NCBI GenBank assembly: GCA_037015955.1 | Contig: CP143548.1 | Coordinates: 737,501 to 801,500, forward strand | Length of the DNA: 64,000 bases | DNA from: Lachnospiraceae bacterium JLR.KK008 | GTDB lineage: Bacteria; Bacillota; Clostridia; Lachnospirales; Lachnospiraceae | Reading direction: 5' to 3' | Part shown: piece after piece, positions 1 to 64,000 of the stretch | Layout: every line of letters begins with the position of its first letter | Position numbering within the stretch: the stretch's first letter is position 1 | The notes under the pieces: model-generated | The model's database searches: none | What the model saw: the letters and a program-made list of their open reading frames with translations, nothing else | What the model was told of the DNA's origin: nothing | Translations under genes and position numbers: made by a program

Positions 1-1119
1 CCGCCATACGGGATTTTTCCAATTATGCGGCGTTCTGTTTTCTTCCGTCACAAGGTCTTTGTTGACATCTACGCCGAGACCGGGAAGTTTTGGCAGGTTT
101 ACATAACCGTCCACGAATGCGAAATCTTCCTGATTGTTGACGTAGTCGAGAACACTCTTGCCTACGTTGTAGTGAATGCCCATACTCTGTTCCTGAATGA
201 CTGCGTTATAAGAAGCGGCGTCCACATTCAGGCAGCTTGCCAGAGCGATCGGACCGAGCGGGCAGTGAGGCGCCAGCGCCACGTCATAGGCTTCCGCCAT
301 TGCGCCGATCTTCTTTACTTCGGTGATACCGCCGGCGTGGCTTAAATCAGGCTGAATGATGTCAACGCCGCCGATCTGCAGCAGCCGTTTGAAATCATAT
401 TTGCTGAACAGACGTTCTCCCGTGGCGATGGGAATGTTGCAGGCGGCTGCGATCTCCGGGAAGTATTCCATATTTTCACAGAGTACCGGCTCTTCGATGA
501 ACATCGGATCAAATTCTTCCAGCTTCTTTGCCAGTATTTTTGCCATAGGTTTGTGGACACGGCCGTGGAAGTCGATGGCGATGCCAAAATATTTTCCGCA
601 GGCCTCGCGGATCGCAGCGACCCGTTCCAGGACGGCGTCGACTTTATCATAGGTATCCACCATCTGCAGTTCTTCGGTGGCGTTCATTTTGATGGCGGTG
701 AAACCGGCATTTTTACGTTCGAGAGCTGCCGCGCCCACATCGCTCGGGCGGTCGCCGCCGATCCAACTGTACACTTTCATCTTATCATGACATTTCCCGC
801 CGAGCAGTTCATACACGGGAACGCCCAGCACTTTCCCCTTGATGTCCCAGAGCGCCTGATCGATACCGGAGATTGCGCTCATCAGAACACCGCCGCCACG
901 ATAAAAGCCAGCCCGGTATAATGTCGTCCAGATGTCCTCGATATTGGACGGGTCCGCATCCAGCAGATAATCTTTCATCTCCTGCACACAGGCGAGCACC
1001 GCATGACAATGCCCTTCCAGTACGGCTTCTCCCCAGCCGCTCAGCCCCTCGTCAGTGATGATCTCCACAAATCCCCATCTGGGACGCACATAATAAGTAT
1101 TGACTTCTCTGATCTTCAT
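1..1119 (-). CDS. dgoD: D-galactonate dehydratase, enolase superfamily (3' end cut by window)
   Basis: Dehydrates D-galactonate to 2-keto-3-deoxygalactonate in the cytoplasm. The reading frame runs 373 codons from the ATG at 1119, preceded by GGAGG, to the window edge; E. coli DgoD is about 382 residues, so only roughly the last ten are missing. Visible hallmarks are [13 protein letters not shown] (metal Asp and acid/base His), FIEEPV (metal Glu), TGERL (metal Glu), [12 protein letters not shown] and the late [12 protein letters not shown] His motif, plus the [11 protein letters not shown] tail shared with DgoD. It is the last visible gene of a leftward operon with aldolase and kinase genes. 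A related aldonate dehydratase is possible, but the match to DgoD is close along its length. Confidence 0.9.
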
Positions 1120-1192
1120 TTTTATCCTCCATTTCATACTGTGTATTTCTGGATTATAGTTGCGGTTATTCTCTGGCTGTTTCAGGAGACAT

Positions 1193-1822
1193 CTACTGTC
1201 CGAGCGCTCTTTTTACAAGATCGCGGATATAGGCGGAGCCTTCTTCCCAGTTTCCATTTTCGACGACGCTTTTTGGCATCAGGCTGCTTGCCAGGCCGGC
1301 GCTGATACAGCCGGCTTCAAAAAATTCGTGAATGTTGTCCGGGCTGACGCCGCCGATTGCCATGTAGTTGGTATTGTCAAAGGGACCCTTCAAATCTTTG
1401 ACATAAGAGCGGGGCATACTTCCTGCCGGAAACAGTTTCATCGTCCGGAAACCGAACTCCAGCGCAGTCGCCACATCACAGGGCGTCAGTACGCCGGGTA
1501 GCAGCATAATGTCATGCCTGGCGCAGTATTCGAGTACGTCGGGCGGTGTCCCCGGTGTGAGCAGAAACTGGGCGCCAGCATCGAGAGCGGCTTTCACCCG
1601 CTCTATAGTGATTGCGGTGCCCGCACCGATCATACAGGAATCCCCGAAGTGATCGCGGAGCATACGGATCTGCTTAAGTCCGTGTGTGCTGTTCAGCGCC
1701 ACTTCAAAAAATGGAATGCCGCCGTTGACGACGGCGTCGGCATAATCGATCGTCTTTTCCAGCGGTACATTGCGCATGATAGCCAGCAGAGGGTTTTTGC
1801 TGACGACAGAGTACATATCCAT
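1193..1822 (-). CDS. dgoA: 2-dehydro-3-deoxy-6-phosphogalactonate/gluconate aldolase (KDPG aldolase family)
   Basis: Class I aldolase that splits KDPGal or KDPG into pyruvate and glyceraldehyde 3-phosphate. At 209 residues it has the normal size for the family. Motifs seen are FFEVALNS with the catalytic Glu near residue 40, IGAGTA, FLLTPG, LPGVLTP, and MKLFPAG containing the Schiff-base Lys. The start at 1822 follows a GGAGG-type site in the short gap to the kinase gene upstream. Position between the dehydratase and the kinase assigns it to the DeLey-Doudoroff galactonate branch; sequence alone does not distinguish a galacto- from a gluco-specific enzyme. Confidence 0.88.
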
Positions 1823-1856
1823 AAGTATTGTTACCTCCTTGTGAGTTGTCTACAGT

Positions 1857-2804
1857 TTACCGATATACGAGAGCGTTTCCGTTTAATGCGGCTTCCATCT
1901 GCATGGCGTCTGGATAGCCTTCCACATCACCCGGTGTCTGGGTGGCGAGTGCGCCGCAGATGCAGCCCATCTGCCCGGCGGTGAGGAGATCTTTTCCCTG
2001 AAGGAAACCGGACAGGAAACCGGCATTGAATCCGTCTCCGGCGCCGATCGGCTCTATACAATGGCATGGATAGGGTGCGAGAGGGGTGATTGCCTCCGGA
2101 GTCATGACGATAGCGCCGTTTGCCCCGTCCTTGAGAATGACAGTCTGTGCCTTTCCTTTGGAAAATACCGTATTTGCGAGCTGCTCCGGGATGCGGCTGC
2201 CGAATAAAAATTCTCCTTCCTCCAGTCCCATCAGTACGATATGGCTTCGGAGGGTCAGGCTGCGGATCAGGTCCCCGAAGTCTCTGTCTTTCCAGAGCTT
2301 TTTGCGGATGTTGGGATCAAAGCTGATCTTCAGCCCATGTTTTTCCGCCAGATCAAAAGCGGCTCTGGTCATATCGGCACAGTCCTGACTGAGCACCGGT
2401 GTGATTCCTGTCATATGCAGAAGCGTTGTCTGTGCAAAGAGCGATTCGTCCAGATCGTCCGGCGTCATATGGCTGGCAGCGCTGCCGGACCTGTAATAAA
2501 AAACTTTTGTCTCACCGGGGCCGGTCTCCTTGAACATGACACCGGTCGGGTGTTCCCGGTCGAAGATCAGATGGCGGCAGTCCACTCCTTCGGACCGTGT
2601 CTGATTGCAGATGAAGTGACCGAACTCGTCTTCCCCGAGCCGGCTGACCCAGGCGGCGTCAATTCCTAATTTGGCGGCGCCAATGGCGACATTGCTTTCC
2701 GCACCTGCAATACGCATATGATAATCGTTAATATAACGAAGCGGACCGTTACTGCCCGGAGTGAAGGCGGCCATCGTTTCTCCTATCGTGATCATTTGCG
2801 GCAT
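1857..2804 (-). CDS. kdgK: PfkB-family 2-keto-3-deoxy-gluconate/galactonate kinase
   Basis: Phosphorylates KDG or KDGal at C6, giving the substrate of the aldolase encoded downstream. The 315-residue protein opens MPQMITIGETMAAF and carries the PfkB N-terminal glycine motif (RIAGAESNVAIGAAKLG), the substrate-side FDPNIRKKLW segment and the C-terminal anion-hole/catalytic motif IGAGDGFNAGF. The frame stays open upstream to 2945, but the ATG at 2804 has GGAGG eight bases before it, so that start is chosen. It is the first gene of the leftward operon. In this context a DgoK-like job on KDGal is likely although the family is the KdgK type, not the classical DgoK fold. Confidence 0.87.
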   Translation of the reverse strand: MPQMITIGETMAAFTPGSNGPLRYINDYHMRIAGAESNVAIGAAKLGIDAAWVSRLGEDEFGHFICNQTRSEGVDCRHLIFDREHPTGVMFKETGPGETKVFYYRSGSAASHMTPDDLDESLFAQTTLLHMTGITPVLSQDCADMTRAAFDLAEKHGLKISFDPNIRKKLWKDRDFGDLIRSLTLRSHIVLMGLEEGEFLFGSRIPEQLANTVFSKGKAQTVILKDGANGAIVMTPEAITPLAPYPCHCIEPIGAGDGFNAGFLSGFLQGKDLLTAGQMGCICGALATQTPGDVEGYPDAMQMEAALNGNALVYR

Positions 2805-3067
2805 ACTGTTTTCCTCCTGATTACATTTAGTATGGGAAAATTTGACATGGACGTGGAAATTGTCATATGAATTTTGGCGTTTGTCGTCCTGAAAATGTTG
2901 TTTTTCGTATGGAAGCAAACAAAAAATAACAAAACAGCTTCCCATTTATCTATAATATACATGGCATGGACAAAAATGAAAAGAGTCATATTGCACAAAA
3001 GAAACGAGTGATTCGTGTACAAAATGTTTAAAAATACAAGAAACAGACAAAAACAGGTCATATTTTG

Positions 3068-3096
3068 TTGACAGAAGTGCATAAAACTGTTACAGT
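3068..3096 (+). promoter_or_regulatory. Predicted sigma-A promoter of the symporter operon
   Basis: TTGACA at 3068-3073, a 17-base spacer and TACAGT at 3091-3096 lie 87 bases before the symporter start, in the 378-base divergent gap between the kinase gene and the symporter. No equally clear promoter was found for the leftward operon. Confidence 0.6.
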
Positions 3097-3182
3097 CAAA
3101 ACATACCTCATAAATCATCAGACAAATTATGAGAGGTGAGAGGATGCGCGCAGAAAAATGAGTGAGACAGGAGGAAGATGAA

Positions 3183-4670
3183 ATGTTAGATCCCAAATAT
3201 GTGCCGTTGTTTATTGGCGGATTTCTTGCTTACATAGTGATCATGATTCTTGTAGGCATTGTATCAACAAAGGGCAAGACGGACGGCTCTAATTTCCTGA
3301 CAGGAGGTGCCAATCTTGGCTTCTTTCTGATTTTCTGTACCGTCGGGGCGACGATGATTGGAACCGGTTCTTCCATGGGAGCCATCTCCAACGGCTATAA
3401 CAGCGGCTGGGCAGGCGCTATCTATGGCCTTGGCGCCAGCACCGGAATCCTGACGATGCTGATGTTCGTAAAGGTGCGGAAGAAAAACTTCATTACCATG
3501 TCAGAGGAAGCACAGTATTATTACGGGGGCAAGAAAATTGTGCGTCAGGTCATGGGCTTTATGATGTTTGTGATCGAGATCATATGGCTGGGCAATCATA
3601 TGAACGGCGGCTCCAAATATCTGGCATATATCACGGGCATGAGTGATATCATGTGCAAACTGATTACAGTGCTGGCATTTGCAGTGTATGTATTTATCGG
3701 CGGTTATCTGGCAGTTGTCGTTACCGACGCCGTACAGTTCTGTGTGATCGTTGCCGGCTTTGCGCTGATCGCAGTGAAGGCGATTCCGGCAGCAGGCGGT
3801 TTCGCACAGATCACGGCGGCTTTTGAGGCAGCCGACAAGAGTGGCGCCATGGGCTTTTACGGACTGGGGAATTATGGTGTGATGGCAGCCATCGCACTTG
3901 TATTATCTACTTATATGGGCGTAATCGGAACGCCGACACATCGGACCCGTATCTATACCTCGGCCGATGAGGGTGTTGCCAGGAGAGCGTTTATGTCGTC
4001 CGGCATTATGCTGTTTTTCTGGAGCTTTGTCACCGCAATCATTGGTATGAGCGCCTTTACGATCGCCACACATCAGGGAGTCACACTGGAATCCAGCGAC
4101 TATGCGTTTTCCTTCATGGCGACACATGTGCTCGGTCCGGTATTCGGTCTGCTTCTGATGATCGCAGGTCTTTCCGCGACGATGTCATCCGGTGATTCCG
4201 ATGCCATCTCCGGCATTACGATTCTGCTGACTGACGTCTATCCGAGTGTTACCGGGAAGACGATCAAAGAAGAAGACTATCCGAAATTCTCCCGGATCGC
4301 GCTTGTCGTAACGCTGACGATCGCATTTTTGATTACTTTGCTTGTGAATGACGTAATCGGGTATATCCAGTCGGTTGTCGGCTCTCTGCTTCCCGGCGTA
4401 GCAGTCTGTATGTTTATGGGACGGCTCTGGAAGAGAGCGACCTGGCAGGGAGGACTGGCAGCGATCTTTTCCGGCACTGGCTTTGGCGTGATCTTCCTCT
4501 GCTCCGGTGCGGTTCAGAACTGGGTGAATACGACACTGGGCGGCGCGGCGGTTCCGGCGACGATCATCAGCCTTGTATTTGGCGTTATCGTCAGTCTGGT
4601 GACACCGGAAGATACGACACCGGAGAATGAGAGAGTGGAAGCTGTGTTTGCGGCACGTCACGGCAAATAA
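3183..4670 (+). CDS. Sodium:solute symporter (SSS family)
   Basis: Membrane transporter of the SSS (TC 2.A.21) family with 495 residues and about 13 hydrophobic segments, expected to couple solute uptake to Na+. Typical features are the N-terminal segment followed by SNFLTGGANLG, the SSMGAISNGYNSGWAG region, GGYLAVVVTDAVQF and the late AGLSATMSSGDSDAISG motif, which contains the Ser residues of the second sodium site. The frame begins at a GTG at 3162, but AGGAGG at 3169-3174 sits eight bases before the ATG at 3183, which is taken as the start. First gene of the rightward operon; from its neighbours the substrate is probably an acidic sugar derivative or an N-acyl-D-amino acid. Family assignment is firm, substrate is not. 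Confidence 0.88.
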   Translation: MLDPKYVPLFIGGFLAYIVIMILVGIVSTKGKTDGSNFLTGGANLGFFLIFCTVGATMIGTGSSMGAISNGYNSGWAGAIYGLGASTGILTMLMFVKVRKKNFITMSEEAQYYYGGKKIVRQVMGFMMFVIEIIWLGNHMNGGSKYLAYITGMSDIMCKLITVLAFAVYVFIGGYLAVVVTDAVQFCVIVAGFALIAVKAIPAAGGFAQITAAFEAADKSGAMGFYGLGNYGVMAAIALVLSTYMGVIGTPTHRTRIYTSADEGVARRAFMSSGIMLFFWSFVTAIIGMSAFTIATHQGVTLESSDYAFSFMATHVLGPVFGLLLMIAGLSATMSSGDSDAISGITILLTDVYPSVTGKTIKEEDYPKFSRIALVVTLTIAFLITLLVNDVIGYIQSVVGSLLPGVAVCMFMGRLWKRATWQGGLAAIFSGTGFGVIFLCSGAVQNWVNTTLGGAAVPATIISLVFGVIVSLVTPEDTTPENERVEAVFAARHGK

Positions 4671-4725
4671 AGAGACAGCGAGAGGAAACAGACTTCCCTG
4701 AGAGGAAGCGATACATAACATGCGG

Positions 4726-4762
4726 AAACGGAGGGAGGAGGCAGCGTCTTTCCTCCGTTTTC
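4726..4762 (+). terminator. Hairpin between symporter and deacylase genes (weak terminator or processing stem)
   Basis: AAACGGAGG at 4726-4734 pairs with CCTCCGTTT at 4752-4760 around a 17-base loop, followed by few T residues. It may trim expression of the downstream enzymes relative to the transporter rather than end transcription. Confidence 0.4.
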
Positions 4763-4784
4763 TGTCGGTGAAATGGGAGGAGCT

Positions 4785-6407
4785 ATGGCAGGAATATTAT
4801 TAAAGAACGGACTGGTCTATGACGGGCTCGGAAATCCGGGAAGGAAGGCAGACGTTTTGATAAGGGACGACCGCATCGTGAAAGTGGGAGCGGCGGCAGA
4901 AGTTGCGGAGGCAGCGAAGGATGCCAGTCAGATACTTGACGTGTCGGGCAGCATTGTCTGTCCCGGGTTTGTGGATATTCACAGACATTGTGACGCGAAG
5001 CCCCTGAATGATCCGGCGTTCGGCGTGCGTGAGCTGGCGCAGGGGATCACGACGACAGTTGTCGGCAACTGCGGTATCAGTCCGACACCCTGTCCGGAGG
5101 ACGATGCGGGCGCCAGGGAAATGTATGATTTTGACGAGGCGGTGCTTGGCCCGCTGACGCTGGAGATGCCGAGAACTTATGCGGGGTATCTGGAAGCGCT
5201 CGGGAAAGCCCGGCTGCCGCTTAACTTTGCGACGATGATCGGTACCGGGGCAGTGAAAATCGCAGTCAGAGGATTTGCTGACACGCCTTATACAAAGGAA
5301 GAGCTGGATAAAGCGAGAGCGCTGATCGAAGATGCACTGGAGAGGGGCGCCTGCGGTATTTCCCTTGGCATTATGTATCTGCCGGAATGCTATTCTTCGG
5401 CGGATGAGTTTACCTATATTTTGGAACCGGTGGGCAGACACGGCAAAGTGATCACCGTCCATATCCGCGGAGAGGGCGACAGTCTGGTTGAAAGCATCCG
5501 GGAAGTGATCGGGATTGCCGCGAAAGCCGGCTGTGCGCTGGAGATCAGTCATTTTAAGAGCTGCGGTGTCGATAACTGGCGCAGAGATATTCATAAAGCG
5601 ATCGCCCTGATCGAAGAGGCGCGGGCGGCCGGACAGGATGTAACCTGTGACTTTTATCCCTATGAGGGAGGCAGTACGGCGCTGACGACGATGCTTCCTC
5701 CGGTATTTGTGGCCGGAGATATGACAAGGGCGCTTCAGCGGCTGGGTACGCCGGAGGGAGTTGAGGAATTTCGCAGGAGCAGCCGCATTCCCTACGAGGA
5801 CTGGGACAATTTCTGCGTGACACTTGGCTGGGAACGTATTATAATCAGTGGTGTGACGGAAGATAAATTCCGTCCGATGCTCGGTATGACAGTGACAGAT
5901 GCGGCGGCAAAGTTCGGGTATCCCGATGCGGAGGCACTGGCGGCGGATCTGATGCACACGGAAAACGGGAAGACGGCGATCATCAATATGAGCATGTGTC
6001 AGGATGACATTGACACGATCGCGAAGCTGCCGTATTCCAATATTATCTCGGATGCCATCTATGCGGATACGGACACGCCGCACCCGCGGATGTACGGTGC
6101 GTTTCCGAAGGTACTGCGGGAGTATGTGCGGGAGAGAGGCCTGTACACGATGGAAGAGGCCATTCATAAGATGACGGATCAGCCGGCCCGGCGTATGAAG
6201 CTGGAAGGCAGAGGACGGATCACAGAAGGCGCGTATGCGGACATTCTCGTATTCCGGCCGGAGCAGTTCCGGGACAATGCGACGTTCCAAAGCCCCGCCA
6301 ATCTGGCGACCGGTCTGGAATATGTGTTTGTGAACGGTCAGATGGCGGTCGACCACGACCGGAGAGTGGAAGACGTCCAAAACGGCAGCCTTCTGCTTGT
6401 AACATAG
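4785..6407 (+). CDS. N-acyl-D-amino-acid deacylase (D-aminoacylase family amidohydrolase)
   Basis: Zinc amidohydrolase expected to remove the acyl group from an N-acyl-D-amino acid. The 540-residue size fits D-aminoacylase. Visible motifs: N-terminal beta-sandwich strand GILLKNGLVYDG, metal-binding GFVDIHRHCD near residue 65, the family Cys in VVGNCGISPTP, GISLGIMYLPECYSS, HIRGEGDSL, EISHFKSCG with a metal His, and the closing YADILVF strand. Two Met codons are possible (4773, 4785); GGGAGG lies just before 4785, which is chosen. With RidA and a PLP enzyme next door, the released D-amino compound is probably deaminated at once. N-acyl-D-glutamate, simple D-amino acids or N-acetyl-aminoaldonates are all possible substrates. 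Confidence 0.85.
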   Translation: MAGILLKNGLVYDGLGNPGRKADVLIRDDRIVKVGAAAEVAEAAKDASQILDVSGSIVCPGFVDIHRHCDAKPLNDPAFGVRELAQGITTTVVGNCGISPTPCPEDDAGAREMYDFDEAVLGPLTLEMPRTYAGYLEALGKARLPLNFATMIGTGAVKIAVRGFADTPYTKEELDKARALIEDALERGACGISLGIMYLPECYSSADEFTYILEPVGRHGKVITVHIRGEGDSLVESIREVIGIAAKAGCALEISHFKSCGVDNWRRDIHKAIALIEEARAAGQDVTCDFYPYEGGSTALTTMLPPVFVAGDMTRALQRLGTPEGVEEFRRSSRIPYEDWDNFCVTLGWERIIISGVTEDKFRPMLGMTVTDAAAKFGYPDAEALAADLMHTENGKTAIINMSMCQDDIDTIAKLPYSNIISDAIYADTDTPHPRMYGAFPKVLREYVRERGLYTMEEAIHKMTDQPARRMKLEGRGRITEGAYADILVFRPEQFRDNATFQSPANLATGLEYVFVNGQMAVDHDRRVEDVQNGSLLLVT

Positions 6408-6498
6408 ATCACATTCAATGAATCAAGTGAATGGCTCAAAACCGAATCAATACCAGACAGTGGTTGAAAATAGAAAAATGGAAAAGGAGAGAGAAAAA

Positions 6499-6966
6499 AT
6501 GGCAAATGTATATGATGTGTTAAAAGAAAAAGGGATCACACTTCCGGCGCCGCCGCCAAAAGGGGGCGTCTATACGCCGGTGATGGAGTTTGGCGATAAC
6601 CTGTTATACTGCAGCGGCTGCGGACCGGACCTTGGAAACGGCAATACGGTCATCGGGAAACTGGGAAAAGATCTGACTGTGGAGGAAGGACAGAAGGCGG
6701 CATATAACTGTATGCTCAATCTGCTGGCGAATCTGGAGGCAAAACTGGGAGACCTGAACAAGATCAAGCGCTTTGTCAAAGTGCTTGGCTTTGTCCAGAG
6801 TGCGGATGATTTCTATCAGCAGCCGCAGGTTGTAAACGGCGGTTCGAATCTGATTCTGGAGCTTTTTGGCGAGGAGAGAGGACTGCCGGCGAGGACGGCG
6901 ATCGGCGTCAATGCCACGCCGGGTAATATCGCTGTGGAGATCGAGGTATTGGTGGAATACGAATAA
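6499..6966 (+). CDS. RidA-family enamine/imine deaminase
   Basis: RidA (YjgF/UK114) proteins hydrolyse reactive enamine or imine intermediates released by PLP-dependent dehydratases, yielding a 2-keto acid and ammonia. The 155-residue protein keeps the family layout: NLLYCSGCGPD, KAAYNCMLNLLANLEAKLGDLNKI, and LPARTAIGV with the active-site Arg. It is slightly longer than classic RidA (about 128), as in the YjgH/YoaB-like subgroups. The frame opens earlier at 6418, but AAGGAGA ten bases before the ATG at 6499 supports this start. Lying directly before a PLP dehydratase/aldolase gene, it most likely clears that enzyme's product. Confidence 0.88.
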   Translation: MANVYDVLKEKGITLPAPPPKGGVYTPVMEFGDNLLYCSGCGPDLGNGNTVIGKLGKDLTVEEGQKAAYNCMLNLLANLEAKLGDLNKIKRFVKVLGFVQSADDFYQQPQVVNGGSNLILELFGEERGLPARTAIGVNATPGNIAVEIEVLVEYE

Positions 6967-6980
6967 ACGGGGACTGAGAT

Positions 6981-8093
6981 ATGGAAAACAGATATAGCTT
7001 TGCGGGGCAGGAGGACATCATTTCCCCTCAGCTCGTCTACTATAGAGAGATCATTGAGGAAAATATCCGCCTTATGATCCGGCTGGCCGGTGGCAGTGAG
7101 CGTCTGTGGCCGCATGTGAAGACGCATAAGATGATAGAAATGGTCCGGCTCTTAATGGAGATGGGGATTTCCAGATTTAAATGTGCGACGATTGCAGAGT
7201 GCGAAATGTGCGGGGAAGCCGGCGCAGAACGGGCGGTGCTGGCGTATCCGCTTCTGGGGCCCAATATTGAACGGTTTCTGACTCTGAAGAAGAAGTTTCC
7301 CGGCACTTACTTCTATGCTGTTTCCGACAATACGGAACAGGTAAAGCGGATCGGAGAGGCGGCTGTGGAGGCGGGGGAGGAAGTTTCTCTTCTTGTCGAT
7401 GTGGATATGGGTCAGCACAGAACGGGCGTTCCGATTCCGTCAGTCGGGGAGACTTATCACATATGGAGCAAAATCGCGGGTGTAAAACCGGAAGGAATGC
7501 ACTGCTATGACGGTCATCGCCATGAGTCGGATGTGTCTGTGCGGGAGAGGTATGTCCGGGAGGCAGACGAGGCGCTGGAGGCTGTTAAGAAGCGTCTGAC
7601 GGAGGAAGGTTATGCCTGTGAGATCATGATCATGGGAGGGACGCCCTCCTTTCCCTGTCATCAGAAACTGACCGGGGAGTATTTAAGCCCGGGGACATGC
7701 GTGATTCAGGATGCGGGGTATGCCCAGGCGTATCCGGACCTGCCCTTCGTGCCGGGAGCGGCAGTGCTGACAAGAGTGGTCAGCCGTCCCGGCAGATATG
7801 AGTTTACGCTGGATATGGGGACAAAGGCGGTTGCCAGCGATCCGGCCGGGGAGCGGGCGGTGATCGCCGGCATGGAATATGCGCAGACTGTGCTCCAGAA
7901 TGAGGAACACTGGGTCGTGCGTGTGCCGCAGGAGCATGTGCAGGACATTCCGCCGGTGGGAACGGTCCTGTTTGCGGTTCCGACCCATGTATGCCCGACG
8001 AGCGCCCTCTATCCGGAAGTGCCGGTCGTTGCCGGTGGGAAACTGGATGACTGGTGGGAAGTGACTGCCAGAAACCGCAAAATTACGATTTGA
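6981..8093 (+). CDS. PLP enzyme of the D-threonine aldolase / D-serine dehydratase-like family
   Basis: A 370-residue fold-type III PLP enzyme: alanine-racemase-like N-terminal barrel plus the DSD-like C-terminal domain. The probable PLP Lys lies in WPHVKTHK near residue 49; LLVDVDMGQHRTG is the conserved strand after it; the late THVCPTSALYP with paired His and Cys is the divalent-metal site of this family. Members cleave D-threonine-type 3-hydroxy-D-amino acids or dehydrate D-serine and, as I recall without being able to check, D-glucosaminate dehydratase belongs here too. It starts 15 bases after the RidA gene, with which it is surely co-transcribed. Assignment to the family is firm; the substrate is inferred to be a 3-hydroxy D-amino acid. 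Confidence 0.83.
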   Translation: MENRYSFAGQEDIISPQLVYYREIIEENIRLMIRLAGGSERLWPHVKTHKMIEMVRLLMEMGISRFKCATIAECEMCGEAGAERAVLAYPLLGPNIERFLTLKKKFPGTYFYAVSDNTEQVKRIGEAAVEAGEEVSLLVDVDMGQHRTGVPIPSVGETYHIWSKIAGVKPEGMHCYDGHRHESDVSVRERYVREADEALEAVKKRLTEEGYACEIMIMGGTPSFPCHQKLTGEYLSPGTCVIQDAGYAQAYPDLPFVPGAAVLTRVVSRPGRYEFTLDMGTKAVASDPAGERAVIAGMEYAQTVLQNEEHWVVRVPQEHVQDIPPVGTVLFAVPTHVCPTSALYPEVPVVAGGKLDDWWEVTARNRKITI

Positions 8094-8097
8094 TGAT

Positions 8098-8113
8098 ATT
8101 ATAATGATATAAT
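8098..8113. promoter_or_regulatory. AT-rich palindrome before the FadR-type regulator gene
   Basis: ATTATA and TATAAT arms separated by four bases lie 26 bases before the regulator's start codon and also supply a possible -10 box. It could be an autoregulatory operator for the GntR-type protein, but it is short and AT-rich, so chance is not excluded. Confidence 0.3.
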
Positions 8114-8138
8114 AATTTGAGACAGACAGGATTGAAGT

Positions 8139-8879
8139 GTGACAGAATTGGAAAATGTAGAACAGAAAGTGCCAATGACACTGGCGAAACAGACCTCGGA
8201 GAAGATGCTGGAATATATCGCCAAACATCGTCTTGTTCCGGGGGACCGGCTTGGAACGGAACGAGAGATGGCGGAAGAGCTGGACGTAGGCAGGAGTACG
8301 GTCCGGGAGGCGATCAAAATACTTGTCTCCAGAAATATTCTGGAAGTGAAACAGGGGTCAGGTACGTATCTGTCACAGATGAGAGGGATCGCGGACGATC
8401 CGCTGGGGCTGGAGCTGATCCATGACCAGTTTAAACTGACCTGGGATCTGCTGGAGTTCAGGATCATGATCGAACCGCAGATCGCGGCTATGGCGGCGGC
8501 CAATGCCAGAAGGGATCAGATTTTGGAGATGGAGCGTCTCTGTGATCAGATGGAGGTCTTTGATGACAATGATCTGGAACGGCTTTATCCGGACACGAGG
8601 TTTCACATTTGCATTGCAGAGGCAAGCGGGAATCTGGTGGCGCCGAATCTGATCCCGATCATCAACAAAGCCGTGGAGCTGTTCATTCACTATACGAAAC
8701 GGGAGAAGACGCCGGAGACGGTAGCCACGCATCGGGAAATACTCGAGGGTATCCGGCGCAGGGATGCGAGCTGGGCGCAGGATATGATGCACATGCACCT
8801 GATGTTTAACAGGCAGGAGCTTCGGAGAGCGGCTATGAGGCAGGGGATCTCCTTTATCAACGGGCAGCAGATCATATAG
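8139..8879 (+). CDS. FadR-subfamily GntR transcriptional regulator
   Basis: Cytoplasmic repressor or activator with an N-terminal winged helix and C-terminal FCD ligand domain, 246 residues. The HTH is visible as VPGDRLGTEREMAEELDVGRSTVREAIKIL, followed by the wing LEVKQGSGTYL; the helical FCD part has the DTRFHICIAEASGN motif and later His residues (THREIL, HMHL) that bind metal or carboxylate ligands. FadR-type regulators commonly sense sugar acids, so control of both flanking operons is plausible. The start is GTG at 8139 with only a weak AGG upstream; ATG at 8175 would still keep the HTH. Confidence 0.87.
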   Translation: MTELENVEQKVPMTLAKQTSEKMLEYIAKHRLVPGDRLGTEREMAEELDVGRSTVREAIKILVSRNILEVKQGSGTYLSQMRGIADDPLGLELIHDQFKLTWDLLEFRIMIEPQIAAMAAANARRDQILEMERLCDQMEVFDDNDLERLYPDTRFHICIAEASGNLVAPNLIPIINKAVELFIHYTKREKTPETVATHREILEGIRRRDASWAQDMMHMHLMFNRQELRRAAMRQGISFINGQQII

Positions 8880-8921
8880 CGGGCAGTCCGTTCTGTGCAC
8901 ATGCGGCGGATGGGGATGATT

Positions 8922-10517
8922 ATGTTTCAATATGTATTGTTTGATCTTGACGGGACACTCACGGACCCGAAAGAAGGGATTACGAAAAGCGTACAATTTG
9001 CTTTGCGCAGACGGGGAATCCATGAACCTGATCTGAATAAGCTGGAGCCCTTTATCGGGCCCCCGCTTGTGGACAGTTTCATGGATTTTTACGGGATGAC
9101 GCAGGAGGAAGCCACGTTTGCCGTCGCCGATTACCGGGAACGGTTTGCGCCGATCGGGATATTTGAAAATAAAGTGTATCCGGGCATTCCGGAGATGCTG
9201 GAGCATTTGAAGGAAGCCGGTGTGAAGCTGGCAGTCGCCTCCAGCAAGCCGGAGGTTTATGTGGAACGGATACTGGAACACTTCGGTCTGAAGTCTTATT
9301 TTGATGTGGTGACGGGCAGCGATCTGAACGGCAGCCGCTGCGAGAAGGAAGAAGTAGTGGAGGAAACGTTGCGGCGCCTGGCGGCTGTCTGTGGAGAAAA
9401 TGACGATGATGTTATAAAGGCCGGGGAGGAAATAGACAGAAGTGCGGGAGCCATGGTAGGCGACCGGAAGTTTGACATCAGTGGCGCGAAAGAGTTCGGA
9501 CTGACTTCCATAGGTGTCTCCTACGGCTATGCGGCCAAGGGAGAGCTGAAAAACGCCGGAGCGGACTATATTGTCAGGTCGGTGAGAGAGCTGGAAAAAC
9601 TGCTGCTTGGCAACAAGGCGGCCTGGCAGACAGGCGGCGGGCCGATGTGGAAGCGCAGGACATCCGGCGGCGGGCCGGCCATGCGGCAGGGACAGGCAAA
9701 TGACGGCGGGGCGGCGCCGGCTCAGGCTCCGGCGGAAAATTCCAGCGTGTTTCTGCGTACCTGGCATATGCTGCTGCCGTTCATCCTCTATTATCTCGGA
9801 TATAATGCGTGTTATCTCGTGATCGCGACAATGGTGCAGCTTCTGACGGGGGTGGGCGAGACGACAGAGGCATGGTTCTATGAAAACAAAATGGCCGTGA
9901 CCTATCTGACAAGAGCTGTTTCCATTATGGCCGGGGCAGGTATTTTAGTTCCACTCTGGCGAAGGGAGCGGACAAAATGGCCGCCCAGGCGAAAGATTTC
10001 CTTTTTGACGCTCGGTATCCTGGCAGGGACGGCGGCGCTGGGAGTCAATATTCTGTTTGCACTGCTAAAGATCACGGAACTTTCTGCGCAGTATACGGAA
10101 GTACAGAGAACCCAATACCAGATGCCGCTTGTATGGGGACTGTTCCTGTACGGACTGATCACGCCTGCGGCGGAGGAGCTGTTGTTCCGGGGGCTGATTT
10201 ATAACAGGATGAAAAAATATTTTTCCGTCCTTCCGGCGGCGGTCGTTTCTTCGGTGCTGTTTGGCGCATATCATGGCAATCCGGTGCAGGCATTGTACGG
10301 AACGCTGCTCGGTCTGGTGATCGTTGATGTCTATGAGATGACGGGAGACTTTAAGGCGCCGGTCTTTGTACATGGTGTGGCTAATGCGGTGGTATTTGCT
10401 TTGACATACGATCCGGCTGTCTCGGCGGCGATCGGTACGCCGGTAAATTGTGCCATATTTTTGACACTCTGCGGCTTAAGTCTGCTGCGGATTCACAGGC
10501 GCGCGGCGCAGCGGTAA
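8922..10517 (+). CDS. Fusion of a HAD phosphatase and a CPBP (CAAX-type) intramembrane protease
   Basis: One uninterrupted frame joins two domains. Residues 1-220 form a phosphoglycolate-phosphatase-like HAD: FDLDGTLTD nucleophile motif at the N-terminus, AVASSKP as motif II, and GDRKFDISGAKEFG as motif IV. A Gly/Ala/Gln-rich linker follows, then about eight membrane segments with the CPBP signature: PAAEELLFRGL (EExxxR), FGAYHGN and VFVHGVANA. The HAD half alone matches the length of Gph-like enzymes and the second half that of stand-alone Abi/CPBP proteases. Start codons at 8895-8916 are possible; 8922 gives the usual HAD N-terminus and has GGGGA before it. No frameshift is needed, so the fusion appears real. 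Function of the combination is unknown. Confidence 0.82.
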   Translation: MFQYVLFDLDGTLTDPKEGITKSVQFALRRRGIHEPDLNKLEPFIGPPLVDSFMDFYGMTQEEATFAVADYRERFAPIGIFENKVYPGIPEMLEHLKEAGVKLAVASSKPEVYVERILEHFGLKSYFDVVTGSDLNGSRCEKEEVVEETLRRLAAVCGENDDDVIKAGEEIDRSAGAMVGDRKFDISGAKEFGLTSIGVSYGYAAKGELKNAGADYIVRSVRELEKLLLGNKAAWQTGGGPMWKRRTSGGGPAMRQGQANDGGAAPAQAPAENSSVFLRTWHMLLPFILYYLGYNACYLVIATMVQLLTGVGETTEAWFYENKMAVTYLTRAVSIMAGAGILVPLWRRERTKWPPRRKISFLTLGILAGTAALGVNILFALLKITELSAQYTEVQRTQYQMPLVWGLFLYGLITPAAEELLFRGLIYNRMKKYFSVLPAAVVSSVLFGAYHGNPVQALYGTLLGLVIVDVYEMTGDFKAPVFVHGVANAVVFALTYDPAVSAAIGTPVNCAIFLTLCGLSLLRIHRRAAQR

Positions 10518-10585
10518 GCGCAGCCGCAGGAAGAGTCTGGAACAGACAAAGGCAGATACGGACGGAATGCGACCGGAAAAAGTTG

Positions 10586-10614
10586 TTTACAAGCAAAGAA
10601 AAATCGTGTATGAT
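10586..10614 (+). promoter_or_regulatory. Predicted promoter of the gltB leader
   Basis: TTTACA at 10586-10591, 17-base spacer, TATGAT at 10609-10614. It would start transcription near 10621 and give a leader of about 265 bases before gltB. Confidence 0.55.
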
Positions 10615-10620
10615 AATCCG

Positions 10621-10750
10621 CAGAGAATCAATGAGTGAAAAAGCGTCGGATTTATGCGGTCAGGCACCGCCTGAATCTGACAAATTAACAGAACGAAAGC
10701 AAAATCCGAAGATGGGGAGCTGCAAAGAGGCAGACACATCTTCGGTTTTT
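10621..10750 (+). ncRNA. Structured gltB leader with antiterminator and intrinsic terminator (attenuator or riboswitch candidate)
   Basis: TCGGATTT (10646-10653) can pair with AAATCCGA (10702-10709), closing a domain that holds a perfect TCAGGC/GCCTGA hairpin (10660-10674). The 3' strand of that closing helix shares four bases with the 5' arm of a terminator, CCGAAGATG (10706-10714) with CATCTTCGG (10737-10745), followed by five T. The two structures are mutually exclusive, the usual design of a transcriptional riboswitch or attenuator. The terminator's inner stem CTGC/GCAG closes a hexaloop AAAGAG, which has the A1/G4 pattern of ANTAR-bound hairpins, but I found no matching first hairpin. 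It does not fit a riboswitch class I know. Confidence 0.55.
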
Positions 10751-10885
10751 ATGTCTGAAAAGAAATGTATGATATAAGAAATATCTGGTAAGAATTTGTG
10801 TTAATTGCCGGAGTTACGGATTGTGCTGACCGTTTACCGGACAATTAACAGCAATGATAAATGAGGAAGGGATGTGTGAGAAGTT

Positions 10886-13800
10886 ATGTTTGACAGGAAG
10901 AGCAACAGGCCGGCAGCGCCTTTGTACCGGAAAGAATTTGAGCATGATAATTGTGGCATCGGCGCCTGTGTCAGCATCAGAGGGGTGAAGAGCCGCGGGA
11001 TCGTGGAAAATTCCCTGAAGATCGTGGAAAATCTGGAGCACAGAGCGGGGAAAGATGCGGAGGGGAAGACCGGTGATGGAGTGGGAATCCTTGTTCAGAT
11101 CTCACACAGATTCTTTTCCAAAGTGGCGAAACCGCTCGGTATCAAACTGGGCGCAGAGCGGGAATACGGGATAGGCATGTTCTTCTTCCCGCAGGATGAG
11201 CTGAAACGGAATCAGTCAAAGAAGATGTTTGAGATCATTGTCGGCAAGGAAGGACTGGAATTTCTCGGCTGGCGGGAAGTGCCGACGGCGCCGGAAGTGC
11301 TGGGGCATAAGGCTGTGGAGTGTATGCCGTGTATTATGCAGGCGTTTATCAGAAAACCTGCGCATGTGAAAGCGGGACTTGATTTTGACCGGCTGCTGTA
11401 TATTGTGCGGCGTATTTTTGAACAGTCTACGGACAACACATATGTCGTGTCGCTGTCGAGCCGGACGATCGTCTATAAAGGGATGTTTCTCGTCGGTCAG
11501 CTGCGCACCTTTTTCAGAGATTTGCAGAGCGGGGATTACGATTCGGCGATTGCGGTCGTACACTCGCGTTTTTCCACGAACACGAATCCGAGCTGGGAGC
11601 GGGCGCATCCGAACCGGTTTATCGTGCATAACGGGGAGATCAATACGATACGCGGCAACGCGGATAAAATGCTGGCCAGAGAGGAAAATATGGAGTCCGA
11701 GCATCTGCACGGACAGCTTCATAAAGTTCTTCCGGCGGTCGAGGCGTCCGGTTCCGACTCGGCGATGCTCGACAATACGCTGGAATTTCTCGTGATGAGC
11801 GGGATGGATCTGCCGTTGGCGGTGATGATTACAATCCCGGAACCGTGGGCCAATAATCGGACGATGAGTCAGAAGAAAAAAGATTTTTACCAGTATTATG
11901 AGACGATGATGGAACCGTGGGACGGTCCCGCCTCGATCGTATTTTCCGACGGCGACATTATGGGGGCGGTGCTGGACCGCAACGGTCTGCGCCCTTCCCG
12001 GTATTATATTACGGATGACGACCAGCTCATTCTGTCGTCTGAAGTGGGAGTGCTTGACATCGATCCTTCCAGGATCGTCAAAAAGGAACGTCTCCATCCG
12101 GGCAAGATGCTGCTTGTGGACACAAGGCAGGGGAAGATTGTCGATGACGACAGCCTGAAAGAGAGCTATGCGTCCAGGCAGCCTTACGGTGAGTGGCTGG
12201 ACAGCAATATGATCGCGCTCAGAGATCTGAAGATCCCCAACAGGCGTGTGCCGGAGTTTACGGAAGAAGAGAGACAGAGAATGCAGAAGGCGTTCGGCTA
12301 TACGTATGACGAGCTGCGGACAAGCATCCTGCCGATGGCCAGAAACGGTTCGGAGGCCATTGCGGCGATGGGAGTCGATACACCCCTTCCGGTGCTGAGC
12401 AGGACATACCATCCATTGTTTCATTATTTCAAGCAGCTCTTTGCCCAGGTGACCAATCCTCCGATCGATGCGATCCGGGAAGAGATTGTCACTTCCACGA
12501 CGGTCTATATCGGCAAGGAAGGAAATGTGCTGGAGGAGACACCGAAAAACTGCAATATTCTCAAAGTCAACAATCCGATCCTCACCAATACGGATCTTCT
12601 GAAGATTAAGGCGATGAAGGCGGAAGGATTCCGGGTGGAGGAACTGCCGATTCTGTATTATAAAAATACGAGTCTGGAGCGCGCCATCGAGCGGCTTTTT
12701 GTGGAAGCAGACCGGGCATACCGGGATGGTGTCAACATAATGATCCTCACGGACAGAGGAGTGGATGAGAATCATGTGGCCATTCCTTCGCTGCTGGCAG
12801 TGTCGGCGCTCAACCAATACCTCGTCAGGACGAAGAAGCGTACGAGCGTGGCGCTCATTCTGGAGTCGGGGGAGCCGCGGGAGATTCATCATTTTGCAAC
12901 GCTGCTCGGTTATGGCGCCTGTGCCATCAACCCTTATCTGGCGCTCGATACAATCCATAAACTGATCGACAGCCGGATGCTGGATAAAGATTATTATGCG
13001 GCAGTCGATGATTATACGAATGCGGTACTTCATGGTATCGTCAAGATTGCGTCCAAAATGGGCATTTCCACCATTCAGTCATACAAAGGGGCGCAGATTT
13101 TTGAGGCGATCGGGATTGACAGTGATGTCATAAACAGATATTTTACGAATACGGTCAGCCGTGTGGGCGGCATCACCTTAAAAGACATCGAAAGGCAGCA
13201 GGACGCGCTTCATTCCGGAGCGTTCGATCCACTGGGACTGGAAAATGACCTGACACTGGACAGTCCTGGCAATCATAAGATGAGAAGCGGCGGCGAAGAG
13301 CATCTGTACAATCCGGCGACGATTCATCTGCTGCAGGAGTCCACAAGACGGGGCGATTATGAGCTGTTCCAGCAATATACGGCGCTCGTCAATGCCGAGG
13401 GACATGCGAAAAACCTCAGAGGACTGATGGACTTTTGCTATGCGGAAAAGCCGCTTCCGCTCGAAGAGATCGAGAGCGTGGAATCGATCGTTACCAGATT
13501 TAAAACCGGCGCCATGTCCTATGGCTCGATCTCCAAAGAGGCCCATGAGACACTGGCGGTCGCCATGAATACAATCCACGGGAAATCAAACTCCGGTGAG
13601 GGCGGTGAGGAGACAGAACGCCTGGAGGACGGATTCGACGGGCGGAGCCGATGCTCGGCGATCAAACAGGTAGCCAGCGGACGGTTCGGCGTCACAAGCC
13701 GCTATCTCGTCAGTGCGAAAGAAATCCAGATCAAAATGGCACAGGGGGCGAAGCCCGGTGAAGGTGGTCATCTGCCCGGCGGCAAGGTCTATCCGTGGAT

Positions 13801-15433
13801 CGCGAAGACGAGGCATTCCACACCCGGTGTAGGGCTGATCTCACCGCCGCCGCATCATGACATCTATTCGATCGAGGATCTGGCGCAGCTTATCTATGAT
13901 CTGAAAAATGCCAACAAGGACGCTCGCATTTCCGTGAAGCTCGTATCCGAGGCAGGTGTGGGTACGGTGGCGGCAGGTGTCGCCAAGGCGGGAGCACAGG
14001 TTATTCTCGTATCCGGCTATGACGGCGGTACGGGCGCGGCGCCGAGAAGCTCCATCCACAACGCCGGACTCCCATGGGAGCTGGGACTGGCGGAAACGCA
14101 TCAGACATTACTTATGAACGGTCTGCGCAGTAAGGTGCGCATCGAGACGGACGGCAAGCTCATGAGCGGACGGGATGTGGCGATCGCGGCGATTCTCGGC
14201 GCGGAAGAGTTCGGCTTTGCCACGGCGCCGCTCGTGACGATGGGCTGTGTGATGATGCGTGTGTGCAATCTTGACACCTGCCCGGTTGGCATAGCGACCC
14301 AAAATCCGCAGCTGCGCAAAAATTTCCGCGGCAAACCGGAGTATGTCATCAATTTCATGCGCTTTATTGCGCAGGAATTGCGGGAATATATGTCGAAGCT
14401 CGGTGTGCGCACGGTCGATGAGCTTGTCGGGCATACCGAACTGTTGCGCGTGAAAGATGGTCCGGGCGAGCAGGGAGGGAAGATCGATCTGCGTCATATT
14501 CTGGACAATCCCTACGCGGGCAGCAAAGAGAAAGTTGTCTTCGATCCCAGGCAGGTCTATGATTTCGCACTGGAGAAGACAGCGGATGAAAAGGTACTGC
14601 TCCGTCAGCTTGGCAAAGCGCTGGAGAGCGGACAGAAGAAAAGCATTGAGATCGAAGTGGGCAATACGGACCGCGCATTCGGGACGATCCTTGGCTCTGA
14701 AATCACAAAGCGCTTTGGCGATACGCTGGATGAGGATACGTACCGCGTGATCTGCCGGGGTGCAGGCGGCCAGAGCTTTGGCGCCTTTATTCCGAAAGGG
14801 CTGACGCTGGAGCTGAAGGGAGACAGCAACGATTACTTTGGCAAGGGTCTCTCAGGGGGCCGGCTGGTAATCAGTCCGCCGGCCGGCAGCCGTTTCCGTG
14901 CGGATGAGAATATTATCATCGGTAATGTCGCGCTCTATGGGGCGACAAGCGGCAGGGCCTTTATAGGCGGTGTGGCAGGGGAGCGGTTCTGTGTGCGCAA
15001 TTCCGGAGCGTTGGCGGTTGTGGAAGGTGTGGGAGACCACGGCTGTGAATATATGACCGGCGGCCGTGTCGTCGTGCTCGGAAAAACCGGAAAAAATTTT
15101 GCGGCAGGTATGAGCGGCGGCATTGCCTATGTGCTGGATGAGGACAACGATCTGTATACAAGGCTGAACAAAGAGATGGTGTATTCCTCTGAGATTACAT
15201 CCAAGTATGATGTGCTGGAGCTGAAAGAGATGATCCGGGAGCATGTGGTATGTACCGGCTCTGATAAGGGAAAAACCATACTTGACCATTTCGGGGAATA
15301 TCTGCCGAAGTTCAAAAAGATCATACCTTATGATTATGACAGAATGCTGAAGACGATCGTACAGATGGAAGAGAAAGGACTCTCGGCTGAGCAGGCGCAG
15401 ATCGAAGCGTTTTATGCGAATATGAGAAAGTAA
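10886..15433 (+). CDS. gltB: Glutamate synthase (NADPH) large subunit
   Basis: Transfers the amide nitrogen of glutamine to 2-oxoglutarate, producing two glutamates. At 1515 residues it is full length. The class II glutaminase domain begins with Cys23 in HDNCGIGACV, so a 22-residue propeptide must be removed; RFSTNTNPSWERAHP and HNGEINTIRGN follow. The central and FMN domains include GAMSYGSISKEAHETLA, SNSGEGGEE and GAKPGEGGHLPG, the 3Fe-4S cysteines lie in MRVCNLDTCPVGIATQ, and the C-terminal GXGXG domain repeats are present. Separated by 13 bases from gltD, with which it forms the alpha-beta enzyme. Expression is probably set by the attenuator in its leader. Confidence 0.96.
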   Translation: MFDRKSNRPAAPLYRKEFEHDNCGIGACVSIRGVKSRGIVENSLKIVENLEHRAGKDAEGKTGDGVGILVQISHRFFSKVAKPLGIKLGAEREYGIGMFFFPQDELKRNQSKKMFEIIVGKEGLEFLGWREVPTAPEVLGHKAVECMPCIMQAFIRKPAHVKAGLDFDRLLYIVRRIFEQSTDNTYVVSLSSRTIVYKGMFLVGQLRTFFRDLQSGDYDSAIAVVHSRFSTNTNPSWERAHPNRFIVHNGEINTIRGNADKMLAREENMESEHLHGQLHKVLPAVEASGSDSAMLDNTLEFLVMSGMDLPLAVMITIPEPWANNRTMSQKKKDFYQYYETMMEPWDGPASIVFSDGDIMGAVLDRNGLRPSRYYITDDDQLILSSEVGVLDIDPSRIVKKERLHPGKMLLVDTRQGKIVDDDSLKESYASRQPYGEWLDSNMIALRDLKIPNRRVPEFTEEERQRMQKAFGYTYDELRTSILPMARNGSEAIAAMGVDTPLPVLSRTYHPLFHYFKQLFAQVTNPPIDAIREEIVTSTTVYIGKEGNVLEETPKNCNILKVNNPILTNTDLLKIKAMKAEGFRVEELPILYYKNTSLERAIERLFVEADRAYRDGVNIMILTDRGVDENHVAIPSLLAVSALNQYLVRTKKRTSVALILESGEPREIHHFATLLGYGACAINPYLALDTIHKLIDSRMLDKDYYAAVDDYTNAVLHGIVKIASKMGISTIQSYKGAQIFEAIGIDSDVINRYFTNTVSRVGGITLKDIERQQDALHSGAFDPLGLENDLTLDSPGNHKMRSGGEEHLYNPATIHLLQESTRRGDYELFQQYTALVNAEGHAKNLRGLMDFCYAEKPLPLEEIESVESIVTRFKTGAMSYGSISKEAHETLAVAMNTIHGKSNSGEGGEETERLEDGFDGRSRCSAIKQVASGRFGVTSRYLVSAKEIQIKMAQGAKPGEGGHLPGGKVYPWIAKTRHSTPGVGLISPPPHHDIYSIEDLAQLIYDLKNANKDARISVKLVSEAGVGTVAAGVAKAGAQVILVSGYDGGTGAAPRSSIHNAGLPWELGLAETHQTLLMNGLRSKVRIETDGKLMSGRDVAIAAILGAEEFGFATAPLVTMGCVMMRVCNLDTCPVGIATQNPQLRKNFRGKPEYVINFMRFIAQELREYMSKLGVRTVDELVGHTELLRVKDGPGEQGGKIDLRHILDNPYAGSKEKVVFDPRQVYDFALEKTADEKVLLRQLGKALESGQKKSIEIEVGNTDRAFGTILGSEITKRFGDTLDEDTYRVICRGAGGQSFGAFIPKGLTLELKGDSNDYFGKGLSGGRLVISPPAGSRFRADENIIIGNVALYGATSGRAFIGGVAGERFCVRNSGALAVVEGVGDHGCEYMTGGRVVVLGKTGKNFAAGMSGGIAYVLDEDNDLYTRLNKEMVYSSEITSKYDVLELKEMIREHVVCTGSDKGKTILDHFGEYLPKFKKIIPYDYDRMLKTIVQMEEKGLSAEQAQIEAFYANMRK

Positions 15434-15446
15434 GGAGGGAAGAGCG

Positions 15447-16940
15447 ATGGGAAAACCAACTGGATTTATGGAATACGAACGAAGGACGGCAAAGGCGGAA
15501 CCGCCAAAAGCGAGGATCAGACATTTTCACGAGTTCCATACGCATCTTCCGCGGGAGGAACAGCAGATGCAGGGGGCGCGCTGTATGGAGTGCGGCGTTC
15601 CTTTCTGCCAGTCCGGCATGACGATCGGCGGCATGACCAGCGGCTGTCCGCTGCACAACCTGATACCGGAGTGGAACGATCTTGTATACACGGGTAACTG
15701 GAAACAGGCATATAACCGTCTGAAGAAGACCAATAATTTTCCTGAATTTACAGCCAGAGTGTGTCCGGCGCTCTGCGAACATGCCTGTACCTGCGGGCTA
15801 AACGGTGATCCGGTGGCGACAAAGGAAAACGAGTATGCGATTATAGAGAACGCCTACGAGCAGGGATATGCGGCGGCCAGACCGCCGAAGGTGAGGACGG
15901 ATAAGAAAGTGGCGGTCATCGGCAGTGGGCCTGCCGGGCTGGCGGTGGCTGACCAGTTAAATAAAAGAGGGCATTTCGTCACAGTCTATGAGCGCAGCGA
16001 CCGGCCGGGAGGCCTGCTTATGTATGGCATTCCCAATATGAAACTGGAAAAGAGTGTCGTGGAGCGCAAGATCAGGATTATGGAGGAAGAGGGAGTCGTA
16101 TTTGTCACAGGTACCAACGTCGGTAAAGACGTTCGGGCGGACAAACTGCTGAAGGAGTATGACCGGGTTGTGCTTGCCTGCGGCGCCTCCCATCCGCGCG
16201 ACATCAAAGCGCCGGGCAGAGATGCGCAGGGCATTTATTTTGCGGTCGATTTTCTGAAGGGCAATACGAAAAGTCTTCTGGATTCTGATTTTACGGATAA
16301 GAAATATGTGGACGTAAGAGGGAGGGATGTGGTGATCATCGGCGGCGGCGATACGGGCAACGACTGCGTGGGCACTGCGGTCCGCCATGGCTGTAAATCG
16401 GTGACTCAGATTGAAATGATGCCGAAATCACCGGACGTCCGGGCGGATGACAATCCGTGGCCGGAGTGGCCGAAGGTATGTAAGACTGACTATGGACAGG
16501 AAGAGGCGATTGCCGTGTTTGGACACGATCCCCGCATTTATGAGACGACCGTGAAAGAGTTTCTCAAAGACAAAAATGGCAGACTGAAGGCGGTGAAGAC
16601 TGTCCGGCTGTGCTGGGAGAAAGATCCGGCCGGAGGCCGGATGACCAGTAAAGAAGTGCCGGGAAGTGAGCAGGTGTTTGATGCGCAGGTAGCACTCATT
16701 GCCGCAGGATTTCTTGGCAGTGAGAAATATGTGACGGATGCCTTCGGGGTGGAGGTCAATGAGCGGGCGAACATCAGGACTGCGCCGGGCGGCTATCGGA
16801 CCAATGTGGAACAGGTATTTACGGCGGGTGATATGCACAGAGGACAGTCTCTCGTCGTGTGGGCCATCCGCGAGGGCCGGGAGGCGGCCAGAGAAGTAGA
16901 CGAAAGCCTGATGGGCTATACGAATCTGGAAATACAATAA
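15447..16940 (+). CDS. gltD: Glutamate synthase (NADPH) small subunit
   Basis: FAD- and iron-sulfur-containing subunit that passes electrons from NADPH to GltB. The 497-residue protein has N-terminal cluster cysteines in ARCMECGVPFC and VCPALCEHACTCG, the FAD-binding dinucleotide fold VIGSGPAGLAVADQLNKRGH, the family motif GGLLMYGIPNMKL and the NADPH fold IIGGGDTGNDC, ending with the FAD-contact TAGDMHRGQSLVVWAI. The ATG at 15447 follows AAGGAGG. Tandem placement after gltB is the standard arrangement. Confidence 0.96.
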   Translation: MGKPTGFMEYERRTAKAEPPKARIRHFHEFHTHLPREEQQMQGARCMECGVPFCQSGMTIGGMTSGCPLHNLIPEWNDLVYTGNWKQAYNRLKKTNNFPEFTARVCPALCEHACTCGLNGDPVATKENEYAIIENAYEQGYAAARPPKVRTDKKVAVIGSGPAGLAVADQLNKRGHFVTVYERSDRPGGLLMYGIPNMKLEKSVVERKIRIMEEEGVVFVTGTNVGKDVRADKLLKEYDRVVLACGASHPRDIKAPGRDAQGIYFAVDFLKGNTKSLLDSDFTDKKYVDVRGRDVVIIGGGDTGNDCVGTAVRHGCKSVTQIEMMPKSPDVRADDNPWPEWPKVCKTDYGQEEAIAVFGHDPRIYETTVKEFLKDKNGRLKAVKTVRLCWEKDPAGGRMTSKEVPGSEQVFDAQVALIAAGFLGSEKYVTDAFGVEVNERANIRTAPGGYRTNVEQVFTAGDMHRGQSLVVWAIREGREAAREVDESLMGYTNLEIQ

Positions 16941-16976
16941 TAATAGAAAAAGAATCTGAAAAGAGAACGGAAAGAT

Positions 16977-17010
16977 ACCTCCACAGCCTGAGAAACTGTG
17001 GAGGTTTTCT
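16977..17010 (+). terminator. Intrinsic terminator after gltD
   Basis: ACCTCCACAG (16977-16986) pairs perfectly with CTGTGGAGGT (16996-17005), nine-base loop, followed by TTTCT. Ends the gltBD transcript. Confidence 0.9.
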
Positions 17011-17097
17011 TATCGTATCGGAAAATTCCTGTATGAAAAAAGTCTGAATGCGCGACTCTTTTCTGGGTGAGGAGACCGCCGACCGGTGACAGAAGGA

Positions 17098-17291
17098 AAG
17101 TGGTATGGTATTGTTTTGTGATGTATACCACTTCGAATAAAACGTTGTATATTATATACAAAAAAACGAAAAAAAATTAAGTAATATATACAAAATGTAA
17201 ACTGTTTGTGAAAAGAGTCTTGCAAAACACCGGTATAAGTGGTATATATTTATAAAAAAGAGGTATAAATAATATACCACTTATACCACTT
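17098..17291 (+). promoter_or_regulatory. PTS operon promoter with repeated GGTATA/TATACC operators
   Basis: The promoter is TTGCAA (17220-17225), 17 bases, TATATA (17243-17248). GGTATAAGTGGTATA (17232-17246) overlaps its spacer and -10 box, and its perfect 15-base reverse complement lies at 17273-17287, extended by a further ACTT. A second pair, AGTGGTAT (17098-17105) and ATACCACT (17125-17132), lies upstream. HutC-type GntR repressors often bind GGTAT-type half sites, so the GntR protein encoded at 22494 is the likely binder. The arrangement predicts repression of the PTS genes without inducer. Confidence 0.7.
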
Positions 17292-17340
17292 GAATCGATT
17301 CGCAAATGGTTGACACATCAATGATAAGGAGGAAGGGTGT

Positions 17341-18126
17341 ATGAGTTTACTGCAAGCGCTCCTTGTTGCACTCGTTGCGGCAGTGAGCAGATTAGAAGGG
17401 GACTGGCTGGGTGAATGCAAACTGCGTGAGCCGGTCGTAACTGGTTTTCTGGTAGGATTGGTTTTAGGAGATGTCAAGACAGGTTTGATCATTGGCGCAG
17501 AGCTGCAGTTGATGTGGATGGGTGCGACCGGGATTGGCCCGACCGCGCAGCTGGACATCGGTATCGGAGGAACGATCGGTACCGCAGTTGCGATCATGAC
17601 GGGAACAGGCGCCGAGACTGCGATTCTTTTCGGAGTGCCGGTGGCGGTCATCATGCAGTTTTTGAATACGCTTCTGATGTCGTCATATTCGGGCGTTATG
17701 GTAGCCGCCGATCATAAGATAGACGAACTTGATTTCCGCGGCATTCGCTTTCTGCACTATTTCTGTGGAATCTGTACCGGACTTGCATATTTCGCGCCAA
17801 CCTTTTTCGTGATGTATTTTGGAAATGCGGTTATTGAGAAGATCGTTGCCGGTATGCCGGAATGGGTGAATCTGGGGCTTTCGGGCGTGGCAGCCATCCT
17901 GCCTTGTCTTGGATTTGCGCTTCTGCTCAACATCATTATGGAAAAGAAGCTGGTTCCCTATTTTATTCTGGGATTTATTCCGGCCGCCTATGTCGGGTTT
18001 GATCTGACAATGATCGCGATTGCCGGTGTCGCCGTCGCAATCGCCTGGATTATCTATATGCTGAGACAGAATGAGGGTGTGAAAGTGGAAGCGGTGTCAG
18101 CTTCCGACGATGAATGGGAGGATTAG
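17341..18126 (+). CDS. PTS mannose/sorbose-family EIIC component
   Basis: Membrane channel subunit (261 residues) of a mannose-family phosphotransferase system. The family signature is visible as LEGDWLGECKLREPVVTGFLVGLVLGD split over residues 18-45, with ELQLMWMGATGIGPTAQLDIGIGGTIGTA after it, and several hydrophobic helices. It is the first gene of the operon, with AAGGAGG before the ATG and only three bases to the IID gene. Substrate cannot be read from this subunit; the SIS-fold enzyme downstream suggests a fructosamine-type sugar-amine conjugate. Confidence 0.93.
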   Translation: MSLLQALLVALVAAVSRLEGDWLGECKLREPVVTGFLVGLVLGDVKTGLIIGAELQLMWMGATGIGPTAQLDIGIGGTIGTAVAIMTGTGAETAILFGVPVAVIMQFLNTLLMSSYSGVMVAADHKIDELDFRGIRFLHYFCGICTGLAYFAPTFFVMYFGNAVIEKIVAGMPEWVNLGLSGVAAILPCLGFALLLNIIMEKKLVPYFILGFIPAAYVGFDLTMIAIAGVAVAIAWIIYMLRQNEGVKVEAVSASDDEWED

Positions 18127-18129
18127 ACC

Positions 18130-18969
18130 ATGGCGAAAAAGAATGAAATCATCAGTGCGGAAAACAATATAACAAGAAAGGATTTCAGAGGGATATTCTG
18201 GAGGAGCTTCGCGATTCTCGGGTCTATGAACTATGAGAGAATGGAAGGGCTGGGGTTTTTATTCTCCATCATGCCTGTTTTGCGCAAGATCTACAAGGGA
18301 GATGACGAAGCGCTGAAAGCAGCCATGCATCGGCATATCGCAGCCTTTAATATGACGGTCGCGCCTTCCCCGTTCGTCATGGGGACGACGATCGCCATGG
18401 AAGAGGAGGCAAAAAAGTCAGAAGATTTTGACGTCTCTTCGATCAATGCGATTAAAGTTTCTCTGATGGGACCGTTATCCGGCATCGGCGATACCTTCTT
18501 CTGGGGGATTATCCGCATCCTTGCCTGTGCGCTGGCTGTCGGTTTTGCGAAAGAGGGAAATGTCATTGCGCCGTTCGTACTGTTATTGGTGTTCAATATT
18601 CCCAATTTCCTGACCAGGTGGATCACATTGTTCCTTGGATATGAAAAAGGGTCGACACTGTTATCAGACATGCAGGCCAACGGCACGATGCAGTTGTTTA
18701 CACACTGCGCAGGGATTATCGGAGCGATGTCCATGGGATGTATGATTGCCATGTGGATCAGCATTACCTGCCCGCTGCAGTTCACTCTAGCAGGCAGCGA
18801 GATTATCATTCAGGAATATCTGGATCAGATCCTGCCGAAAATGCTCCCGCTTGTGTTCACGCTCGGTATTTTCAGTTTTATCAAAAAGAAATACAAAGTA
18901 CAGAAGATTATAGCAGGGATTGTCGTGCTCGGATTTCTGCTCGGTATCCTGGGACTGATCTCCATGTAG
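18130..18969 (+). CDS. PTS mannose/sorbose-family EIID component
   Basis: Partner membrane subunit of EIIC, 279 residues. Family features are ITRKDFRGIFWRSFAILGSMNYERMEGLGF near the start, FNMTVAPSPFVMGTTIAMEEE, the KVSLMGPLSGIGDTFFWG motif, and a hydrophobic C-terminus. Nearly abutting the IIC gene, so translational coupling is likely. A 102-base gap separates it from the IIB gene. Confidence 0.93.
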   Translation: MAKKNEIISAENNITRKDFRGIFWRSFAILGSMNYERMEGLGFLFSIMPVLRKIYKGDDEALKAAMHRHIAAFNMTVAPSPFVMGTTIAMEEEAKKSEDFDVSSINAIKVSLMGPLSGIGDTFFWGIIRILACALAVGFAKEGNVIAPFVLLLVFNIPNFLTRWITLFLGYEKGSTLLSDMQANGTMQLFTHCAGIIGAMSMGCMIAMWISITCPLQFTLAGSEIIIQEYLDQILPKMLPLVFTLGIFSFIKKKYKVQKIIAGIVVLGFLLGILGLISM

Positions 18970-19071
18970 AAAACAGAAAAGGGTTGCAATGAGAAGAGAC
19001 TATGGGACTGTGGATGCGCTGTCCGCAGATCCCGTCAGTGGAAGAAAAACAGCGCAGAAACGAGGTATGGT

Positions 19072-19554
19072 ATGGCAATTTTGGATGTCAGGATTGATGA
19101 CAGACTGATCCACGGGCAGGTGTGCGGATTTTGGATTCCGCAGTATTCTCTGGAACGGATCGCGATCGTGGACGATGCGATCGTAAACGACGAGGTGCGT
19201 AAAACGGCGCTTAAATTCGGTTGTCCGGAAAAATGTAAGCTGTCGATCTTCGGGTCCGAGAAGGCGGCTGATAAGTTTCAGCGCAGGATCGACGAAGGAA
19301 TCCGGGTTATGATCCTCTGCAACAGCCCGGTACCAATCCTGCGGATGGCAGAATTTGGATATGAGGTGCCATGGGTGACTGTGGGCAACATGGCGACAAA
19401 GCCGGATGCCATTCAGGTAAAAAAGACGGTTTTTGTCTCACCGGAAGAGAAAGAGGCCTTTATCGGGCTGGCGCAGCGGGGGATCAAAATCTATTCCCAG
19501 ATGGTACCGAACGAGCCGCGCGAGGACATCTCGGACATATGGAAAAATTTATGA
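19072..19554 (+). CDS. PTS mannose/sorbose-family EIIB component
   Basis: Soluble 160-residue subunit that takes phosphate from EIIA and hands it to the sugar. The N-terminus MAILDVRIDDRLIHGQV carries the phosphorylated His at residue 14, and VTVGNMATKPDAIQVKKTVFVS is the usual central segment. GAGGT precedes the ATG. Order IIC-IID-IIB-SIS-IIA differs from the common IIA-IIB-IIC-IID but keeps all four parts. Confidence 0.93.
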   Translation: MAILDVRIDDRLIHGQVCGFWIPQYSLERIAIVDDAIVNDEVRKTALKFGCPEKCKLSIFGSEKAADKFQRRIDEGIRVMILCNSPVPILRMAEFGYEVPWVTVGNMATKPDAIQVKKTVFVSPEEKEAFIGLAQRGIKIYSQMVPNEPREDISDIWKNL

Positions 19555-19611
19555 TATGGATCAGATAGATACATTTGGCATGTTGAAAAAACAGGAAAGG
19601 AATGATAAGTG

Positions 19612-20703
19612 ATGATACAGCAGACAGTTATTGGAAATATGAAATCTCAGCCGGAGGTGCTGAAGTACACATTGGAAAACCAGAACGTGTTTGTAGACCC
19701 GTTTGTGGAGATCTTTCGCAGGCATGATATTCGCAAAGTATTTTTCTTTGGTTCGGGAACTTCTTATAACGTTTCCCAGATTGCGGCATATTATTTCAAA
19801 CAGATCGTGGGGATTGACGCCAGCGCGCAGTATCCTACGGTATACAAACATTATGAAAAGCCGGACTGGACGGGGATGCTGAGTAACGAGCAGATCCTGT
19901 ATGTTGGGATCAGTCAGTCGGGAACGAGTGTGTCCACATGTGAAGTGATGGAGTTTGCAAAGGAAAACGGTTATCAGACACTGGCGATCACAGGCAACCT
20001 CGAAAGCCGGATTGCGGGACTGGTAGACACTGTGGTCCATCTTCTCGTGGGAGATGAACTGACCCCGCCCGAGACGAAAGGATACACGGTTTCCGTGCTC
20101 AGCGTCTATCTGTGGGCCATCGGTGCGGCAAAAGAAAAGGGCGTCTATACGCAGGAGCGGTATGATGCGGCAGTGGCAGAGGCCAGAGAGCTGGTGGACA
20201 ATTTCCAGACGGTCATCGAGGAGAGCGAGGCGTGGTATGACAGAAATAAAGTCTCCATTGTTGGCAGCGACAGATTATATGTCCTTGGCTATGGTGTAGA
20301 CTACGGTTCGATGCTGGAAGGCGTTCTGAAGATCGGGGAGATGCTGCGGCTTCCGATCGCGGGCTATGAGCTGGAAGAATATTCCCATGGACCGACAATG
20401 GCGCTGAACAATATGCAGACATTATTTATGATCGGGTCCGACGATGCGGAATTCGAGCGCATGATGGAGTTTCGCAGTGTATATAAGAAATACACGCCGA
20501 GGATTCATGTCATCACCTGCAAAGACATTGATGCAGACGAAAGAGATATGGTCTTCAGCGTCAAGACAAATAAATATCTTGCTCCGCTGATGTATACGGT
20601 GCCGTTCCAGTTTGTGGCGGCAAAAGGCGCGAAGGAAGTACATATTGACACCAATATCAATCCTTTTGAAGAACCGCTCGCCCATTATCCGGCGGCACAA
20701 TAA
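19612..20703 (+). CDS. SIS-domain sugar isomerase/deglycase (FrlB/GfrF-like)
   Basis: A 363-residue tandem SIS-fold protein related to the isomerase half of glucosamine-6-phosphate synthase. Motifs: FFFGSGTSYNVSQIAAYYF and YVGISQSGTSVSTCEVM (sugar-phosphate Ser/Thr pocket of SIS domain 1), and GYELEEYSHGPTMAL in domain 2 holding the candidate catalytic Glu and His. Such proteins next to mannose-family PTS genes split fructose- or glucose-amine 6-phosphates (for example glucoselysine-6-P or fructoselysine-6-P) to sugar phosphate and amine. A GTG at 19609 is an alternative start; the ATG three bases on is chosen. An aldose-ketose isomerase or AgaS-like deaminase role is not excluded. Confidence 0.8.
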   Translation: MIQQTVIGNMKSQPEVLKYTLENQNVFVDPFVEIFRRHDIRKVFFFGSGTSYNVSQIAAYYFKQIVGIDASAQYPTVYKHYEKPDWTGMLSNEQILYVGISQSGTSVSTCEVMEFAKENGYQTLAITGNLESRIAGLVDTVVHLLVGDELTPPETKGYTVSVLSVYLWAIGAAKEKGVYTQERYDAAVAEARELVDNFQTVIEESEAWYDRNKVSIVGSDRLYVLGYGVDYGSMLEGVLKIGEMLRLPIAGYELEEYSHGPTMALNNMQTLFMIGSDDAEFERMMEFRSVYKKYTPRIHVITCKDIDADERDMVFSVKTNKYLAPLMYTVPFQFVAAKGAKEVHIDTNINPFEEPLAHYPAAQ

Positions 20704-20799
20704 CGGTTGATTGCGAAGCGGGCTGTTTCCTGGCAGATAAACAGTCCGCTTTGCATTTTGGGAGAGAGCAGTGAGAAAGGAGCGAAAGAGGAGACAGTT

Positions 20800-21228
20800 A
20801 TGACAGGGATTATGGTAGTAGGACACGGACATTTTGCAACGGGCATCAGCAGTGCAGCGCAGCTCATCGTCGGAAAACAGCGCAATTATGCAGCGGTGGA
20901 TTTTCCGGAGGGCGATACCAAGACAGAGCTGGAGGCGCATATCAGAGAAGCGCTGGATACGATGAGGGATATGGAACAGATTTTGATCTTCTGTGATATT
21001 TTAAACGGTTCTCCATTTCATACAGTGATGATGGAATCCATAAAAGATCATCGTCTGCGCGTCTATTATGGGACGAATCTTGCCATGCTGATCGAGATTT
21101 TGATGGACCGGGAACTGGGCAATCAGGAGGAAGGTCTGCAGGCGCGTCTTCTGGAATGCGGCCGGGAGCAGATTGGCGCCTTCGTGCCGGAGGATATGAA
21201 GGCAGTGGAAGAGGACGCCTGGGACTGA
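20800..21228 (+). CDS. PTS mannose-family EIIA component
   Basis: Soluble 142-residue EIIA, phosphorylated by HPr. The start MTGIMVVGHGHFATGISSAAQ has the phosphorylatable His in VVGHGHFATG (His9), and ILIFCDILNGSPFHTVM is the conserved later strand. The ATG at 20800 is preceded by AAGAGGAGA. Completes the four-part transporter encoded from 17341 onward. Confidence 0.92.
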   Translation: MTGIMVVGHGHFATGISSAAQLIVGKQRNYAAVDFPEGDTKTELEAHIREALDTMRDMEQILIFCDILNGSPFHTVMMESIKDHRLRVYYGTNLAMLIEILMDRELGNQEEGLQARLLECGREQIGAFVPEDMKAVEEDAWD

Positions 21229-21255
21229 AGGAGAAGGGCGGAAATGAGGTGAAAG

Positions 21256-21903
21256 ATGAGATACCGGGCAGTAATATTTGATATGGATGGCGTTCTGATT
21301 GACAGTGAGCTCTATTATCTGCAACAGACACATCGGGAGATTGTGAAGAAATATCCATGGATTTCTGAGGAAGATCTGTATCCTACCGTAGGGATGGACA
21401 GTGAGAGGACAAGAATCCGGATGCACAGACTGGCACGCCGGGAGCCGGATGATGTCGGTTTTGACAGGGAACTGGAAGAGATTTACCGTTTGGGAGAGAA
21501 TCTGCATTTTCCCGATGTCCTGTATCCGGAAGTGCCGGAGGTGCTGCGGGAGCTGGGGGTGCGTGGGCTGAAGATTGCGCTGGCATCCTCCTCATCAAAG
21601 AAGGCAATCGGGAGGATGCTGAGGGAGTGTGCACTGACGGAGCATTTTTCTTTTGTGATCAGTGGAGATGAATTTCAGGAGAGCAAGCCGAATCCCCAGA
21701 TTTATCTGACGGCAATGAAGGCTTTGGACTGTCAGCCGCAGGAATGTCTGATCGTGGAGGATTCTTCCTATGGCGTGCAGGCGGGAGTGGCCGCCGGAGC
21801 GGAAGTGGCCGCCCGACTGGATGACCGTTTTCCGTTTGATCAGTCGCAAGCCACATATTTTATCCATTCTCTGAGAGAATTGCCGGAGATCGTGTTCGGA
21901 TGA
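21256..21903 (+). CDS. HAD-superfamily phosphatase, beta-phosphoglucomutase-like
   Basis: A 215-residue HAD enzyme with helical cap. Nucleophile motif FDMDGVLIDSE is at the N-terminus, ALASSSSKKAIG is motif II, SKPNPQIYLTAMKAL holds the motif III Lys, and IVEDSSYGVQAGVAAGA is motif IV. Family members are sugar phosphatases or beta-phosphoglucomutases. As the last enzyme gene of the PTS operon it may dephosphorylate or isomerise the released sugar phosphate or deal with a toxic intermediate. Confidence 0.85.
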   Translation: MRYRAVIFDMDGVLIDSELYYLQQTHREIVKKYPWISEEDLYPTVGMDSERTRIRMHRLARREPDDVGFDRELEEIYRLGENLHFPDVLYPEVPEVLRELGVRGLKIALASSSSKKAIGRMLRECALTEHFSFVISGDEFQESKPNPQIYLTAMKALDCQPQECLIVEDSSYGVQAGVAAGAEVAARLDDRFPFDQSQATYFIHSLRELPEIVFG

Positions 21904-21979
21904 GACTTGAAGAAAACCGAAATATCGCATATAATGAATCTAATTGCTATCATAATAGGAAAGAATAGGCATTGGATGA

Positions 21980-22504
21980 ATGATGAAGTCGGACCATGTT
22001 TGCGTCCTGCGGGATTTGGAAAAGTTTCAGAGTGTCACGGATATTCTGAAGGAACAGGGATTGTCATGCGGGTATCAGATTCTGGAGATGATCAGTATAG
22101 AAGCAAACCGTTTTATCAGCCGGATGCTCAGCATACCGCTGGCGTCAGAAGTGCTGTATCTGAAGAAAATACGGACGGTGGAGGGTATCCCAAAGTCGAT
22201 TGAAAAGACTTACATATTATATGATAAGGTGAGAGGTATCCGGCAGGCTGATCTGGAGGATGATTCCTTTTATGAGGTGATCCGGGAACGATTCGGGTAT
22301 GTGACAAAGAAAAGTGAGGAAGAGATCCTGATCGTGACGGCCAGTGCGGAGGAGCAGGCGCTTTTGCAGTGTCAGGAACAGGAGCTTTTGATGATACGGG
22401 GGACGACTTACATGGAAGGAACGGAGCCCTTTGAATATTTTGAGACCATTGCAGTCAGCGATTTTTATAAATTCAGGAGCGTAACGGAAAACAATGGAGT
22501 ATGA
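21980..22504 (+). CDS. Stand-alone UTRA-domain protein (GntR effector domain without DNA-binding part)
   Basis: The 174-residue protein looks like the C-terminal ligand-binding UTRA domain of HutC-type GntR regulators: QILEMISIEANRFISRMLSIP, a VLYLKKIRTVEGIPKSIEKTY strand pair, FYEVIRERFGYV and LMIRGTTYMEGTEPFEYFETIAVSDFYKF. There is no room upstream for a winged helix; the 76 bases to the HAD gene contain no HTH-like coding in any frame. It overlaps the next gene, a full GntR/UTRA regulator, by 11 bases, so the two are translationally coupled. It may form mixed dimers with that regulator or titrate its ligand. A decayed regulator that lost its HTH is the alternative. Confidence 0.72.
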   Translation: MMKSDHVCVLRDLEKFQSVTDILKEQGLSCGYQILEMISIEANRFISRMLSIPLASEVLYLKKIRTVEGIPKSIEKTYILYDKVRGIRQADLEDDSFYEVIRERFGYVTKKSEEEILIVTASAEEQALLQCQEQELLMIRGTTYMEGTEPFEYFETIAVSDFYKFRSVTENNGV

Positions 22505-23219
22505 CGCACTCTACAGGCAGTTGATCAACAGTATCAAGGCAAAGATACAAAGAGGAGAATATAAGATCGGCGATAAGCTGGATTCCGAGCGGGTGATGGC
22601 CCAGCAATACGGGATTAACAGGCTTACGGTGCGCAAGGCGCTGAAAGCGCTCGAAGAAGAGGGACTGGTGAAGGCCAGACAGGGGAGCGGGACTTACGTG
22701 GTACGTCCTCTGCAGGAGTCAAAACAGATCGAGCAGGGGGCAGGGAGTACGGTCAGTCTGAGTATGCTGATCCGCCAGTCCGGCTATCGTTCTTCGAGAA
22801 AAGTGATTTCCTTTCAGAAGATTCCGGCGGCCGGGCAGCTCGCGGAAAAATTTCCCGGTGAGGGGCAGCTCTTTAAGATGGAACGGCTGTCCTATGTCAA
22901 CGAGGAACCATATGCTGTGCAGAAGACGTATATGTCAGCGGAAATCTTCTGGGATGCACAGCGGTATGACTTTGCAGAAGGGTCTCTGTATGAATATATG
23001 GACCTGCACGGACGGGCGCCGGGGAAGGTGGAATCTTATCTGAAGATTGCCTCTCCCCCGGCGCAGTACGCCGGTCTTTTGAAGATGAATCCGGGCAGAA
23101 AGGGATTTGTGTTTGAATATCTGGGCTACGACAGAGCGCAGACATTGGTGGAATATACGTTGTCCTATTATCGGCCCGAGTATACTTCGTTTCGCTATCA
23201 GGTACAGAGAAACCCGTAG
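22494..23219 (+). CDS. GntR/HutC-family regulator (winged helix plus UTRA)
   Basis: A 241-residue regulator. The HTH reads GEYKIGDKLDSERVMAQQYGINRLTVRKALKAL with the wing LVKARQGSGTYVV; the UTRA part follows from residue 85 (SVSLSMLIRQSGY, GQLFKMERLSYVNEEPYAVQKTYM, FVFEYLGYD, VEYTLSYYRPEYTSFRY). Such proteins repress sugar PTS operons and are released by a phosphorylated sugar. The operator candidates at 17098-17291 fit its class. It is the last gene of the operon, suggesting autoregulation. Confidence 0.9.
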   Translation: MEYDALYRQLINSIKAKIQRGEYKIGDKLDSERVMAQQYGINRLTVRKALKALEEEGLVKARQGSGTYVVRPLQESKQIEQGAGSTVSLSMLIRQSGYRSSRKVISFQKIPAAGQLAEKFPGEGQLFKMERLSYVNEEPYAVQKTYMSAEIFWDAQRYDFAEGSLYEYMDLHGRAPGKVESYLKIASPPAQYAGLLKMNPGRKGFVFEYLGYDRAQTLVEYTLSYYRPEYTSFRYQVQRNP

Positions 23220-23230
23220 CGTTGACTGTC

Positions 23231-24175
23231 TTATGCCTGCAGGAGTCTGTCCATCAGTTCCACTACTTTCATCGTTTCATCCAGACAGGCAGGGGCAGGG
23301 TTTCCACTCTCAAGTGCCTGTTCGATGTCCAGGATCTCGTACTGAATCGCTTTTGCGGTCTCCCCGAGTTCAAGAATCTCTTCCGAACCGTCGGGATATA
23401 CGAGTGTCGCTTTCTGTGCTCTCACATAGTTCATAATGGAAATATAGGCTTTTTCCCCGGCGATGATGCCGCGTTTAGGCAGCTTGGCGCGAAACGTCAG
23501 GTTGACGCTTCCGATCTCCTGCGCATCTGTCTTCAGGGAGATGGCCCACATCTCGTCGACACCGGTGGCATAGGGACTCATCACATGAACCAGGTCTGTC
23601 AGTTTTCCGGACAGAAAATAAGTGACGAAAGAAAGGCCGTAAGTACCGATGTCCAGCATGGCGCCTCCGCCGAGGTCAGGATTGAAGAAGCGGTTTTCAG
23701 GATCATCTTCCTTCAGACTGCCAAGCTCTGCTTCCACGAACTTGATCTTGCCCAGCTTACCTTCGGCGATCAGTTCTCTGATCTTTTTCAGCACAGGCAT
23801 GTGATAGATGGTCATTGCCTCCGCCAGCAGAAGACCTTTCTGTTTTGCCAGCGCACAGGCTTTCCGCATCTGTTCATAGTTGCCCCAGATCGCCTTTTCG
23901 CAGAGGACATGTTTGCCATGTTCCAGGCAGGCCATGATCCACTTATAATGCTGATTGTTTACCGTGGCGATATAGACGATGTCCACCGCCGGATCGTTCA
24001 GCAGTTCTTCGTAGGAACCGTAGGCTTTTTCTGTGGCATATTGTTCCTGGAACGCCAGTGCGGACTGTAGATTTCTGGAAGCGGCAGCATAGATCGGATG
24101 AAGCCCGATCATATTGACGGCAAATTCACGGGCGATGTTTCCGAGCCCGAGGATGCCCCAGTGATATTGACGCAT
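23231..24175 (-). CDS. Gfo/Idh/MocA-family oxidoreductase
   Basis: NAD(P)-dependent dehydrogenase of 314 residues. N-terminal Rossmann motif ILGLGNIAREFAVNM, the AVDIVYIATVNNQHY strand, the HVLCEKAIWGN motif containing the family Lys (CEKA), and the C-terminal domain with DLGGGAMLDIGTYGLSFVTY. Substrates in the family are sugars, inositols or trans-dihydrodiols; no substrate can be assigned. It is convergent with the GntR gene, 11 bases away, and lies downstream of thiT on the same strand. Confidence 0.88.
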   Translation of the reverse strand: MRQYHWGILGLGNIAREFAVNMIGLHPIYAAASRNLQSALAFQEQYATEKAYGSYEELLNDPAVDIVYIATVNNQHYKWIMACLEHGKHVLCEKAIWGNYEQMRKACALAKQKGLLLAEAMTIYHMPVLKKIRELIAEGKLGKIKFVEAELGSLKEDDPENRFFNPDLGGGAMLDIGTYGLSFVTYFLSGKLTDLVHVMSPYATGVDEMWAISLKTDAQEIGSVNLTFRAKLPKRGIIAGEKAYISIMNYVRAQKATLVYPDGSEEILELGETAKAIQYEILDIEQALESGNPAPACLDETMKVVELMDRLLQA

Positions 24176-24346
24176 TGTTGTGTCATCCTTTCGTATGGTT
24201 TTGCAGGAGATATTTTATGGCTCCTGCTGCTGTTATTATAATAAATTCTCACGGCGTTGTCATCTTAATTTGCTGCGCCGGTTGCGGTGCCGGGTGACGC
24301 TGCTTTTCACCGGCATATCCGTCAGGCTGTATCGTCTGCCGCCGTA

Positions 24347-25009
24347 TCAGGCGGCCTCTTTTTTGAGCCGCGCCATTGCCTGTCTGACAGGCGGGAGCAG
24401 GAGGACGACGATGGTGACGGCTGCCTCGGCAAATATGTAGATGCCGTTGTATACGAGCGAATATGGGAGCACACTCCAGCCTTCCCAGGCATAAGCGCCG
24501 AAAAAGATGCAGCCGGAGATGACGGCAAAGAAATATCTGCCGGCAACGCCTGCCAGATAGCCCTTGATCAGGCCATAGCTGGAGTTGGCAAAGATACCGG
24601 AGAGCCCGAGAGCGCCGAAAGCCAGCAGATAATCGACGATGAGCTGGGCAGGAAAGAGAACATAGGGATCGGTCAACAGTTGCAGGACTCCGTAAGCGAT
24701 ACCGCTCATCAGTCCTGCGCCGAGACCGAACCAATAGCCGGGCAGACAGACGATGAGCATGGAGAGCATGGTGACAGAACCGCCGGTAGGAAAATGAAAC
24801 AGTTTCAGATTGGATAATACTGTGCCGAGGGCAATGGACGCCGCGCAGAAGACAAGCTGTCTGACGGAAAGTTTCTGCCGGTTTCTTTTCGCGAAGAACA
24901 TGGCGGCCGTCAGCAGGGCAATGATCGCGATGATCAACAGGGCGTTGCCAAGTGCGGTGGGAATGTAAGTAACCTCACCCCATTCATTGGTAACAACATT
25001 GTACAACAT
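24347..25009 (-). CDS. thiT: Thiamine ECF-transporter substrate-binding subunit ThiT
   Basis: Integral membrane S component (220 residues, six hydrophobic segments) that binds thiamine and docks on the shared EcfAAT module, whose genes lie at 32286-34836. Family features are KLSVRQLVFCAASIALGTVLSNLKLFHFPTGGSVTM in the first part and the aromatic thiamine-site segment GYWFGLGAGLMSGIAYGVLQ. The frame opens at 25072, but the ATG at 25009 has GGAGGA before it. The TPP riboswitch in its leader confirms the substrate. Confidence 0.93.
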   Translation of the reverse strand: MLYNVVTNEWGEVTYIPTALGNALLIIAIIALLTAAMFFAKRNRQKLSVRQLVFCAASIALGTVLSNLKLFHFPTGGSVTMLSMLIVCLPGYWFGLGAGLMSGIAYGVLQLLTDPYVLFPAQLIVDYLLAFGALGLSGIFANSSYGLIKGYLAGVAGRYFFAVISGCIFFGAYAWEGWSVLPYSLVYNGIYIFAEAAVTIVVLLLPPVRQAMARLKKEAA

Positions 25010-25035
25010 AAAAAAATCCTCCTTTGCATTACAAC

Positions 25036-25085
25036 AAAAAGAGGGAACTATAACAGTAGAACATGATACCATGTTCCGCTTCCCT
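25036..25085 (-). terminator. Expression-platform terminator of the thiT riboswitch
   Basis: On the minus strand, AGGGAA at the end of the aptamer pairs with TTCCCT, enclosing a GAACATG/CATGTTC hairpin and followed by TCTTTTT. Because its 5' arm lies in the aptamer's closing region, ligand binding can switch it. Confidence 0.6.
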
Positions 25086-25166
25086 ACGCCGGTATTATCC
25101 GGTTCAGGTAGTGAGGGTCCGAAACAGAACGAACTGTTTCATCTCAGCCTATAGCACCCCTAGCGT
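25078..25166 (-). ncRNA. TPP (thiamine pyrophosphate) riboswitch
   Basis: Read on the minus strand, the conserved THI-element parts appear in order: CTAGGGGTGCT, GGCTGAGATGA, GGACCCTC, ACCTGAACCGGATAATACC and GGCGTAGGGAAGC. CGCT and AGCG form the closing helix. It lies in the 5' leader of thiT and is expected to switch thiT off when thiamine pyrophosphate is plentiful. Confidence 0.95.
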
Positions 25167-25186
25167 GTAATATTTATTTTTCTCCT

Positions 25187-25215
25187 ACTATACACAGAAG
25201 CGGCGGGGAAGTCAA
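25187..25215 (-). promoter_or_regulatory. Promoter of the thiT riboswitch transcript
   Basis: On the minus strand, TTGACT (25215-25210), 17-base spacer, TATAGT (25192-25187), placed about 20 bases before the aptamer. Confidence 0.65.
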
Positions 25216-25336
25216 GAGAAATATGTGAGCCTGCAGCTGAAGAGCAGTCCGGCAGCAGTGTGACAGTGCAGAGGGTCTGCCATTTCAGAAGCAGATATGG
25301 TAAAATAAAAAGAAAACAATGACAGGAGGCGGGCAG

Positions 25337-25510
25337 ATGATACCAAAAGATCCGGTCATGCTCCTTAGCTTTCTCAATGTAAAACTGCGGGACCGGTATT
25401 CCAGTCTGACACAGTTGTGCGAGGATCTGGACATCAGTGAGGCGCAGGTGAGAGAAACGCTGAGCGGCATCGATTATCGTTACGATGAGGGGAGAAATCA
25501 GTTTGTGTAG
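25337..25510 (+). CDS. DUF4250 small protein
   Basis: A 57-residue protein opening MIPKDPVMLLSFLNVKLRD with ENDs like LDISEAQVRETLSGIDYRYDEGRNQFV, typical of DUF4250, a small conserved protein of Clostridia with a helix-turn-helix-like region. AGGAGG before the ATG at 25337 supports this start over 25319. Function is unknown. Its 3' end overlaps the next gene. Confidence 0.82.
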   Translation: MIPKDPVMLLSFLNVKLRDRYSSLTQLCEDLDISEAQVRETLSGIDYRYDEGRNQFV

Positions 25511-26921
25511 CAGAATACTTTTTCGCAAAGGTGCGGGAAGCCTGTCTGATCAGATTGTTGCCGCAGGCTATGGAGGAAGCGGTCTGTGCGGGGGCAGAGG
25601 CGCCTGCGGAAAATGCAGAGTACGGTTCCCGGGACAGGCGCCGCTGCCGTCATCGGCTGACAGGAAGTTTTTTACGCCGGCCCAGCTGCGAGAGGGATAC
25701 CGGCTTGCCTGTACGTCAAGACCGGGCGCCGACTGTGAGGTGGAGATCTGTTATGAGAGAGAACCGGAGATGGCGATTCTCACAGCGACTGACGAGACGG
25801 CGCCGGACGGAGACAGATTTCCACAGGCGCAAAAGCTGACCGCGCATACGGAAGGACTATTCTGCGCCGTCGATCTGGGTACGACGACGGTTGTCATGCA
25901 GCTCATAGAGAAAAGAGAAGGGACTGCCCTGGACACATATGCGTTTCCAAATCCGCAGAGGGTCTACGGTGTGGATGTGCTCGCGAGAATCACGGCCGCC
26001 GGCAGCGGGAAAGCGCAGGCTTTGCGGGAAGCCCTCCTGGCGGAGATGGAAAAGGGGCTGCATCGGTTGGAACAATACGGGCGGGCGGAGCAGATCGTAG
26101 TCTCGGGCAATACGACGATGGGGCATCTGCTGCTCGGCTATCCGGTGGAAAGTCTGGGACGGGCGCCGTTTACCCCGTATCATATTGAGAGTTCAAAGTT
26201 TGTGTTGTGCGGGTATCCGGCCATATTTCTGCCGGGGATCTCCGCCTTTGTGGGTGCGGACATTGTATCGGGCATGTATGCGTGCAAACTGGCGGAGCGG
26301 GAGGAATTATCCCTGTTTATCGACTTAGGCACGAATGGGGAAATGGCGGTTGGCAGCCGGGAAGGGATCTTGTGTACTGCCACAGCGGCCGGCTCGGCTT
26401 TTGAGGGAGGTGTCTCTTCGCAGGTGATGGGGACGGACATGACAGCCCTGGCAGGCGATATGCTGGCGGAAGGGGTCCTGGATGAGACGGGACTTATGCG
26501 GGAGCCATGGTTTACGGAAGGTTTCCGCCTGGGAGAGATCATGGTCAGCCAAAAGGACATCCGCAATCTGCAGATGGCGAAAGCCGCGATCTGTGCGGGA
26601 GCGTCCATTTTGCTTGACCGGATGGACGCTTGGGAGAAGATCAGCCGCGTATATCTGGCCGGCGGATTCGGTTATTATCTGGATGTGGACAAGGCGGTGG
26701 GAATCGGTCTCATCCCCGGAGTCTTACAGGGAAAATGCCGGGCGGTGGGCAATACTTCCCTGGCCGGGGCGATCCGATATGGCAGAAATACGCAAGCAGG
26801 CAGCAGCCGTGAGGAAGAAAAACTGCGTCATATCGTGGAGATCAGCCGGTCTCTCAATCTGGCGCAGCAGCCGGAGTTTGAAAACAGATATATCGAGGCA
26901 ATGACATTTGGGAGGATGTAA
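25503..26921 (+). CDS. Ferredoxin-ASKHA (DUF4445) protein, corrinoid-activator-like
   Basis: Resembles RACo/RamA-like reductive activators of corrinoid proteins: an N-terminal 2Fe-2S ferredoxin domain with GSGLCGGRGACGKCRV and a later Cys in RLACTSRP, then the ASKHA ATPase-like part with FCAVDLGTTTVVMQL, QIVVSGNTTMGHLL, LFIDLGTNGEMAV and VYLAGGFGYYLDVDKAVGIGLIP. The frame begins at ATG 25485, but that codon has no ribosome site, whereas TTG 25503 follows GAGGGGAG; the TTG start gives 472 residues and an eight-base overlap with DUF4250. No corrinoid methyltransferase or corrinoid protein gene is nearby, so its partner is unknown. Confidence 0.8.
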   Translation: MCSRILFRKGAGSLSDQIVAAGYGGSGLCGGRGACGKCRVRFPGQAPLPSSADRKFFTPAQLREGYRLACTSRPGADCEVEICYEREPEMAILTATDETAPDGDRFPQAQKLTAHTEGLFCAVDLGTTTVVMQLIEKREGTALDTYAFPNPQRVYGVDVLARITAAGSGKAQALREALLAEMEKGLHRLEQYGRAEQIVVSGNTTMGHLLLGYPVESLGRAPFTPYHIESSKFVLCGYPAIFLPGISAFVGADIVSGMYACKLAEREELSLFIDLGTNGEMAVGSREGILCTATAAGSAFEGGVSSQVMGTDMTALAGDMLAEGVLDETGLMREPWFTEGFRLGEIMVSQKDIRNLQMAKAAICAGASILLDRMDAWEKISRVYLAGGFGYYLDVDKAVGIGLIPGVLQGKCRAVGNTSLAGAIRYGRNTQAGSSREEEKLRHIVEISRSLNLAQQPEFENRYIEAMTFGRM

Positions 26922-27428
26922 TTGATTATGGAATATACCCATCTGACGCACACATTTTCACCGGTCTTTGATGACAGATCGGAGGTATTGATTCTGGGCT
27001 CTTTTCCCTCCGTCAAGTCGAGACAGAACCAGTTTTATTATGGGCATCCGCAAAACAGATTCTGGAAAGTGCTGGCGGCTGTGTTTGAAGATCAGGTGCC
27101 GGTTACGATTGAAGAAAAGCAGCATTTTCTGCTGCGTAATCATGTGGCGGTGTGGGATGTGATTCATACCTGCGATATTGCAGGCTCTTCCGACAGCTCA
27201 ATCAGAAATGTAACAGGAAATGACATGAGTATCATTTTAAATCAGGCGCCGGTGCGCAGGATTTTCGCCAACGGGGATAAGGCATATCAGTTATTTTTGA
27301 AGTATTGCAGGCAGGAGGGACAGCCTGTGATCGAGAAGCTCCCGTCGACAAGTCCTGCCAATGCCGCCTGGAATTTACAGCGGCTGACCGGTGCATGGAA
27401 GGCGGTCAGAGAAGCCGTTCAGTTATGA
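26922..27428 (+). CDS. DNA-deoxyinosine (hypoxanthine) glycosylase, UDG superfamily
   Basis: Base-excision repair enzyme of the uracil-DNA-glycosylase superfamily, hypoxanthine-specific branch. Of 168 residues; motif A is LILGSFPSVKSRQNQFYYGHPQNRFWKV, then VWDVIHTCDIAGSSDSSIRN, and the late LPSTSPANA motif B. TTG at 26922 has GGAGG six bases before it; ATG at 26928 is an alternative that shortens the protein by two residues. It begins directly at the stop codon of the preceding gene, so they are co-transcribed. Confidence 0.85.
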   Translation: MIMEYTHLTHTFSPVFDDRSEVLILGSFPSVKSRQNQFYYGHPQNRFWKVLAAVFEDQVPVTIEEKQHFLLRNHVAVWDVIHTCDIAGSSDSSIRNVTGNDMSIILNQAPVRRIFANGDKAYQLFLKYCRQEGQPVIEKLPSTSPANAAWNLQRLTGAWKAVREAVQL

Positions 27429-27539
27429 CTTTAAAATGCCGGTTCGTTACATCGGGGGCTTTGATTTTCCTCTTTCTGCCGATACATATACAAATGAATA
27501 TGAGAAATCAATCATATGGCAGAAAAAGGAGGAACAGCA

Positions 27540-28199
27540 ATGAGAGTGACGACGAGAATGGTAAACGATGCGGCAGAGAAGGCAGGGGTGCCGATCAACA
27601 GCAATTCACTGCTGGACTATGTCAAGGGAAACACGAACAATAATATTATGGATACGCTGCAAAGCAGCAAGACCGGTAAGACTTCCACGTCAAAAACCAG
27701 TTTTGAGAAGCTGGAGAAGACGGCAAAGGAGCTGACAGAAAAGGCAGAACTCTTTACCAGAGAGGGGGATGACTCCATCTTCGCCAAGGCGAAAGAGAGC
27801 GGGAGCAATGACGAAATATGCAGTAACGTGATTGCGATGGCAGAACGATTTAATCAGGTGCTCAAAGAGTTGCAGACGTCATCTTCCACGATGAACAGTT
27901 ACTACCGTAAGATGTTGCAGGAGACGGCGGAGCAGCATGGCCGGGAACTGAGCAGCATTGGTATCAGCGTGGCGAAAGATGGAACAATCAGCGTTGACAA
28001 AGAGAAGCTGAAAGCCGCAAGTACGGATAAACTGGAAAAAGTACTCGGCGGGGCAACAGGGTTTGCTTCGAAACTGACGCTTCTGGCGGACAAGATTTCC
28101 GATCATGCGAGAGCCAATGCGGAGAGTCTTTCCAGCCAGTATCAGGCTGATGGCAGCACACGGGCATCGTCCTTTAACAAATACGATTTTTGGGGTTAA
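27540..28199 (+). CDS. Hypothetical protein resembling the C-terminal part of flagellar cap protein FliD
   Basis: A 219-residue soluble protein. The start MRVTTRMVNDAAEKAG follows AAGGAGGAACAGCA. Residues 125-205 read like the FliD C-terminal domain: LSSIGISVAKDGTISVDKEKLK, KVLGGATGFASKLTLLADKISDHA and a terminal SSQYQADG. The middle is helical and resembles the YNxxL helices of FliD. FliD itself is more than twice as long, and no flagellar gene lies nearby. It may be a minor or remote FliD paralogue. A hairpin (TTTCTGCC/GGCAGAAA, 27473-27530) sits just before its ribosome site. Confidence 0.6.
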   Translation: MRVTTRMVNDAAEKAGVPINSNSLLDYVKGNTNNNIMDTLQSSKTGKTSTSKTSFEKLEKTAKELTEKAELFTREGDDSIFAKAKESGSNDEICSNVIAMAERFNQVLKELQTSSSTMNSYYRKMLQETAEQHGRELSSIGISVAKDGTISVDKEKLKAASTDKLEKVLGGATGFASKLTLLADKISDHARANAESLSSQYQADGSTRASSFNKYDFWG

Positions 28200-28325
28200 A
28201 TAAGAAATCAATCTGGAAGGCAGATAAGACCAGCATGATCAATGGATGTGTGGCGCTTACCTGTCTTTTCTGTTATACTGATGCTGACATGAAAATCCGC
28301 AGAAAGTGAAGGAGGAATCACCCGC

Positions 28326-28481
28326 ATTGTAAAAAGTGTCAAATATGTGCTTTACTGGGAATTTGAGACAAAAGAACATTACGGAGCGGCACAGAAAAAT
28401 TTGTATGACAGTTATTGGAAGCCGATCGAAAAGTGTCTGATCGCCCCACATGATAAATATCTGGGAGAACGGTTATTTTAA
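28326..28481 (+). CDS. Small ORF with non-ATG start (51 codons)
   Basis: The frame reads IVKSVKYVLYWEFETKEHYG, then AAQKNLYDSYWKPIEKCLIA, then PHDKYLGERLF, with protein-like amino-acid use. AAGGAGG at 28309-28315 lies ten bases before the ATT at 28326; no ATG, and only a GTG at 28347 without a ribosome site, is available. A six-codon ATG reading frame (28289-28309) ends on the ribosome site. It ends directly at a strong terminator. Either a rare AUU start, a lost start codon, or a recognised gene fragment. No homologue recognised. Confidence 0.4.
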   Translation: MVKSVKYVLYWEFETKEHYGAAQKNLYDSYWKPIEKCLIAPHDKYLGERLF

Positions 28482-28531
28482 AAAAGCGGATGACTCACGG
28501 GCAGAGTGCCTTTCAGGAGTCATCCGCTTTT
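28482..28531. terminator. Strong bidirectional terminator
   Basis: AAAAGCGGATGACTC (28482-28496) pairs perfectly with GAGTCATCCGCTTTT (28517-28531); A tract before and T tract after allow action on both strands, between a rightward and a leftward small gene. Confidence 0.88.
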
Positions 28532-28576
28532 GTCGAAACAGTTGGAGCCCTATTCCAGTGGGCCGCACGGCAGAAG

Positions 28577-28729
28577 TTATTTGTTGCGCTGATTCACGGG
28601 ATAACCGTTTTTCTGCATGTCTACGGACGGACTTCTCTCTTCCCTGTTTTCTTCGTGCAGTGGTCTGCTGCTCTCCCAGACACCCTTGGGAACGGTGGAT
28701 ACCGGTTTTTTCTTCTCTGTTAATTTCAT
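28577..28729 (-). CDS. Small charged hypothetical protein (50 aa)
   Basis: MKLTEKKKPVSTVPKGVWES begins after GGGAGGTCATC, a well-spaced ribosome site on the minus strand. The rest is highly charged (Glu, Arg, Lys) with no membrane segment or Cys. The frame is open for 47 codons upstream, but that part lacks a site. Function unknown; it faces the shared terminator at 28482-28531. Confidence 0.5.
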   Translation of the reverse strand: MKLTEKKKPVSTVPKGVWESSRPLHEENREERSPSVDMQKNGYPVNQRNK

Positions 28730-28881
28730 GATGACCTCCCATGCTTTTTTGTTAGTATTGCGTTTTTTTGTACAAATATGCGGAATGCGAAAGAGATGCT
28801 GTGGTCGCGGCAGACTGTGTATTGCAAAAATCATATTGGTATAGTATGATTTACAGGGATTGCAGGGCATGGAGGACGACT

Positions 28882-29319
28882 ATGAAAATATCGACAAAGG
28901 GACGTTATGCAGTGCGGGTCATGCTTGATCTTGCCACGAATAACACAGGAGAATATATCAAGGTGAAGGAAATTGCGGGCCGGCAGGATATTTCAGAGAA
29001 ATATCTTGAACAGATTATTTCTGTTTTAAACAAAGCGGGATATGTGAAAAGTGTGCGGGGCGCGCAGGGAGGCTATAAGATTGCCAGAGATCCGGCTTCT
29101 TACACGGTGGGGATGATCCTTCGCCTGACGGAAGGGAGTCTGAATCCGGTGGCCTGCCTGGACGATGAAGTCAACGAATGTGAGCGGTGTGATACCTGTG
29201 AGACGTTGCAGGTCTGGAAGGAGCTTGCAGAAGCGATCAATCATGTCGTGGATAATGTGACGATCGCCGATCTGGCGGAGCGGCAGCAGGAGAGGATCGC
29301 AGGTTCTTACAGCATTTGA
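28882..29319 (+). CDS. Rrf2/IscR-family transcriptional regulator
   Basis: A 145-residue regulator: MKISTKGRYAVRVMLDLA start, HTH as KVKEIAGRQDISEKYLEQIISVLNKAGYV, wing SVRGAQGGYKIARDP, and a Cys-containing loop ACLDDEVNECERCDTC that can bind an iron-sulfur cluster. GGAGG precedes the ATG at 28882. In Clostridia such proteins regulate Fe-S or cysteine metabolism; no isc/suf genes are nearby, so the target is open. Confidence 0.9.
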   Translation: MKISTKGRYAVRVMLDLATNNTGEYIKVKEIAGRQDISEKYLEQIISVLNKAGYVKSVRGAQGGYKIARDPASYTVGMILRLTEGSLNPVACLDDEVNECERCDTCETLQVWKELAEAINHVVDNVTIADLAERQQERIAGSYSI

Positions 29320-29389
29320 AAAGCCGGGCAGACCTGAGAGACAGAAAAAACTGAGAAGCACTGAGAGATAAAAAAGCGGGAAGCTGGAA

Positions 29390-30763
29390 ATGTTCATGAG
29401 TCAGAAAGCAGTCAAAAGCGACGTAGTAAAGAATACGATGTTTACAGGCGGGCAGCTGAGAGCGCTGATCCTGCCCCTGATCGTAGAGCAGGTGCTTGCC
29501 ATCACAGTGGGAATGGTGGACACGATGATGATCTCCTATGCGGGAGAGGCGGCAATATCGGGAGTGTCGCTCGTGGATATGATCAATACGGTCATTATCA
29601 ATGTCTTTGCGGCAGTGGCGGCAGGCGGCAGTGTTGTCATCTCGCAGTATATCGGCAAGAAAAAGAAAGAGCAGGCCTGCGTCTGCGCCGATCAGCTGAT
29701 CATGATCACCGCTTTGATCTCTGTAGGGATTATGCTGTTTACGCTGATGGGGCGGGAGCCTCTTTTGTCGGTGCTGTTCGGCTCTATCAAGGCTGACGTG
29801 ATGGAGAATGCGCTGATCTATCTTATTATCTCGGCATATTCCTATCCGTTTCTTGCGGTGTTTAACTCCTGCGCGGCGGTTATGCGCGCGATCGGTAATT
29901 CCCGACTGCCGATGTATGTCTCTGTCGGCATGAATGTGATGAACGGGATCGGCAATGCGATCCTGATCTTCGGGTTTTCCATGGGAGTTGCCGGAGCAGC
30001 ATGGTCTACGTTTGCCTCCAGAGCGGCGGCGTCTGTGGTCATGTTTCTGATTCTGCTCAGCCATAAACATCAGGTCTATCTGACGCCCAGGCGAATCTTT
30101 ACCTGGGAGGGCAGCCTGATCCGAAAAATCTTATATATTGCGGTGCCGAGCGGTGTGGAAAACGGTATTTTTCAATTCGGGAGAGTCATTGTCGTCAGCA
30201 TTATCTCCGTATTTGGCACAGCGCAGATCGCGGCCAACGCAGTGGCCAACAATCTGGATGCCATGGGCTGTATTACGGGGCAGGCCATGAACCTGGCGAT
30301 GATCACCGTAGTAGGACAGTGCATTGGCGCAGGGGACGATGCACAGGCTTCTTATTATATCAAAAAGCTGCTCCGTCTGACGTATCTGCTTTCCTGGTGT
30401 GTCATTGGAGTGATCCTTGTGACGCTGCCATGGATTCTGAATGTATATACGCTCTCTGATGAGGCAAGGAGCCTGGCGACAATCCTGATCTTTATACACA
30501 ATGGCATGGCGTTGCTGCTCTGGCCGTTGTCTTTTACCTTGTCTCATGCGCTGCGTGCGACAGGGGACGTCAGATTTACAATGGTCGTCTCGATCTTTTC
30601 CATGTTTACATTTCGTATCTTTTCCAGTGTTGTGTTGGGGATCTATCTGGGCTGGGGTGCGGTCGGGGTATGGGTTGCCATGATCATAGACTGGATTTTC
30701 CGGGTCATTTTATTTGTCACCCGTTTTGCAGGAGGGAAATGGAAAGGAAAAGGAGTTGTGTGA
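29390..30763 (+). CDS. MATE-family efflux transporter
   Basis: Twelve-helix multidrug/toxin exporter of 457 residues driven by Na+ or H+. Typical first-repeat motif LPLIVEQVLAITVGMVDTMMISYAGEAAISGVSLVDMIN, AAGGSVVISQYIGKKKKEQA, and second-repeat IAVPSGVENGIFQFGRVIV are seen across the protein. It lies 70 bases after the Rrf2 gene. Substrate not predictable. Confidence 0.92.
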   Translation: MFMSQKAVKSDVVKNTMFTGGQLRALILPLIVEQVLAITVGMVDTMMISYAGEAAISGVSLVDMINTVIINVFAAVAAGGSVVISQYIGKKKKEQACVCADQLIMITALISVGIMLFTLMGREPLLSVLFGSIKADVMENALIYLIISAYSYPFLAVFNSCAAVMRAIGNSRLPMYVSVGMNVMNGIGNAILIFGFSMGVAGAAWSTFASRAAASVVMFLILLSHKHQVYLTPRRIFTWEGSLIRKILYIAVPSGVENGIFQFGRVIVVSIISVFGTAQIAANAVANNLDAMGCITGQAMNLAMITVVGQCIGAGDDAQASYYIKKLLRLTYLLSWCVIGVILVTLPWILNVYTLSDEARSLATILIFIHNGMALLLWPLSFTLSHALRATGDVRFTMVVSIFSMFTFRIFSSVVLGIYLGWGAVGVWVAMIIDWIFRVILFVTRFAGGKWKGKGVV

Positions 30764-30778
30764 AGACAACTCCTTTTC
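30747..30778. terminator. Terminator overlapping the MATE stop codon
   Basis: GAAAAGGAGTTGT (30747-30759) pairs with ACAACTCCTTTTC (30766-30778); the stop codon lies in the loop. It serves the convergent MATE and XRE genes. Confidence 0.7.
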
Positions 30779-30797
30779 TCTGATTTTGCTCATTGGA

Positions 30798-31031
30798 TCA
30801 ATATACTATTTTCTTTGCCCTGGGATAGGGCTGTTTTACGTCGGTGAGATTCAAAAGATAATCGACGCTTGTGTGATGGTAGTCGGCAAGCTCGATCAGA
30901 ATTGACGTCGGTATATCATTCTCGCCAGTCTCATACTTGGAATAACCGGGCTGTGACATATTGAGTATGATGCCCATTTCTTTCTGTGACAGATCTAAGT
31001 CTTCTCGTAAGTCCTTTAAACGCGAATACAT
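30798..31031 (-). CDS. XRE-family helix-turn-helix regulator
   Basis: A 77-residue Cro/C1-type DNA-binding protein: MYSRLKDLREDLDLSQKEMG, then LNMSQPGYSKYETGENDIPTS with the recognition helix, then LADYHHTSVDYLLNLTDVK. It has only the HTH domain and a short tail. Target unknown. Confidence 0.88.
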   Translation of the reverse strand: MYSRLKDLREDLDLSQKEMGIILNMSQPGYSKYETGENDIPTSILIELADYHHTSVDYLLNLTDVKQPYPRAKKIVY

Positions 31032-31199
31032 GGCGTACCTCTTTTCTCTTCTACTGATACTCTTTTTCGTTACGACGATTTCATTGTATCTAACCCGTTT
31101 CAGGTTATCTTTATTTCAATCTGAAACAGATTATAAAAAGAGCATTTCCAAAACAGAGAAAAGTATCCCTGTCTGTTCGAAGAAGAGGAACCGCCTTAG

Positions 31200-32108
31200 C
31201 TACTGTGCGATCTTTTTCTCAAAATGTTGATAATCTTTGCTGTGATTCCAGTTGCCGCCCCAGGAAAAGCCATGTTCGGTAAACAGTTTGTAGCAGAGAT
31301 CGTCTTCATCAATTTTATAGGCGAATGGCTGACTGCGGTCCGCATAGGCTTCCGCACCCGTGGGAGAGACCTGCTGTTTACCGCCCCTGTAAGTGATATA
31401 GGGGTTGAAGAAAGGATTGATGTCGATGGCAAGCCCCTGGCCGTGCATGGAGATTTTGTCCGTACCGGCTATGGTGCGGTAATTAAAACAGGAGGTGTTG
31501 TTGTCCTGCATGGACAGGACATCGTCGGCGCTGTATTCATCGATGAGCCGTATCTGCTCGATCTGATACTGTGCCTGATAGAGCTCGTAGAAGATTTCGA
31601 TCAGATCCTGCGCGATGGCTTTGTTACAGATAAGCTCCCCGGTGCTGACATTTCCCTTGAAGTTTACATACTGAACGCTCACATAGCGAAGGTCTTCATA
31701 AGGGAGCGGACAATCCTCTTTGTAAGACAGACCGGTAATTCTCTTTTTCACATCTTCTGACAAAGGCTCATAATAAAAGCCGGGCTGATAAGTTGTTCGT
31801 TCATAACAGATTTCGATCTCACTCATTTCTGATTCTCCATTCTCGGCGGCATGACTTAAGGAAGTGAAGGTGGCGTCCTGCTGCTTAGGGGCGTCCGGCT
31901 CCTGTGCCGGGGCCGGGTTATCTGCATTTGCCGGCGCAGACTGCGCGGTTTCCTCAGTTTCTTCTGTCTCCGGTGTCATATAGGCAAGCTCCGGTTCACG
32001 CTCGGCATAGTCGGCAAGCGTCTCCGAGTTATGGTTGATGACCGCCGTGGCGGCGCAGAACAGGAGAAATGCGGCCAGAATCCCCAGCCATTTGATATTC
32101 TTTTTCAT
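31200..32108 (-). CDS. D-alanyl-D-alanine carboxypeptidase, VanY/M15 family
   Basis: Secreted or membrane-anchored cell-wall peptidase of 302 residues. N-terminal anchor KWLGILAAFLLFCAATAVI, then a Glu/Ala/Pro-rich linker to about residue 85, then the M15 domain with metal residues in KISMHGQGLAIDINPFFNP (His and Asp) and in NWNHSKDYQHFE (final His). It trims peptidoglycan stem peptides outside the membrane. Monocistronic, convergent with nothing, divergent from the ecf operon. Confidence 0.87.
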   Translation of the reverse strand: MKKNIKWLGILAAFLLFCAATAVINHNSETLADYAEREPELAYMTPETEETEETAQSAPANADNPAPAQEPDAPKQQDATFTSLSHAAENGESEMSEIEICYERTTYQPGFYYEPLSEDVKKRITGLSYKEDCPLPYEDLRYVSVQYVNFKGNVSTGELICNKAIAQDLIEIFYELYQAQYQIEQIRLIDEYSADDVLSMQDNNTSCFNYRTIAGTDKISMHGQGLAIDINPFFNPYITYRGGKQQVSPTGAEAYADRSQPFAYKIDEDDLCYKLFTEHGFSWGGNWNHSKDYQHFEKKIAQ

Positions 32109-32220
32109 GATTATACTATCCCTTTTTCTTGTCTGTGTGTAGGAAGTTGTCGTTGTCTGCTCCCATCATAGCATAGCAGGGAATGCGGTGCAAATGAAAA
32201 ATCAGGCAGACCATTTTTAC

Positions 32221-32249
32221 TTGTAATTCACGGGAGAATCGAGTACAAT
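32221..32249 (+). promoter_or_regulatory. Predicted promoter of the ecfA1-ecfA2-ecfT-truA operon
   Basis: TTGTAA (32221-32226), 17-base spacer, TACAAT (32244-32249), 36 bases before ecfA1. Confidence 0.6.
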
Positions 32250-32285
32250 ATAGCAGATGAAAATGTCCGGGAGGAAAGAGCGAAG

Positions 32286-33131
32286 ATGGGGATCATCCAG
32301 GCGAGCAAACTGATATTTGAATATATCCGGCGTGATGAAGAGGGTAATGCAGAGGGTGTGACCCGGGCGGTGGATGAAGTTGATCTGGATGTGGAGCCGG
32401 GAGAATTCGTGGCGATCCTCGGACATAACGGTTCCGGCAAGTCGACGCTGGCCAAGCATATCAACGCGATTCTCTATCCTACGGAAGGGACAGTGCTGGT
32501 AGACGGCAAGGATACAAAGCAGGAAGCAAATATCTGGGAGATCCGGCAGAAGGCGGGCATGGTTTTTCAAAATCCTGACAATCAGATTATCGGACAGGTC
32601 GTGGAGGAGGACGTGGGATTCGGCCCGGAGAATATGGGTGTTCCGACGAAAGAGATCTGGGAGCGTGTGGAAGAAAGTCTGAAAGCGGTAGGCATGTATG
32701 AATTCCGCAAGGCTTCTCCGAATAAACTTTCCGGTGGTCAGAAACAGAGAGTCTCGATCGCGGGAGTTATCGCCATGCACCCGGAATGTATCATCCTTGA
32801 TGAACCGACGGCAATGCTGGACCCTAACGGGCGAAAGGAAGTGATCCGCGCGGTGCGTGCCCTGAATCAGGTGGAAGGAATCACGGTACTGCTGATCACT
32901 CATTATATGGAAGAAGTCATTCATGCGGACCGGGTTATCGTTATGGATAAAGGGAGAGTCGTAATGCAGGGGACGCCGAGAGAGATTTTCTCACAGGTGG
33001 AGAAGCTGAAAAGCCTGCGGCTCGATGTACCGCAGGTAACGATGCTTGCCCATGAGTTACAGCAAAAAGGAGTTCCTTTGCCGGACGGTATTTTGTCTGT
33101 TCAGGAATTGGCGGAGGCGCTCGGATATTGA
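32286..33131 (+). CDS. ecfA1: ECF transporter ATPase A1
   Basis: Cytoplasmic ATPase of the shared energy-coupling module for vitamin uptake, 281 residues. Walker [17 protein letters not shown]-loop [13 protein letters not shown], signature [14 protein letters not shown], Walker [14 protein letters not shown] and the switch His in LLITHYMEE are all intact. Works with EcfA2 and EcfT and with S components such as ThiT at 24347. Confidence 0.95.
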
Positions 33132-33178
33132 TCTGTGGCAGAGATTTAAAATAAGAAGAAAGCAGGAAGGGATAGCCG

Positions 33179-34033
33179 ATGTCTATCATTCTGGATCACG
33201 TCAGTCATGTCTATGAGAGAGATACGGAAATGGCTGTGTATGCGTTAAAAGATATATGCCTGACAATTCCCGACGGACAGTTTATCGGTCTCATCGGTCA
33301 TACCGGGTCGGGGAAATCCACACTCGTGCAGCATCTGAACGGGCTGTTGGCACCCACGGACGGAAACATTTATTATAACGGCGCCGATATTCATGTGGAA
33401 GGGTATGATAAGAAGGAGCTTCGGAGCAAGGTGGGACTTGTTTTTCAGTATCCGGAGCATCAGCTCTTTGAAGTGGATGTGTTTTCGGACGTCTGTTTCG
33501 GACCGAAAAATCTCGGTCTCCCGGCGAAGGAAGTGGAGCTGCGGGCATTTGAGGCGCTGCGTCTGGTCAGATTTCCGGAGGAATACTATTATCAGTCGCC
33601 GTTTGACCTCTCCGGCGGTCAGAAGCGAAGAGCGGCCATTGCAGGTGTGCTTGCCATGAAGCCGGAAGTGCTGGTTCTTGATGAGCCGACGGCAGGGCTT
33701 GACCCGAAAGGGCGGGACGAGATACTGGGGCAGATCGCCGACCTGAAACGGGAGATGGGGATCACGGTAGTGCTCGTATCTCACAGTATGGAAGACATTG
33801 CCGAATATGTGGACAGGATTATTGTCATGGATCATGGCAGCGTACTGTTTGACGACGCACCGAAGGAAGTGTTCCGCCATGTGAAAAAGCTGGAGGCAGT
33901 GGGACTGGCGGCGCCTCAGGTCACTTATATCATGCAGGCGCTTCGCGCAAAAGGGATGCCCGTAAATGCGAATGCGACGACTCTGAAGGAGGCGGAGCAG
34001 GAAATTTTGAAGGCATTGGAGGCAGAATGTTAA
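33179..34033 (+). CDS. ecfA2: ECF transporter ATPase A2
   Basis: Second ATPase of the ECF module, 284 residues: LIGHTGSGKSTLVQHLNGL, LVFQYPEHQLFEVDVFSDV, DLSGGQKRRAAIAG, VLVLDEPTAGLDPKGRDE and VLVSHSMEDIAEY. Overlaps ecfT by seven bases, indicating coupled translation. Confidence 0.95.
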   Translation: MSIILDHVSHVYERDTEMAVYALKDICLTIPDGQFIGLIGHTGSGKSTLVQHLNGLLAPTDGNIYYNGADIHVEGYDKKELRSKVGLVFQYPEHQLFEVDVFSDVCFGPKNLGLPAKEVELRAFEALRLVRFPEEYYYQSPFDLSGGQKRRAAIAGVLAMKPEVLVLDEPTAGLDPKGRDEILGQIADLKREMGITVVLVSHSMEDIAEYVDRIIVMDHGSVLFDDAPKEVFRHVKKLEAVGLAAPQVTYIMQALRAKGMPVNANATTLKEAEQEILKALEAEC

Positions 34034-34836
34034 AAGATATTACGCTGGGACAATATTATCAGACCGAATCCGTCATACACAGACTTGATCCGCGGGTCAA
34101 GCTGACGGGAACGGTATTGTATATTATTTCCCTGTTTTTATTTCATAATTTTACCGGGTATCTTGTGGCGGCGCTGTTTCTGGCGGTGGTCATTCGGATA
34201 TCCAAAGTGCCGTTTCGCTATATGGTCAGAGGGATGAAGGCGATCGTGTTTATCCTGCTGCTGACCGTTGTCTTCAATCTGTTCCTGACGCCGGGGGAGC
34301 CGCTGCTACAGATCTGGAAGCTGACTGTCACGCAGGAGGGACTGCGGTTATCTGTCATGATGGCAATCCGGCTGACATTTCTGATCGTCGGTTCGTCTCT
34401 GATGACATTGACGACGACACCGAATAATCTGACGGATGGCATGGAAAAACTGCTGGGCCCCCTGAAAAAGATCCGGGTGCCGGTGCATGAGATCTCGATG
34501 ATGATGTCGATCGCTCTCCGTTTTATTCCTATTTTAATGGAAGAGACAGACAAAATCATGAAGGCGCAGATTGCCAGGGGCGCCGACTTTGAGAGCGGCA
34601 GTCTGATCAGAAAGGCGAAAGCGATGGTGCCGCTGCTCGTCCCGCTTTTTATCTCGGCGTTTCGCCGTGCCAATGATCTGGCGATGGCGATGGAAGCCAG
34701 ATGCTATCAGGGAGGCGAGGGAAGGACGAAGATGAAGCCGCTTCAGTACAGGAAGCGGGATTATCTGGCATATGTGATACTGATCAGTTATCTATTGATC
34801 CTGGTGTTAGTCAGGAATATGGGAATGTTGCCATAA
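34027..34836 (+). CDS. ecfT: ECF transporter transmembrane subunit T
   Basis: Membrane scaffold (269 residues) linking the two ATPases to interchangeable S components. Starts LGQYYQTESVIHRLDPRVKL, has hydrophobic helices and two Ala-Arg-Gly-type coupling motifs, QIARGADFESG and AMEARCYQGGEGRT. Its stop shares one base with the truA start codon (TAATG). Confidence 0.94.
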   Translation: MLKDITLGQYYQTESVIHRLDPRVKLTGTVLYIISLFLFHNFTGYLVAALFLAVVIRISKVPFRYMVRGMKAIVFILLLTVVFNLFLTPGEPLLQIWKLTVTQEGLRLSVMMAIRLTFLIVGSSLMTLTTTPNNLTDGMEKLLGPLKKIRVPVHEISMMMSIALRFIPILMEETDKIMKAQIARGADFESGSLIRKAKAMVPLLVPLFISAFRRANDLAMAMEARCYQGGEGRTKMKPLQYRKRDYLAYVILISYLLILVLVRNMGMLP

Positions 34837-35573
34837 TGCGTGTGAAATTGATCGTCGCTTATGACGGGACAGCCTATCATGGCTGGCAGATACAGAAAAA
34901 TGGAAATACGATAGAGGCGGAGCTGAACAGACATCTCTCAGCGCTGCTGGGGGAAGAGATTCAGGTCATCGGCGCCAGTCGGACAGATGCGGGCGTTCAC
35001 GCGCTCTGTAATGTGGCCGTGTTTGACACGGACACGAGGATGCCGGCGTCGAAGATCAGCTATGCGCTGAATCAGCGCCTGCCGGAGGATATTCGCATTC
35101 AGCGCTCGAGCCGTGTGGCGGATGATTTTCATCCGAGAAGGTGCAACAGCATTAAGACTTATGAATACAGAATCTGGCGGGGAGAATTTCCAATGCCGAC
35201 GGAGCGGCTTTACTCTCATTTTATCTACACGCCCTTAAATGTCGACTGGATGCGGGAGGCGGCCGCCTATCTGGAGGGAAAGCACGACTTCGAAAGTTTT
35301 TGCAGCATCGACTGCAAGGTCGACAATATGGTGCGCACGATCTACCGCATAGAGCTTCTGGAAGAAGGCAATATGCTTAAAATACGGGTTTCCGGCAACG
35401 GCTTTCTCTATAATATGGTGCGGATTATCGCCGGCACGCTGATTGATTTCGGGAAGGGCAAATACCAGGCGGAGAAGATGACGGAGATTCTGGAGGCCCG
35501 CGACAGACAGATGGCAGGCCCGACGATGCCTGCAAGAGGGCTGACGCTGATTCGTTATGATTTTATTGACTGA
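34836..35573 (+). CDS. truA: tRNA pseudouridine(38-40) synthase
   Basis: Modifies uridines in the tRNA anticodon stem-loop. The 245-residue protein starts MRVKLIVAYDGTAYHGWQIQ and holds the catalytic Asp in GASRTDAGVHAL, with HPRRCNSIKTYEYRIW, HDFESFCS and FLYNMVRIIAGTLIDFG as family motifs. The start is fixed by the one-base overlap with ecfT. The ecf-truA-rplM-rpsI order is common in Firmicutes. Confidence 0.96.
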   Translation: MRVKLIVAYDGTAYHGWQIQKNGNTIEAELNRHLSALLGEEIQVIGASRTDAGVHALCNVAVFDTDTRMPASKISYALNQRLPEDIRIQRSSRVADDFHPRRCNSIKTYEYRIWRGEFPMPTERLYSHFIYTPLNVDWMREAAAYLEGKHDFESFCSIDCKVDNMVRTIYRIELLEEGNMLKIRVSGNGFLYNMVRIIAGTLIDFGKGKYQAEKMTEILEARDRQMAGPTMPARGLTLIRYDFID

Positions 35574-35578
35574 ATCTC

Positions 35579-35607
35579 TTGACACGCACGGAGCATTATA
35601 ATATAAT
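35579..35607 (+). promoter_or_regulatory. Strong promoter of rplM-rpsI
   Basis: TTGACA (35579-35584), 17-base spacer, consensus TATAAT (35602-35607); gives a leader of about 160 bases. Confidence 0.8.
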
Positions 35608-35613
35608 TTTCCA

Positions 35614-35776
35614 GTATGCAGTATCCGAAGAAGTATGTCAATCCCGGGCATACGGTTTTGGACAGACTTAACACAATGGTTTTCAGACTGAATTTGGCGG
35701 CCCGGACATCCGCCGGAGTACGGTGAAGATCGCAGTGAACTGATAGTAAGATAAGATTTATTATGGAGGTAACATA
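35614..35776 (+). promoter_or_regulatory. rplM leader (possible L13-type autoregulatory RNA)
   Basis: The leader holds a GGCGG/CCGCC hairpin (about 35696-35716) before the GGAGG ribosome site at 35764. Firmicutes rplM genes often carry an L13 leader bound by the protein, and position fits, but I cannot match the full consensus by eye. Confidence 0.35.
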
Positions 35777-36205
35777 ATGAGAACTTTTATGGCGAGTCCG
35801 TCTACAATCGACAGAAAGTGGTACGTGGTAGACGCTACGAATATGACATTAGGACGTTTGGCATCGGAAGTTGCCAAAATTTTAAGAGGGAAGAACAAAC
35901 CGATCTTCACTCCTCATATGGATACCGGTGACAATGTGATCATTATCAATGCCGAGAAGGTGAAAGTAACGGGCAAGAAGCTGGATCAGAAGATCTATTA
36001 CCATCATTCCGAGTATGTGGGCGGTATGAAGGAAACGACTCTGAGAGAGAAAATGGCAAAGAAACCGGAGCAGGTTGTCGAGCTTGCGGTTAAGGGGATG
36101 CTTCCGAAAGGACCTTTGGGAAGACAAATGTTTAAGAAACTTCACGTATACGCAGGGCCGGAGCATGCACATGCAGCACAAAAGCCTGAAGTGCTGACAT
36201 TTTAA
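35777..36205 (+). CDS. rplM: 50S ribosomal protein L13
   Basis: Structural protein of the large ribosomal subunit, 142 residues as usual. Starts [20 protein letters not shown] and contains [33 protein letters not shown] and [27 protein letters not shown] precedes the ATG. Followed 30 bases later by rpsI. Confidence 0.98.
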
Positions 36206-36235
36206 TCGAAAGGGACAAAGAAGGAGGAATCAGAA

Positions 36236-36631
36236 ATGGCTAAAACAGCAAGATACTACGGAACAGGCAGAAGAAAAAAATCGATCGCCAGAGTATACTT
36301 AGTACCCGGAAAAGGCGATATTACCATTAATAAAAGAAACATTGATGATTATTTCGGATTAGAGACGTTGAAAGTGATCGTGCGTCAGCCTCTCGTTGCC
36401 ACAGAGAACGTTGAGAAGTATGATGTGCTCGTAAACGTAAAAGGCGGCGGCTTTACAGGGCAGGCAGGTGCAATCAGACACGGTATCTCCAGAGCGCTGC
36501 TTCAGGTGGACGTTGAGTACAGACCGACATTGAAGAAAGCCGGCTTCCTGACAAGAGACCCTCGTATGAAAGAGAGAAAGAAATACGGTCTCAAAGCGGC
36601 AAGACGTGCACCGCAGTTCAGCAAGAGATAG
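36236..36631 (+). CDS. rpsI: 30S ribosomal protein S9
   Basis: Small-subunit protein of 131 residues with the [19 protein letters not shown] start, the [18 protein letters not shown] central motif and the invariant basic C-terminus ending FSKR. Last gene of the operon before a strong terminator; the mobile region begins just after it. Confidence 0.98.
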
Positions 36632-36656
36632 TTTGGAACAGAATAAGAGATTTTAT

Positions 36657-36694
36657 AAAACCCTTGAAAATGCTGGATTTTCAAGGGTTTTCTT
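36657..36694 (+). terminator. Terminator of rplM-rpsI
   Basis: AAAACCCTTGAAAAT and ATTTTCAAGGGTTTT form a perfect 15-bp stem with a five-base loop, followed by CTTT. Confidence 0.92.
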
Positions 36695-36743
36695 TATATC
36701 TGTATTTTCTGAAATTGTGCTAAAAAGTGCTGAATTTTGAAGC

Positions 36744-36777
36744 GTAGCACACACATAGCACACAAGTAGCACACAAA
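36744..36777 (+). repeat. Tandem TAGCACACA repeats at the left edge of the mobile region
   Basis: Three head-to-tail copies of TAGCACAC(A/G) spaced 11 bases apart. GTAGCACACAAA (36766-36777) recurs in the same orientation at 41171-41182. Short clustered repeats of this kind at element ends are typical arm-type binding sites of tyrosine integrases, and an integrase remnant lies between the two copies. Confidence 0.5.
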
Positions 36778-36851
36778 CGAGGGAATAAAAATCTTGTGTC
36801 TTGCGTAAGAGTTTTGTATAATGCGGTTATCAAGGAAAAGGCGGTGTTTTC

Positions 36852-37020
36852 ATGGACAGAACAGCGTATAAGAACCGGCATATCAAAGAGCATTACGACA
36901 GAATAAACTTTGTTATTCCCAAAGGCGAAAAGGACAGGATAAAGAAAATATTATGAAATGATAGAAGATTTGTCCTATACCAAAGACGAGGGATATTTTA
37001 TCTATCTGAAAAAGGGCTAA
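36852..37020 (+). pseudogene. Disrupted small DNA-binding protein gene (ribbon-helix-helix-like)
   Basis: The frame from 36852 gives MDRTAYKNRHIKEHYDRINF, then VIPKGEKDRIKKIL and a stop at 36954. This resembles the N-terminus of the short RHH-type proteins of mobile elements (YxxxxYDRI.FxIPKGEKDRI). Two bases later a second frame gives MIEDLSYTKDEGYFIYLKKG to 37020, as if the middle of the gene was deleted with a frame change. Assignment is by pattern only. Confidence 0.4.
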
Positions 37021-37244
37021 GTAAATGACGTGACAGGCAGCAGGAACATACATTGCATGAAAACATCAGAAGTAAGGCGGATTATTGGGAAAACACGCAA
37101 GCGGTAATTTCCTAGATAATTAAGAAATAACATAAAGTGTCCTTTATGTACCCATTATGCATCCATTATTGAGCCAATAACGGACTTTTATAAATTCTTT
37201 TTTCATGAGATAATTTCAATATCAATAAGGAAAGGTGGTGAAAG

Positions 37245-37382
37245 ATGATGAAAAAGCAAGAAAATTTAGCGACTGAAATTCTTCACATAGTTTTGAAAAA
37301 GCAAAGATTTTTATATATGGCGTGTTTAGTATCCCTGATAGTAAATGTTTTGTTAAGTGTAAAAATTTTGCATGAAAAGTGA
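37245..37382 (+). CDS. Small single-span membrane protein (45 aa)
   Basis: AAAGGTGGTG precedes ATGATG. Sequence starts MMKKQENLATEILHIVLKKQ and has one hydrophobic helix MACLVSLIVNVLLSVKIL, then a short basic tail. A terminator follows 20 bases later. Typical of accessory-region small proteins; function unknown. Confidence 0.5.
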   Translation: MMKKQENLATEILHIVLKKQRFLYMACLVSLIVNVLLSVKILHEK

Positions 37383-37402
37383 TGTGAAAGCCGTTAGCTA
37401 AG

Positions 37403-37441
37403 AGAAACCGTTATCCAAAATGAGGGTAGAGGTTTCTTTTT
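37403..37441 (+). terminator. Terminator after the small membrane protein gene
   Basis: AGAAACC (37403-37409) pairs with GGTTTCT (37431-37437), followed by TTTTT. Confidence 0.6.
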
Positions 37442-37559
37442 GGAATGAATAAAGGGCATCTGCTTTTGACAGACACCCTTTAATTCAGTTTTATGTAACG
37501 GTTATTTGTAACCATATCCCATTACTGTGGCTAGTTTATATCCCATTTTTAAATCCAGA

Positions 37560-38119
37560 TCAAAACTTTTTATATAGAAATAAAATATCATGTAAGCCAC
37601 CATGACTATATAACTGTTGTTCGTTGAGGAGATGACCGTGTGCTTCAATACGTTCATCTAAATCTACAATTTTTGATTGTAGCGATTTATATAAACAATA
37701 GGAATATACATCATGATAAAACAGGGGTAGTTCATTGAGTACATATTCATGTAAATGTATCATTTCGTGGAGGATTGTTGGTTCATCATGTAAATAATCT
37801 GGCTCTATAGTAATAGATTGTTTTTCATGTTAAAACATCCCATAGACCCATCATCTATTTTTTGCACATGAAAATCAAAAAAGGTATAAGAAAAATACTC
37901 TAACTGCTCTGGTATCGCAATCTCATCATCTACCCATGTGTCATCGTTGTTATAGCTTGATTTAACGGCTATATATGCTTGCGATAGTATCAAGGTTTTT
38001 AATATCGTACAACATTCGTGTGATATTACAACGGTACTCCCCGGCTTTCTTTTCTTCCTCGGTCTGCTCCGGCTTTGCTTCCTTTGATTTTCTGTCCTCA
38101 CGTTCTGCCCGGATTTCAA
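37560..38119 (-). pseudogene. Frameshifted gene for a putative HExxH zinc-protease-like protein
   Basis: On the minus strand one frame runs to ...SMGCFNMKNNLLL and stops at 37805. Adding one base in the A5 tract of its MKN codons joins it to a second frame reading KQSITIEPDYLHDEPTILHE and MIHLHEYVLNELPLFYHDVY, continuing to 37560. The joined protein has a zinc-binding HEMIH motif (minus strand, about 37769-37755), as in SprT-like or ImmA-like metallopeptidases. The single-base loss marks decay or a base-calling error. Confidence 0.5.
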
Positions 38120-38240
38120 GCATTGGCTTTGTTATTCTCTTTGGCATAAGGTAAAAACAATCTTCCGGCAGCAGATAGGACATCATGCAATAGAAATACT
38201 CTGCTCTGTACCCAAAAGGCAGATAATAGATAAGTTCCAA
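37962..38240 (-). CDS. Hypothetical accessory-region ORF, possibly N-terminally damaged
   Basis: Translated MELIYYLPFGYRAEYFYCMM, then SYLLPEDCFYLMPKRITKPM, then a Lys/Glu-rich segment. Its only start here is TTG; protein-like sequence (IDKHIKDDIHRN) continues upstream in frame without a start codon, so the true N-terminus may be lost. It overlaps the frameshifted protease frame. No family recognised. Confidence 0.35.
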   Translation of the reverse strand: MELIYYLPFGYRAEYFYCMMSYLLPEDCFYLMPKRITKPMLEIRAEREDRKSKEAKPEQTEEEKKAGEYRCNITRMLYDIKNLDTIASIYSR

Positions 38241-38285
38241 AAGATTACGGTGTATATCGTCTTTTATATGCTTATCAATCTTTGC

Positions 38286-38510
38286 TTACTGTTCGGATTC
38301 TGATTGCTTATATCCTGCCATAAACCCATAATTGAAAAGGTCATAAATCAAATCAATAATGCTTTCTCTATCAGCTTGTCTGAAAAGTTCTTTGTAATTG
38401 CTTATTTGTGCAGCGTTAAAATCAAAATCATCATGCCGAGGGTGCTTTGTTTCCCATTTTGTAAAAGCTTCCTTGGCTTCGGCAGCGGTCATGTTCTTAA
38501 TCTTCTTCAT
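38286..38510 (-). CDS. Small hypothetical protein of mobile-element type (74 aa)
   Basis: MKKIKNMTAAEAKEAFTKWE starts after AAGGAAGC; the protein ends DLIYDLFNYGFMAGYKQSESEQ. Acidic, helical and soluble, like small proteins common on integrative elements of Clostridia. Function unknown. Confidence 0.5.
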   Translation of the reverse strand: MKKIKNMTAAEAKEAFTKWETKHPRHDDFDFNAAQISNYKELFRQADRESIIDLIYDLFNYGFMAGYKQSESEQ

Positions 38511-38598
38511 TGTAAAAGCTTCCTTTCTTTTGGTTGGGAAGTATGCTACAATGAACATACTCACTTTAATTTGCTTTGTCGAGTGATTATTGTGGGGT

Positions 38599-38638
38599 AG
38601 TGGCTCTATGGTATTTGCGGTACTGTAGAGCCTTTTTA
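38599..38638 (+). terminator. Rightward terminator of unknown transcript
   Basis: GGCTCTA and TAGAGCC form a stem around a long loop, followed by TTTTTAA on the plus strand, although the flanking genes run leftward. A short rightward RNA could end here. Confidence 0.4.
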
Positions 38639-38670
38639 ATTGCTACAATCAATCTGCATCAACTCCTTGC

Positions 38671-38946
38671 CTAGATTTTGTTTATGGCATCTATAAGGGC
38701 TTGTATCTCAAAATGGGTATATACCTGTTGTGTTACCCCCTGCCCTTTGTGATCTACAATTTTTTTGACAAGCTTATCATCAACCCCGGCTTCAGCAAGT
38801 AATGAAATGCAAGTGTGCCTTGTATCGTTTGGGCGGTGGCCCATTCCTGACTGTTCTATTAACGGTTTCCAGTAGCTGTCATAGTAATTTCTATATTCAA
38901 AATGCTTGCCCTCTGGTGTGCTTAAAAGATATTTGCAATCATTCAA
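38671..38946 (-). pseudogene. Tyrosine recombinase (integrase) C-terminal remnant
   Basis: The 91-residue frame holds only the end of a phage/ICE-type integrase: HRPNDTRHTCISLLAEAGVD carries the HxxR box, VDHKGQGVTQQVYTHF the second His region and the nucleophile Tyr. The N-terminal arm and first catalytic Arg are absent upstream. This is the last trace of the enzyme that likely inserted the element next to rpsI. Confidence 0.8.
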
Positions 38947-38982
38947 ATTATACCAGACGGTTTACATTAACGGAATTTATTC

Positions 38983-39125
38983 TTGAATTTATCCGGGAGA
39001 TATGCTATATTATGATTAAACAGAGGGAAAGCCAGAGAAGCGGCTACCCCTCACAATAACATTGGCGTGTTATAAATTCACAGCCGTCAACTATTGCGAG
39101 TAGTTGGCGGCTACTTTCTTTTGTC
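38983..39125 (+). ncRNA. Candidate antisense antitoxin RNA convergent with the small toxin gene
   Basis: TTGAAT (38983-38988), 17 bases, TATATT (39006-39011) form a promoter. A transcript from about 39018 would end in the stem AGCCGTCAACTA/TAGTTGGCGGCT (39081-39112) followed by a T-rich ACTTTCTTTTG stretch, overlapping the 3' end of the toxin frame. Its 5' part CCAGAGAAGCGGCTACCCCTC-like stretch resembles the toxin mRNA leader (CCAGAGAGCC...ACCCCTC). Convergent transcripts sharing the terminator are the layout of Fst/TxpA-type type I systems. Confidence 0.5.
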
Positions 39126-39203
39126 CTTAAAAATCTGATAAAGCAGACTGATAAGGGCAACAATGAACGTACAGAACAAAAAGAAATCCTGATATGTAAT
39201 CAT
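39111..39203 (-). CDS. Putative holin-like type I toxin (30 aa)
   Basis: MITYQDFFLFCTFIVALISL followed by LYQIFKDKRK: one membrane helix and a basic tail, the hallmark of the holin-like/Fst-TxpA toxin family. AAGGAGGGCGATACA gives a strong ribosome site. A promoter TTGATG-17-TATACT lies at 39329-39301 on the same strand, giving a leader of about 90 bases. The gene is too short for routine calls. Confidence 0.65.
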   Translation of the reverse strand: MITYQDFFLFCTFIVALISLLYQIFKDKRK

Positions 39204-39300
39204 TGTATCGCCCTCCTTTCTTTCGTCTGGAGGGCTTCCATACCCTCCGAGTAAAAAAGAGGGGTTGCCGCCTTTGGCTCTCTGGTTTCCCGTGCCACAA

Positions 39301-39329
39301 AGTATATCATAAGTCCGTCTATTCATCAA
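39301..39329 (-). promoter_or_regulatory. Toxin gene promoter
   Basis: Minus strand TTGATG, 17-base spacer, TATACT, directly upstream of the toxin leader. Confidence 0.55.
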
Positions 39330-39372
39330 TCACATTTTGATGTTGAGTATTAAGAGTAATGTAAATAAAAAT

Positions 39373-39446
39373 AGTATCAAAAGTTATTGACAATAATAAG
39401 GGGTACAATAATAGTATCAAAACAGACGAACAATAGAAGTGATACT
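39373..39446. promoter_or_regulatory. Candidate res site of the adjacent serine resolvase
   Basis: AGTATCA occurs at 39373-39379 and 39413-39419, and its reverse TGATACT at 39440-39446, just upstream of the resolvase start. Repeated and inverted half-sites before the gene match the res-site and self-regulation pattern of Tn3-like resolvases. Confidence 0.45.
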
Positions 39447-39465
39447 GAAAGAGAGGGTGTTGCTG

Positions 39466-40091
39466 ATGTGTATGTATGGATATTGCCGGATAAGCACAAA
39501 ACAGCAAAGTATTGGCAGGCAGATTAGAAATATTAAGGGCAGTTATGATAAGGCTGTGATAATACAGGAAGTATATACAGGAACAAAGCAGGACAGACCA
39601 GAATGGAATAAGCTGTATAAGAAAGCCAAAGCAGGAGATACTATTATCTTTGATAGTGTATCACGAATGAGCAGGAATGCAGACGAGGGCTTCTGTCTGT
39701 ATGAAGAATTATATAATAAGGGTATAGAGCTTGTCTTTCTGAAAGAGCCGCATATCAACACAAGCACATATAAGAAAGCATTAGAGAGCAATATATCAAT
39801 GACCGGAACAAATGTTGACTTTATCTTAGAGGGTGTGAATAAATACCTTATGTCTCTTGCAAAGGAACAGCGAGATTAAACGGCAGGCAGATCGGGCAGA
39901 AGCAGGGGGCAAAGCTGACAACAAAGAAATCTATTGAAGCGAAGAAGCAGATACAGAAGCATAGCAAGGATTTTAATGGTGTATTGTCAGATGTGGATTG
40001 CATGAAGATGATAGGGCTTGCAAGAAATACATTCTATAAATATAAGAGAGAATTGAAAGCAGAATTAGGATTGTTTAGGCAGGGTTCATAA
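39466..40091 (+). pseudogene. Serine resolvase gene with internal out-of-frame deletion
   Basis: The first frame (to 39879) is the catalytic domain: MCMYGYCRISTKQQSIGRQI with the nucleophile Ser, then FDSVSRMSRNADEGF. It stops at AKEQRD. From the next bases another frame reads ARLNGRQIGQKQGAKLTTKK, then a HTH-like tail to 40091, as in the normal C-terminus. In relatives a helical segment separates AKEQ from the ARLNGRQIG part; here they are fused through a shared ACAG, as if a deletion between short repeats removed it and shifted the frame. Confidence 0.75.
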
Positions 40092-40301
40092 TGGACTGCT
40101 GCCTTTTGTTTTTGTTATAAATATCATGCCGTGGGGGTCTTATAGGAAAACGCCGCATAGTGGTAGTTAGTACCTTTTTCTGCCGGACATTTTCAAAAAG
40201 GCTTAGTCCTGTTGTCATTCTAAGAATATTTTTGAAATGTGCAAAAAGGCGGTTTTGTGTGATAAAATGAAAATTATCATTATATGGAAGAGGTCGTTAA
40301 G

Positions 40302-41114
40302 ATGAAAAATCAATCATTAACTGCTAACGTCATGAAAATTTCAACAGAAGTTTCAATACATAAAGTTATGGACATTATAGAAAAAGAAGATGGAAGAACC
40401 TTTGAAGAAAAAAAGAAAGAAGCAATCAATTTTCTTAAGGATAAAGAGAATACGTTGCTGGCAGAACGTTTAATTGATATTGCTGCAAATGATGAAATGG
40501 GGAAAAAGATTTATAAGAAGTTCTGGGCAATGGGAGAGTGTATTATTACAGAAAATGAAATTATATTACGAAAAGTACAGGATTCGGATAAAGACATATT
40601 TATTGAATTGCAAAAGGAAAATAATATCGTTAAGTCAATGATGAAAGAAGAAGCCTATCGTAATATGTTATGGAATGAACATATAGAGTATAAAGCATTA
40701 ATGTTTTCGGTAATCGTGGATAATGAATATGCCGGATATTGTGGTATAAAGAATACTACGCATGAACAATGGGAGATAGCGATAGAAATTTTGAATAAGT
40801 GGAAACACAAAGGAATTGGATATAGAGCAATTAGCGTTATGTTAGATGAAATAAAGAATCGTCTGAATGTGTCAGAATTTCGTGTAAGAATTGATGCTGA
40901 AAATTATCCAAGTCAAAGATTATTTGAGAAACTTGGGGCAGAGCCTAATGGTATTTCAGAATTTTTGTTGCATGAGGAAGCGGATATTCGTAGATGTGAG
41001 GAAGAAAATATTCATTTGCTGGATGAGAGAATACAGGAATTAGCAAAGCAGTTTAATGTTGAACCAAGAAGATTGTTAAGCCATGTGTTGGAATACAAAT
41101 TAATGTGGGATTAA
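40302..41114 (+). CDS. GNAT-family N-acetyltransferase with N-terminal extension
   Basis: The 270-residue, AT-rich gene has about 85 residues of unrecognised helical sequence, then a GNAT fold: IILRKVQDSDKDIFIEL, VDNEYAGYCGIKN and the CoA-binding region EILNKWKHKGIGYRAISVML, followed by FRVRIDAENYPSQRLFEKLGAEPNG. A helical tail closes it. ATG 40302 has a GAGGT upstream; 40284 is an alternative. Base composition differs strongly from host genes, indicating acquisition. Substrate unknown. Confidence 0.75.
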   Translation: MKNQSLTANVMKISTEVSIHKVMDIIEKEDGRTFEEKKKEAINFLKDKENTLLAERLIDIAANDEMGKKIYKKFWAMGECIITENEIILRKVQDSDKDIFIELQKENNIVKSMMKEEAYRNMLWNEHIEYKALMFSVIVDNEYAGYCGIKNTTHEQWEIAIEILNKWKHKGIGYRAISVMLDEIKNRLNVSEFRVRIDAENYPSQRLFEKLGAEPNGISEFLLHEEADIRRCEEENIHLLDERIQELAKQFNVEPRRLLSHVLEYKLMWD

Positions 41115-41170
41115 AGAAAGTGTCTGTAAGTGTTCAAAAATAGGTAAAAATAGTTTTTCGTAACACACTT

Positions 41171-41182
41171 GTAGCACACAAA
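41171..41182 (+). repeat. Second copy of the GTAGCACACAAA repeat
   Basis: Same orientation as the copy at 36766-36777, with similar bases around it (acacac-TTGTAGCACACAAATAG). The 4.4 kb between copies holds the integrase, resolvase, toxin and GNAT genes, so it may mark the right end of the first element. Confidence 0.45.
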
Positions 41183-41248
41183 TAGCCTGTAAAGCCTTAT
41201 TTTATGCGGTTTGAAGTTCAGCAAACGTTAAATGTTATAAAAATGGCT

Positions 41249-41279
41249 TAAAAAGCCCGGAAAATCAAGGTTTCCGGGG
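41249..41279 (-). terminator. Leftward terminator
   Basis: CCCGGAAA and TTTCCGGG pair (41256-41263 with 41271-41278); on the minus strand the stem is followed by CTTTTTAAG. Probably belonged to the minus-strand gene remnant just to the right. Confidence 0.6.
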
Positions 41280-41339
41280 AACTGTATTCCGGGATCAGAA
41301 AATTAATGGAAAATGCAAGAAACAATATCACACAACAGG

Positions 41340-41497
41340 TCAATTCCGACTGCTCGGTAAGGGAGCAGAAGCCATTTTCAGGACTGCCGCTACCTGCACG
41401 ACCATCTGCTCCTTGTCTGGCATACAGAGGACGTAGCGGGACGCAAGGATATTTTCGGATAAACCGCCCAGCGCATTGTAAATGCCGGATATGCTGA
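41340..41497 (-). pseudogene. Protein-like minus-strand remnant
   Basis: The frame reads ISGIYNALGGLSENILASRY then VLCMPDKEQMVVQVAAVLKM and stops at 41340, with a stop just upstream and no start codon. It resembles the end of a real gene followed by the terminator at 41249-41279. Family not recognised. Confidence 0.3.
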
Positions 41498-41573
41498 TTT
41501 TTTAAGAGCGATATTTCTACACACTTATATTGTTCGAAAAAGAGAACTATAATATATCTTGTGGAGGTGCCAA

Positions 41574-41760
41574 ATGACTATATGACATTAAAAGAGGCCG
41601 CCCCAAAATGGGGCATGACATCTCGTAGAGCAAATTATTATTGTGCCAGTGGCGTATCCCAGGTGCTGTGAAGATGACTGGTGTCTGGCTGCTCCCTAAA
41701 ACTGCGGAGAAGCCGAATGATGGCTGGACAAAACATGGAAAGGAGCAAAAGCATGAGTAA
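41574..41760 (+). pseudogene. Frameshifted small HTH regulator gene before the two-component system
   Basis: GGAGG precedes ATG 41574. One frame reads YMTLKEAAPKWGMTSRRANY and YCASG, then VSQVL and stop; another resumes RIPGAVKMTGVWLLPKTAEK and PNDGWTKHGKEQKHE to 41760. A single lost C at GGC-CGT would join them, and a lost A after the start would put the ATG in frame. The joined product is a short MerR/excisionase-type DNA-binding protein. Confidence 0.6.
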
Positions 41761-42439
41761 TATATTACTTCTTGAAGATGATCTGAGCCTGATTAACGGG
41801 CTTTCTTTTGCGTTCAAAAAACAGGGATTTGAGTTAGTTGTTGCCAGAACCCTCAAAGAAGCGGATGGTTTATGGGCGGATGGAAAATATGATTTGCTGG
41901 TGCTTGATGTATCACTCCCAGATGGCAACGGATTTGAATTTTGCAAAAAAGTGCGGCAAGTTTCCAAAGTCCCCATCATTTTTTTGACAGCGGCAGATGA
42001 AGAAGTGAACATTATCATGGGATTGGACATTGGTGGAGACGATTATATTACAAAACCGTTTAAGCTGGGAGTGTTAGTGTCCAGAGTAAATGCGCTGCTT
42101 CGCCGGGCAAAAGATTTCAGCTCTGCAGATATACAACTGGAATCCAACGGAATGAAAGTGCTTTTGCTGCAAGGGCAGGCATTTAAGGAAGGAATGCGAT
42201 TGGATCTGACTGCCGCAGAATACAAGCTGCTGTGTCTGTTTATGAGAAACCCTAACATGGTACTTACCAAAGAACAAATTTTAGATAGGCTATGGGACTG
42301 CGATGGAAATTATATTGACAGCAGTACCCTTACTGTATATATGAGGCGGCTGCGTATGAAGATCGAGAATAATCCGAGTGAACCACAAATGCTCCTGACG
42401 GTTCGGGGAATGGGTTACAAATGGAATGTGATCGGGTGA
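41753..42439 (+). CDS. OmpR/BceR-type response regulator
   Basis: A 228-residue regulator with receiver domain (ILLLEDDLSLINGL acidic pocket, phospho-Asp in LLVLDVSLPDGNG, IFLTAADEE, and Lys in YITKPFKLG) and a winged-helix output domain (LDLTAAEYKLLCLFMRNPNM, SSTLTVYMRRLRMKIE). GGAAAGGAG precedes the ATG at 41753. Forms a set with the kinase and ABC genes that follow; likely activates the transporter in response to an antimicrobial peptide. Confidence 0.92.
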   Translation: MSNILLLEDDLSLINGLSFAFKKQGFELVVARTLKEADGLWADGKYDLLVLDVSLPDGNGFEFCKKVRQVSKVPIIFLTAADEEVNIIMGLDIGGDDYITKPFKLGVLVSRVNALLRRAKDFSSADIQLESNGMKVLLLQGQAFKEGMRLDLTAAEYKLLCLFMRNPNMVLTKEQILDRLWDCDGNYIDSSTLTVYMRRLRMKIENNPSEPQMLLTVRGMGYKWNVIG

Positions 42440-42447
42440 GATGGCCT

Positions 42448-43485
42448 ATGAAAATATTTGCAAACAAAGAAATCAAAAAACTGTTTTTTGCATTATCAGT
42501 TATTTGGGCGGTCTCCTTTCTGCTGACACATGGGTTCTTATGGTTGTGCTATCAGCGGTTTTCTTTTTTCCTATTGCTTGTTTTCGTATTGACAGGAGGG
42601 GCTATATCGGCGGCGTGTTGTTCCTATTTCAAAAAACAAAATCAAGTCATGGAGCAGGCGGTATCACATATCCATGCGTATCTTGACGGAGATCGCAGTG
42701 CCCGTATTGAATGTGATGAGGAGGGCGAACTGTATCGACTATTTCATTCTGTCAATTCCCTGGCGGCTGTCTTAAATGCTCACGCAGATAACGAACTTCG
42801 GGAAAAGGAATTTTTGAAAAATACGATCTCTGATATTTCTCACCAGCTGAAAACACCGCTGGCTGCTTTGAATATTTATAATGGTCTGCTTCAAGACGAA
42901 GATATGGAATTGAGTACGGTAAAAGCGTTTGCCGATTTATCTGAACAGGAACTTGACCGCATGGAAACACTGGTACAAAACCTGCTCAAGATTACAAGAC
43001 TGGATGCCGGCGCCATCGTGTTGGAAAAGACTACAGAGAATGTGGCGGATATGATGCGTGATATTGAACTGCATTTTGCATATAGAGCCAGACAGGAAAA
43101 GAAGGAAGTCATTCTGTCTGACTCGGATCATGTTTCTCTTTTCTGTGATCGTGATTGGCTGACTGAGGCAATCGACAATATTGTGAAAAATGCCTTTGAC
43201 CATACGGAAAGTGGCGCTGTTATTCGCATTACATGGAAAGCGTTTCCATCCGGTGTTCAAATTGTGGTAAAGGACAATGGATGTGGCATTCATCCAGAGG
43301 ATCTGCACCATATCTTCAAGCGTTTTTATCGCAGCCGTTTTTCAAAAGATACACAGGGTATCGGTCTTGGCCTCCCGCTTGCGAAAGCAGTCATTGAAGC
43401 ACATGGAGGAACAATCGAGGTAGACAGTGAATTGAGCAGAGGGACAAGTTTCACGATGAATTTTCTGATTCCTACAAAACTGTAG
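42448..43485 (+). CDS. Membrane sensor histidine kinase (short-input type)
   Basis: A 345-residue kinase with two membrane helices close together near the N-terminus and almost no external loop, then a HAMP-like stretch, the phospho-acceptor His in NTISDISHQLKTPLAAL, the N-box NIVKNAFDHT, KDNGCGIHPED and GIGLGLPLAKAV. Kinases with such a minimal sensor rely on the partner ABC permease to detect peptide antibiotics (Bce paradigm). The ATG at 42448 is preferred over 42421, which lies inside the previous gene. Confidence 0.9.
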   Translation: MKIFANKEIKKLFFALSVIWAVSFLLTHGFLWLCYQRFSFFLLLVFVLTGGAISAACCSYFKKQNQVMEQAVSHIHAYLDGDRSARIECDEEGELYRLFHSVNSLAAVLNAHADNELREKEFLKNTISDISHQLKTPLAALNIYNGLLQDEDMELSTVKAFADLSEQELDRMETLVQNLLKITRLDAGAIVLEKTTENVADMMRDIELHFAYRARQEKKEVILSDSDHVSLFCDRDWLTEAIDNIVKNAFDHTESGAVIRITWKAFPSGVQIVVKDNGCGIHPEDLHHIFKRFYRSRFSKDTQGIGLGLPLAKAVIEAHGGTIEVDSELSRGTSFTMNFLIPTKL

Positions 43486-43594
43486 GCTGATTGTAGGGTT
43501 ACAGTAATATTTCAGTGCTATTCTTTCAATCGTAGACAGAAAATGAAGCCTGCCTGTCTGCATCGCAAAAACATAAGAAAGAGGTGTTTGCACT

Positions 43595-44278
43595 ATGAAT
43601 TTATTAGAGGTCAAGAATATTTGTAAGACCTATGGCAGCGGTGAAACTGCTGTAAAAGCGCTGAGGAATATCAACTTTTCTGTTCCTAAGGGAGAATATG
43701 TGGCAATCGTCGGAGAATCTGGTTCTGGTAAAAGCACACTGCTGAATATGATCGGTGCTTTGGATATGCCAACTTCAGGCAAGGTGCTGATTGATGGCAA
43801 GGATATTTTTTCCATGAATGACCGAAAACTAACGGTATTTCGCCGCAGGAATATCGGCTTTATCTTCCAGGCGTTTAACCTGATTCCGGAGTTGACGGTG
43901 GAACAGAATATGGTTTTTCCGTTGTTGCTGGATTATCAAAAGCCGAACAAGAGATACTTGGAGGAACTGCTGACGGTGCTGAATTTAAAAGACCGTCGTA
44001 ATCATTTGCCTAGTCAGCTTTCAGGCGGTCAGCAGCAGAGAGTGGCGATTGGCCGCGCATTGCTTACCCGCCCTTCTCTGATTCTGGCAGATGAGCCGAC
44101 CGGAAATCTGGACTCCCAAAACAGCAGCGAGGTCATAGCATTGCTCAAAGAAACATCGAAAAAATACGAGCAGACGATCATTATGATTACCCATAACCGT
44201 ACCATTGCGCAAACGGCAGACCGGGTATTGCAGGTGTCAGACGGCACTTTGACCGATTTTGGGAGGTGTAGTGAATGA
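43595..44278 (+). CDS. ABC transporter ATPase (MacB/BceA type)
   Basis: A 227-residue ATPase: Walker A VGESGSGKSTLLNMIG, Q-loop IGFIFQAFNLIPELTVEQN, signature LPSQLSGGQQQRVAIGRAL, Walker B LILADEPTGNLDSQ and MITHNRTIAQ. AAAGAGGTG precedes the ATG. The last four bases overlap the permease start (ATGA). Confidence 0.93.
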   Translation: MNLLEVKNICKTYGSGETAVKALRNINFSVPKGEYVAIVGESGSGKSTLLNMIGALDMPTSGKVLIDGKDIFSMNDRKLTVFRRRNIGFIFQAFNLIPELTVEQNMVFPLLLDYQKPNKRYLEELLTVLNLKDRRNHLPSQLSGGQQQRVAIGRALLTRPSLILADEPTGNLDSQNSSEVIALLKETSKKYEQTIIMITHNRTIAQTADRVLQVSDGTLTDFGRCSE

Positions 44279-46083
44279 AAAGCTATCTTAGTCTCATTCC
44301 CATTTCTGCGAGAGTCCACCGTCGTCAAAATCGTATGACGCTGCTTTGTATTGTATTTGCTGTGTTTATGGTAACAGCAGTATTCAGTATGGCTGAAATG
44401 GGCTTTAGAATGGAACAGTCTCGATTGGTTGACAAGCATGGAAGTTTTTCTATGGGAGACTTGCTCGGCAGTTCAATGGGGCAAACTCTTCTTTCTGCCG
44501 CGGTTATTCTGTTCCTGCTGATTTTGATTGCAGGCGTTTTGATGATTTCCAGCAGTATGAACAGCAGCGTTGCGCAGAGAACCAAATTTTTTGGAATGAT
44601 GCGTTGTATTGGCATGAGCAAACAGCAGATCATTCGGTTTGTTCGTTTGGAGGCATTAAACTGGTGCAAAACGGCTGTACCTATTGGCCTTGTGTCGGGA
44701 ATTGTTGCTACATGGGGGCTGTGCGCAGCACTGCGTTTTGTAGTCAGAGAAGAATTTTCTGATATTCCTCTCTTTGGCATCAGTATTTTTGGTATTGCCT
44801 GCGGCATCTTCGTGGGACTGATCACTGTACTGATTGCCGCAAACGCTCCGGCAAAACACGCTGCGAAAGTATCCCCCATTACAGCAGTATCTGGAAATGC
44901 AGGCAGCGAAAAAACAATCCATCATTCACCATACACAAGGTTTGGGAAAATTGAAGCGCTTCTCGGTATCAGCCATGCAGTATCCGGAAAGAAAAATTTA
45001 TTCCTGATGACAGGTTCTTTCGCACTCAGTATCATCTTATTTTTAAGTTTTTCTGTAATGATTGATTTCGTGGATTATCTGATACCGCAGTCTGCCGCCA
45101 CATCAGATATTGATATTGCAAGTGCTGGTAGTAATTGTATCCCCCGGGAACTGCTTGCATCCATCCGTGGAATGGATGGAGTAAAAGAGGTTTACGGGCG
45201 TCGTAGTGCGTTTGATGTTCCTGCCAGACTAAACGGCGATACCGGATTTTCCGGTACAGTTGATCTGATTTCTTATGACGATTTTGATTTGCAATGTCTG
45301 AAAAAAGACGGTGCTTTGAAAAAGGGGAGTGACCTGTCCGAAGTTTATGGGGACAGCCACTTTATTCTGGCGACATCGGATCAGGACAGTACATGGAAAA
45401 TCGGGGACACTGTTCAAATAGGGGATGAAGCCCTTAACATAGCCGGATTGTTAAAAAATGATCCCTTTAGCGAGGATGGATCGACAAACGGAAAGCTTAC
45501 ATTGATTACCTCCGGTGAGACATTTATCCGTTTGACAGGGGATGAAGATTATTCTCTTGTGCTGATACAGACAGCGGGGAATGCTACAGACGAAAATGTT
45601 CAGGCAATCCAAAATTCCGTAGATACAACATATAGCTTTCGGGATAAACGCAATGAGCGCACTACGGGAACTTATATGGCTTTTGTTTTTTGTGTTTATG
45701 CGTTTTTGGCAATTATTGCACTGGTAACGGTAATGAATATCATCAATAGTATTTCCATGAGTGTGTCTGCCAGAATGAAGCAATACGGCGCTATGCGGGC
45801 AGTAGGAATGGATGAACGGCAAATGACAAAAATGATTGCTTGCGAAGCATGTACTTATGCTGTTTTTGGCTGTGTTTTTGGTTGTGCTATTGGCCTGCCA
45901 CTTAGCAAGCTACTGTATAATTTCCTTATTGCGGGACATTTTCCATCTGCGGTATGGCAGTTTCCAGTTACCTCTTTGGGCGTCATTCTTTTGTTTGTCT
46001 CGATTGCGGCAATCGCAGCTGTGTATACTCCGGCGAAGTGGATTCGTAATATGTCGATTACTGCAACCATCAATGAATTATAA
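44275..46083 (+). CDS. FtsX-type ABC permease
   Basis: A 602-residue permease with two FtsX domains: N-terminal helix at 23-45 (LLCIVFAVFMVTAVFSMAEM), three-helix block with FGMMRCIGMSKQQIIRF, an extracellular domain of about 190 residues (265-460), and a last block with RMKQYGAMRAVGMDERQMTKM and FPVTSLGVILLFVSIAAIAA. The size lies near BceB (about 650) but the external domain follows the second set of helices. With its ATPase it likely removes or senses peptide antibiotics. Confidence 0.88.
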   Translation: MKSYLSLIPISARVHRRQNRMTLLCIVFAVFMVTAVFSMAEMGFRMEQSRLVDKHGSFSMGDLLGSSMGQTLLSAAVILFLLILIAGVLMISSSMNSSVAQRTKFFGMMRCIGMSKQQIIRFVRLEALNWCKTAVPIGLVSGIVATWGLCAALRFVVREEFSDIPLFGISIFGIACGIFVGLITVLIAANAPAKHAAKVSPITAVSGNAGSEKTIHHSPYTRFGKIEALLGISHAVSGKKNLFLMTGSFALSIILFLSFSVMIDFVDYLIPQSAATSDIDIASAGSNCIPRELLASIRGMDGVKEVYGRRSAFDVPARLNGDTGFSGTVDLISYDDFDLQCLKKDGALKKGSDLSEVYGDSHFILATSDQDSTWKIGDTVQIGDEALNIAGLLKNDPFSEDGSTNGKLTLITSGETFIRLTGDEDYSLVLIQTAGNATDENVQAIQNSVDTTYSFRDKRNERTTGTYMAFVFCVYAFLAIIALVTVMNIINSISMSVSARMKQYGAMRAVGMDERQMTKMIACEACTYAVFGCVFGCAIGLPLSKLLYNFLIAGHFPSAVWQFPVTSLGVILLFVSIAAIAAVYTPAKWIRNMSITATINEL

Positions 46084-46165
46084 GAAGCAAGTGAAAAATG
46101 GGGTGTTACCACAGGGCAGTTCAGTAAGCGATAAGCAGAAAAATTATACAGATTCAAGAAGATAG

Positions 46166-46197
46166 ACTCTGCAGGTTTTCCTGCGGAGTTTTATCTT
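46166..46197 (+). terminator. Terminator after the ABC permease
   Basis: ACTCTGCAGG (46166-46175) pairs with CCTGCGGAGT (46180-46189) with one G-T pair, then TTTTAT. Confidence 0.75.
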
Positions 46198-46259
46198 AAC
46201 TTTTCAGGAGATTAGGGGTATAATAAATTTAATATAATACGAACCAGGGAGGTGCTGTA

Positions 46260-46376
46260 ATGTGTGACGTTAAAAAATTTGAAAAAATCTATGAAGATAT
46301 ACAAAAACTGCAGCCGGAAGACACTTTGCAGCTTGTACTGGAGGCTGAAACAGAAGAACAAAGAAATCCATTTTAA
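46260..46376 (+). CDS. Short ORF, probably a truncated element gene (38 aa)
   Basis: GGAGG eight bases before the ATG. Reads MCDVKKFEKIYEDIQKLQPE and DTLQLVLEAETEEQRNPF. Protein-like sequence continues in another frame to about 46470 (SILSNIAKAKKRQYFIELHD), so the gene was probably longer before a frameshift. No family assigned. Confidence 0.4.
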   Translation: MCDVKKFEKIYEDIQKLQPEDTLQLVLEAETEEQRNPF

Positions 46377-46468
46377 GCAATATAGCAAAGGCAAAGAAAA
46401 GACAATATTTTATCGAACTGCATGATATCGGGGTTGATAATGCAGATATTGCAAAAGAAAGAGTAACT

Positions 46469-47431
46469 ATGCGTATAAAACAGGAGGGCAGGAAACATGA
46501 GAAGGATGAGTGGGGCACAGTCAAAAGGATGTTGGCGCTGACGGCATCGGTATGTATGTTTGCAGGGAGTTGTATGACGGCGGCGGCAAGACAGATCGTC
46601 TGGGATGCGAATATGAAAGGAACTGTCTGCGTGGAGGATGACGGCAGTTTTGTAGTCAATGAGTGGGTGCAGAGCGACTGGGGAGAATGGTTTTACTTCG
46701 GAGCCGATGGCCTGGCTTTTGTATGGAACTGCAAAGAGCCATGTCCGATTGCAACCTGGCCGGATGGAACGCTATATGCGGATAAAAGGATTCGAAGCGC
46801 TTCGGGACAGCCGGGGCAGCAGCCAGTCTTCAGTGTGCCGAGCACGCAGAGAGACATTCGCTATCAGGGCCTTCGTCAAATGCTGGATTCTATCCCCTTG
46901 TATCCGGATGCGACAAGTGGGATACCGGAGTTTGACGCAATGCTGGACAATATTTTTGCACAGATAATTACGCCGGATATGGATACCCATGATAAACTGA
47001 AAGCCTGTCATGATTATATCGTCCTCCATATGAAAGACGAAAGATATGAAGAGGTGGGTGATTGGGAAGACGTCTCCATATCCGACAATCCTGACATTCC
47101 TACTACTTATGTGGAAGCCTATGCAGCGCTGCATTCCGGAATCGGTGTCTGTGACACATACAGTGCGATTTTTGCGGCGATGGCATGGAGACTGGGAGTG
47201 CCCATGTATATGGTGTCCGGTGCCGTGACTACAGGCGGAGGCGGTTATACTCCTCACGTGTGGTGTCAGTTAGACGGCCCTGACGGTACGGTTTATGTAT
47301 TCGATCCTCATATTGATTATCTGACTACGCTGCGGGGGAACGGTACGGTGAGCAATGCGCGCTTTGGACCGACCCAGGCGCAGATGGCAGGGAAATATAC
47401 AAAGATGGAAGCTTTGTTTGATTATCAGTAA
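46469..47431 (+). CDS. Secreted transglutaminase-like protein
   Basis: Cysteine-protease-fold protein with the papain-like triad: Cys in SGIGVCDTYSAIFAAMAWRL, His in YTPHVWCQLDG and Asp in VYVFDPHIDYL. Signal peptide RMLALTASVCMFAGSCMTAAA near the start. The open frame gives 320 residues from ATG 46469, which has only a weak site. A much better site, AGGAGGGCAGGAAAC, serves ATG 46497 in another frame; adding one A in the AAAA tract at about 46525 would make that start give MRRMSGAQSKRMLAL and the rest of the protein. The N-terminus is thus uncertain. Role possibly in cell-surface peptide or amide processing. Confidence 0.7.
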   Translation: MRIKQEGRKHEKDEWGTVKRMLALTASVCMFAGSCMTAAARQIVWDANMKGTVCVEDDGSFVVNEWVQSDWGEWFYFGADGLAFVWNCKEPCPIATWPDGTLYADKRIRSASGQPGQQPVFSVPSTQRDIRYQGLRQMLDSIPLYPDATSGIPEFDAMLDNIFAQIITPDMDTHDKLKACHDYIVLHMKDERYEEVGDWEDVSISDNPDIPTTYVEAYAALHSGIGVCDTYSAIFAAMAWRLGVPMYMVSGAVTTGGGGYTPHVWCQLDGPDGTVYVFDPHIDYLTTLRGNGTVSNARFGPTQAQMAGKYTKMEALFDYQ

Positions 47432-47463
47432 AGACGTTTTTTACCTAATTGTTTGGGATAGCC

Positions 47464-47500
47464 AGGGCACGGAGCAGCGTATGATTCCGTGCCCTTTCTC
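47464..47500 (+). terminator. Terminator after the transglutaminase-like gene
   Basis: AGGGCACGGA (47464-47473) and TCCGTGCCCT (47486-47495) form a perfect stem, followed by TTCTCT. Confidence 0.82.
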
Positions 47501-47602
47501 TGTGATATTGGGAAGATTCCCGGATTACAGGAACTGCATATCGCTATTTCCTTTAAAATAGAGTATAATAATAAAAAATTTATATGACATAGGGAGAAAA
47601 GG

Positions 47603-48808
47603 ATGAAAAAAATCATATCAAGTTTGCCGGTCAGACTGCTGATTGGTGTTGTTTTGGGCATTATCGCCGGTCTGGCGGCCAATGAATCGGTGATGCTCGT
47701 TGTCGTTTCGATCAAGTATATCCTGAACCAGATGATTTTGTTCTGTGTACCGCTGATCATTATCGGCTTTATTGCGCCGTCGATTACGAAACTGGGGCAG
47801 AATGCCACCAGGCTGCTGGGGGTGGCGGTAGGGATCGCCTACGTTTCTTCTCTGGGCGCGGCGTTGTTTTCCATGCTGGCCGGCTATGGCCTGATTCCGC
47901 ATCTGTCTATTGTGACGGAGGTTGAGGGATTGAAAGAGCTGCCGGGAGTTTTGTTCCAGCTGGACATTCCGCAGATCATGCCTGTAATGAGTGCGCTCGT
48001 ACTTTCGCTGCTGCTCGGTCTGGCGGTGACATGGACGAGGGCAGAAGTATTTACAAAACTGCTTGACGAGTTTCAGAAGATTGTACTCAGTGTGGTGACA
48101 AAGGTTGTGATTCCGCTTTTGCCGGTTTATATTGCCTTTACGTTCTGTGCCCTTGCCTATGAGGGAACGATCACGGTACAGCTTCCGGTATTTATTGAAG
48201 TCGTATTGATTGTGATGGCAGGACACTATATCTGGCTGGCTCTGTTATATCTCATTGGCGGAATCTATTCGGGAAAAAGCCCTTTGGAAGTGCTGAAAAA
48301 TTATGGGCCCGCCTATCTCACGGCCGTTGGTACGATGTCATCTGCGGCAACGCTGGCTGTGGCGCTCCGCTGCGCGAAAAAGGCGGGAAATGTACTTCGG
48401 GATGATATGATAGATTTCGGCATTCCGCTATTTGCCAACATTCATCTGTGTGGCTCGGTACTGACGGAAGTCTTCTTCGTGATGACGATTTCCAAGATCT
48501 TATACGGAAGTATTCCGCCTGTGAGCACAATGGTACTGTTCTGTGTGCTGCTTGGGGTATTTGCGGTAGGCGCGCCGGGGGTTCCGGGAGGAACCGTTAT
48601 GGCGTCGCTTGGTCTGATCACGGGCGTTTTACAATTTGACGGTATGGGGACGGCGCTGATGCTGACGATTTTTGCACTTCAGGACAGCTTCGGTACAGCC
48701 TGCAACGTGACCGGGGACGGCGCGCTGACGATGATGCTGACCGGTTATGTGCAGAGGCGGGGGATCAAGGTCACGGAGTCTGACATGAGGATCAACCGGC
48801 AGACCTGA
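47603..48808 (+). CDS. Dicarboxylate/amino acid:cation symporter (DAACS family)
   Basis: A 401-residue membrane transporter of the glutamate/aspartate/serine family. Hallmarks: N-terminal helices, PLIIIGFIAPSIT, the hairpin-1 Ser-rich GTMSSAATLAVALRCAKK, the NIHLCGS segment taking the place of the NMDG-like unwound helix, VPGGTVMASLGLI, and DSFGTACNVTGDGALTMML in hairpin 2/TM8 with the substrate-binding Asn/Asp. Start follows AGGGAGAAAAGG. Substrate could be glutamate, serine or a dicarboxylate. Confidence 0.88.
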   Translation: MKKIISSLPVRLLIGVVLGIIAGLAANESVMLVVVSIKYILNQMILFCVPLIIIGFIAPSITKLGQNATRLLGVAVGIAYVSSLGAALFSMLAGYGLIPHLSIVTEVEGLKELPGVLFQLDIPQIMPVMSALVLSLLLGLAVTWTRAEVFTKLLDEFQKIVLSVVTKVVIPLLPVYIAFTFCALAYEGTITVQLPVFIEVVLIVMAGHYIWLALLYLIGGIYSGKSPLEVLKNYGPAYLTAVGTMSSAATLAVALRCAKKAGNVLRDDMIDFGIPLFANIHLCGSVLTEVFFVMTISKILYGSIPPVSTMVLFCVLLGVFAVGAPGVPGGTVMASLGLITGVLQFDGMGTALMLTIFALQDSFGTACNVTGDGALTMMLTGYVQRRGIKVTESDMRINRQT

Positions 48809-48856
48809 GACACAGATGCAAGGCAGAGGCAGGCGGGAATCCGGATGCGGTCGTGC

Positions 48857-48885
48857 TTGACAGGCACCGAGAGCGCCCGTAAAAT
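48857..48885 (+). promoter_or_regulatory. Promoter of the 5'-nucleotidase gene
   Basis: TTGACA (48857-48862), 17-base spacer, TAAAAT (48880-48885). The short leader contains a GCCGG/CCGGC hairpin (48903-48925). Confidence 0.7.
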
Positions 48886-48956
48886 GAAAGTGTAGCAAAA
48901 AACAGCCGGTCATTTCGACTTCCGGCATCTGATGTACGAATGAGGGAGGGATCCTA

Positions 48957-50579
48957 ATGAAGAAACTATGGAAACGATTGTTGGTCGTCATGATGGCAAC
49001 GATCATGATGGTCAGCACAGGGTCGGCGCCTGTGGCCAACGCTGCCGAAAAATCCCATGAGGGCGATCTGGTAGTGATACATACCAATGATATTCATGGG
49101 CGTTTTGATACCGTGGAAGAAAAACAGCTTGGTATGGCAGCGGTGGCAAGTCTGAAAGACTATTATGAATCAAAAGGCGCCGATGTGCTTCTGCTTGATG
49201 CGGGGGATTTTTCGCAGGGCACGACGCTTGTCAGCTATTATGAGGGAGCATCGGCGGTTCTTTTTATGAACGCTGCAGGATATGATGCGGTTACTCTGGG
49301 TAATCATGAATTTGACTATGGATTTGAGGCGCTGCAGGTGATGGCAGGGTATGCGGACTTTCCGATACTGGCGGCCAATATCTTAGACAAGAAGACGGGA
49401 GAACCGTATTTCGGAGACAACCAGATCTTTGAGTTTGGAGACAAAAAAGTAGGAGTATTTGGTCTGGATACGGCGGAAGCGCAGACAAAGGCAAGCCCTA
49501 AAAATGTTAAGGACATCACGATCCTGGACGGACAGGAATTATATGCCTGTGCCCAGGCACAGGTTGATGAACTGAAGGCACAGGGTTGTAATTACATTAT
49601 CTGTGTCGGGCATCTCGGTATTGATGATGAGAGTGCAGGCAGACGTTCCACAGACCTGTCGGCGAATACGACAGGGATCGATCTGTTCATAGACGGACAC
49701 AGTCATACAGAGATGGATGGCGGCATTACGATCAACGATACATTGATCACCAGCACGGGCAGCTATTTGGAAAACATCGGTGTCGTTGTGTATGACGGAG
49801 AGGAAGAGACGGCTTCTCTTGTGAGTGTCAAAGATTATCAGGGCGGTTATGATGCTGCCGTGGACTCTTTTGTCAAGGCACATCAGGAAATTGTCGAAAC
49901 AGCGTATTCGGGTCTGTTTGCAACGACGGCGGTAGATCTGAACGGTGAGAAGGAGCCTGGAGTGCGTACACAGGAGACGAATCTTGGTGATTTTGCGGCC
50001 GATGCTTACCGCTATGCGGCGCAGCAATATTTTGGGAATGAGATTACCATTGACGGCGCCATCCAGAATGGCGGCGGTGTGCGTGCCAGTATTCCGGCAG
50101 GACCGATCAGTATGAACACCTTGTATACAGTATTTCCATTTGGAAATTCTGTCAGCGTGGTGAAAGTGACGGGAGCGCAGCTTCTGGAAGCGCTGGAAGC
50201 CTCCTGCTTCGCATGTCCGTCTGCTCTGGGAGGATTCCCGCAGGTTTCCGGCATTGAATTTACGATTGATACGACGGTGCCTTTTGTACAGGGCGCCCAA
50301 TATCCGGATTCTACTTATTATGCACCGGCAGTGCCGGGCAGCCGTGTGACAATTCATAAGGTTGGCGACAGAGCATTCAGTCTCACAGACAGCTACTATA
50401 TCGCAGTCAATAACTTTATGGCTGCCGGCGGGGACACTTATTATGTCTTTACGCAGGCCGAGGAAGTAATTGATACGGGTGTTATTGATGCGGAAGGGCT
50501 GATCTCCTATGTGGATTCTATGGATGGTCTGATCGGCGAGGCGTATGCGGTTCCCAAAGGGAACATTGTAATTAAATAG
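48957..50579 (+). CDS. Secreted 5'-nucleotidase/2',3'-cyclic phosphodiesterase (UshA-like)
   Basis: Exported metallophosphatase of 540 residues. Signal peptide MKKLWKRLLVVMMATIMMVS ending near VANAAE, then dimetal phosphatase motifs VIHTNDIHGRF, LLDAGDFSQGT, VTLGNHEFDYG, CVGHLGIDD and FIDGHSHTEMDG, and the C-terminal substrate domain with GDFAADAYRYAA, IQNGGGVRASIPAG and NTLYTVFPFGN. No LPXTG or repeat anchor is visible, so it is probably released or loosely attached. Scavenges phosphate or nucleosides. Confidence 0.92.
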   Translation: MKKLWKRLLVVMMATIMMVSTGSAPVANAAEKSHEGDLVVIHTNDIHGRFDTVEEKQLGMAAVASLKDYYESKGADVLLLDAGDFSQGTTLVSYYEGASAVLFMNAAGYDAVTLGNHEFDYGFEALQVMAGYADFPILAANILDKKTGEPYFGDNQIFEFGDKKVGVFGLDTAEAQTKASPKNVKDITILDGQELYACAQAQVDELKAQGCNYIICVGHLGIDDESAGRRSTDLSANTTGIDLFIDGHSHTEMDGGITINDTLITSTGSYLENIGVVVYDGEEETASLVSVKDYQGGYDAAVDSFVKAHQEIVETAYSGLFATTAVDLNGEKEPGVRTQETNLGDFAADAYRYAAQQYFGNEITIDGAIQNGGGVRASIPAGPISMNTLYTVFPFGNSVSVVKVTGAQLLEALEASCFACPSALGGFPQVSGIEFTIDTTVPFVQGAQYPDSTYYAPAVPGSRVTIHKVGDRAFSLTDSYYIAVNNFMAAGGDTYYVFTQAEEVIDTGVIDAEGLISYVDSMDGLIGEAYAVPKGNIVIK

Positions 50580-50620
50580 AATGTTGATTTAATATTTTTT
50601 GAATTGCGAAAGATAAGTTG

Positions 50621-50660
50621 AAATCGGGCAGTGTCTGAGTCAGGCATTGCTCGATTTTAG
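50621..50660 (+). terminator. Terminator after the 5'-nucleotidase gene
   Basis: AAATCGGGCA and TGCTCGATTT pair with one G-T, followed by TAGC. Confidence 0.6.
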
Positions 50661-50684
50661 CAAAATAAAGGATGTTATTGAATC

Positions 50685-52025
50685 GTGGGAAAGACAGTGA
50701 AGAAAGACCTGACAGAAGGTAAGGTTATTAAGACAATGCTGCTGTTTGCAGGGCCGATGATTATGGGCAATATGTTGCAGCAGCTTTATAATATTGCCGA
50801 CACATTGATCGTAGGGCGTGCTCTGGGACCAGATGCGTTGGCGGCGGTGGGAAGCGCTTATACATTGATGACATTTCTGACTTCCATCCTGATTGGACTC
50901 TGCATGGGAAGTGGAGCGGCGTTTTCTTATTATTTTGGAAAGAAAGCGGAGCGCCGGATGAAAGACTGCATTTGTATCGCCTTCATCTGGATTGGCGGGA
51001 TGGCTGTACTTTTAAATACACTTGTTATGGTATTTATGAAACAGATTTTGTGGCTGCTGCAGATACCGGAGGAGCTTTTGGGCATGATGGAAGAGTATAC
51101 GGGTATCGTATTTTGGGGGATCTGTTTCGTGTTCCTGTATAATTATTTTGCGTATCTTCTGAGGGCTGTCGGCAATTCCGTTGTACCTTTATATTTTCTG
51201 GGAGGGACGGCGGCTCTGAATGTGGCGCTGGACTTGCTCTTTGTGCTTGGCTTTCACTGGGGGATCGGCGGGGCGGCCATTGCCACCGTGATCTCGCAGG
51301 CCGTGTCCGGCGTAGGGATTGGTGTGTATACGTGGTGGCGGGAGCCTGCTCTGCGCATACACAGAGAGGATGTCTGCTTTGCGAAAGAGAACATCAGGGA
51401 GATCGTCCATTTTTCTGTGTCGGCATCCGTTCAGCAGTCAGTGATGAATTTCGGTATTCTTATGGTGCAGGGGCTTGTCAACAGTTTCGGGCCGGCGGTG
51501 ATGGCGGCTTTTGCGGCGGGGGTGAAGATTGACACCTTTGCCTATATGCCGGCACAGGAGTTTGGCAATGCCTTTTCTCTGTTTATCTCTCAAAATTATG
51601 GAGCGGGTAAAAAGGACAGAGTCAGAGAAGGGACAAAGGGCGCCGTTAAAGTTTCTCTGCTGTTTTGCATCGCCATTTCATTTTTTGTGTTTTTGTTTGC
51701 GGAACAGTTGATGATGATATTTGTGTCCCCGACAGACGGGGAGATTATCCGCATTGGTGCGGGATATTTGCGGATTGAAGGTATTTTTTACTGCGGGATC
51801 GGCGTATTGTTTTTATTATATGGTTACTATCGGGGAATGAACCGGCCGGGGATCTCGCTTGTGCTGACGGTCATCTCGCTGGGGACGAGAGTGGTGCTGG
51901 CCTATGCCCTGGCGCCAATTCCGCAGATCGGTGTGCTTGGTATCTGGATTGCGATTCCGATTGGCTGGTTTCTTGCTGATATGACAGGGATTTTGTATAT
52001 GCGCAGAAGAGGGAGCAGGCAATGA
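50685..52025 (+). CDS. MATE-family efflux transporter
   Basis: A 446-residue twelve-helix exporter starting at GTG (AAAGGA lies upstream): VIKTMLLFAGPMIMGNMLQQ and LYNIADTLIVGRALGPDALA are the classic first-helix motifs, AVGNSVVPLYFLGGTAALNV the mid-repeat. Overlaps the next MATE gene by four bases; the two may be separate pumps or a hetero-oligomeric pair. Confidence 0.92.
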   Translation: MGKTVKKDLTEGKVIKTMLLFAGPMIMGNMLQQLYNIADTLIVGRALGPDALAAVGSAYTLMTFLTSILIGLCMGSGAAFSYYFGKKAERRMKDCICIAFIWIGGMAVLLNTLVMVFMKQILWLLQIPEELLGMMEEYTGIVFWGICFVFLYNYFAYLLRAVGNSVVPLYFLGGTAALNVALDLLFVLGFHWGIGGAAIATVISQAVSGVGIGVYTWWREPALRIHREDVCFAKENIREIVHFSVSASVQQSVMNFGILMVQGLVNSFGPAVMAAFAAGVKIDTFAYMPAQEFGNAFSLFISQNYGAGKKDRVREGTKGAVKVSLLFCIAISFFVFLFAEQLMMIFVSPTDGEIIRIGAGYLRIEGIFYCGIGVLFLLYGYYRGMNRPGISLVLTVISLGTRVVLAYALAPIPQIGVLGIWIAIPIGWFLADMTGILYMRRRGSRQ

Positions 52026-53377
52026 ACGAAAAGGAACAGGAAGAACGGGTAAAATACATGACGACGGCTCCTGTTGAGAAGTTGGTCTGCAAACTGGCCG
52101 TACCGACGATTATCAGTATGCTTGTCACGTCTTTCTATAATATGGCGGACACGTATTTTGTCGGGAAACTGAGCACGAGCGCCACGGCGGCGGTGGGCGT
52201 TGTGTTTTCGGCGATGGCATTTATTCAGGCGCTTGGATTTTTTTTCGGTCATGGGTCCGGGAATTACATCTCCAGGAAGATGGGAGCCGGAGAGTACGAA
52301 GCGGCGTCAGTCATGGCGTCCACGGGGTTTGTGTGTGCATTTCTGTGCGGAATCCTGGTAGCAGGGGTGGGATTTTTGTTTTTGGAACCGCTTTCTTATC
52401 TGCTTGGAGCGACGCCGACCATCCTGCCTTATACGAAAGATTATCTGAAAGTGATTCTGCTTGGCGCTCCGTTTATGACTTCCTCGCTGGTCCTGAACAA
52501 TCAGCTCCGCTACCAGGGAAGCGCGGCTTATGCCATGGTCGGGATCGTGACAGGAGCGGCCATTAATATTGCCCTGGACCCGCTGCTGATCTTTCAGTTT
52601 CATATGGGCGTCATGGGGGCGGCGGTGGCCACTGTTGCCAGCCAGATCATCAGTTTTTGTCTTTTGTGGGCCGGCAGCCGCCGCGGCGGCAATATTGTGA
52701 TCCATCTGTGCAAGTTCAGTGCCGATCGTTATCATATCGGAGAGATCCTGCGCGGCGGGCTGCCGTCACTGTGCAGGCAGGGGCTGGCCAGTATCTCTGT
52801 GGCCTGTCTCAATCAGGCGGCAGGGGTATATGGTGATGCGGCCATCGCAGGGATGTCCATTGTCAACCGGATCACGATGTTTGCCAATTCGGCGCTGATC
52901 GGTTTCGGACAGGGATTTCAGCCTGTCTGTGGGATGAATTACGGGGCAGGAAAGGTGAAGCGGGTACGGGACGCCTATTTTTTCTGTGTGAAAAATGCGG
53001 CTGTCTTCCTTGTCCTGGCTGCTGTGCCGGGGTTTCTGGGCGCGCGATGGATCGTCTCTCTGTTTCGGAAAGAGGACCTGGAAGTGATAGAGATCGGGAC
53101 ACTGGCGCTGAGGATGCAGATACTGACGTTTCCGCTGGGAGCATGGATCGTGATGTGCAATATGATGCTGCAGGCGATCGGCAGATCTGCCAGGGCCTCT
53201 ATTGTGGCCGCCGGGCGGCAGGGGCTTTTTTTCCTGCCGCTGATTGTTATTCTGCCGGGCCTGTTCGGGCTGACGGGAGTGCAGATGTGTCAGGCGGTCG
53301 CCGACGTCTGCGCCCTGATCTTGTCAGTCTTTCTCGGAGTCGGCGTGCTGCAGGAGATGAAGGAATCATCACAATAA
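52022..53377 (+). CDS. MATE-family efflux transporter
   Basis: A 451-residue exporter with VEKLVCKLAVPTIISMLVTS and FYNMADTYFVGKLSTSATAA, GNYISRKMGAGEYEAA, and PVCGMNYGAGKVKRVR in the second repeat. Coupled by ATGA to the preceding MATE gene but clearly divergent from it, so not a recent duplicate. Confidence 0.93.
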   Translation: MNEKEQEERVKYMTTAPVEKLVCKLAVPTIISMLVTSFYNMADTYFVGKLSTSATAAVGVVFSAMAFIQALGFFFGHGSGNYISRKMGAGEYEAASVMASTGFVCAFLCGILVAGVGFLFLEPLSYLLGATPTILPYTKDYLKVILLGAPFMTSSLVLNNQLRYQGSAAYAMVGIVTGAAINIALDPLLIFQFHMGVMGAAVATVASQIISFCLLWAGSRRGGNIVIHLCKFSADRYHIGEILRGGLPSLCRQGLASISVACLNQAAGVYGDAAIAGMSIVNRITMFANSALIGFGQGFQPVCGMNYGAGKVKRVRDAYFFCVKNAAVFLVLAAVPGFLGARWIVSLFRKEDLEVIEIGTLALRMQILTFPLGAWIVMCNMMLQAIGRSARASIVAAGRQGLFFLPLIVILPGLFGLTGVQMCQAVADVCALILSVFLGVGVLQEMKESSQ

Positions 53378-53398
53378 ATAAAATAAGAAAGGAGCCAT

Positions 53399-54211
53399 AT
53401 GGACAGTATATTAAAAATCGCGGTATTTATCGCCTCAGGACTGGCGCTCAGCCAGCTCGTAAACCTTGTATTCCGTTTTGTGTCAAAAGGAAAGAAACTT
53501 GTCCATCTGATCTTTTTCAGAAGCATCCTGGATGTGCTGATCTATGTTGTGACAATTTATATTCTCGCACAGCAGTTTGAGGTGACAAAGGAGCTGAGCA
53601 CCCATCTGTTGCAAAGTGGTTCGCTTATCATTGCGATCGCCACTTTTGCCGCACAGCAGGCGTTGTCGAATGTGATCAGCGGGTTTTCACTGTCATTCTC
53701 CAAGCCTTATGACGTGGAAGATAAGATAAAGGTCGTCTCCGGCGGCAGTGTGATTGCCGAAGGGCATGTAAAGAACATCACGCTGCGGCATACGGTCATC
53801 AGCCAGTTTAACGGGGAGAGCTGTATTGTCCCCAATTCTGTCATGGACGCTGCGGTCATCACGAACACGAATTTTACGGATAATATCGGTAATTTCATGG
53901 AAGTTGTGATCTCTTATGATGCGGATCTGCACAAGGCAATGAAAATCATGCAGACGATTTGCATAGAGCATGAACTGACACTGAACACTGTGGAGAATAA
54001 AGTGTTTGTCAAAGGATATGCAGCCGATGGCGTGATTTTAAAGACGACTGTCTGGACGAAAAATCTTGATGACAGCTTTCAGGCGTGCAGTGACATCCGC
54101 ATTCGTATCGTTGAACAATTCCGGGAACATGGGATCGAGATTCCTTATCAGACGGTCACAGTGCGTTGTGAGGCGCAGCCGGAAGGCGTACCCGTATCAG
54201 ATGCGGAGTAA
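53399..54211 (+). CDS. MscS-family mechanosensitive channel
   Basis: A 270-residue small-conductance channel: three hydrophobic helices, the pore-lining Ala/Gly-type helix IAIATFAAQQALSNVISGFS, the beta domain SKPYDVEDKIKV and ITLRHTVISQFNGESCIVPNS, and a C-terminal alpha/beta cage. GGAGCC lies before the ATG. Its stop codon lies inside a tandem 37-bp repeat. Confidence 0.9.
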   Translation: MDSILKIAVFIASGLALSQLVNLVFRFVSKGKKLVHLIFFRSILDVLIYVVTIYILAQQFEVTKELSTHLLQSGSLIIAIATFAAQQALSNVISGFSLSFSKPYDVEDKIKVVSGGSVIAEGHVKNITLRHTVISQFNGESCIVPNSVMDAAVITNTNFTDNIGNFMEVVISYDADLHKAMKIMQTICIEHELTLNTVENKVFVKGYAADGVILKTTVWTKNLDDSFQACSDIRIRIVEQFREHGIEIPYQTVTVRCEAQPEGVPVSDAE

Positions 54212-54283
54212 ACGGCAGCAGGCATACCTTGCGTCAGATGCGGAGTAGACGGCAGCAGGCGTGCTTTACGTCAGATGACGAGG
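54197..54283 (+). repeat. 37-bp tandem repeat spanning the MscS stop codon
   Basis: TCAGATGCGGAGTA(A/G)ACGGC begins unit 1 (54197-54233) and unit 2 (54234-54270); a third partial unit starts at 54271. The units differ at a few sites, so the duplication is not brand new. Confidence 0.8.
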
Positions 54284-54322
54284 CAGAGACGGTCGCTGGC
54301 GTGTCTGTGTCACCGGGGCCGG

Positions 54323-55051
54323 TCAGAGCCAGCCGCCGTCCATGGTGACAATCTGTCCTGTCAGATAGGCAGGTGCCTGCGCGAGCTGAAGGATCAGGGA
54401 GGCGGCTTCCTCACAGCTTCCCATGCGCCCGGCCGGGACTTCTTCCTGCAAGGTATTCAGCTCTTGCACTGTGAATCCGCGGTTCATATCGGTGTCGATC
54501 AGTCCGAAAGCGGCGGCGTTCACCTGGATATTGCTGGGCGCCAGTTCTTTGGCCAGCGCTTTGGTCAGGGCATTGACGCCGCCCTTGGCTGCGGAATAGG
54601 CGGCCTCTGTGGAGGCGCCTGCGCTGCCCCATACGGAAGATACGTTGATGATGCGGCCCTGCCCTGCTCTCAGCATCAGCGGGACGGCACATTTGACCGT
54701 GTAAAAGCAGGAGCTGAGATTGATGGAGAGGATCTTGTTCCAGTCAGAGACGGACATGTCCTGGATCAGGCCAAGGTAGGAGATGCCCGCATTGTTGACG
54801 AGGACGTCGAGCTGTTCTATGTGGGAGAACAGCTCGGTGACGGATGGATAGTCGCCGGCATCGCAGACAAAGGTATGGCATTTGACGGAGAGAGAAGACT
54901 CCAATTCTTCTTTCAGGGACAACAGCCTCTCGTGTGTATGCAGGCAGGTCAGATACAGATCATACCCCGCTGCGGCAAAGGCTTTGGCGCAGGCACAGCC
55001 GATTCCGCGGGATGCGCCGGTGATCAGCGCGGTTTTTGGTTGACGATTCAT
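54323..55051 (-). CDS. Short-chain dehydrogenase/reductase (FabG-like)
   Basis: A 242-residue SDR: cofactor motif TALITGASRGIGCACAKAFA, LVNNAGIS, catalytic Ser in IINVSSVWGSAG and YSAAKGG with the Tyr-x3-Lys pair, ending GQIVTMDGGWL. Resembles 3-oxoacyl-ACP reductase but stands alone, without fab genes, so substrate is open. It is convergent with mscS and divergent from the thioredoxin reductase gene. Confidence 0.9.
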   Translation of the reverse strand: MNRQPKTALITGASRGIGCACAKAFAAAGYDLYLTCLHTHERLLSLKEELESSLSVKCHTFVCDAGDYPSVTELFSHIEQLDVLVNNAGISYLGLIQDMSVSDWNKILSINLSSCFYTVKCAVPLMLRAGQGRIINVSSVWGSAGASTEAAYSAAKGGVNALTKALAKELAPSNIQVNAAAFGLIDTDMNRGFTVQELNTLQEEVPAGRMGSCEEAASLILQLAQAPAYLTGQIVTMDGGWL

Positions 55052-55197
55052 AGGAGCTCCTTTTCCTGATTTTAATTTAAGTGAATTATGTTAATATAGT
55101 AGGGAACAAATTTACAAAAAGCAAGCCTGTTTTCCGGTTTTTTCTCGTATTATTATGAAATTCAGGCGGAAGATAAACAAAGCAGGAGGAATATGAA

Positions 55198-56121
55198 ATG
55201 GTAGATGTAGTGATTATCGGTTCGGGACCGGCGGGACTGACTGCGGCGATTTATGCCAGACGTGCGGGGATGTCGGTGATCGTTATTGAAAAAGCAGCGA
55301 TGAGCGGGGGACAGATTATCAACACGTACGAAGTGGATAATTACCCGGGACTGCAGGGGGTCAACGGATTTGATCTGGGGATCAAGTTCAGAGAACATGC
55401 GGAAGCGATGGAGGCGGAGTTTGTGACAGATGAAGTCTCTCAGATCCGGTTAAACGGAGAGGTGCGGGAAGTGGTGACGGAGAATGGTGTCTATGAGGCC
55501 AAGGCAGTCATCATTGCAGCAGGCGCGACGCATGCCAGACTGGGAGTGGACGGTGAGAACGCGCTGGTTGGGAAAGGCGTCTCATATTGTGCGACCTGTG
55601 ACGGTGCATTTTTCAGGAACAGAGTGACGGCAGTCGTGGGCGGCGGTGATGTGGCGGCTGAGGATGCCATATATTTGTCATCATTTTGTAAAAAAGTATA
55701 TGTGATTCACAGGAGAGATGAACTACGGGCGGCGAAGATTCTCCAGCAAAGGCTGTTCTCTGTGGAAAATATAGAGATGGTCTGGGACAGCACGATCGTA
55801 AAGATCACAGGCACGGATCAGGTGGAAGGGATCTGTGTTGCCAATCAAAAGACAGGGGAAGAACAGATGCTTTCCGTGGACGGCGTTTTCATTGCCGTGG
55901 GGATACGGCCGCAGTCGGCAACATTTGCCTCTCTCGTGGAGACGGATGACAATGGTTATCTGGCGGCGGGGGAGGACTGCCGCACGAATATTGATGGTAT
56001 CTTTGCGGCGGGAGACATCAGGACGAAGAAGCTGCGGCAGGTGGTGACAGCGGCAGCGGACGGCGCCAACGCGGTTGCCAGCGTACAGGAATATTTTCTG
56101 GAGAAAAATCTTTATTCATGA
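55198..56121 (+). CDS. trxB: Thioredoxin-disulfide reductase
   Basis: FAD/NADPH enzyme that reduces thioredoxin, 307 residues. FAD motif VIIGSGPAGLTAAIYARRAG, redox pair in SYCATCDGAFF, NADPH motif AVVGGGDVAAEDAIYL, and FAD-contact GIFAAGDIRTKKLRQVVTAA. GCAGGAGG precedes the ATG. No thioredoxin gene is adjacent; some clostridial homologues use ferredoxin instead of NADPH. Confidence 0.92.
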   Translation: MVDVVIIGSGPAGLTAAIYARRAGMSVIVIEKAAMSGGQIINTYEVDNYPGLQGVNGFDLGIKFREHAEAMEAEFVTDEVSQIRLNGEVREVVTENGVYEAKAVIIAAGATHARLGVDGENALVGKGVSYCATCDGAFFRNRVTAVVGGGDVAAEDAIYLSSFCKKVYVIHRRDELRAAKILQQRLFSVENIEMVWDSTIVKITGTDQVEGICVANQKTGEEQMLSVDGVFIAVGIRPQSATFASLVETDDNGYLAAGEDCRTNIDGIFAAGDIRTKKLRQVVTAAADGANAVASVQEYFLEKNLYS

Positions 56122-56136
56122 ATATGTAACATTTTG

Positions 56137-56168
56137 AAAAATGCGGCTTTTACAGGCCGCATTTTTTT
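56137..56168 (+). terminator. Terminator after trxB
   Basis: AAAATGCGGC (56137-56146) pairs with GCCGCATTTT (56156-56165), followed by TTTG. Confidence 0.9.
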
Positions 56169-56231
56169 GTTATGCTGAATAAGCGGGTATTGTCTGTTCC
56201 GCGCCTGCCTGGGAGGTCATATGTTCGGGTG

Positions 56232-56260
56232 TTGACAAATACATATGCAGGTGTTATATT
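56232..56260 (+). promoter_or_regulatory. Promoter of the NlpC/P60 gene
   Basis: TTGACA (56232-56237), 17-base spacer, TATATT (56255-56260). Confidence 0.7.
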
Positions 56261-56356
56261 TATGTAAGAACTTAACAATTTCGTAACAAATTTAATATAT
56301 TGGAAACAGTAAACAGAAAGTGGCTTACGGAAACGACTTAATGTTTGGAGGACAAT

Positions 56357-57745
56357 ATGAAACATAATAATATGAAATTTGCTGCATATGCTTTGGTTGG
56401 TGTGATCGCTGTCGGCAGTATCTCAGTAAGCGTGGACGCTACCGGAGTTTCTTCTCTTCTCCCGGCCGCAGGGCTTACCCTGACGATGGAAGAGGGAAGT
56501 GCCCAGGAGGAAGTGAGAGCGTCTACCAAGAGCAAGACAGATAATAAAGAAAGAGAGAAAGAGAAGGAGAATAAAGAAAAGAAGGAAGAAAAAGAGGAAA
56601 ACTCCACCAAATCTTTGAAACGGGATATAGGCGTAAAAGACAGTGATGAAGAGATCAAACCTGTGGAAACTGCTGCTGTTTCCGTAGATAAACAGCAGAA
56701 TAAGGAGGAGCAGGAAGACGATCAGGAGCATGACAGGGAAGAGGAAAAAGCAGAAGAAGAGAAAGAGTTTTCCAAACTTGTGATTGCGAAAGTAAACGAT
56801 TATGTAAATGTAAGAAGCGTACCGAGTGAAGACGGAGAGATCGTGGGCAAGCTCTATGACAAGTCCGTGGGAAACTTTATTTTTGAAAACAACGGCTGGT
56901 ATAAGATCACTTCTGGAAATGTGACAGGTTATGTCAAAGCCGAGTACTGTGTGACCGGTGAGGAGGCGGTAGCGCTTGCCAAAGAAGTGGGAACAAGAGT
57001 GGCAACGGTTACGACGACCACGCTGAAAGTAAGAGAATCCGAAGGTATGGACGCACCGGTTCTCGGACTTGTCCCGATCGACGAGGAACTGTCCGTAATC
57101 GAAGAGCTGGACGGATGGGTAAAGGTAGATATTGAAGAAGGATACGGATTTGTATCTTCCGAATATGTATCACTTCGTACCGACTTCGTGAAAGCAGAGT
57201 CGAAAGAAGAAGAGGAAGCAAGATTACGGAAGGAAGAGGAAGCGAAGCAGGCGGCCAAAGAGGCGGCAAGGAAAGCCGAGGAAAAGGTGGCCAAAGACAG
57301 AGCAGCAAAGGAAGCGGCTGCGGCACAGAAGAACAATAACGGCGGCTCTCAGGAACAGCAGGCGGCAAAACCGGCACCGGCTCCTGCAAGCGGTGGAAGC
57401 GGACTTGGAAATGCAGTCGTTGATTATGCAATGCAGTTTGTCGGCAACCCTTATGTGTATGGAGGCACCAGCCTGACGAACGGAGCTGACTGTTCAGGAT
57501 TTGTTATGAGCGTATACAAGAACTTTGGGGTCTCTCTCCCTCATTCTTCATCTGCTGACAGAAGTCAGGGTTATGATGTGGGAGGCCTTGAAAATGCACA
57601 GCCAGGCGACCTCGTATGCTATTCAGGCCATGTCGGCATCTATGCGGGCAACGGACAGATCGTTCATGCAAGTACGAGCAAGACAGGAATCATCGTCTCT
57701 AACGCAAATTATCGTAACGTGCTTGCGGTAAGAAGAATTTTCTAA
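56357..57745 (+). CDS. Secreted NlpC/P60 peptidoglycan hydrolase with two SH3b domains
   Basis: Cell-wall endopeptidase of 462 residues. Signal segment AAYALVGVIAVGSISVSVDA, a long Lys/Glu-rich low-complexity stretch (about 50-135), two bacterial SH3 domains (VNDYVNVRSVPSEDGEIVGK and TTTLKVRESEGMDAPVLGL), a Glu/Ala-rich coiled coil, then NlpC/P60 from about 345: catalytic Cys in NGADCSGFVMSVYK, His in GHVGIYAGNG and third residue near VHAS. GGAGG precedes the ATG at 56357. Cleaves stem-peptide bonds during growth or separation. Confidence 0.92.
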   Translation: MKHNNMKFAAYALVGVIAVGSISVSVDATGVSSLLPAAGLTLTMEEGSAQEEVRASTKSKTDNKEREKEKENKEKKEEKEENSTKSLKRDIGVKDSDEEIKPVETAAVSVDKQQNKEEQEDDQEHDREEEKAEEEKEFSKLVIAKVNDYVNVRSVPSEDGEIVGKLYDKSVGNFIFENNGWYKITSGNVTGYVKAEYCVTGEEAVALAKEVGTRVATVTTTTLKVRESEGMDAPVLGLVPIDEELSVIEELDGWVKVDIEEGYGFVSSEYVSLRTDFVKAESKEEEEARLRKEEEAKQAAKEAARKAEEKVAKDRAAKEAAAAQKNNNGGSQEQQAAKPAPAPASGGSGLGNAVVDYAMQFVGNPYVYGGTSLTNGADCSGFVMSVYKNFGVSLPHSSSADRSQGYDVGGLENAQPGDLVCYSGHVGIYAGNGQIVHASTSKTGIIVSNANYRNVLAVRRIF

Positions 57746-57813
57746 TACGAAGCCGCAGAGAAATGCAACCAGACAATGAGCAGATCAATATCAGACAGGA
57801 AAAAATAAGTGTG

Positions 57814-57847
57814 AAATGCCCCGGACATTGTGTTCCGGGGCATTTTT
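57814..57847 (+). terminator. Terminator after the NlpC/P60 gene
   Basis: AAATGCCCCGGA (57814-57825) pairs perfectly with TCCGGGGCATTT (57834-57845), then TT. Confidence 0.9.
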
Positions 57848-57998
57848 GACGGGAAGCGGAAAAGCTCATCCGTCTGGGAACTTTCAGAAATTATAAAATA
57901 TATAAAATTTGCTTGACATAGAGAGAAATGTGCGAAATGCACAAAGATCGGAAACAATTATCCGAACCAGCTTGAAATCATAAAGATTGCCTGAAAAG

Positions 57999-58068
57999 TT
58001 ATCCACAATTTAAATCGCGCAAAATGCGGGAAAACGACTTATACACCGAATTGTCCACATTATCCACA
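57999..58068 (+). other. Cluster of DnaA-box-like 9-mers
   Basis: Perfect TTATCCACA at 57999-58007 and 58060-58068, TTGTCCACA at 58051-58059 abutting the latter, and a weaker TTATACACC at 58039-58047, all in the same orientation. The 555-base gap also has an AT-rich stretch at 57890-57912. No dnaA, dnaN or other origin gene is near, so it is more likely a DnaA-binding regulatory or titration site than oriC. Confidence 0.55.
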
Positions 58069-58217
58069 AAGAAGAGCGGAGACAAAGTTCCCTGCCTGTA
58101 TAAAAATAGAAACGAATGTTTTGTATATATGTCATAAAAACAAGAAATATGTCGAACGGTAGGAAAAAACAAAGTGTGAGAATATTTCACTAAATAGACA
58201 GATAATTCTGTCAAGTA

Positions 58218-58246
58218 TTGCAAAGAACGCTTCCGTTTGGTAAAAT
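58218..58246 (+). promoter_or_regulatory. Promoter of hpf
   Basis: TTGCAA (58218-58223), 17-base spacer, TAAAAT (58241-58246), 57 bases before the start codon. Confidence 0.65.
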
Positions 58247-58302
58247 ATAACTGTTATAACGATCGGAAACCGCAAAGAAAAACGATAAAGGGGGACGACA
58301 CC

Positions 58303-58830
58303 ATGAGAATGATTATCAGCGGAAAAAATATTGAGGTGACAGAAGGCCTGAAAACGGCTGTAGAGGATAAAATCGGAAAATTAGAGAAATATTTCACACC
58401 GGAGACGGAAGCGCAGGTTACACTCAGCGTGGAGAAGGACAGGCAGAAGATAGAAGTGACGATTCCTGTGAAAGGAAATATTATCCGTTCCGAGCAGGTC
58501 AGCAGCGATATGTATGTGTCGATTGATCTGGTGGAAGAGGTCATTGAGAGGCAGTTAAAGAAGTATAAAAATAAGCTGGTGGACCAGAAGCAGGCATCCA
58601 GCTTTTTCAAGCAGGAGTACATTGAGAAGGACTTTATGGATGAAGAGGAAGTGAAGATCATCCGTACGAAGAAGTTTGATATTAAGCCCATGTATCCGGA
58701 AGATGCCTGCGTGCAGATGGAATTGCTCGGACATAATTTCTATGTATTTTACAATGCGGAGACAGAACAGGTCAATGTCGTCTACAAGAGAAAGGGCAAC
58801 ACCTATGGCCTGATCGAACCGGAAATCTGA
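58303..58830 (+). CDS. hpf: Long-form ribosome hibernation promoting factor
   Basis: Binds the small subunit and dimerises 70S ribosomes in stationary phase. The 175-residue protein has the HPF/RaiA N-terminal domain (MRMIISGKNIEVTEGLKTAV, KLEKYF, AQVTLSVEKDRQKIEVTIPV, DMYVSIDLVEEVIERQLKKY) and the C-terminal dimerisation domain (IIRTKKFDIKPMYPEDACVQ, LLGHNFYVFYNAETEQVNVV, YGLIEP). GGGGGAC before ATG 58303 decides against the earlier in-frame GTG-type start at 58237. Confidence 0.95.
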   Translation: MRMIISGKNIEVTEGLKTAVEDKIGKLEKYFTPETEAQVTLSVEKDRQKIEVTIPVKGNIIRSEQVSSDMYVSIDLVEEVIERQLKKYKNKLVDQKQASSFFKQEYIEKDFMDEEEVKIIRTKKFDIKPMYPEDACVQMELLGHNFYVFYNAETEQVNVVYKRKGNTYGLIEPEI

Positions 58831-58885
58831 AATAAACCGTATTAAAATGACAGATAGCAGCAGATGAAAGGAAAAGCACAGCAGC

Positions 58886-59800
58886 TTATGGACCTACCGG
58901 CCGGATTGGAAATGTATGCAGCCGTTCCAGAAGCTGCTGTTTTTTGTTCATGTCACTTTCCAGAGGGCCGAATACTTCCCGGGCCGCGCCGTCTGCGCAG
59001 GCAGCGATCCAGGCGAAGGGGTTAAACAGTCCCCTGGCTTTCCAGGAAACGGAAGGGGAGATCTGCATATTTTCATTCTCATTGATGGAATAGTCTCCTG
59101 CTTCATAACATTCCGCTTTTTCTTCAAAACTGGCGGTCAGATAGCGTACGGCGCCTTCCAGGTCATAATCTGTCGGATAGATGTCCGGGAAGGAGAAGGC
59201 CATAAACTGTGCCTGGATATGCTCTGTCAGGCGCAGTCCCATAGCGACGCGGTATGTGAGACTGTCATCCGCGCCATAGTCCGCAAGAGGCATTTCATAC
59301 AGGAATGAGTAGAGATAGAGATCTTCGCCATGTACCTGATAGTGTGAGAAGGTAAGTTCCGATACACGGTCCCCATAATTGGTATCCACATAATCCCGGA
59401 TCGTCTGCTGGCAAGTCTCCCAGTCCTCAGTTGTATGTACAATATCGGCCTCCTTGTCCTGGATGAGACAGGCGATGTCGCACAGCTCGCTCTGATAAAC
59501 GACAGCGTTGGCCCAGACATCATCCTGTTCCCAAAGTCCGTAATACCAGTTTCCGGCCGGACAGTCGAAACTGTAGGCCGGTGTCTGCAGATAGGAATTC
59601 TCATTGACCTTCTCAAGATACCCTTTGCGGCCGCCGACTTCTGTGATCGGTATGACAGTATCCGTATGCGGCGTCGTCTTATAGATGATCGGGCTGACCG
59701 GCTCTGCCGGTTCTTTCGCCTGTGTTTCCATGCGGGATAAGCCGGCCGATAAGAGCAGACAGCCTCCCGTCAAGATCAGTATTCTTCGTAATACATCCAT
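58886..59800 (-). CDS. Exported hypothetical protein
   Basis: A 304-residue protein with signal peptide MDVLRRILILTGGCLLLSAG (AGGAGG before ATG 59800) and a soluble outer domain rich in Tyr, Trp and acidic residues. No domain recognised. It overlaps the gene before it by 25 bases, so both are made together. The hydrophobic start followed by METQAKEPAEP suggests release or a simple anchor. A stress or cell-wall sensing role is possible but not shown. Confidence 0.7.
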   Translation of the reverse strand: MDVLRRILILTGGCLLLSAGLSRMETQAKEPAEPVSPIIYKTTPHTDTVIPITEVGGRKGYLEKVNENSYLQTPAYSFDCPAGNWYYGLWEQDDVWANAVVYQSELCDIACLIQDKEADIVHTTEDWETCQQTIRDYVDTNYGDRVSELTFSHYQVHGEDLYLYSFLYEMPLADYGADDSLTYRVAMGLRLTEHIQAQFMAFSFPDIYPTDYDLEGAVRYLTASFEEKAECYEAGDYSINENENMQISPSVSWKARGLFNPFAWIAACADGAAREVFGPLESDMNKKQQLLERLHTFPIRPVGP

Positions 59801-60765
59801 ATTGATGCCTCCTTGCCAAGCCATAGATTTGTCTCCCGCTCCTCACAGGGGATCACAGTTCCTGTACTTTCCGATTTTTCATATTGCTGCCAGAATTTGC
59901 TGTCTGTCCGCCAGGGTTCCAGATCACGGACATTGATAAAGGCGCGGAAGGTTGAATTTTCCTGAGGCCCGCTGAACATGATCTGTTCAATCGTAGGGTC
60001 GAGAGAGATACCGATGACGAAATCATTATTTTCTGTCACATAGAAAAATGGCCGGAATTCATAGAACTCCTGCAGTTCCTCGTCTTCATTGAGAAACCAT
60101 GAGAGAAGGATGCGTGTACTCTCATCATCAGAAGCGGACAGCCCGTAGGAAGGGTCTGCTTTTCGCTGCCACAGTCTGATAAAATCTTCGTCGATCCGGA
60201 AAATATCCGATAACTCGTAGGTTTCTCCTGTCGTCAGATCGAGGTTAAGTGTACGCTGTGTATATTTGGTGAGATAAACAGGATTGCCTGCGCAGTAGAG
60301 CTCCTGGTAATTGATACTCAGCAGATACTGGCTGTGGAACGTTGCATCGCAGCTTACATCGCTGGCGAATATCTGGTAGTCTTCGTCCTGATATGCCCGG
60401 ACTTCTTTGGAAGGATGCAGATGCCAGTAATTCACTCTGTCCATTGCCGTATCATAGAGCAGTGTGTTCAGGGATTCCTGCACGGCGGGGTCAATGCCCT
60501 CGATCTGTGGATATTCCACAGTGACAGTCTCCCAATAGGGGTATTCCTCCGTATACATCTCATAAAATAATTCCTGCCGTATGGTATAATCCTCACAGCC
60601 CTGCCCGGGCAGCATCCGGATCAAAAACCAGGCGATACCGCACATAAGCGCGATAATTGTCAGACCGATCGCCGACGCCAGTGCGATGGCGACGGGCAGG
60701 ATGTTTTCTTTGTTTTTCTGTCCCGGTCCGGGGATATTTTGCTGCATGATTTCTCTTTCGTCCAT
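59776..60765 (-). CDS. Membrane-anchored protein with a DUF4163/DUF3298-like outer domain
   Basis: A 329-residue protein: short acidic cytoplasmic start (ATG 60765 after AAAGGAATC), one membrane helix (ILPVAIALASAIGLTIIALM), then an outer domain whose order EYPQIEGIDPAVQESLNTLL, SDVSCDATFHSQYLLSINYQ and LTTGETYELSDIF fits the DUF4163-DUF3298 pair found in RsiV-type anti-sigma factors. No sigma factor gene is adjacent and the cytoplasmic part is too short for an anti-sigma domain, so a sensory or lysozyme-binding role is only a guess. Confidence 0.65.
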   Translation of the reverse strand: MDEREIMQQNIPGPGQKNKENILPVAIALASAIGLTIIALMCGIAWFLIRMLPGQGCEDYTIRQELFYEMYTEEYPYWETVTVEYPQIEGIDPAVQESLNTLLYDTAMDRVNYWHLHPSKEVRAYQDEDYQIFASDVSCDATFHSQYLLSINYQELYCAGNPVYLTKYTQRTLNLDLTTGETYELSDIFRIDEDFIRLWQRKADPSYGLSASDDESTRILLSWFLNEDEELQEFYEFRPFFYVTENNDFVIGISLDPTIEQIMFSGPQENSTFRAFINVRDLEPWRTDSKFWQQYEKSESTGTVIPCEERETNLWLGKEASIWMYYEEY

Positions 60766-60787
60766 ATCGATTCCTTTCGTATGCTTC

Positions 60788-61603
60788 TCAGACGGTCTCC
60801 TGTGATTTCCCTGCGATCTTCTGCAAGCACTCAAATACGGTCTTTCCGCCGGCGATGATGCCGGATTTTTTGCGACAGTCCAGGGTCTCGTGTTCGATCG
60901 GGGCGATCAGCCCTCCGGCCTCCCGGAGGATAACAGCGGCGCCGGCGTAATCCCACGGACAGAGCCGGTATTCGAAAAAGCCGTCGCATTTGCCGCAGGC
61001 TGTGTAGCACAGTTCCAGTGCGGCTGAGCCGAATCGGCGAAAGTCCCCGCACAGGGGAAGCAGGGCAGTGATCATGTGGAGGTATTTTTCATGGAGCTCT
61101 TCATAATAGAGGGAAGTGCCGGCACAGATAATAGCGTTTGCCAGAGGTTTTTCGGAGACGTGGATCGGTTTATCATTGAGAAAAGCGCCCTGTCCGCTGA
61201 CTGCCGTATACAACTCATCGAGAAAGGGATTGCAGACGATGCCTGTCAGTCCGATTGTTTTGTAATAGAGACCGATGGAGATGGCGGACTGTCTGTTGCC
61301 GGAGATAAAATTCTGTGTCCCGTCGATCGGGTCGATGATCCACGTAAAGTCCGCAAGAGAGGCAGGGGCGTCGCTCTCCTCCAGCAGGAAAGAGGCACCG
61401 GGCAGCAGAGGCGTCAGCTCTGTCACGAGCATCTCCTGCACTTTCAGGTCCATATCAGTGACGAAATTGGCATGTCCCGTTTTTTGAGAGACAGAGGAGA
61501 TGGCGGTTTTCGCCAGATAATTTCCGGTCTTCTTTGCAATTTCTTTCGCCCTGTCGGCGATCTGTTCCAGTTCCCGTTCGGAAAGAGGGATTTCCTTTGT
61601 CAT
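60788..61603 (-). CDS. Inositol monophosphatase family protein
   Basis: A 271-residue Mg2+-dependent phosphatase: SFLLEESDAPA (metal Glu), FTWIIDPIDGTQNFISG (metal Asp residues), RRFGSAALELCYTACG and LCPWDYAGAAVILREAGG, the complete family motif set. AGGAGGACGCT precedes ATG 61603. Substrates may be inositol phosphate, 3'-phosphoadenosine 5'-phosphate or sugar phosphates. First gene of a leftward three-gene run. Confidence 0.9.
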   Translation of the reverse strand: MTKEIPLSERELEQIADRAKEIAKKTGNYLAKTAISSVSQKTGHANFVTDMDLKVQEMLVTELTPLLPGASFLLEESDAPASLADFTWIIDPIDGTQNFISGNRQSAISIGLYYKTIGLTGIVCNPFLDELYTAVSGQGAFLNDKPIHVSEKPLANAIICAGTSLYYEELHEKYLHMITALLPLCGDFRRFGSAALELCYTACGKCDGFFEYRLCPWDYAGAAVILREAGGLIAPIEHETLDCRKKSGIIAGGKTVFECLQKIAGKSQETV

Positions 61604-61757
61604 AGCGTCCTCCTGTCGTTGTGTCTGGTTTATTGTATACATTCTATTGTACAAACGGTGAGTTCCGAAGTCAATGCACAGTCCGCTCTTTTGCGTGTTC
61701 CTGCGGTTCTTTCTTTTTGTGGTATTTCATATATTATGAGGAAGGCATAGAGGCGGA

Positions 61758-62888
61758 ATGGACGCCATACCCACTAAGGTACGGCGCTGCGATACTATGA
61801 AATATCTGAAATATGTAAAATGTGCGATCGTGGCGGAATGTGTGCTGCTGACATGTATGGGTTTTTTTATGTGTGCGGAGAAAGACACGGCGCTGCCTGC
61901 GGCGGCCACGGAAGGAACCGGGCGGGGCTCTGACACTGCGGATGAGGGAAAAGAGACGCAGGAGAACGAAGACTATATCAAATGGGTGGAGTTTCATGCG
62001 ACCGAGGAAATTCTCAGCGCCGCATACCGGCTGGATGTGGAAAGTTACGGTGAGAAAGTACATCTGAGCTGGATTGATCTGCTCGCCTACGTGGCGGCGA
62101 AACATGGCGGACAGTTTCCGGGCGGCTGTGTCAGGGAGATGGAGCAGACTGCGGAGAAGCTGCGCAGCAGGGAGACGACGATCGAAGAACTGACGCAGGA
62201 TATGCAGTATTTTTCTTATTATCAAAAGGCATATTCGGCCATTCTCGGCGGCTTCGTCGGAGAATATCAAATACAGAAAAAAAGAGAGGACGGCAGGCTC
62301 TACTGGGAGAACTGTTACGGCCTCAAAGCCTTTTCTCCGGTGGCCAGGGGATTCTATTATGAAGATTACGATGACTTTGGCGCTTCCAGGAGCTATGGAT
62401 ATGCCAGGCCGCATCTGGGTCATGATATGATGGGACAGATCGGGACGCCGATCATTGCCGTGGAATCCGGTTATGTGGAGGCGCTTGGCTGGAACCGGTA
62501 CGGTGGCTGGCGGATCGGCATCCGAAGTTTCGACAAAAAACGATATTATTACTATGCACATCTGCGCCAGAATTTTCCTTATAACAAAGAGCTGAAGGAA
62601 GGCAGTGTCGTCACGGCCGGAGATGTGATCGGCTATATGGGACATACGGGCTACAGTGATACGGAAAACGTCAATAATATCAAGACGGTACATCTTCACT
62701 GGGGACTGCAGCTCATCTTTGACGAGTCTCAGAAGGAGGGAAACAATGAGATATGGGTCGACTGTTACCAACTGACAAAATTCCTCTACAAAAACCGGTC
62801 GGAGACGGAAAAGGACGAGGAGACGAAGGAATGGCACCGGGTATGTGATATGAAAGATCCGGCGGTGGAAGCGTTTGTGAAAAAATGA
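61758..62888 (+). CDS. M23-family peptidase (LytM-like), membrane-anchored
   Basis: A 376-residue protein with an N-terminal anchor (VKCAIVAECVLLTCMGFFMC), an acidic linker, a helical region and a C-terminal M23 domain. Zinc ligands are seen in RPHLGHDMMG (HxxxD) and VHLHWGLQL (HxH), with YYYYAHLRQNFP and VVTAGDVIGYMGHTGYSD between. ATG 61758 follows AGAGGCGGA; ATG 61797 is an alternative that begins directly at the anchor. Probably a cell-wall or sporulation-related endopeptidase. Confidence 0.83.
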   Translation: MDAIPTKVRRCDTMKYLKYVKCAIVAECVLLTCMGFFMCAEKDTALPAAATEGTGRGSDTADEGKETQENEDYIKWVEFHATEEILSAAYRLDVESYGEKVHLSWIDLLAYVAAKHGGQFPGGCVREMEQTAEKLRSRETTIEELTQDMQYFSYYQKAYSAILGGFVGEYQIQKKREDGRLYWENCYGLKAFSPVARGFYYEDYDDFGASRSYGYARPHLGHDMMGQIGTPIIAVESGYVEALGWNRYGGWRIGIRSFDKKRYYYYAHLRQNFPYNKELKEGSVVTAGDVIGYMGHTGYSDTENVNNIKTVHLHWGLQLIFDESQKEGNNEIWVDCYQLTKFLYKNRSETEKDEETKEWHRVCDMKDPAVEAFVKK

Positions 62889-62895
62889 TAAAAGC

Positions 62896-62942
62896 ATGTT
62901 GCATGGGGCGTGATAAGACTGGGAAAATGCAACATTTTAATT
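62896..62942 (+). terminator. Terminator after the M23 peptidase gene
   Basis: ATGTTGCAT and ATGCAACAT pair around a 22-base loop, followed by TTTAATT. Confidence 0.6.
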
Positions 62943-63007
62943 GACGAAATGAAATTTATTTGGTATCGTTATATCGTTACATAAAATTATAAGCGAGGGT
63001 GAAACGA

Positions 63008-64000
63008 ATGAAGACAAAGAAAAAATGGTCCGTAATCGTGGCAGTATTGCTTGTCGTGACAATGCTTGCAGGTTGCGGAGAAACCGTCAAAAAGGAATTT
63101 AAGGCGGAAAACGAAACATTCAGTATTCAGATGGATGAGACCTGGAGTGCGGAGAGCATGGGGGATGACGGCATTCTGGCGATCTTCAGCAAGGATGAGA
63201 CAAGAGGGATCATCGTAGCACAGTTTCCAAAGAATATGGGATATTCCGATATGGAAACGGTAAAGGATTCCGTGGAGACGACCTTTACGATGAACAGTGT
63301 GACTGCTGCGGAGGCACCGGCGTCTATCCCGGGTCTGGAAAATCTTTCAGCGGATATGAGCGGTATCGTACTGGAAGGACAGTCAGAGGAATGCTATACG
63401 GTCTATGGAGAGTCTGAATACGCATATTATTCCTTTATCTACATTGCCAAGAAAGTGTCTGATAAGAAAGTCGGACAGTTCCAGGAAGTGTGTGCTAGTT
63501 TTGTAGAGACAGCACCGGAGATCGAGGATAATTCCCAGGTAGCGGTTACTGACACGATCCGTTGGTTCAATGCTACCTGTGCGGTACTTACAAGCTCAAA
63601 CGGCTGGGACTACAATATATTTGGCGGGCTTCCGGCAAATGACGACAGCAAGGCGATTGAAGTGGAGCTTCTGGATGAATGGTGGGGTGTAACAGACAGG
63701 GCGTCTGCGGACGAGAACATGGACTGGCTGTTGACAGAGGGACACAGAGCGTCCTTCGCAGCGGATGTGGCTTCGGTACCGGAGCAGATCCCCGGCATAG
63801 AAGAAGTACCTGCCGCAGACAGAATTACATGGATCATGGAGAATTATGATGCGGCCCAGGAGGATGCGGAAGCAGTCGTGTACTGGTACAATCTCTATGA
63901 GGAGCAGGGAGACAAGGTGCTCAGCGCATGGGACTACAGCCGTGCGATGTCGCTTCTCGGATACTATTATCTGGCAGGCTACTATACGGAGACAGAGGCT
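63008..64000 (+). CDS. Lipoprotein with DUF1266-like C-terminus (3' end cut by window)
   Basis: 331 codons are in the window. Lipoprotein signal MKTKKKWSVIVAVLLVVTML then lipobox LAGC with the acylated Cys at residue 23. Residues 30-160 form a domain resembling stress-related lipoprotein modules (FSIQMDETWSAESMGDDGIL). The later part, VTDRASADENMDWLLTEGHR and AWDYSRAMSLLGYYYLAGYY, matches the helical pattern of DUF1266. GAGGGTGAAACGA precedes the ATG, and TTGACG-17-TATCGT at 62941-62969 is its likely promoter. Function unknown. Confidence 0.75.
   Translation, partial: MKTKKKWSVIVAVLLVVTMLAGCGETVKKEFKAENETFSIQMDETWSAESMGDDGILAIFSKDETRGIIVAQFPKNMGYSDMETVKDSVETTFTMNSVTAAEAPASIPGLENLSADMSGIVLEGQSEECYTVYGESEYAYYSFIYIAKKVSDKKVGQFQEVCASFVETAPEIEDNSQVAVTDTIRWFNATCAVLTSSNGWDYNIFGGLPANDDSKAIEVELLDEWWGVTDRASADENMDWLLTEGHRASFAADVASVPEQIPGIEEVPAADRITWIMENYDAAQEDAEAVVYWYNLYEEQGDKVLSAWDYSRAMSLLGYYYLAGYYTETEA

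Follow-up and report, generated by a model that had tools for sequence, protein, structure and literature searches.

A Lachnospiraceae gene block in which D-galactonate and N-acetylated aldonate catabolism may share a KDG(al) trunk

At the left end of a 64,000-nucleotide stretch of the Lachnospiraceae bacterium JLR.KK008 genome (the window), an operon of the D-galactonate type stands back to back with genes for a symporter, a deacylase and a PLP enzyme. Do these genes form one pathway, or are they mere neighbours? The answer that we consider rather likely, from sequence comparisons, is that the genes make up a single catabolic unit: a variant of the ong route, built from non-orthologous enzymes, which shares its KDG(al) trunk with galactonate catabolism.

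Genes were assigned with Pfam and NCBIfam profiles, start codons being our choice, and all eight genes of the first-pass annotation were found at the positions it had given. They form two divergent operons within a block of about 11.4 kb. On the reverse strand lie a DgoD-type D-galactonate dehydratase of the enolase superfamily (1-1119), a KDPG/KDPGal-type class I aldolase (1193-1822; PF01081; TIGR01182 171 bits, cut-off 156) and a PfkB kinase (1857-2804; PF00294). Beyond the divergent promoter region (2805-3182), the forward strand carries a Na+/solute symporter (SSS, 3183-4670), the sole transporter gene of the block, a subtype V amidohydrolase of the D-aminoacylase fold (4785-6407), a RidA/YjgF-family protein (6499-6966; PF14588, PF01042), a fold-type III PLP enzyme of the D-TA/DSD type (6981-8093) and a FadR/FCD-type GntR regulator (8139-8879; PF07729, PF00392). 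The identity given earlier to dgoD was right, and its extent had to be amended: the gene runs 30 bases past the left end of the window (full frame L002:11471-12637, start taken as 12619). An IlvD/Edd-family dehydratase gene just outside (L002:9132-10889, 612-2369 bases left of the window) is part of the same block. In one genus mate (G767; a second, G080, was uninformative), clpB and the HAD-CPBP gene occur without the block between them.

The first gene scored 621.5 bits against the galactonate dehydratase equivalog NF010624 (cut-off 311), aligned over its full length with 3rr1, and has all of D183, H185, E209, E235 and H285, which we take to be the catalytic residues of E. coli DgoD. Membership of the kinase in the PfkB family is certain from its profile matches. 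Its top NCBIfam model was NF040938 (KDG_KDGal_kin), at 198 bits; this is under the cut-off of 400, so that its substrate is less sure than its family and it is called a probable KDG/KDGal kinase (23% identity to KdgK). In a kinase search of seven relatives, a close kinase occurred only in G217 (49% identity; others at most 34%), on the contig of the cassette and about 43 kb away from it, in a TRAP/MBL/DUF362/aminotransferase-V cluster in which DgoD was not recognised.

The symporter gives one pointer to an amino-sugar acid. It is 35-42% identical to the SSS proteins of four ong clusters, versus 20-25% to the two other SSS of its own genome, and 39.7% identical to OngIT of Pseudoalteromonas sp. 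CF6-2, whose ong cluster was named from gene order and annotation and whose OngB matches PpOngB (9kb1) with 823 bits. A tblastn search of 72,556 plasmid records gave 101 with a match; among the best 30 of these 101, the top ten, from Vibrio, Pseudoalteromonas and Klebsiella, stood at 35.5-42.3% (266-354 bits) and the remaining 20 at 23-27%. Nine of the top ten were also among the D-aminoacylase matches, and in all five neighbourhoods inspected from them (L101-L105) the SSS gene was clustered with those for OngB, OngC and OngD. Judged by these identities, the symporter is a member of the OngIT (GlcNAc1A importer) subfamily, with a sharp gap to other SSS among the matches listed. Deletion of ongIT abolished growth on GlcNAc1A only, and OngIT is closer to sugar than to amino-acid cotransporters (PMC9537276). 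OngIT-type symporters were found in 2 of 397 sampled genomes of the family, that of the window and G269 (locus L011), both with cassette and DgoD; a class-wide search added little sample (1 of 391 genomes matched by the symporter, 2 of 391 by the PLP alignment).

The deacylase has the HxH motif, the Cys/His/His metal site, the catalytic Asp and the fold of subtype V amidohydrolases. It keeps the metal and catalytic residues H66, H68, C96, H226, H256 and D423 and the carboxylate/acetamido anchors Y198, K258, Y291, S297 and R435. A Foldseek search with its model (pLDDT 94.6) did not discriminate, 3gip, 9kb1, 1m7j and 9g5m all lying at TM 0.79-0.82 (by query). The OngB-type state (Ser290, Ser292, place in the OngB clade) was not found in this enzyme: Gly296 and Thr298 occupy the two serine positions, and in the tree its clade lies apart from OngB with 100/100 support. 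According to PMC12017989, Thr at the Ser292 position is the state of characterised D-aminoacylases, and S292T cut PpOngB to 1.3% of its kcat/Km. As a decider of the substrate, this residue check was negative at 290 and 292, yet it leaves the matter unsettled because the insertion in the window enzyme is longer, which makes loop 2 unalignable and the column of OngB Gln298 unsafe.

The PLP enzyme carries K47 (the PLP lysine), R147 and a metal site H336-x-C338. This is the His-x-Cys of D-serine dehydratase, as opposed to the His-x-Asp of D-threonine aldolase (metal ligands as given in PMC4401734); the reference rows have Cys in the dehydratase 3anu and Asp in the aldolase 4v15, and Cys fills this position in the window and in every other non-reference row that is not gapped here, 28 of 28 in all (the L016 sequence is truncated). 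The broader D-TA/DSD class proposed earlier thus stood, and is narrowed, in that by its metal ligand the enzyme is of the dehydratase type. It is not an OngC-type deaminase: identity to OngC is 22%, and the two fall in separate clades with 100/100 support. The RidA-family protein is 26% identical to OngD. In Bacteroidota, one relative of this PLP enzyme neighbours a dipeptidase, which suggests amino acids as substrates there, and also a symporter annotated as gluconate:H+.

From these assignments we infer the following steps. In the galactonate arm, DgoD would convert D-galactonate to KDGal, as expected from its family. In the amino arm, a 2-acetamido-2-deoxy-aldonate would be imported by the OngIT-type Na+ symporter and lose its acetate to the D-aminoacylase-type enzyme, the proposed N-acetyl-hexosaminate deacetylase. 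The metal of the PLP enzyme, as a proposed 2-amino-2-deoxy-aldonate dehydratase/ammonia-lyase, would then expel the 3-hydroxyl of this D-configured 3-hydroxy amino acid, and the resulting enamine or imine would be hydrolysed, with help from RidA as the proposed enamine/imine hydrolase, to KDG or KDGal and ammonia. Both arms would end in a common trunk, in which the PfkB kinase and then the KDPG(al) aldolase yield pyruvate and glyceraldehyde 3-phosphate; the IlvD/Edd-type dehydratase may be a third entry to it. The galacto-configuration (N-acetyl-D-galactosaminate) is tentatively preferred over the gluco-configuration because DgoD is in the trunk operon and an Enterocloster relative has a KDGal-type kinase. 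More tentatively, and as a possibility that we would not call probable, N-acetyl-D-galactosaminate would be deacetylated, dehydrated by the PLP enzyme to KDGal and passed into a KDGal trunk shared with DgoD, by activities evolved independently of OngB and OngC in Lachnospiraceae-type Bacillota. No report of a catabolic route of this kind was found in our searches of open-access papers.

The probable regulator of the two divergent operons is the FadR-type protein, relatives of which stand at the corresponding place in L011 and L019. The spacer holds a sigma-70-like promoter directed toward the symporter (3068-3096) and a possible FadR-type site, TCGTGTACAAAA (3013-3024), present too in the homologous spacer of L011; this is a weak motif, with one window match at up to one mismatch where 0.55 are expected by chance, and L105 contains it once as well, away from its ong genes. 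A shared operator motif, TCGTGYACAAAA, found in the window and L011 spacers, was set aside as not significant by itself; L019 has a two-mismatch near-match, seen by eye, and L105 one more exact match, outside the ong genes.

The two arms, which the first-pass annotation had joined on one trunk, co-occur in other genomes, and a refutation on that ground failed. Beside the cassette stand DgoD in L011 and L019 and trunk genes in L019 and L020. Both L011 and L019 have DgoD divergent from symporter, deacylase, RidA, PLP enzyme and FadR, followed by IlvD/Edd; L019 has in addition an Fe-ADH gene between deacylase and RidA, and two aldolase-kinase pairs adjoining the cassette. The order in L020 is deacylase, RidA, PLP enzyme, regulator, KDGal-type kinase (PF05035) and aldolase. 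Over 80 deacylase loci, a KDG-type kinase or KDPG-type aldolase (above 100 bits, a cut-off of our choosing) was found in the examined flank of 8 of the 15 with a PLP gene and of none of the 65 without, a count which is phylogenetically non-independent, six of the eight positive loci being actinobacterial. Without actinobacteria the figures are 2 of 8 (L019 and L020) versus 0 of 61 (P = 0.012), the examined flanks of the other six having no trunk genes. Treponema parvum has symporter, deacylase and RidA together and the PLP gene elsewhere, with no trunk genes recognised near either; a KDG aldolase route beside its PLP gene was considered and dropped, as the DHDPS family protein, semialdehyde dehydrogenase and decarboxylase there look like lysine biosynthesis.

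Because sister cassettes of this kind have no KDG(al) trunk close by, the substrates may instead be ordinary N-acyl-D-amino acids. In that case the deacylase would release D-Ser or D-Thr, the PLP enzyme would turn these into pyruvate or 2-oxobutyrate and ammonia, RidA would clear the imine, and the galactonate operon would be a mere neighbour. Thr298, the residue of characterised D-aminoacylases (PMC12017989), the six trunk-free loci and the dipeptidase of the Bacteroidota cassette fit this explanation, as does the activity of OngC, which also accepts D-Ser and D-Thr (PMC9537276). It sits badly, however, with an importer of the OngIT type, unlike other SSS, with the company of DgoD and IlvD/Edd in three genomes (window, L011 and L019), and with the absence of the block as a unit in G767, and we regard it as rather unlikely. 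Alternatively, a galactonate and an amino-aldonate module may have been transferred together while remaining independent, with the KDG passed to trunk enzymes that other loci of the genome encode. KDPG-type aldolases were indeed present in 9 of the 9 relatives examined, and in several of them no trunk is linked to the deacylase and PLP genes. The cassette-side kinases, however, are not alike: against that of the window, those of L019 score 83 and 55 bits, and that of L020 is of another family. This suggests that kinases were recruited to the cassette repeatedly. We consider this explanation improbable.

It is very improbable that the PLP enzyme is a retro-aldolase, yielding glycine and an aldehyde from a 3-hydroxy-D-amino acid and leaving the amino arm unconnected to the trunk. 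The enzyme is closest overall to D-threonine aldolase, in sequence and in fold, and its His181, which stands one column from the base His193 of the aldolase, is matched with that residue in the pairwise alignment. In the multiple alignment, however, the aldolase site was not found: Glu182 falls in the His193 column and Cys338 replaces the Asp349 ligand, as Cys does in each of the 27 further non-reference rows that are not gapped at this column. Moreover, L012, L020, L022 and L026 lack the adjacent His, and an aldolase would presumably not need RidA.

If the shared-trunk reading is correct, N-acetylated aldonates would be a nutrient in further habitats, here for a probably anaerobic bacterium of the type of the gut family Lachnospiraceae; other organisms, or oxidants of the host, would perhaps supply them. 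Recruitment of the D-aminoacylase and D-serine-dehydratase folds to amino-sugar acids would also have happened repeatedly, and therefore some genes annotated as 'D-aminoacylase' or 'D-TA family' could encode carbohydrate enzymes; an OngIT-type symporter and a linked KDG(al) kinase and aldolase are usable markers.

The oxidative chitin-sugar route of marine bacteria to which the first-pass annotation alluded is real: it is the ong pathway of Pseudoalteromonas prydzensis (PMC9537276). The overall logic of that annotation is supported by the co-occurrence of the arms and the subfamily of the importer; homology taken as orthology of deacylase and PLP enzyme to OngB and OngC is not, given the separate clades and the lack of conservation at OngB residues 290 and 292. 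The block, as proposed, follows the ong pathway in the order of reaction types and resembles it in protein classes (OngIT-type SSS, D-aminoacylase-type deacetylase, RidA, PLP deaminase, a PfkB kinase that acts on KDG in the ong pathway and probably on KDG or KDGal here and, in some genera, the aldolase). They differ in that the deacylase, PLP enzyme and RidA of the block are not orthologs of OngB, OngC and OngD (32%, 22% and 26% identity to the CF6-2 proteins), in a regulator that is GntR/FCD-type (FadR-type) instead of RpiR-type, and in the added DgoD and IlvD/Edd arms and the Bacillota host. The ong route has been described mainly from Gammaproteobacteria and tied to oxygen-using chitin LPMOs (PMC9537276); a search of the JLR.KK008 genome for a chitin LPMO (AA10, PF03067) gave no match. 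An ong-type cluster of Klebsiella (L102) likewise unites SSS, deacylase, RidA and PLP deaminase with trunk genes, but its deacylase has the OngB residues and its trunk consists of a DgoK-family kinase and a KDPGal aldolase. The De Ley-Doudoroff pathway for D-galactonate comprises DgoD, DgoK and DgoA. The block resembles it in having DgoD, a kinase and an aldolase in one operon, and departs from it in that the kinase is of the PfkB type rather than DgoK, the one transporter encoded is an SSS and the operon is joined to an amino-acid-like arm.

All eight genes claimed by the first-pass annotation were recovered in place with Pfam and NCBIfam models. They form two operons with small intergenic gaps on each strand, diverging from a 378-base spacer (2805-3182). 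A sigma-70-like promoter facing the symporter was found at 3068-3096 (10 of 12 matches), in a scan that gave 19 such sites over 11 kb against 9.3 in shuffles. The dgoD gene is truncated by the window edge; its complete frame is 11471-12637 of L002, the stretch of host genome around the block. An IlvD/Edd-family dehydratase (L002:9132-10889, 612-2369 bases left of the window) also belongs to the block. In the host genome (3.19 Mb, single contig), IlvD/Edd, DgoD, aldolase, kinase, the Na+/solute symporter, deacylase, RidA, PLP enzyme and FadR lie between clpB and a HAD-CPBP gene, over 11.4 kb, versus about 0.9 kb in the genus mate G767. This would reflect either a gain in the host or a loss in G767, the empty-site comparison being with G767 only, as no clpB match was found within the 19 kb taken from a second genus mate, G080. 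The flanking gene (8895-10517) encodes a HAD phosphatase fused to a CPBP/Rce1-like membrane protease, and frames of like length matching both parts are found in G767 and G080.

Identity of the symporter to OngIT is 39.7% for the Pseudoalteromonas sp. CF6-2 protein and 42.3% for the Vibrio THAF191d one; with the two other proteins of its family in the host it is only 20-25%. The CF6-2 ong genes were named from gene order and annotation; CF6-2 OngB aligns with PpOngB (9kb1) over almost the whole chain, at 823 bits. Among 72,556 plasmid records, 101 had a match to the symporter. The best 10 of these 101 are Vibrio, Pseudoalteromonas and Klebsiella records, amounting to about five lineages since several are near-identical strains, and the remainder of the best 30 are 23-27% identical. 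OngB, OngC, OngD and symporter genes were grouped in all five neighbourhoods inspected from the best ten. Deletion and complementation identified OngIT as the importer of GlcNAc1A, and the group to which it belongs is described as closer to sodium/glucose and sodium/sialic acid than to sodium/amino acid cotransporters (PMC9537276). An OngIT-type symporter was present in 2 of 397 sampled family genomes (the host and G269) and in 1 of 391 sampled class genomes (the host).

In the deacylase, the metal site of subtype V and the catalytic Asp are conserved, as are the acetamido- and carboxylate-holding residues. The enzyme carries Gly and Thr at the positions of OngB Ser290 and Ser292; according to PMC12017989, Thr is the D-aminoacylase state at position 292, and S292T cuts PpOngB to 1.3% of its kcat/Km. 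Because of these two residues, an insertion domain longer than that of OngB, and a tree in which the window protein and those of L019, L011 and L020 form one supported group separate from the OngB clade, the enzyme is not an OngB, and its action on an aldonate is putative. As its second metal ligand the PLP enzyme has Cys338, the D-serine dehydratase state; D-threonine aldolases carry Asp instead (ligands taken from PMC4401734). All 28 non-reference rows that reach this column show Cys, the L016 row being truncated there. A dehydratase releases an enamine or imine, so the RidA gene fits. Overall the PLP enzyme is nearest to D-threonine aldolase in both sequence and fold; it shares 22% identity with OngC, and the two fall in different clades (support 100/100).

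The PLP enzyme was detected in 9 of 299 sampled family genomes (E <= 1e-30), the host counted and one being a distant form. Among the eight other family neighbourhoods, L011 (from G269) has DgoD divergent from symporter-deacylase-RidA-PLP-FadR, followed by IlvD/Edd; its contig stops just past DgoD, so that a linked kinase or aldolase is not assessable there. The deacylase adjoins the PLP gene in L013, L014 and L017, and was not found within the stretch examined around the PLP gene in L012, L015, L016 and L018. L019 contains DgoD, symporter, deacylase, RidA, PLP, FadR and IlvD/Edd, with two aldolase-kinase pairs. The predicted co-occurrence of the galactonate and amino arms in other genomes is therefore borne out by L011 and L019, in both of which IlvD/Edd adjoins FadR. 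In L020 (Enterocloster), deacylase, RidA, PLP enzyme, regulator, KDGal-type kinase and aldolase stand behind sugar ABC transporter genes, without symporter or DgoD. The kinase-aldolase trunk seems to have been recruited repeatedly to the deacylase-PLP cassette, since the L020 kinase belongs to a different family and those of L019 reach just 83 and 55 bits against the window kinase.

A species-collection deacylase scan, from which 80 loci were taken among at least 532 relatives, gave trunk genes in the flank examined of 8 of 15 PLP-bearing versus 0 of 65 PLP-less loci (P = 2e-7), and of 2 of 8 versus 0 of 61 with actinobacteria left out (P = 0.012); these values rest on rows that lack independence, in part on short contigs, and on a cut-off of 100 bits that we set. 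Against a shared trunk, its genes were not found in the flank of the other 6 of the 8 non-actinobacterial loci. Three such loci (L022, from the same genome as L017; L023, from that of L014; and L024) have an ABC transporter and glycosidase-family genes alongside. In Treponema parvum, symporter, deacylase and RidA lie together and the PLP gene at another place; trunk genes were recognised beside neither, and the genome does have KDPG-type aldolases. A Bacteroidota cassette (L100:6623-11240) combines a symporter annotated as gluconate:H+, DUF4833, RidA, a D-threonine aldolase-type PLP enzyme and a membrane dipeptidase, company that could be read for or against an aldonate route. As to the source of the substrate, a PF03067 search found no AA10 LPMO in the host genome, and any chitin oxidation would thus be external.

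D-glucosaminate and D-galactosaminate differ at C4 alone, and would yield KDG and KDGal, respectively. DgoD scores twice the cut-off of its equivalog model, aligns end to end with 3rr1, deposited as a putative D-galactonate dehydratase, and has, at the same numbers, what we take to be the catalytic residues of E. coli DgoD. The block's IlvD/Edd is a divergent paralog (514 bits versus an IlvD cut-off of 618), and a second family member elsewhere in the genome scores higher (463 versus 366 bits). The presence of DgoD in the kinase-aldolase operon and the KDGal-type kinase of L020 favour the galacto-configuration. The window aldolase scores 171 bits on the general Eda model versus 140 on the KDPGal model, which is neutral for the galacto reading, or slightly against it. 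A Klebsiella plasmid record (L102:7571-13975) joins ong-type genes to a DgoK-family kinase and a KDPGal aldolase (298.8 bits versus 207); at the Klebsiella ong-type cluster, PMC9537276 names kdgA. Sequence stretches of PDB 9g5m match the L102 deacylase.

Other candidate routes were noticed. In six actinobacterial loci (L068, L082, L083, L086, L096, L098), genes for an OngC-clade PLP enzyme, a relative of D-aminoacylase and a KDPG-type aldolase diverge from a PfkB kinase gene; the five deacylases aligned (all but that of L086) have Asp for the metal Cys and Thr for the carboxylate Lys. These are possibly ong-like routes with an altered deacylase. Genome G217 (L128:743-9268) has a TRAP transporter, an MBL-fold protein, DUF362, a class-V aminotransferase-fold protein, a kinase 49% identical to the window kinase and a KDPG aldolase, with RidA opposite, a possible further amino-sugar-acid route. 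Elsewhere in the window, a mannose-family PTS (IIC, IID, IIB, IIA) with a SIS-domain protein (17341-21225) resembles in its pattern an amine-sugar (Amadori-type) uptake operon, and a RACo-type reductive activator of corrinoid proteins (25485-26918) suggests corrinoid methyltransferase metabolism. At 36001-44000, where a resolvase N-terminal domain is encoded at 39463-39876 and a GNAT protein at 40302-41111, G+C drops to 0.38-0.40, versus about 0.50 for the window.

Support is strong for the importer subfamily, the metal-site type and the co-occurrence. GlcNAc1A catabolism is treated in PMC9537276, PMC12017989 and PMC11653859; no report of N-acetylgalactosaminate catabolism was found among the open-access papers listed by the searches. 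The phosphorylated glucosaminate route proposed for haloarchaea (PMC12343721) is unlike that of the block. Most likely, the block is a non-ordinary combination of ordinary enzymes: a galactonate operon to which a non-orthologous variant of the ong logic, with a putative substrate, has been joined.
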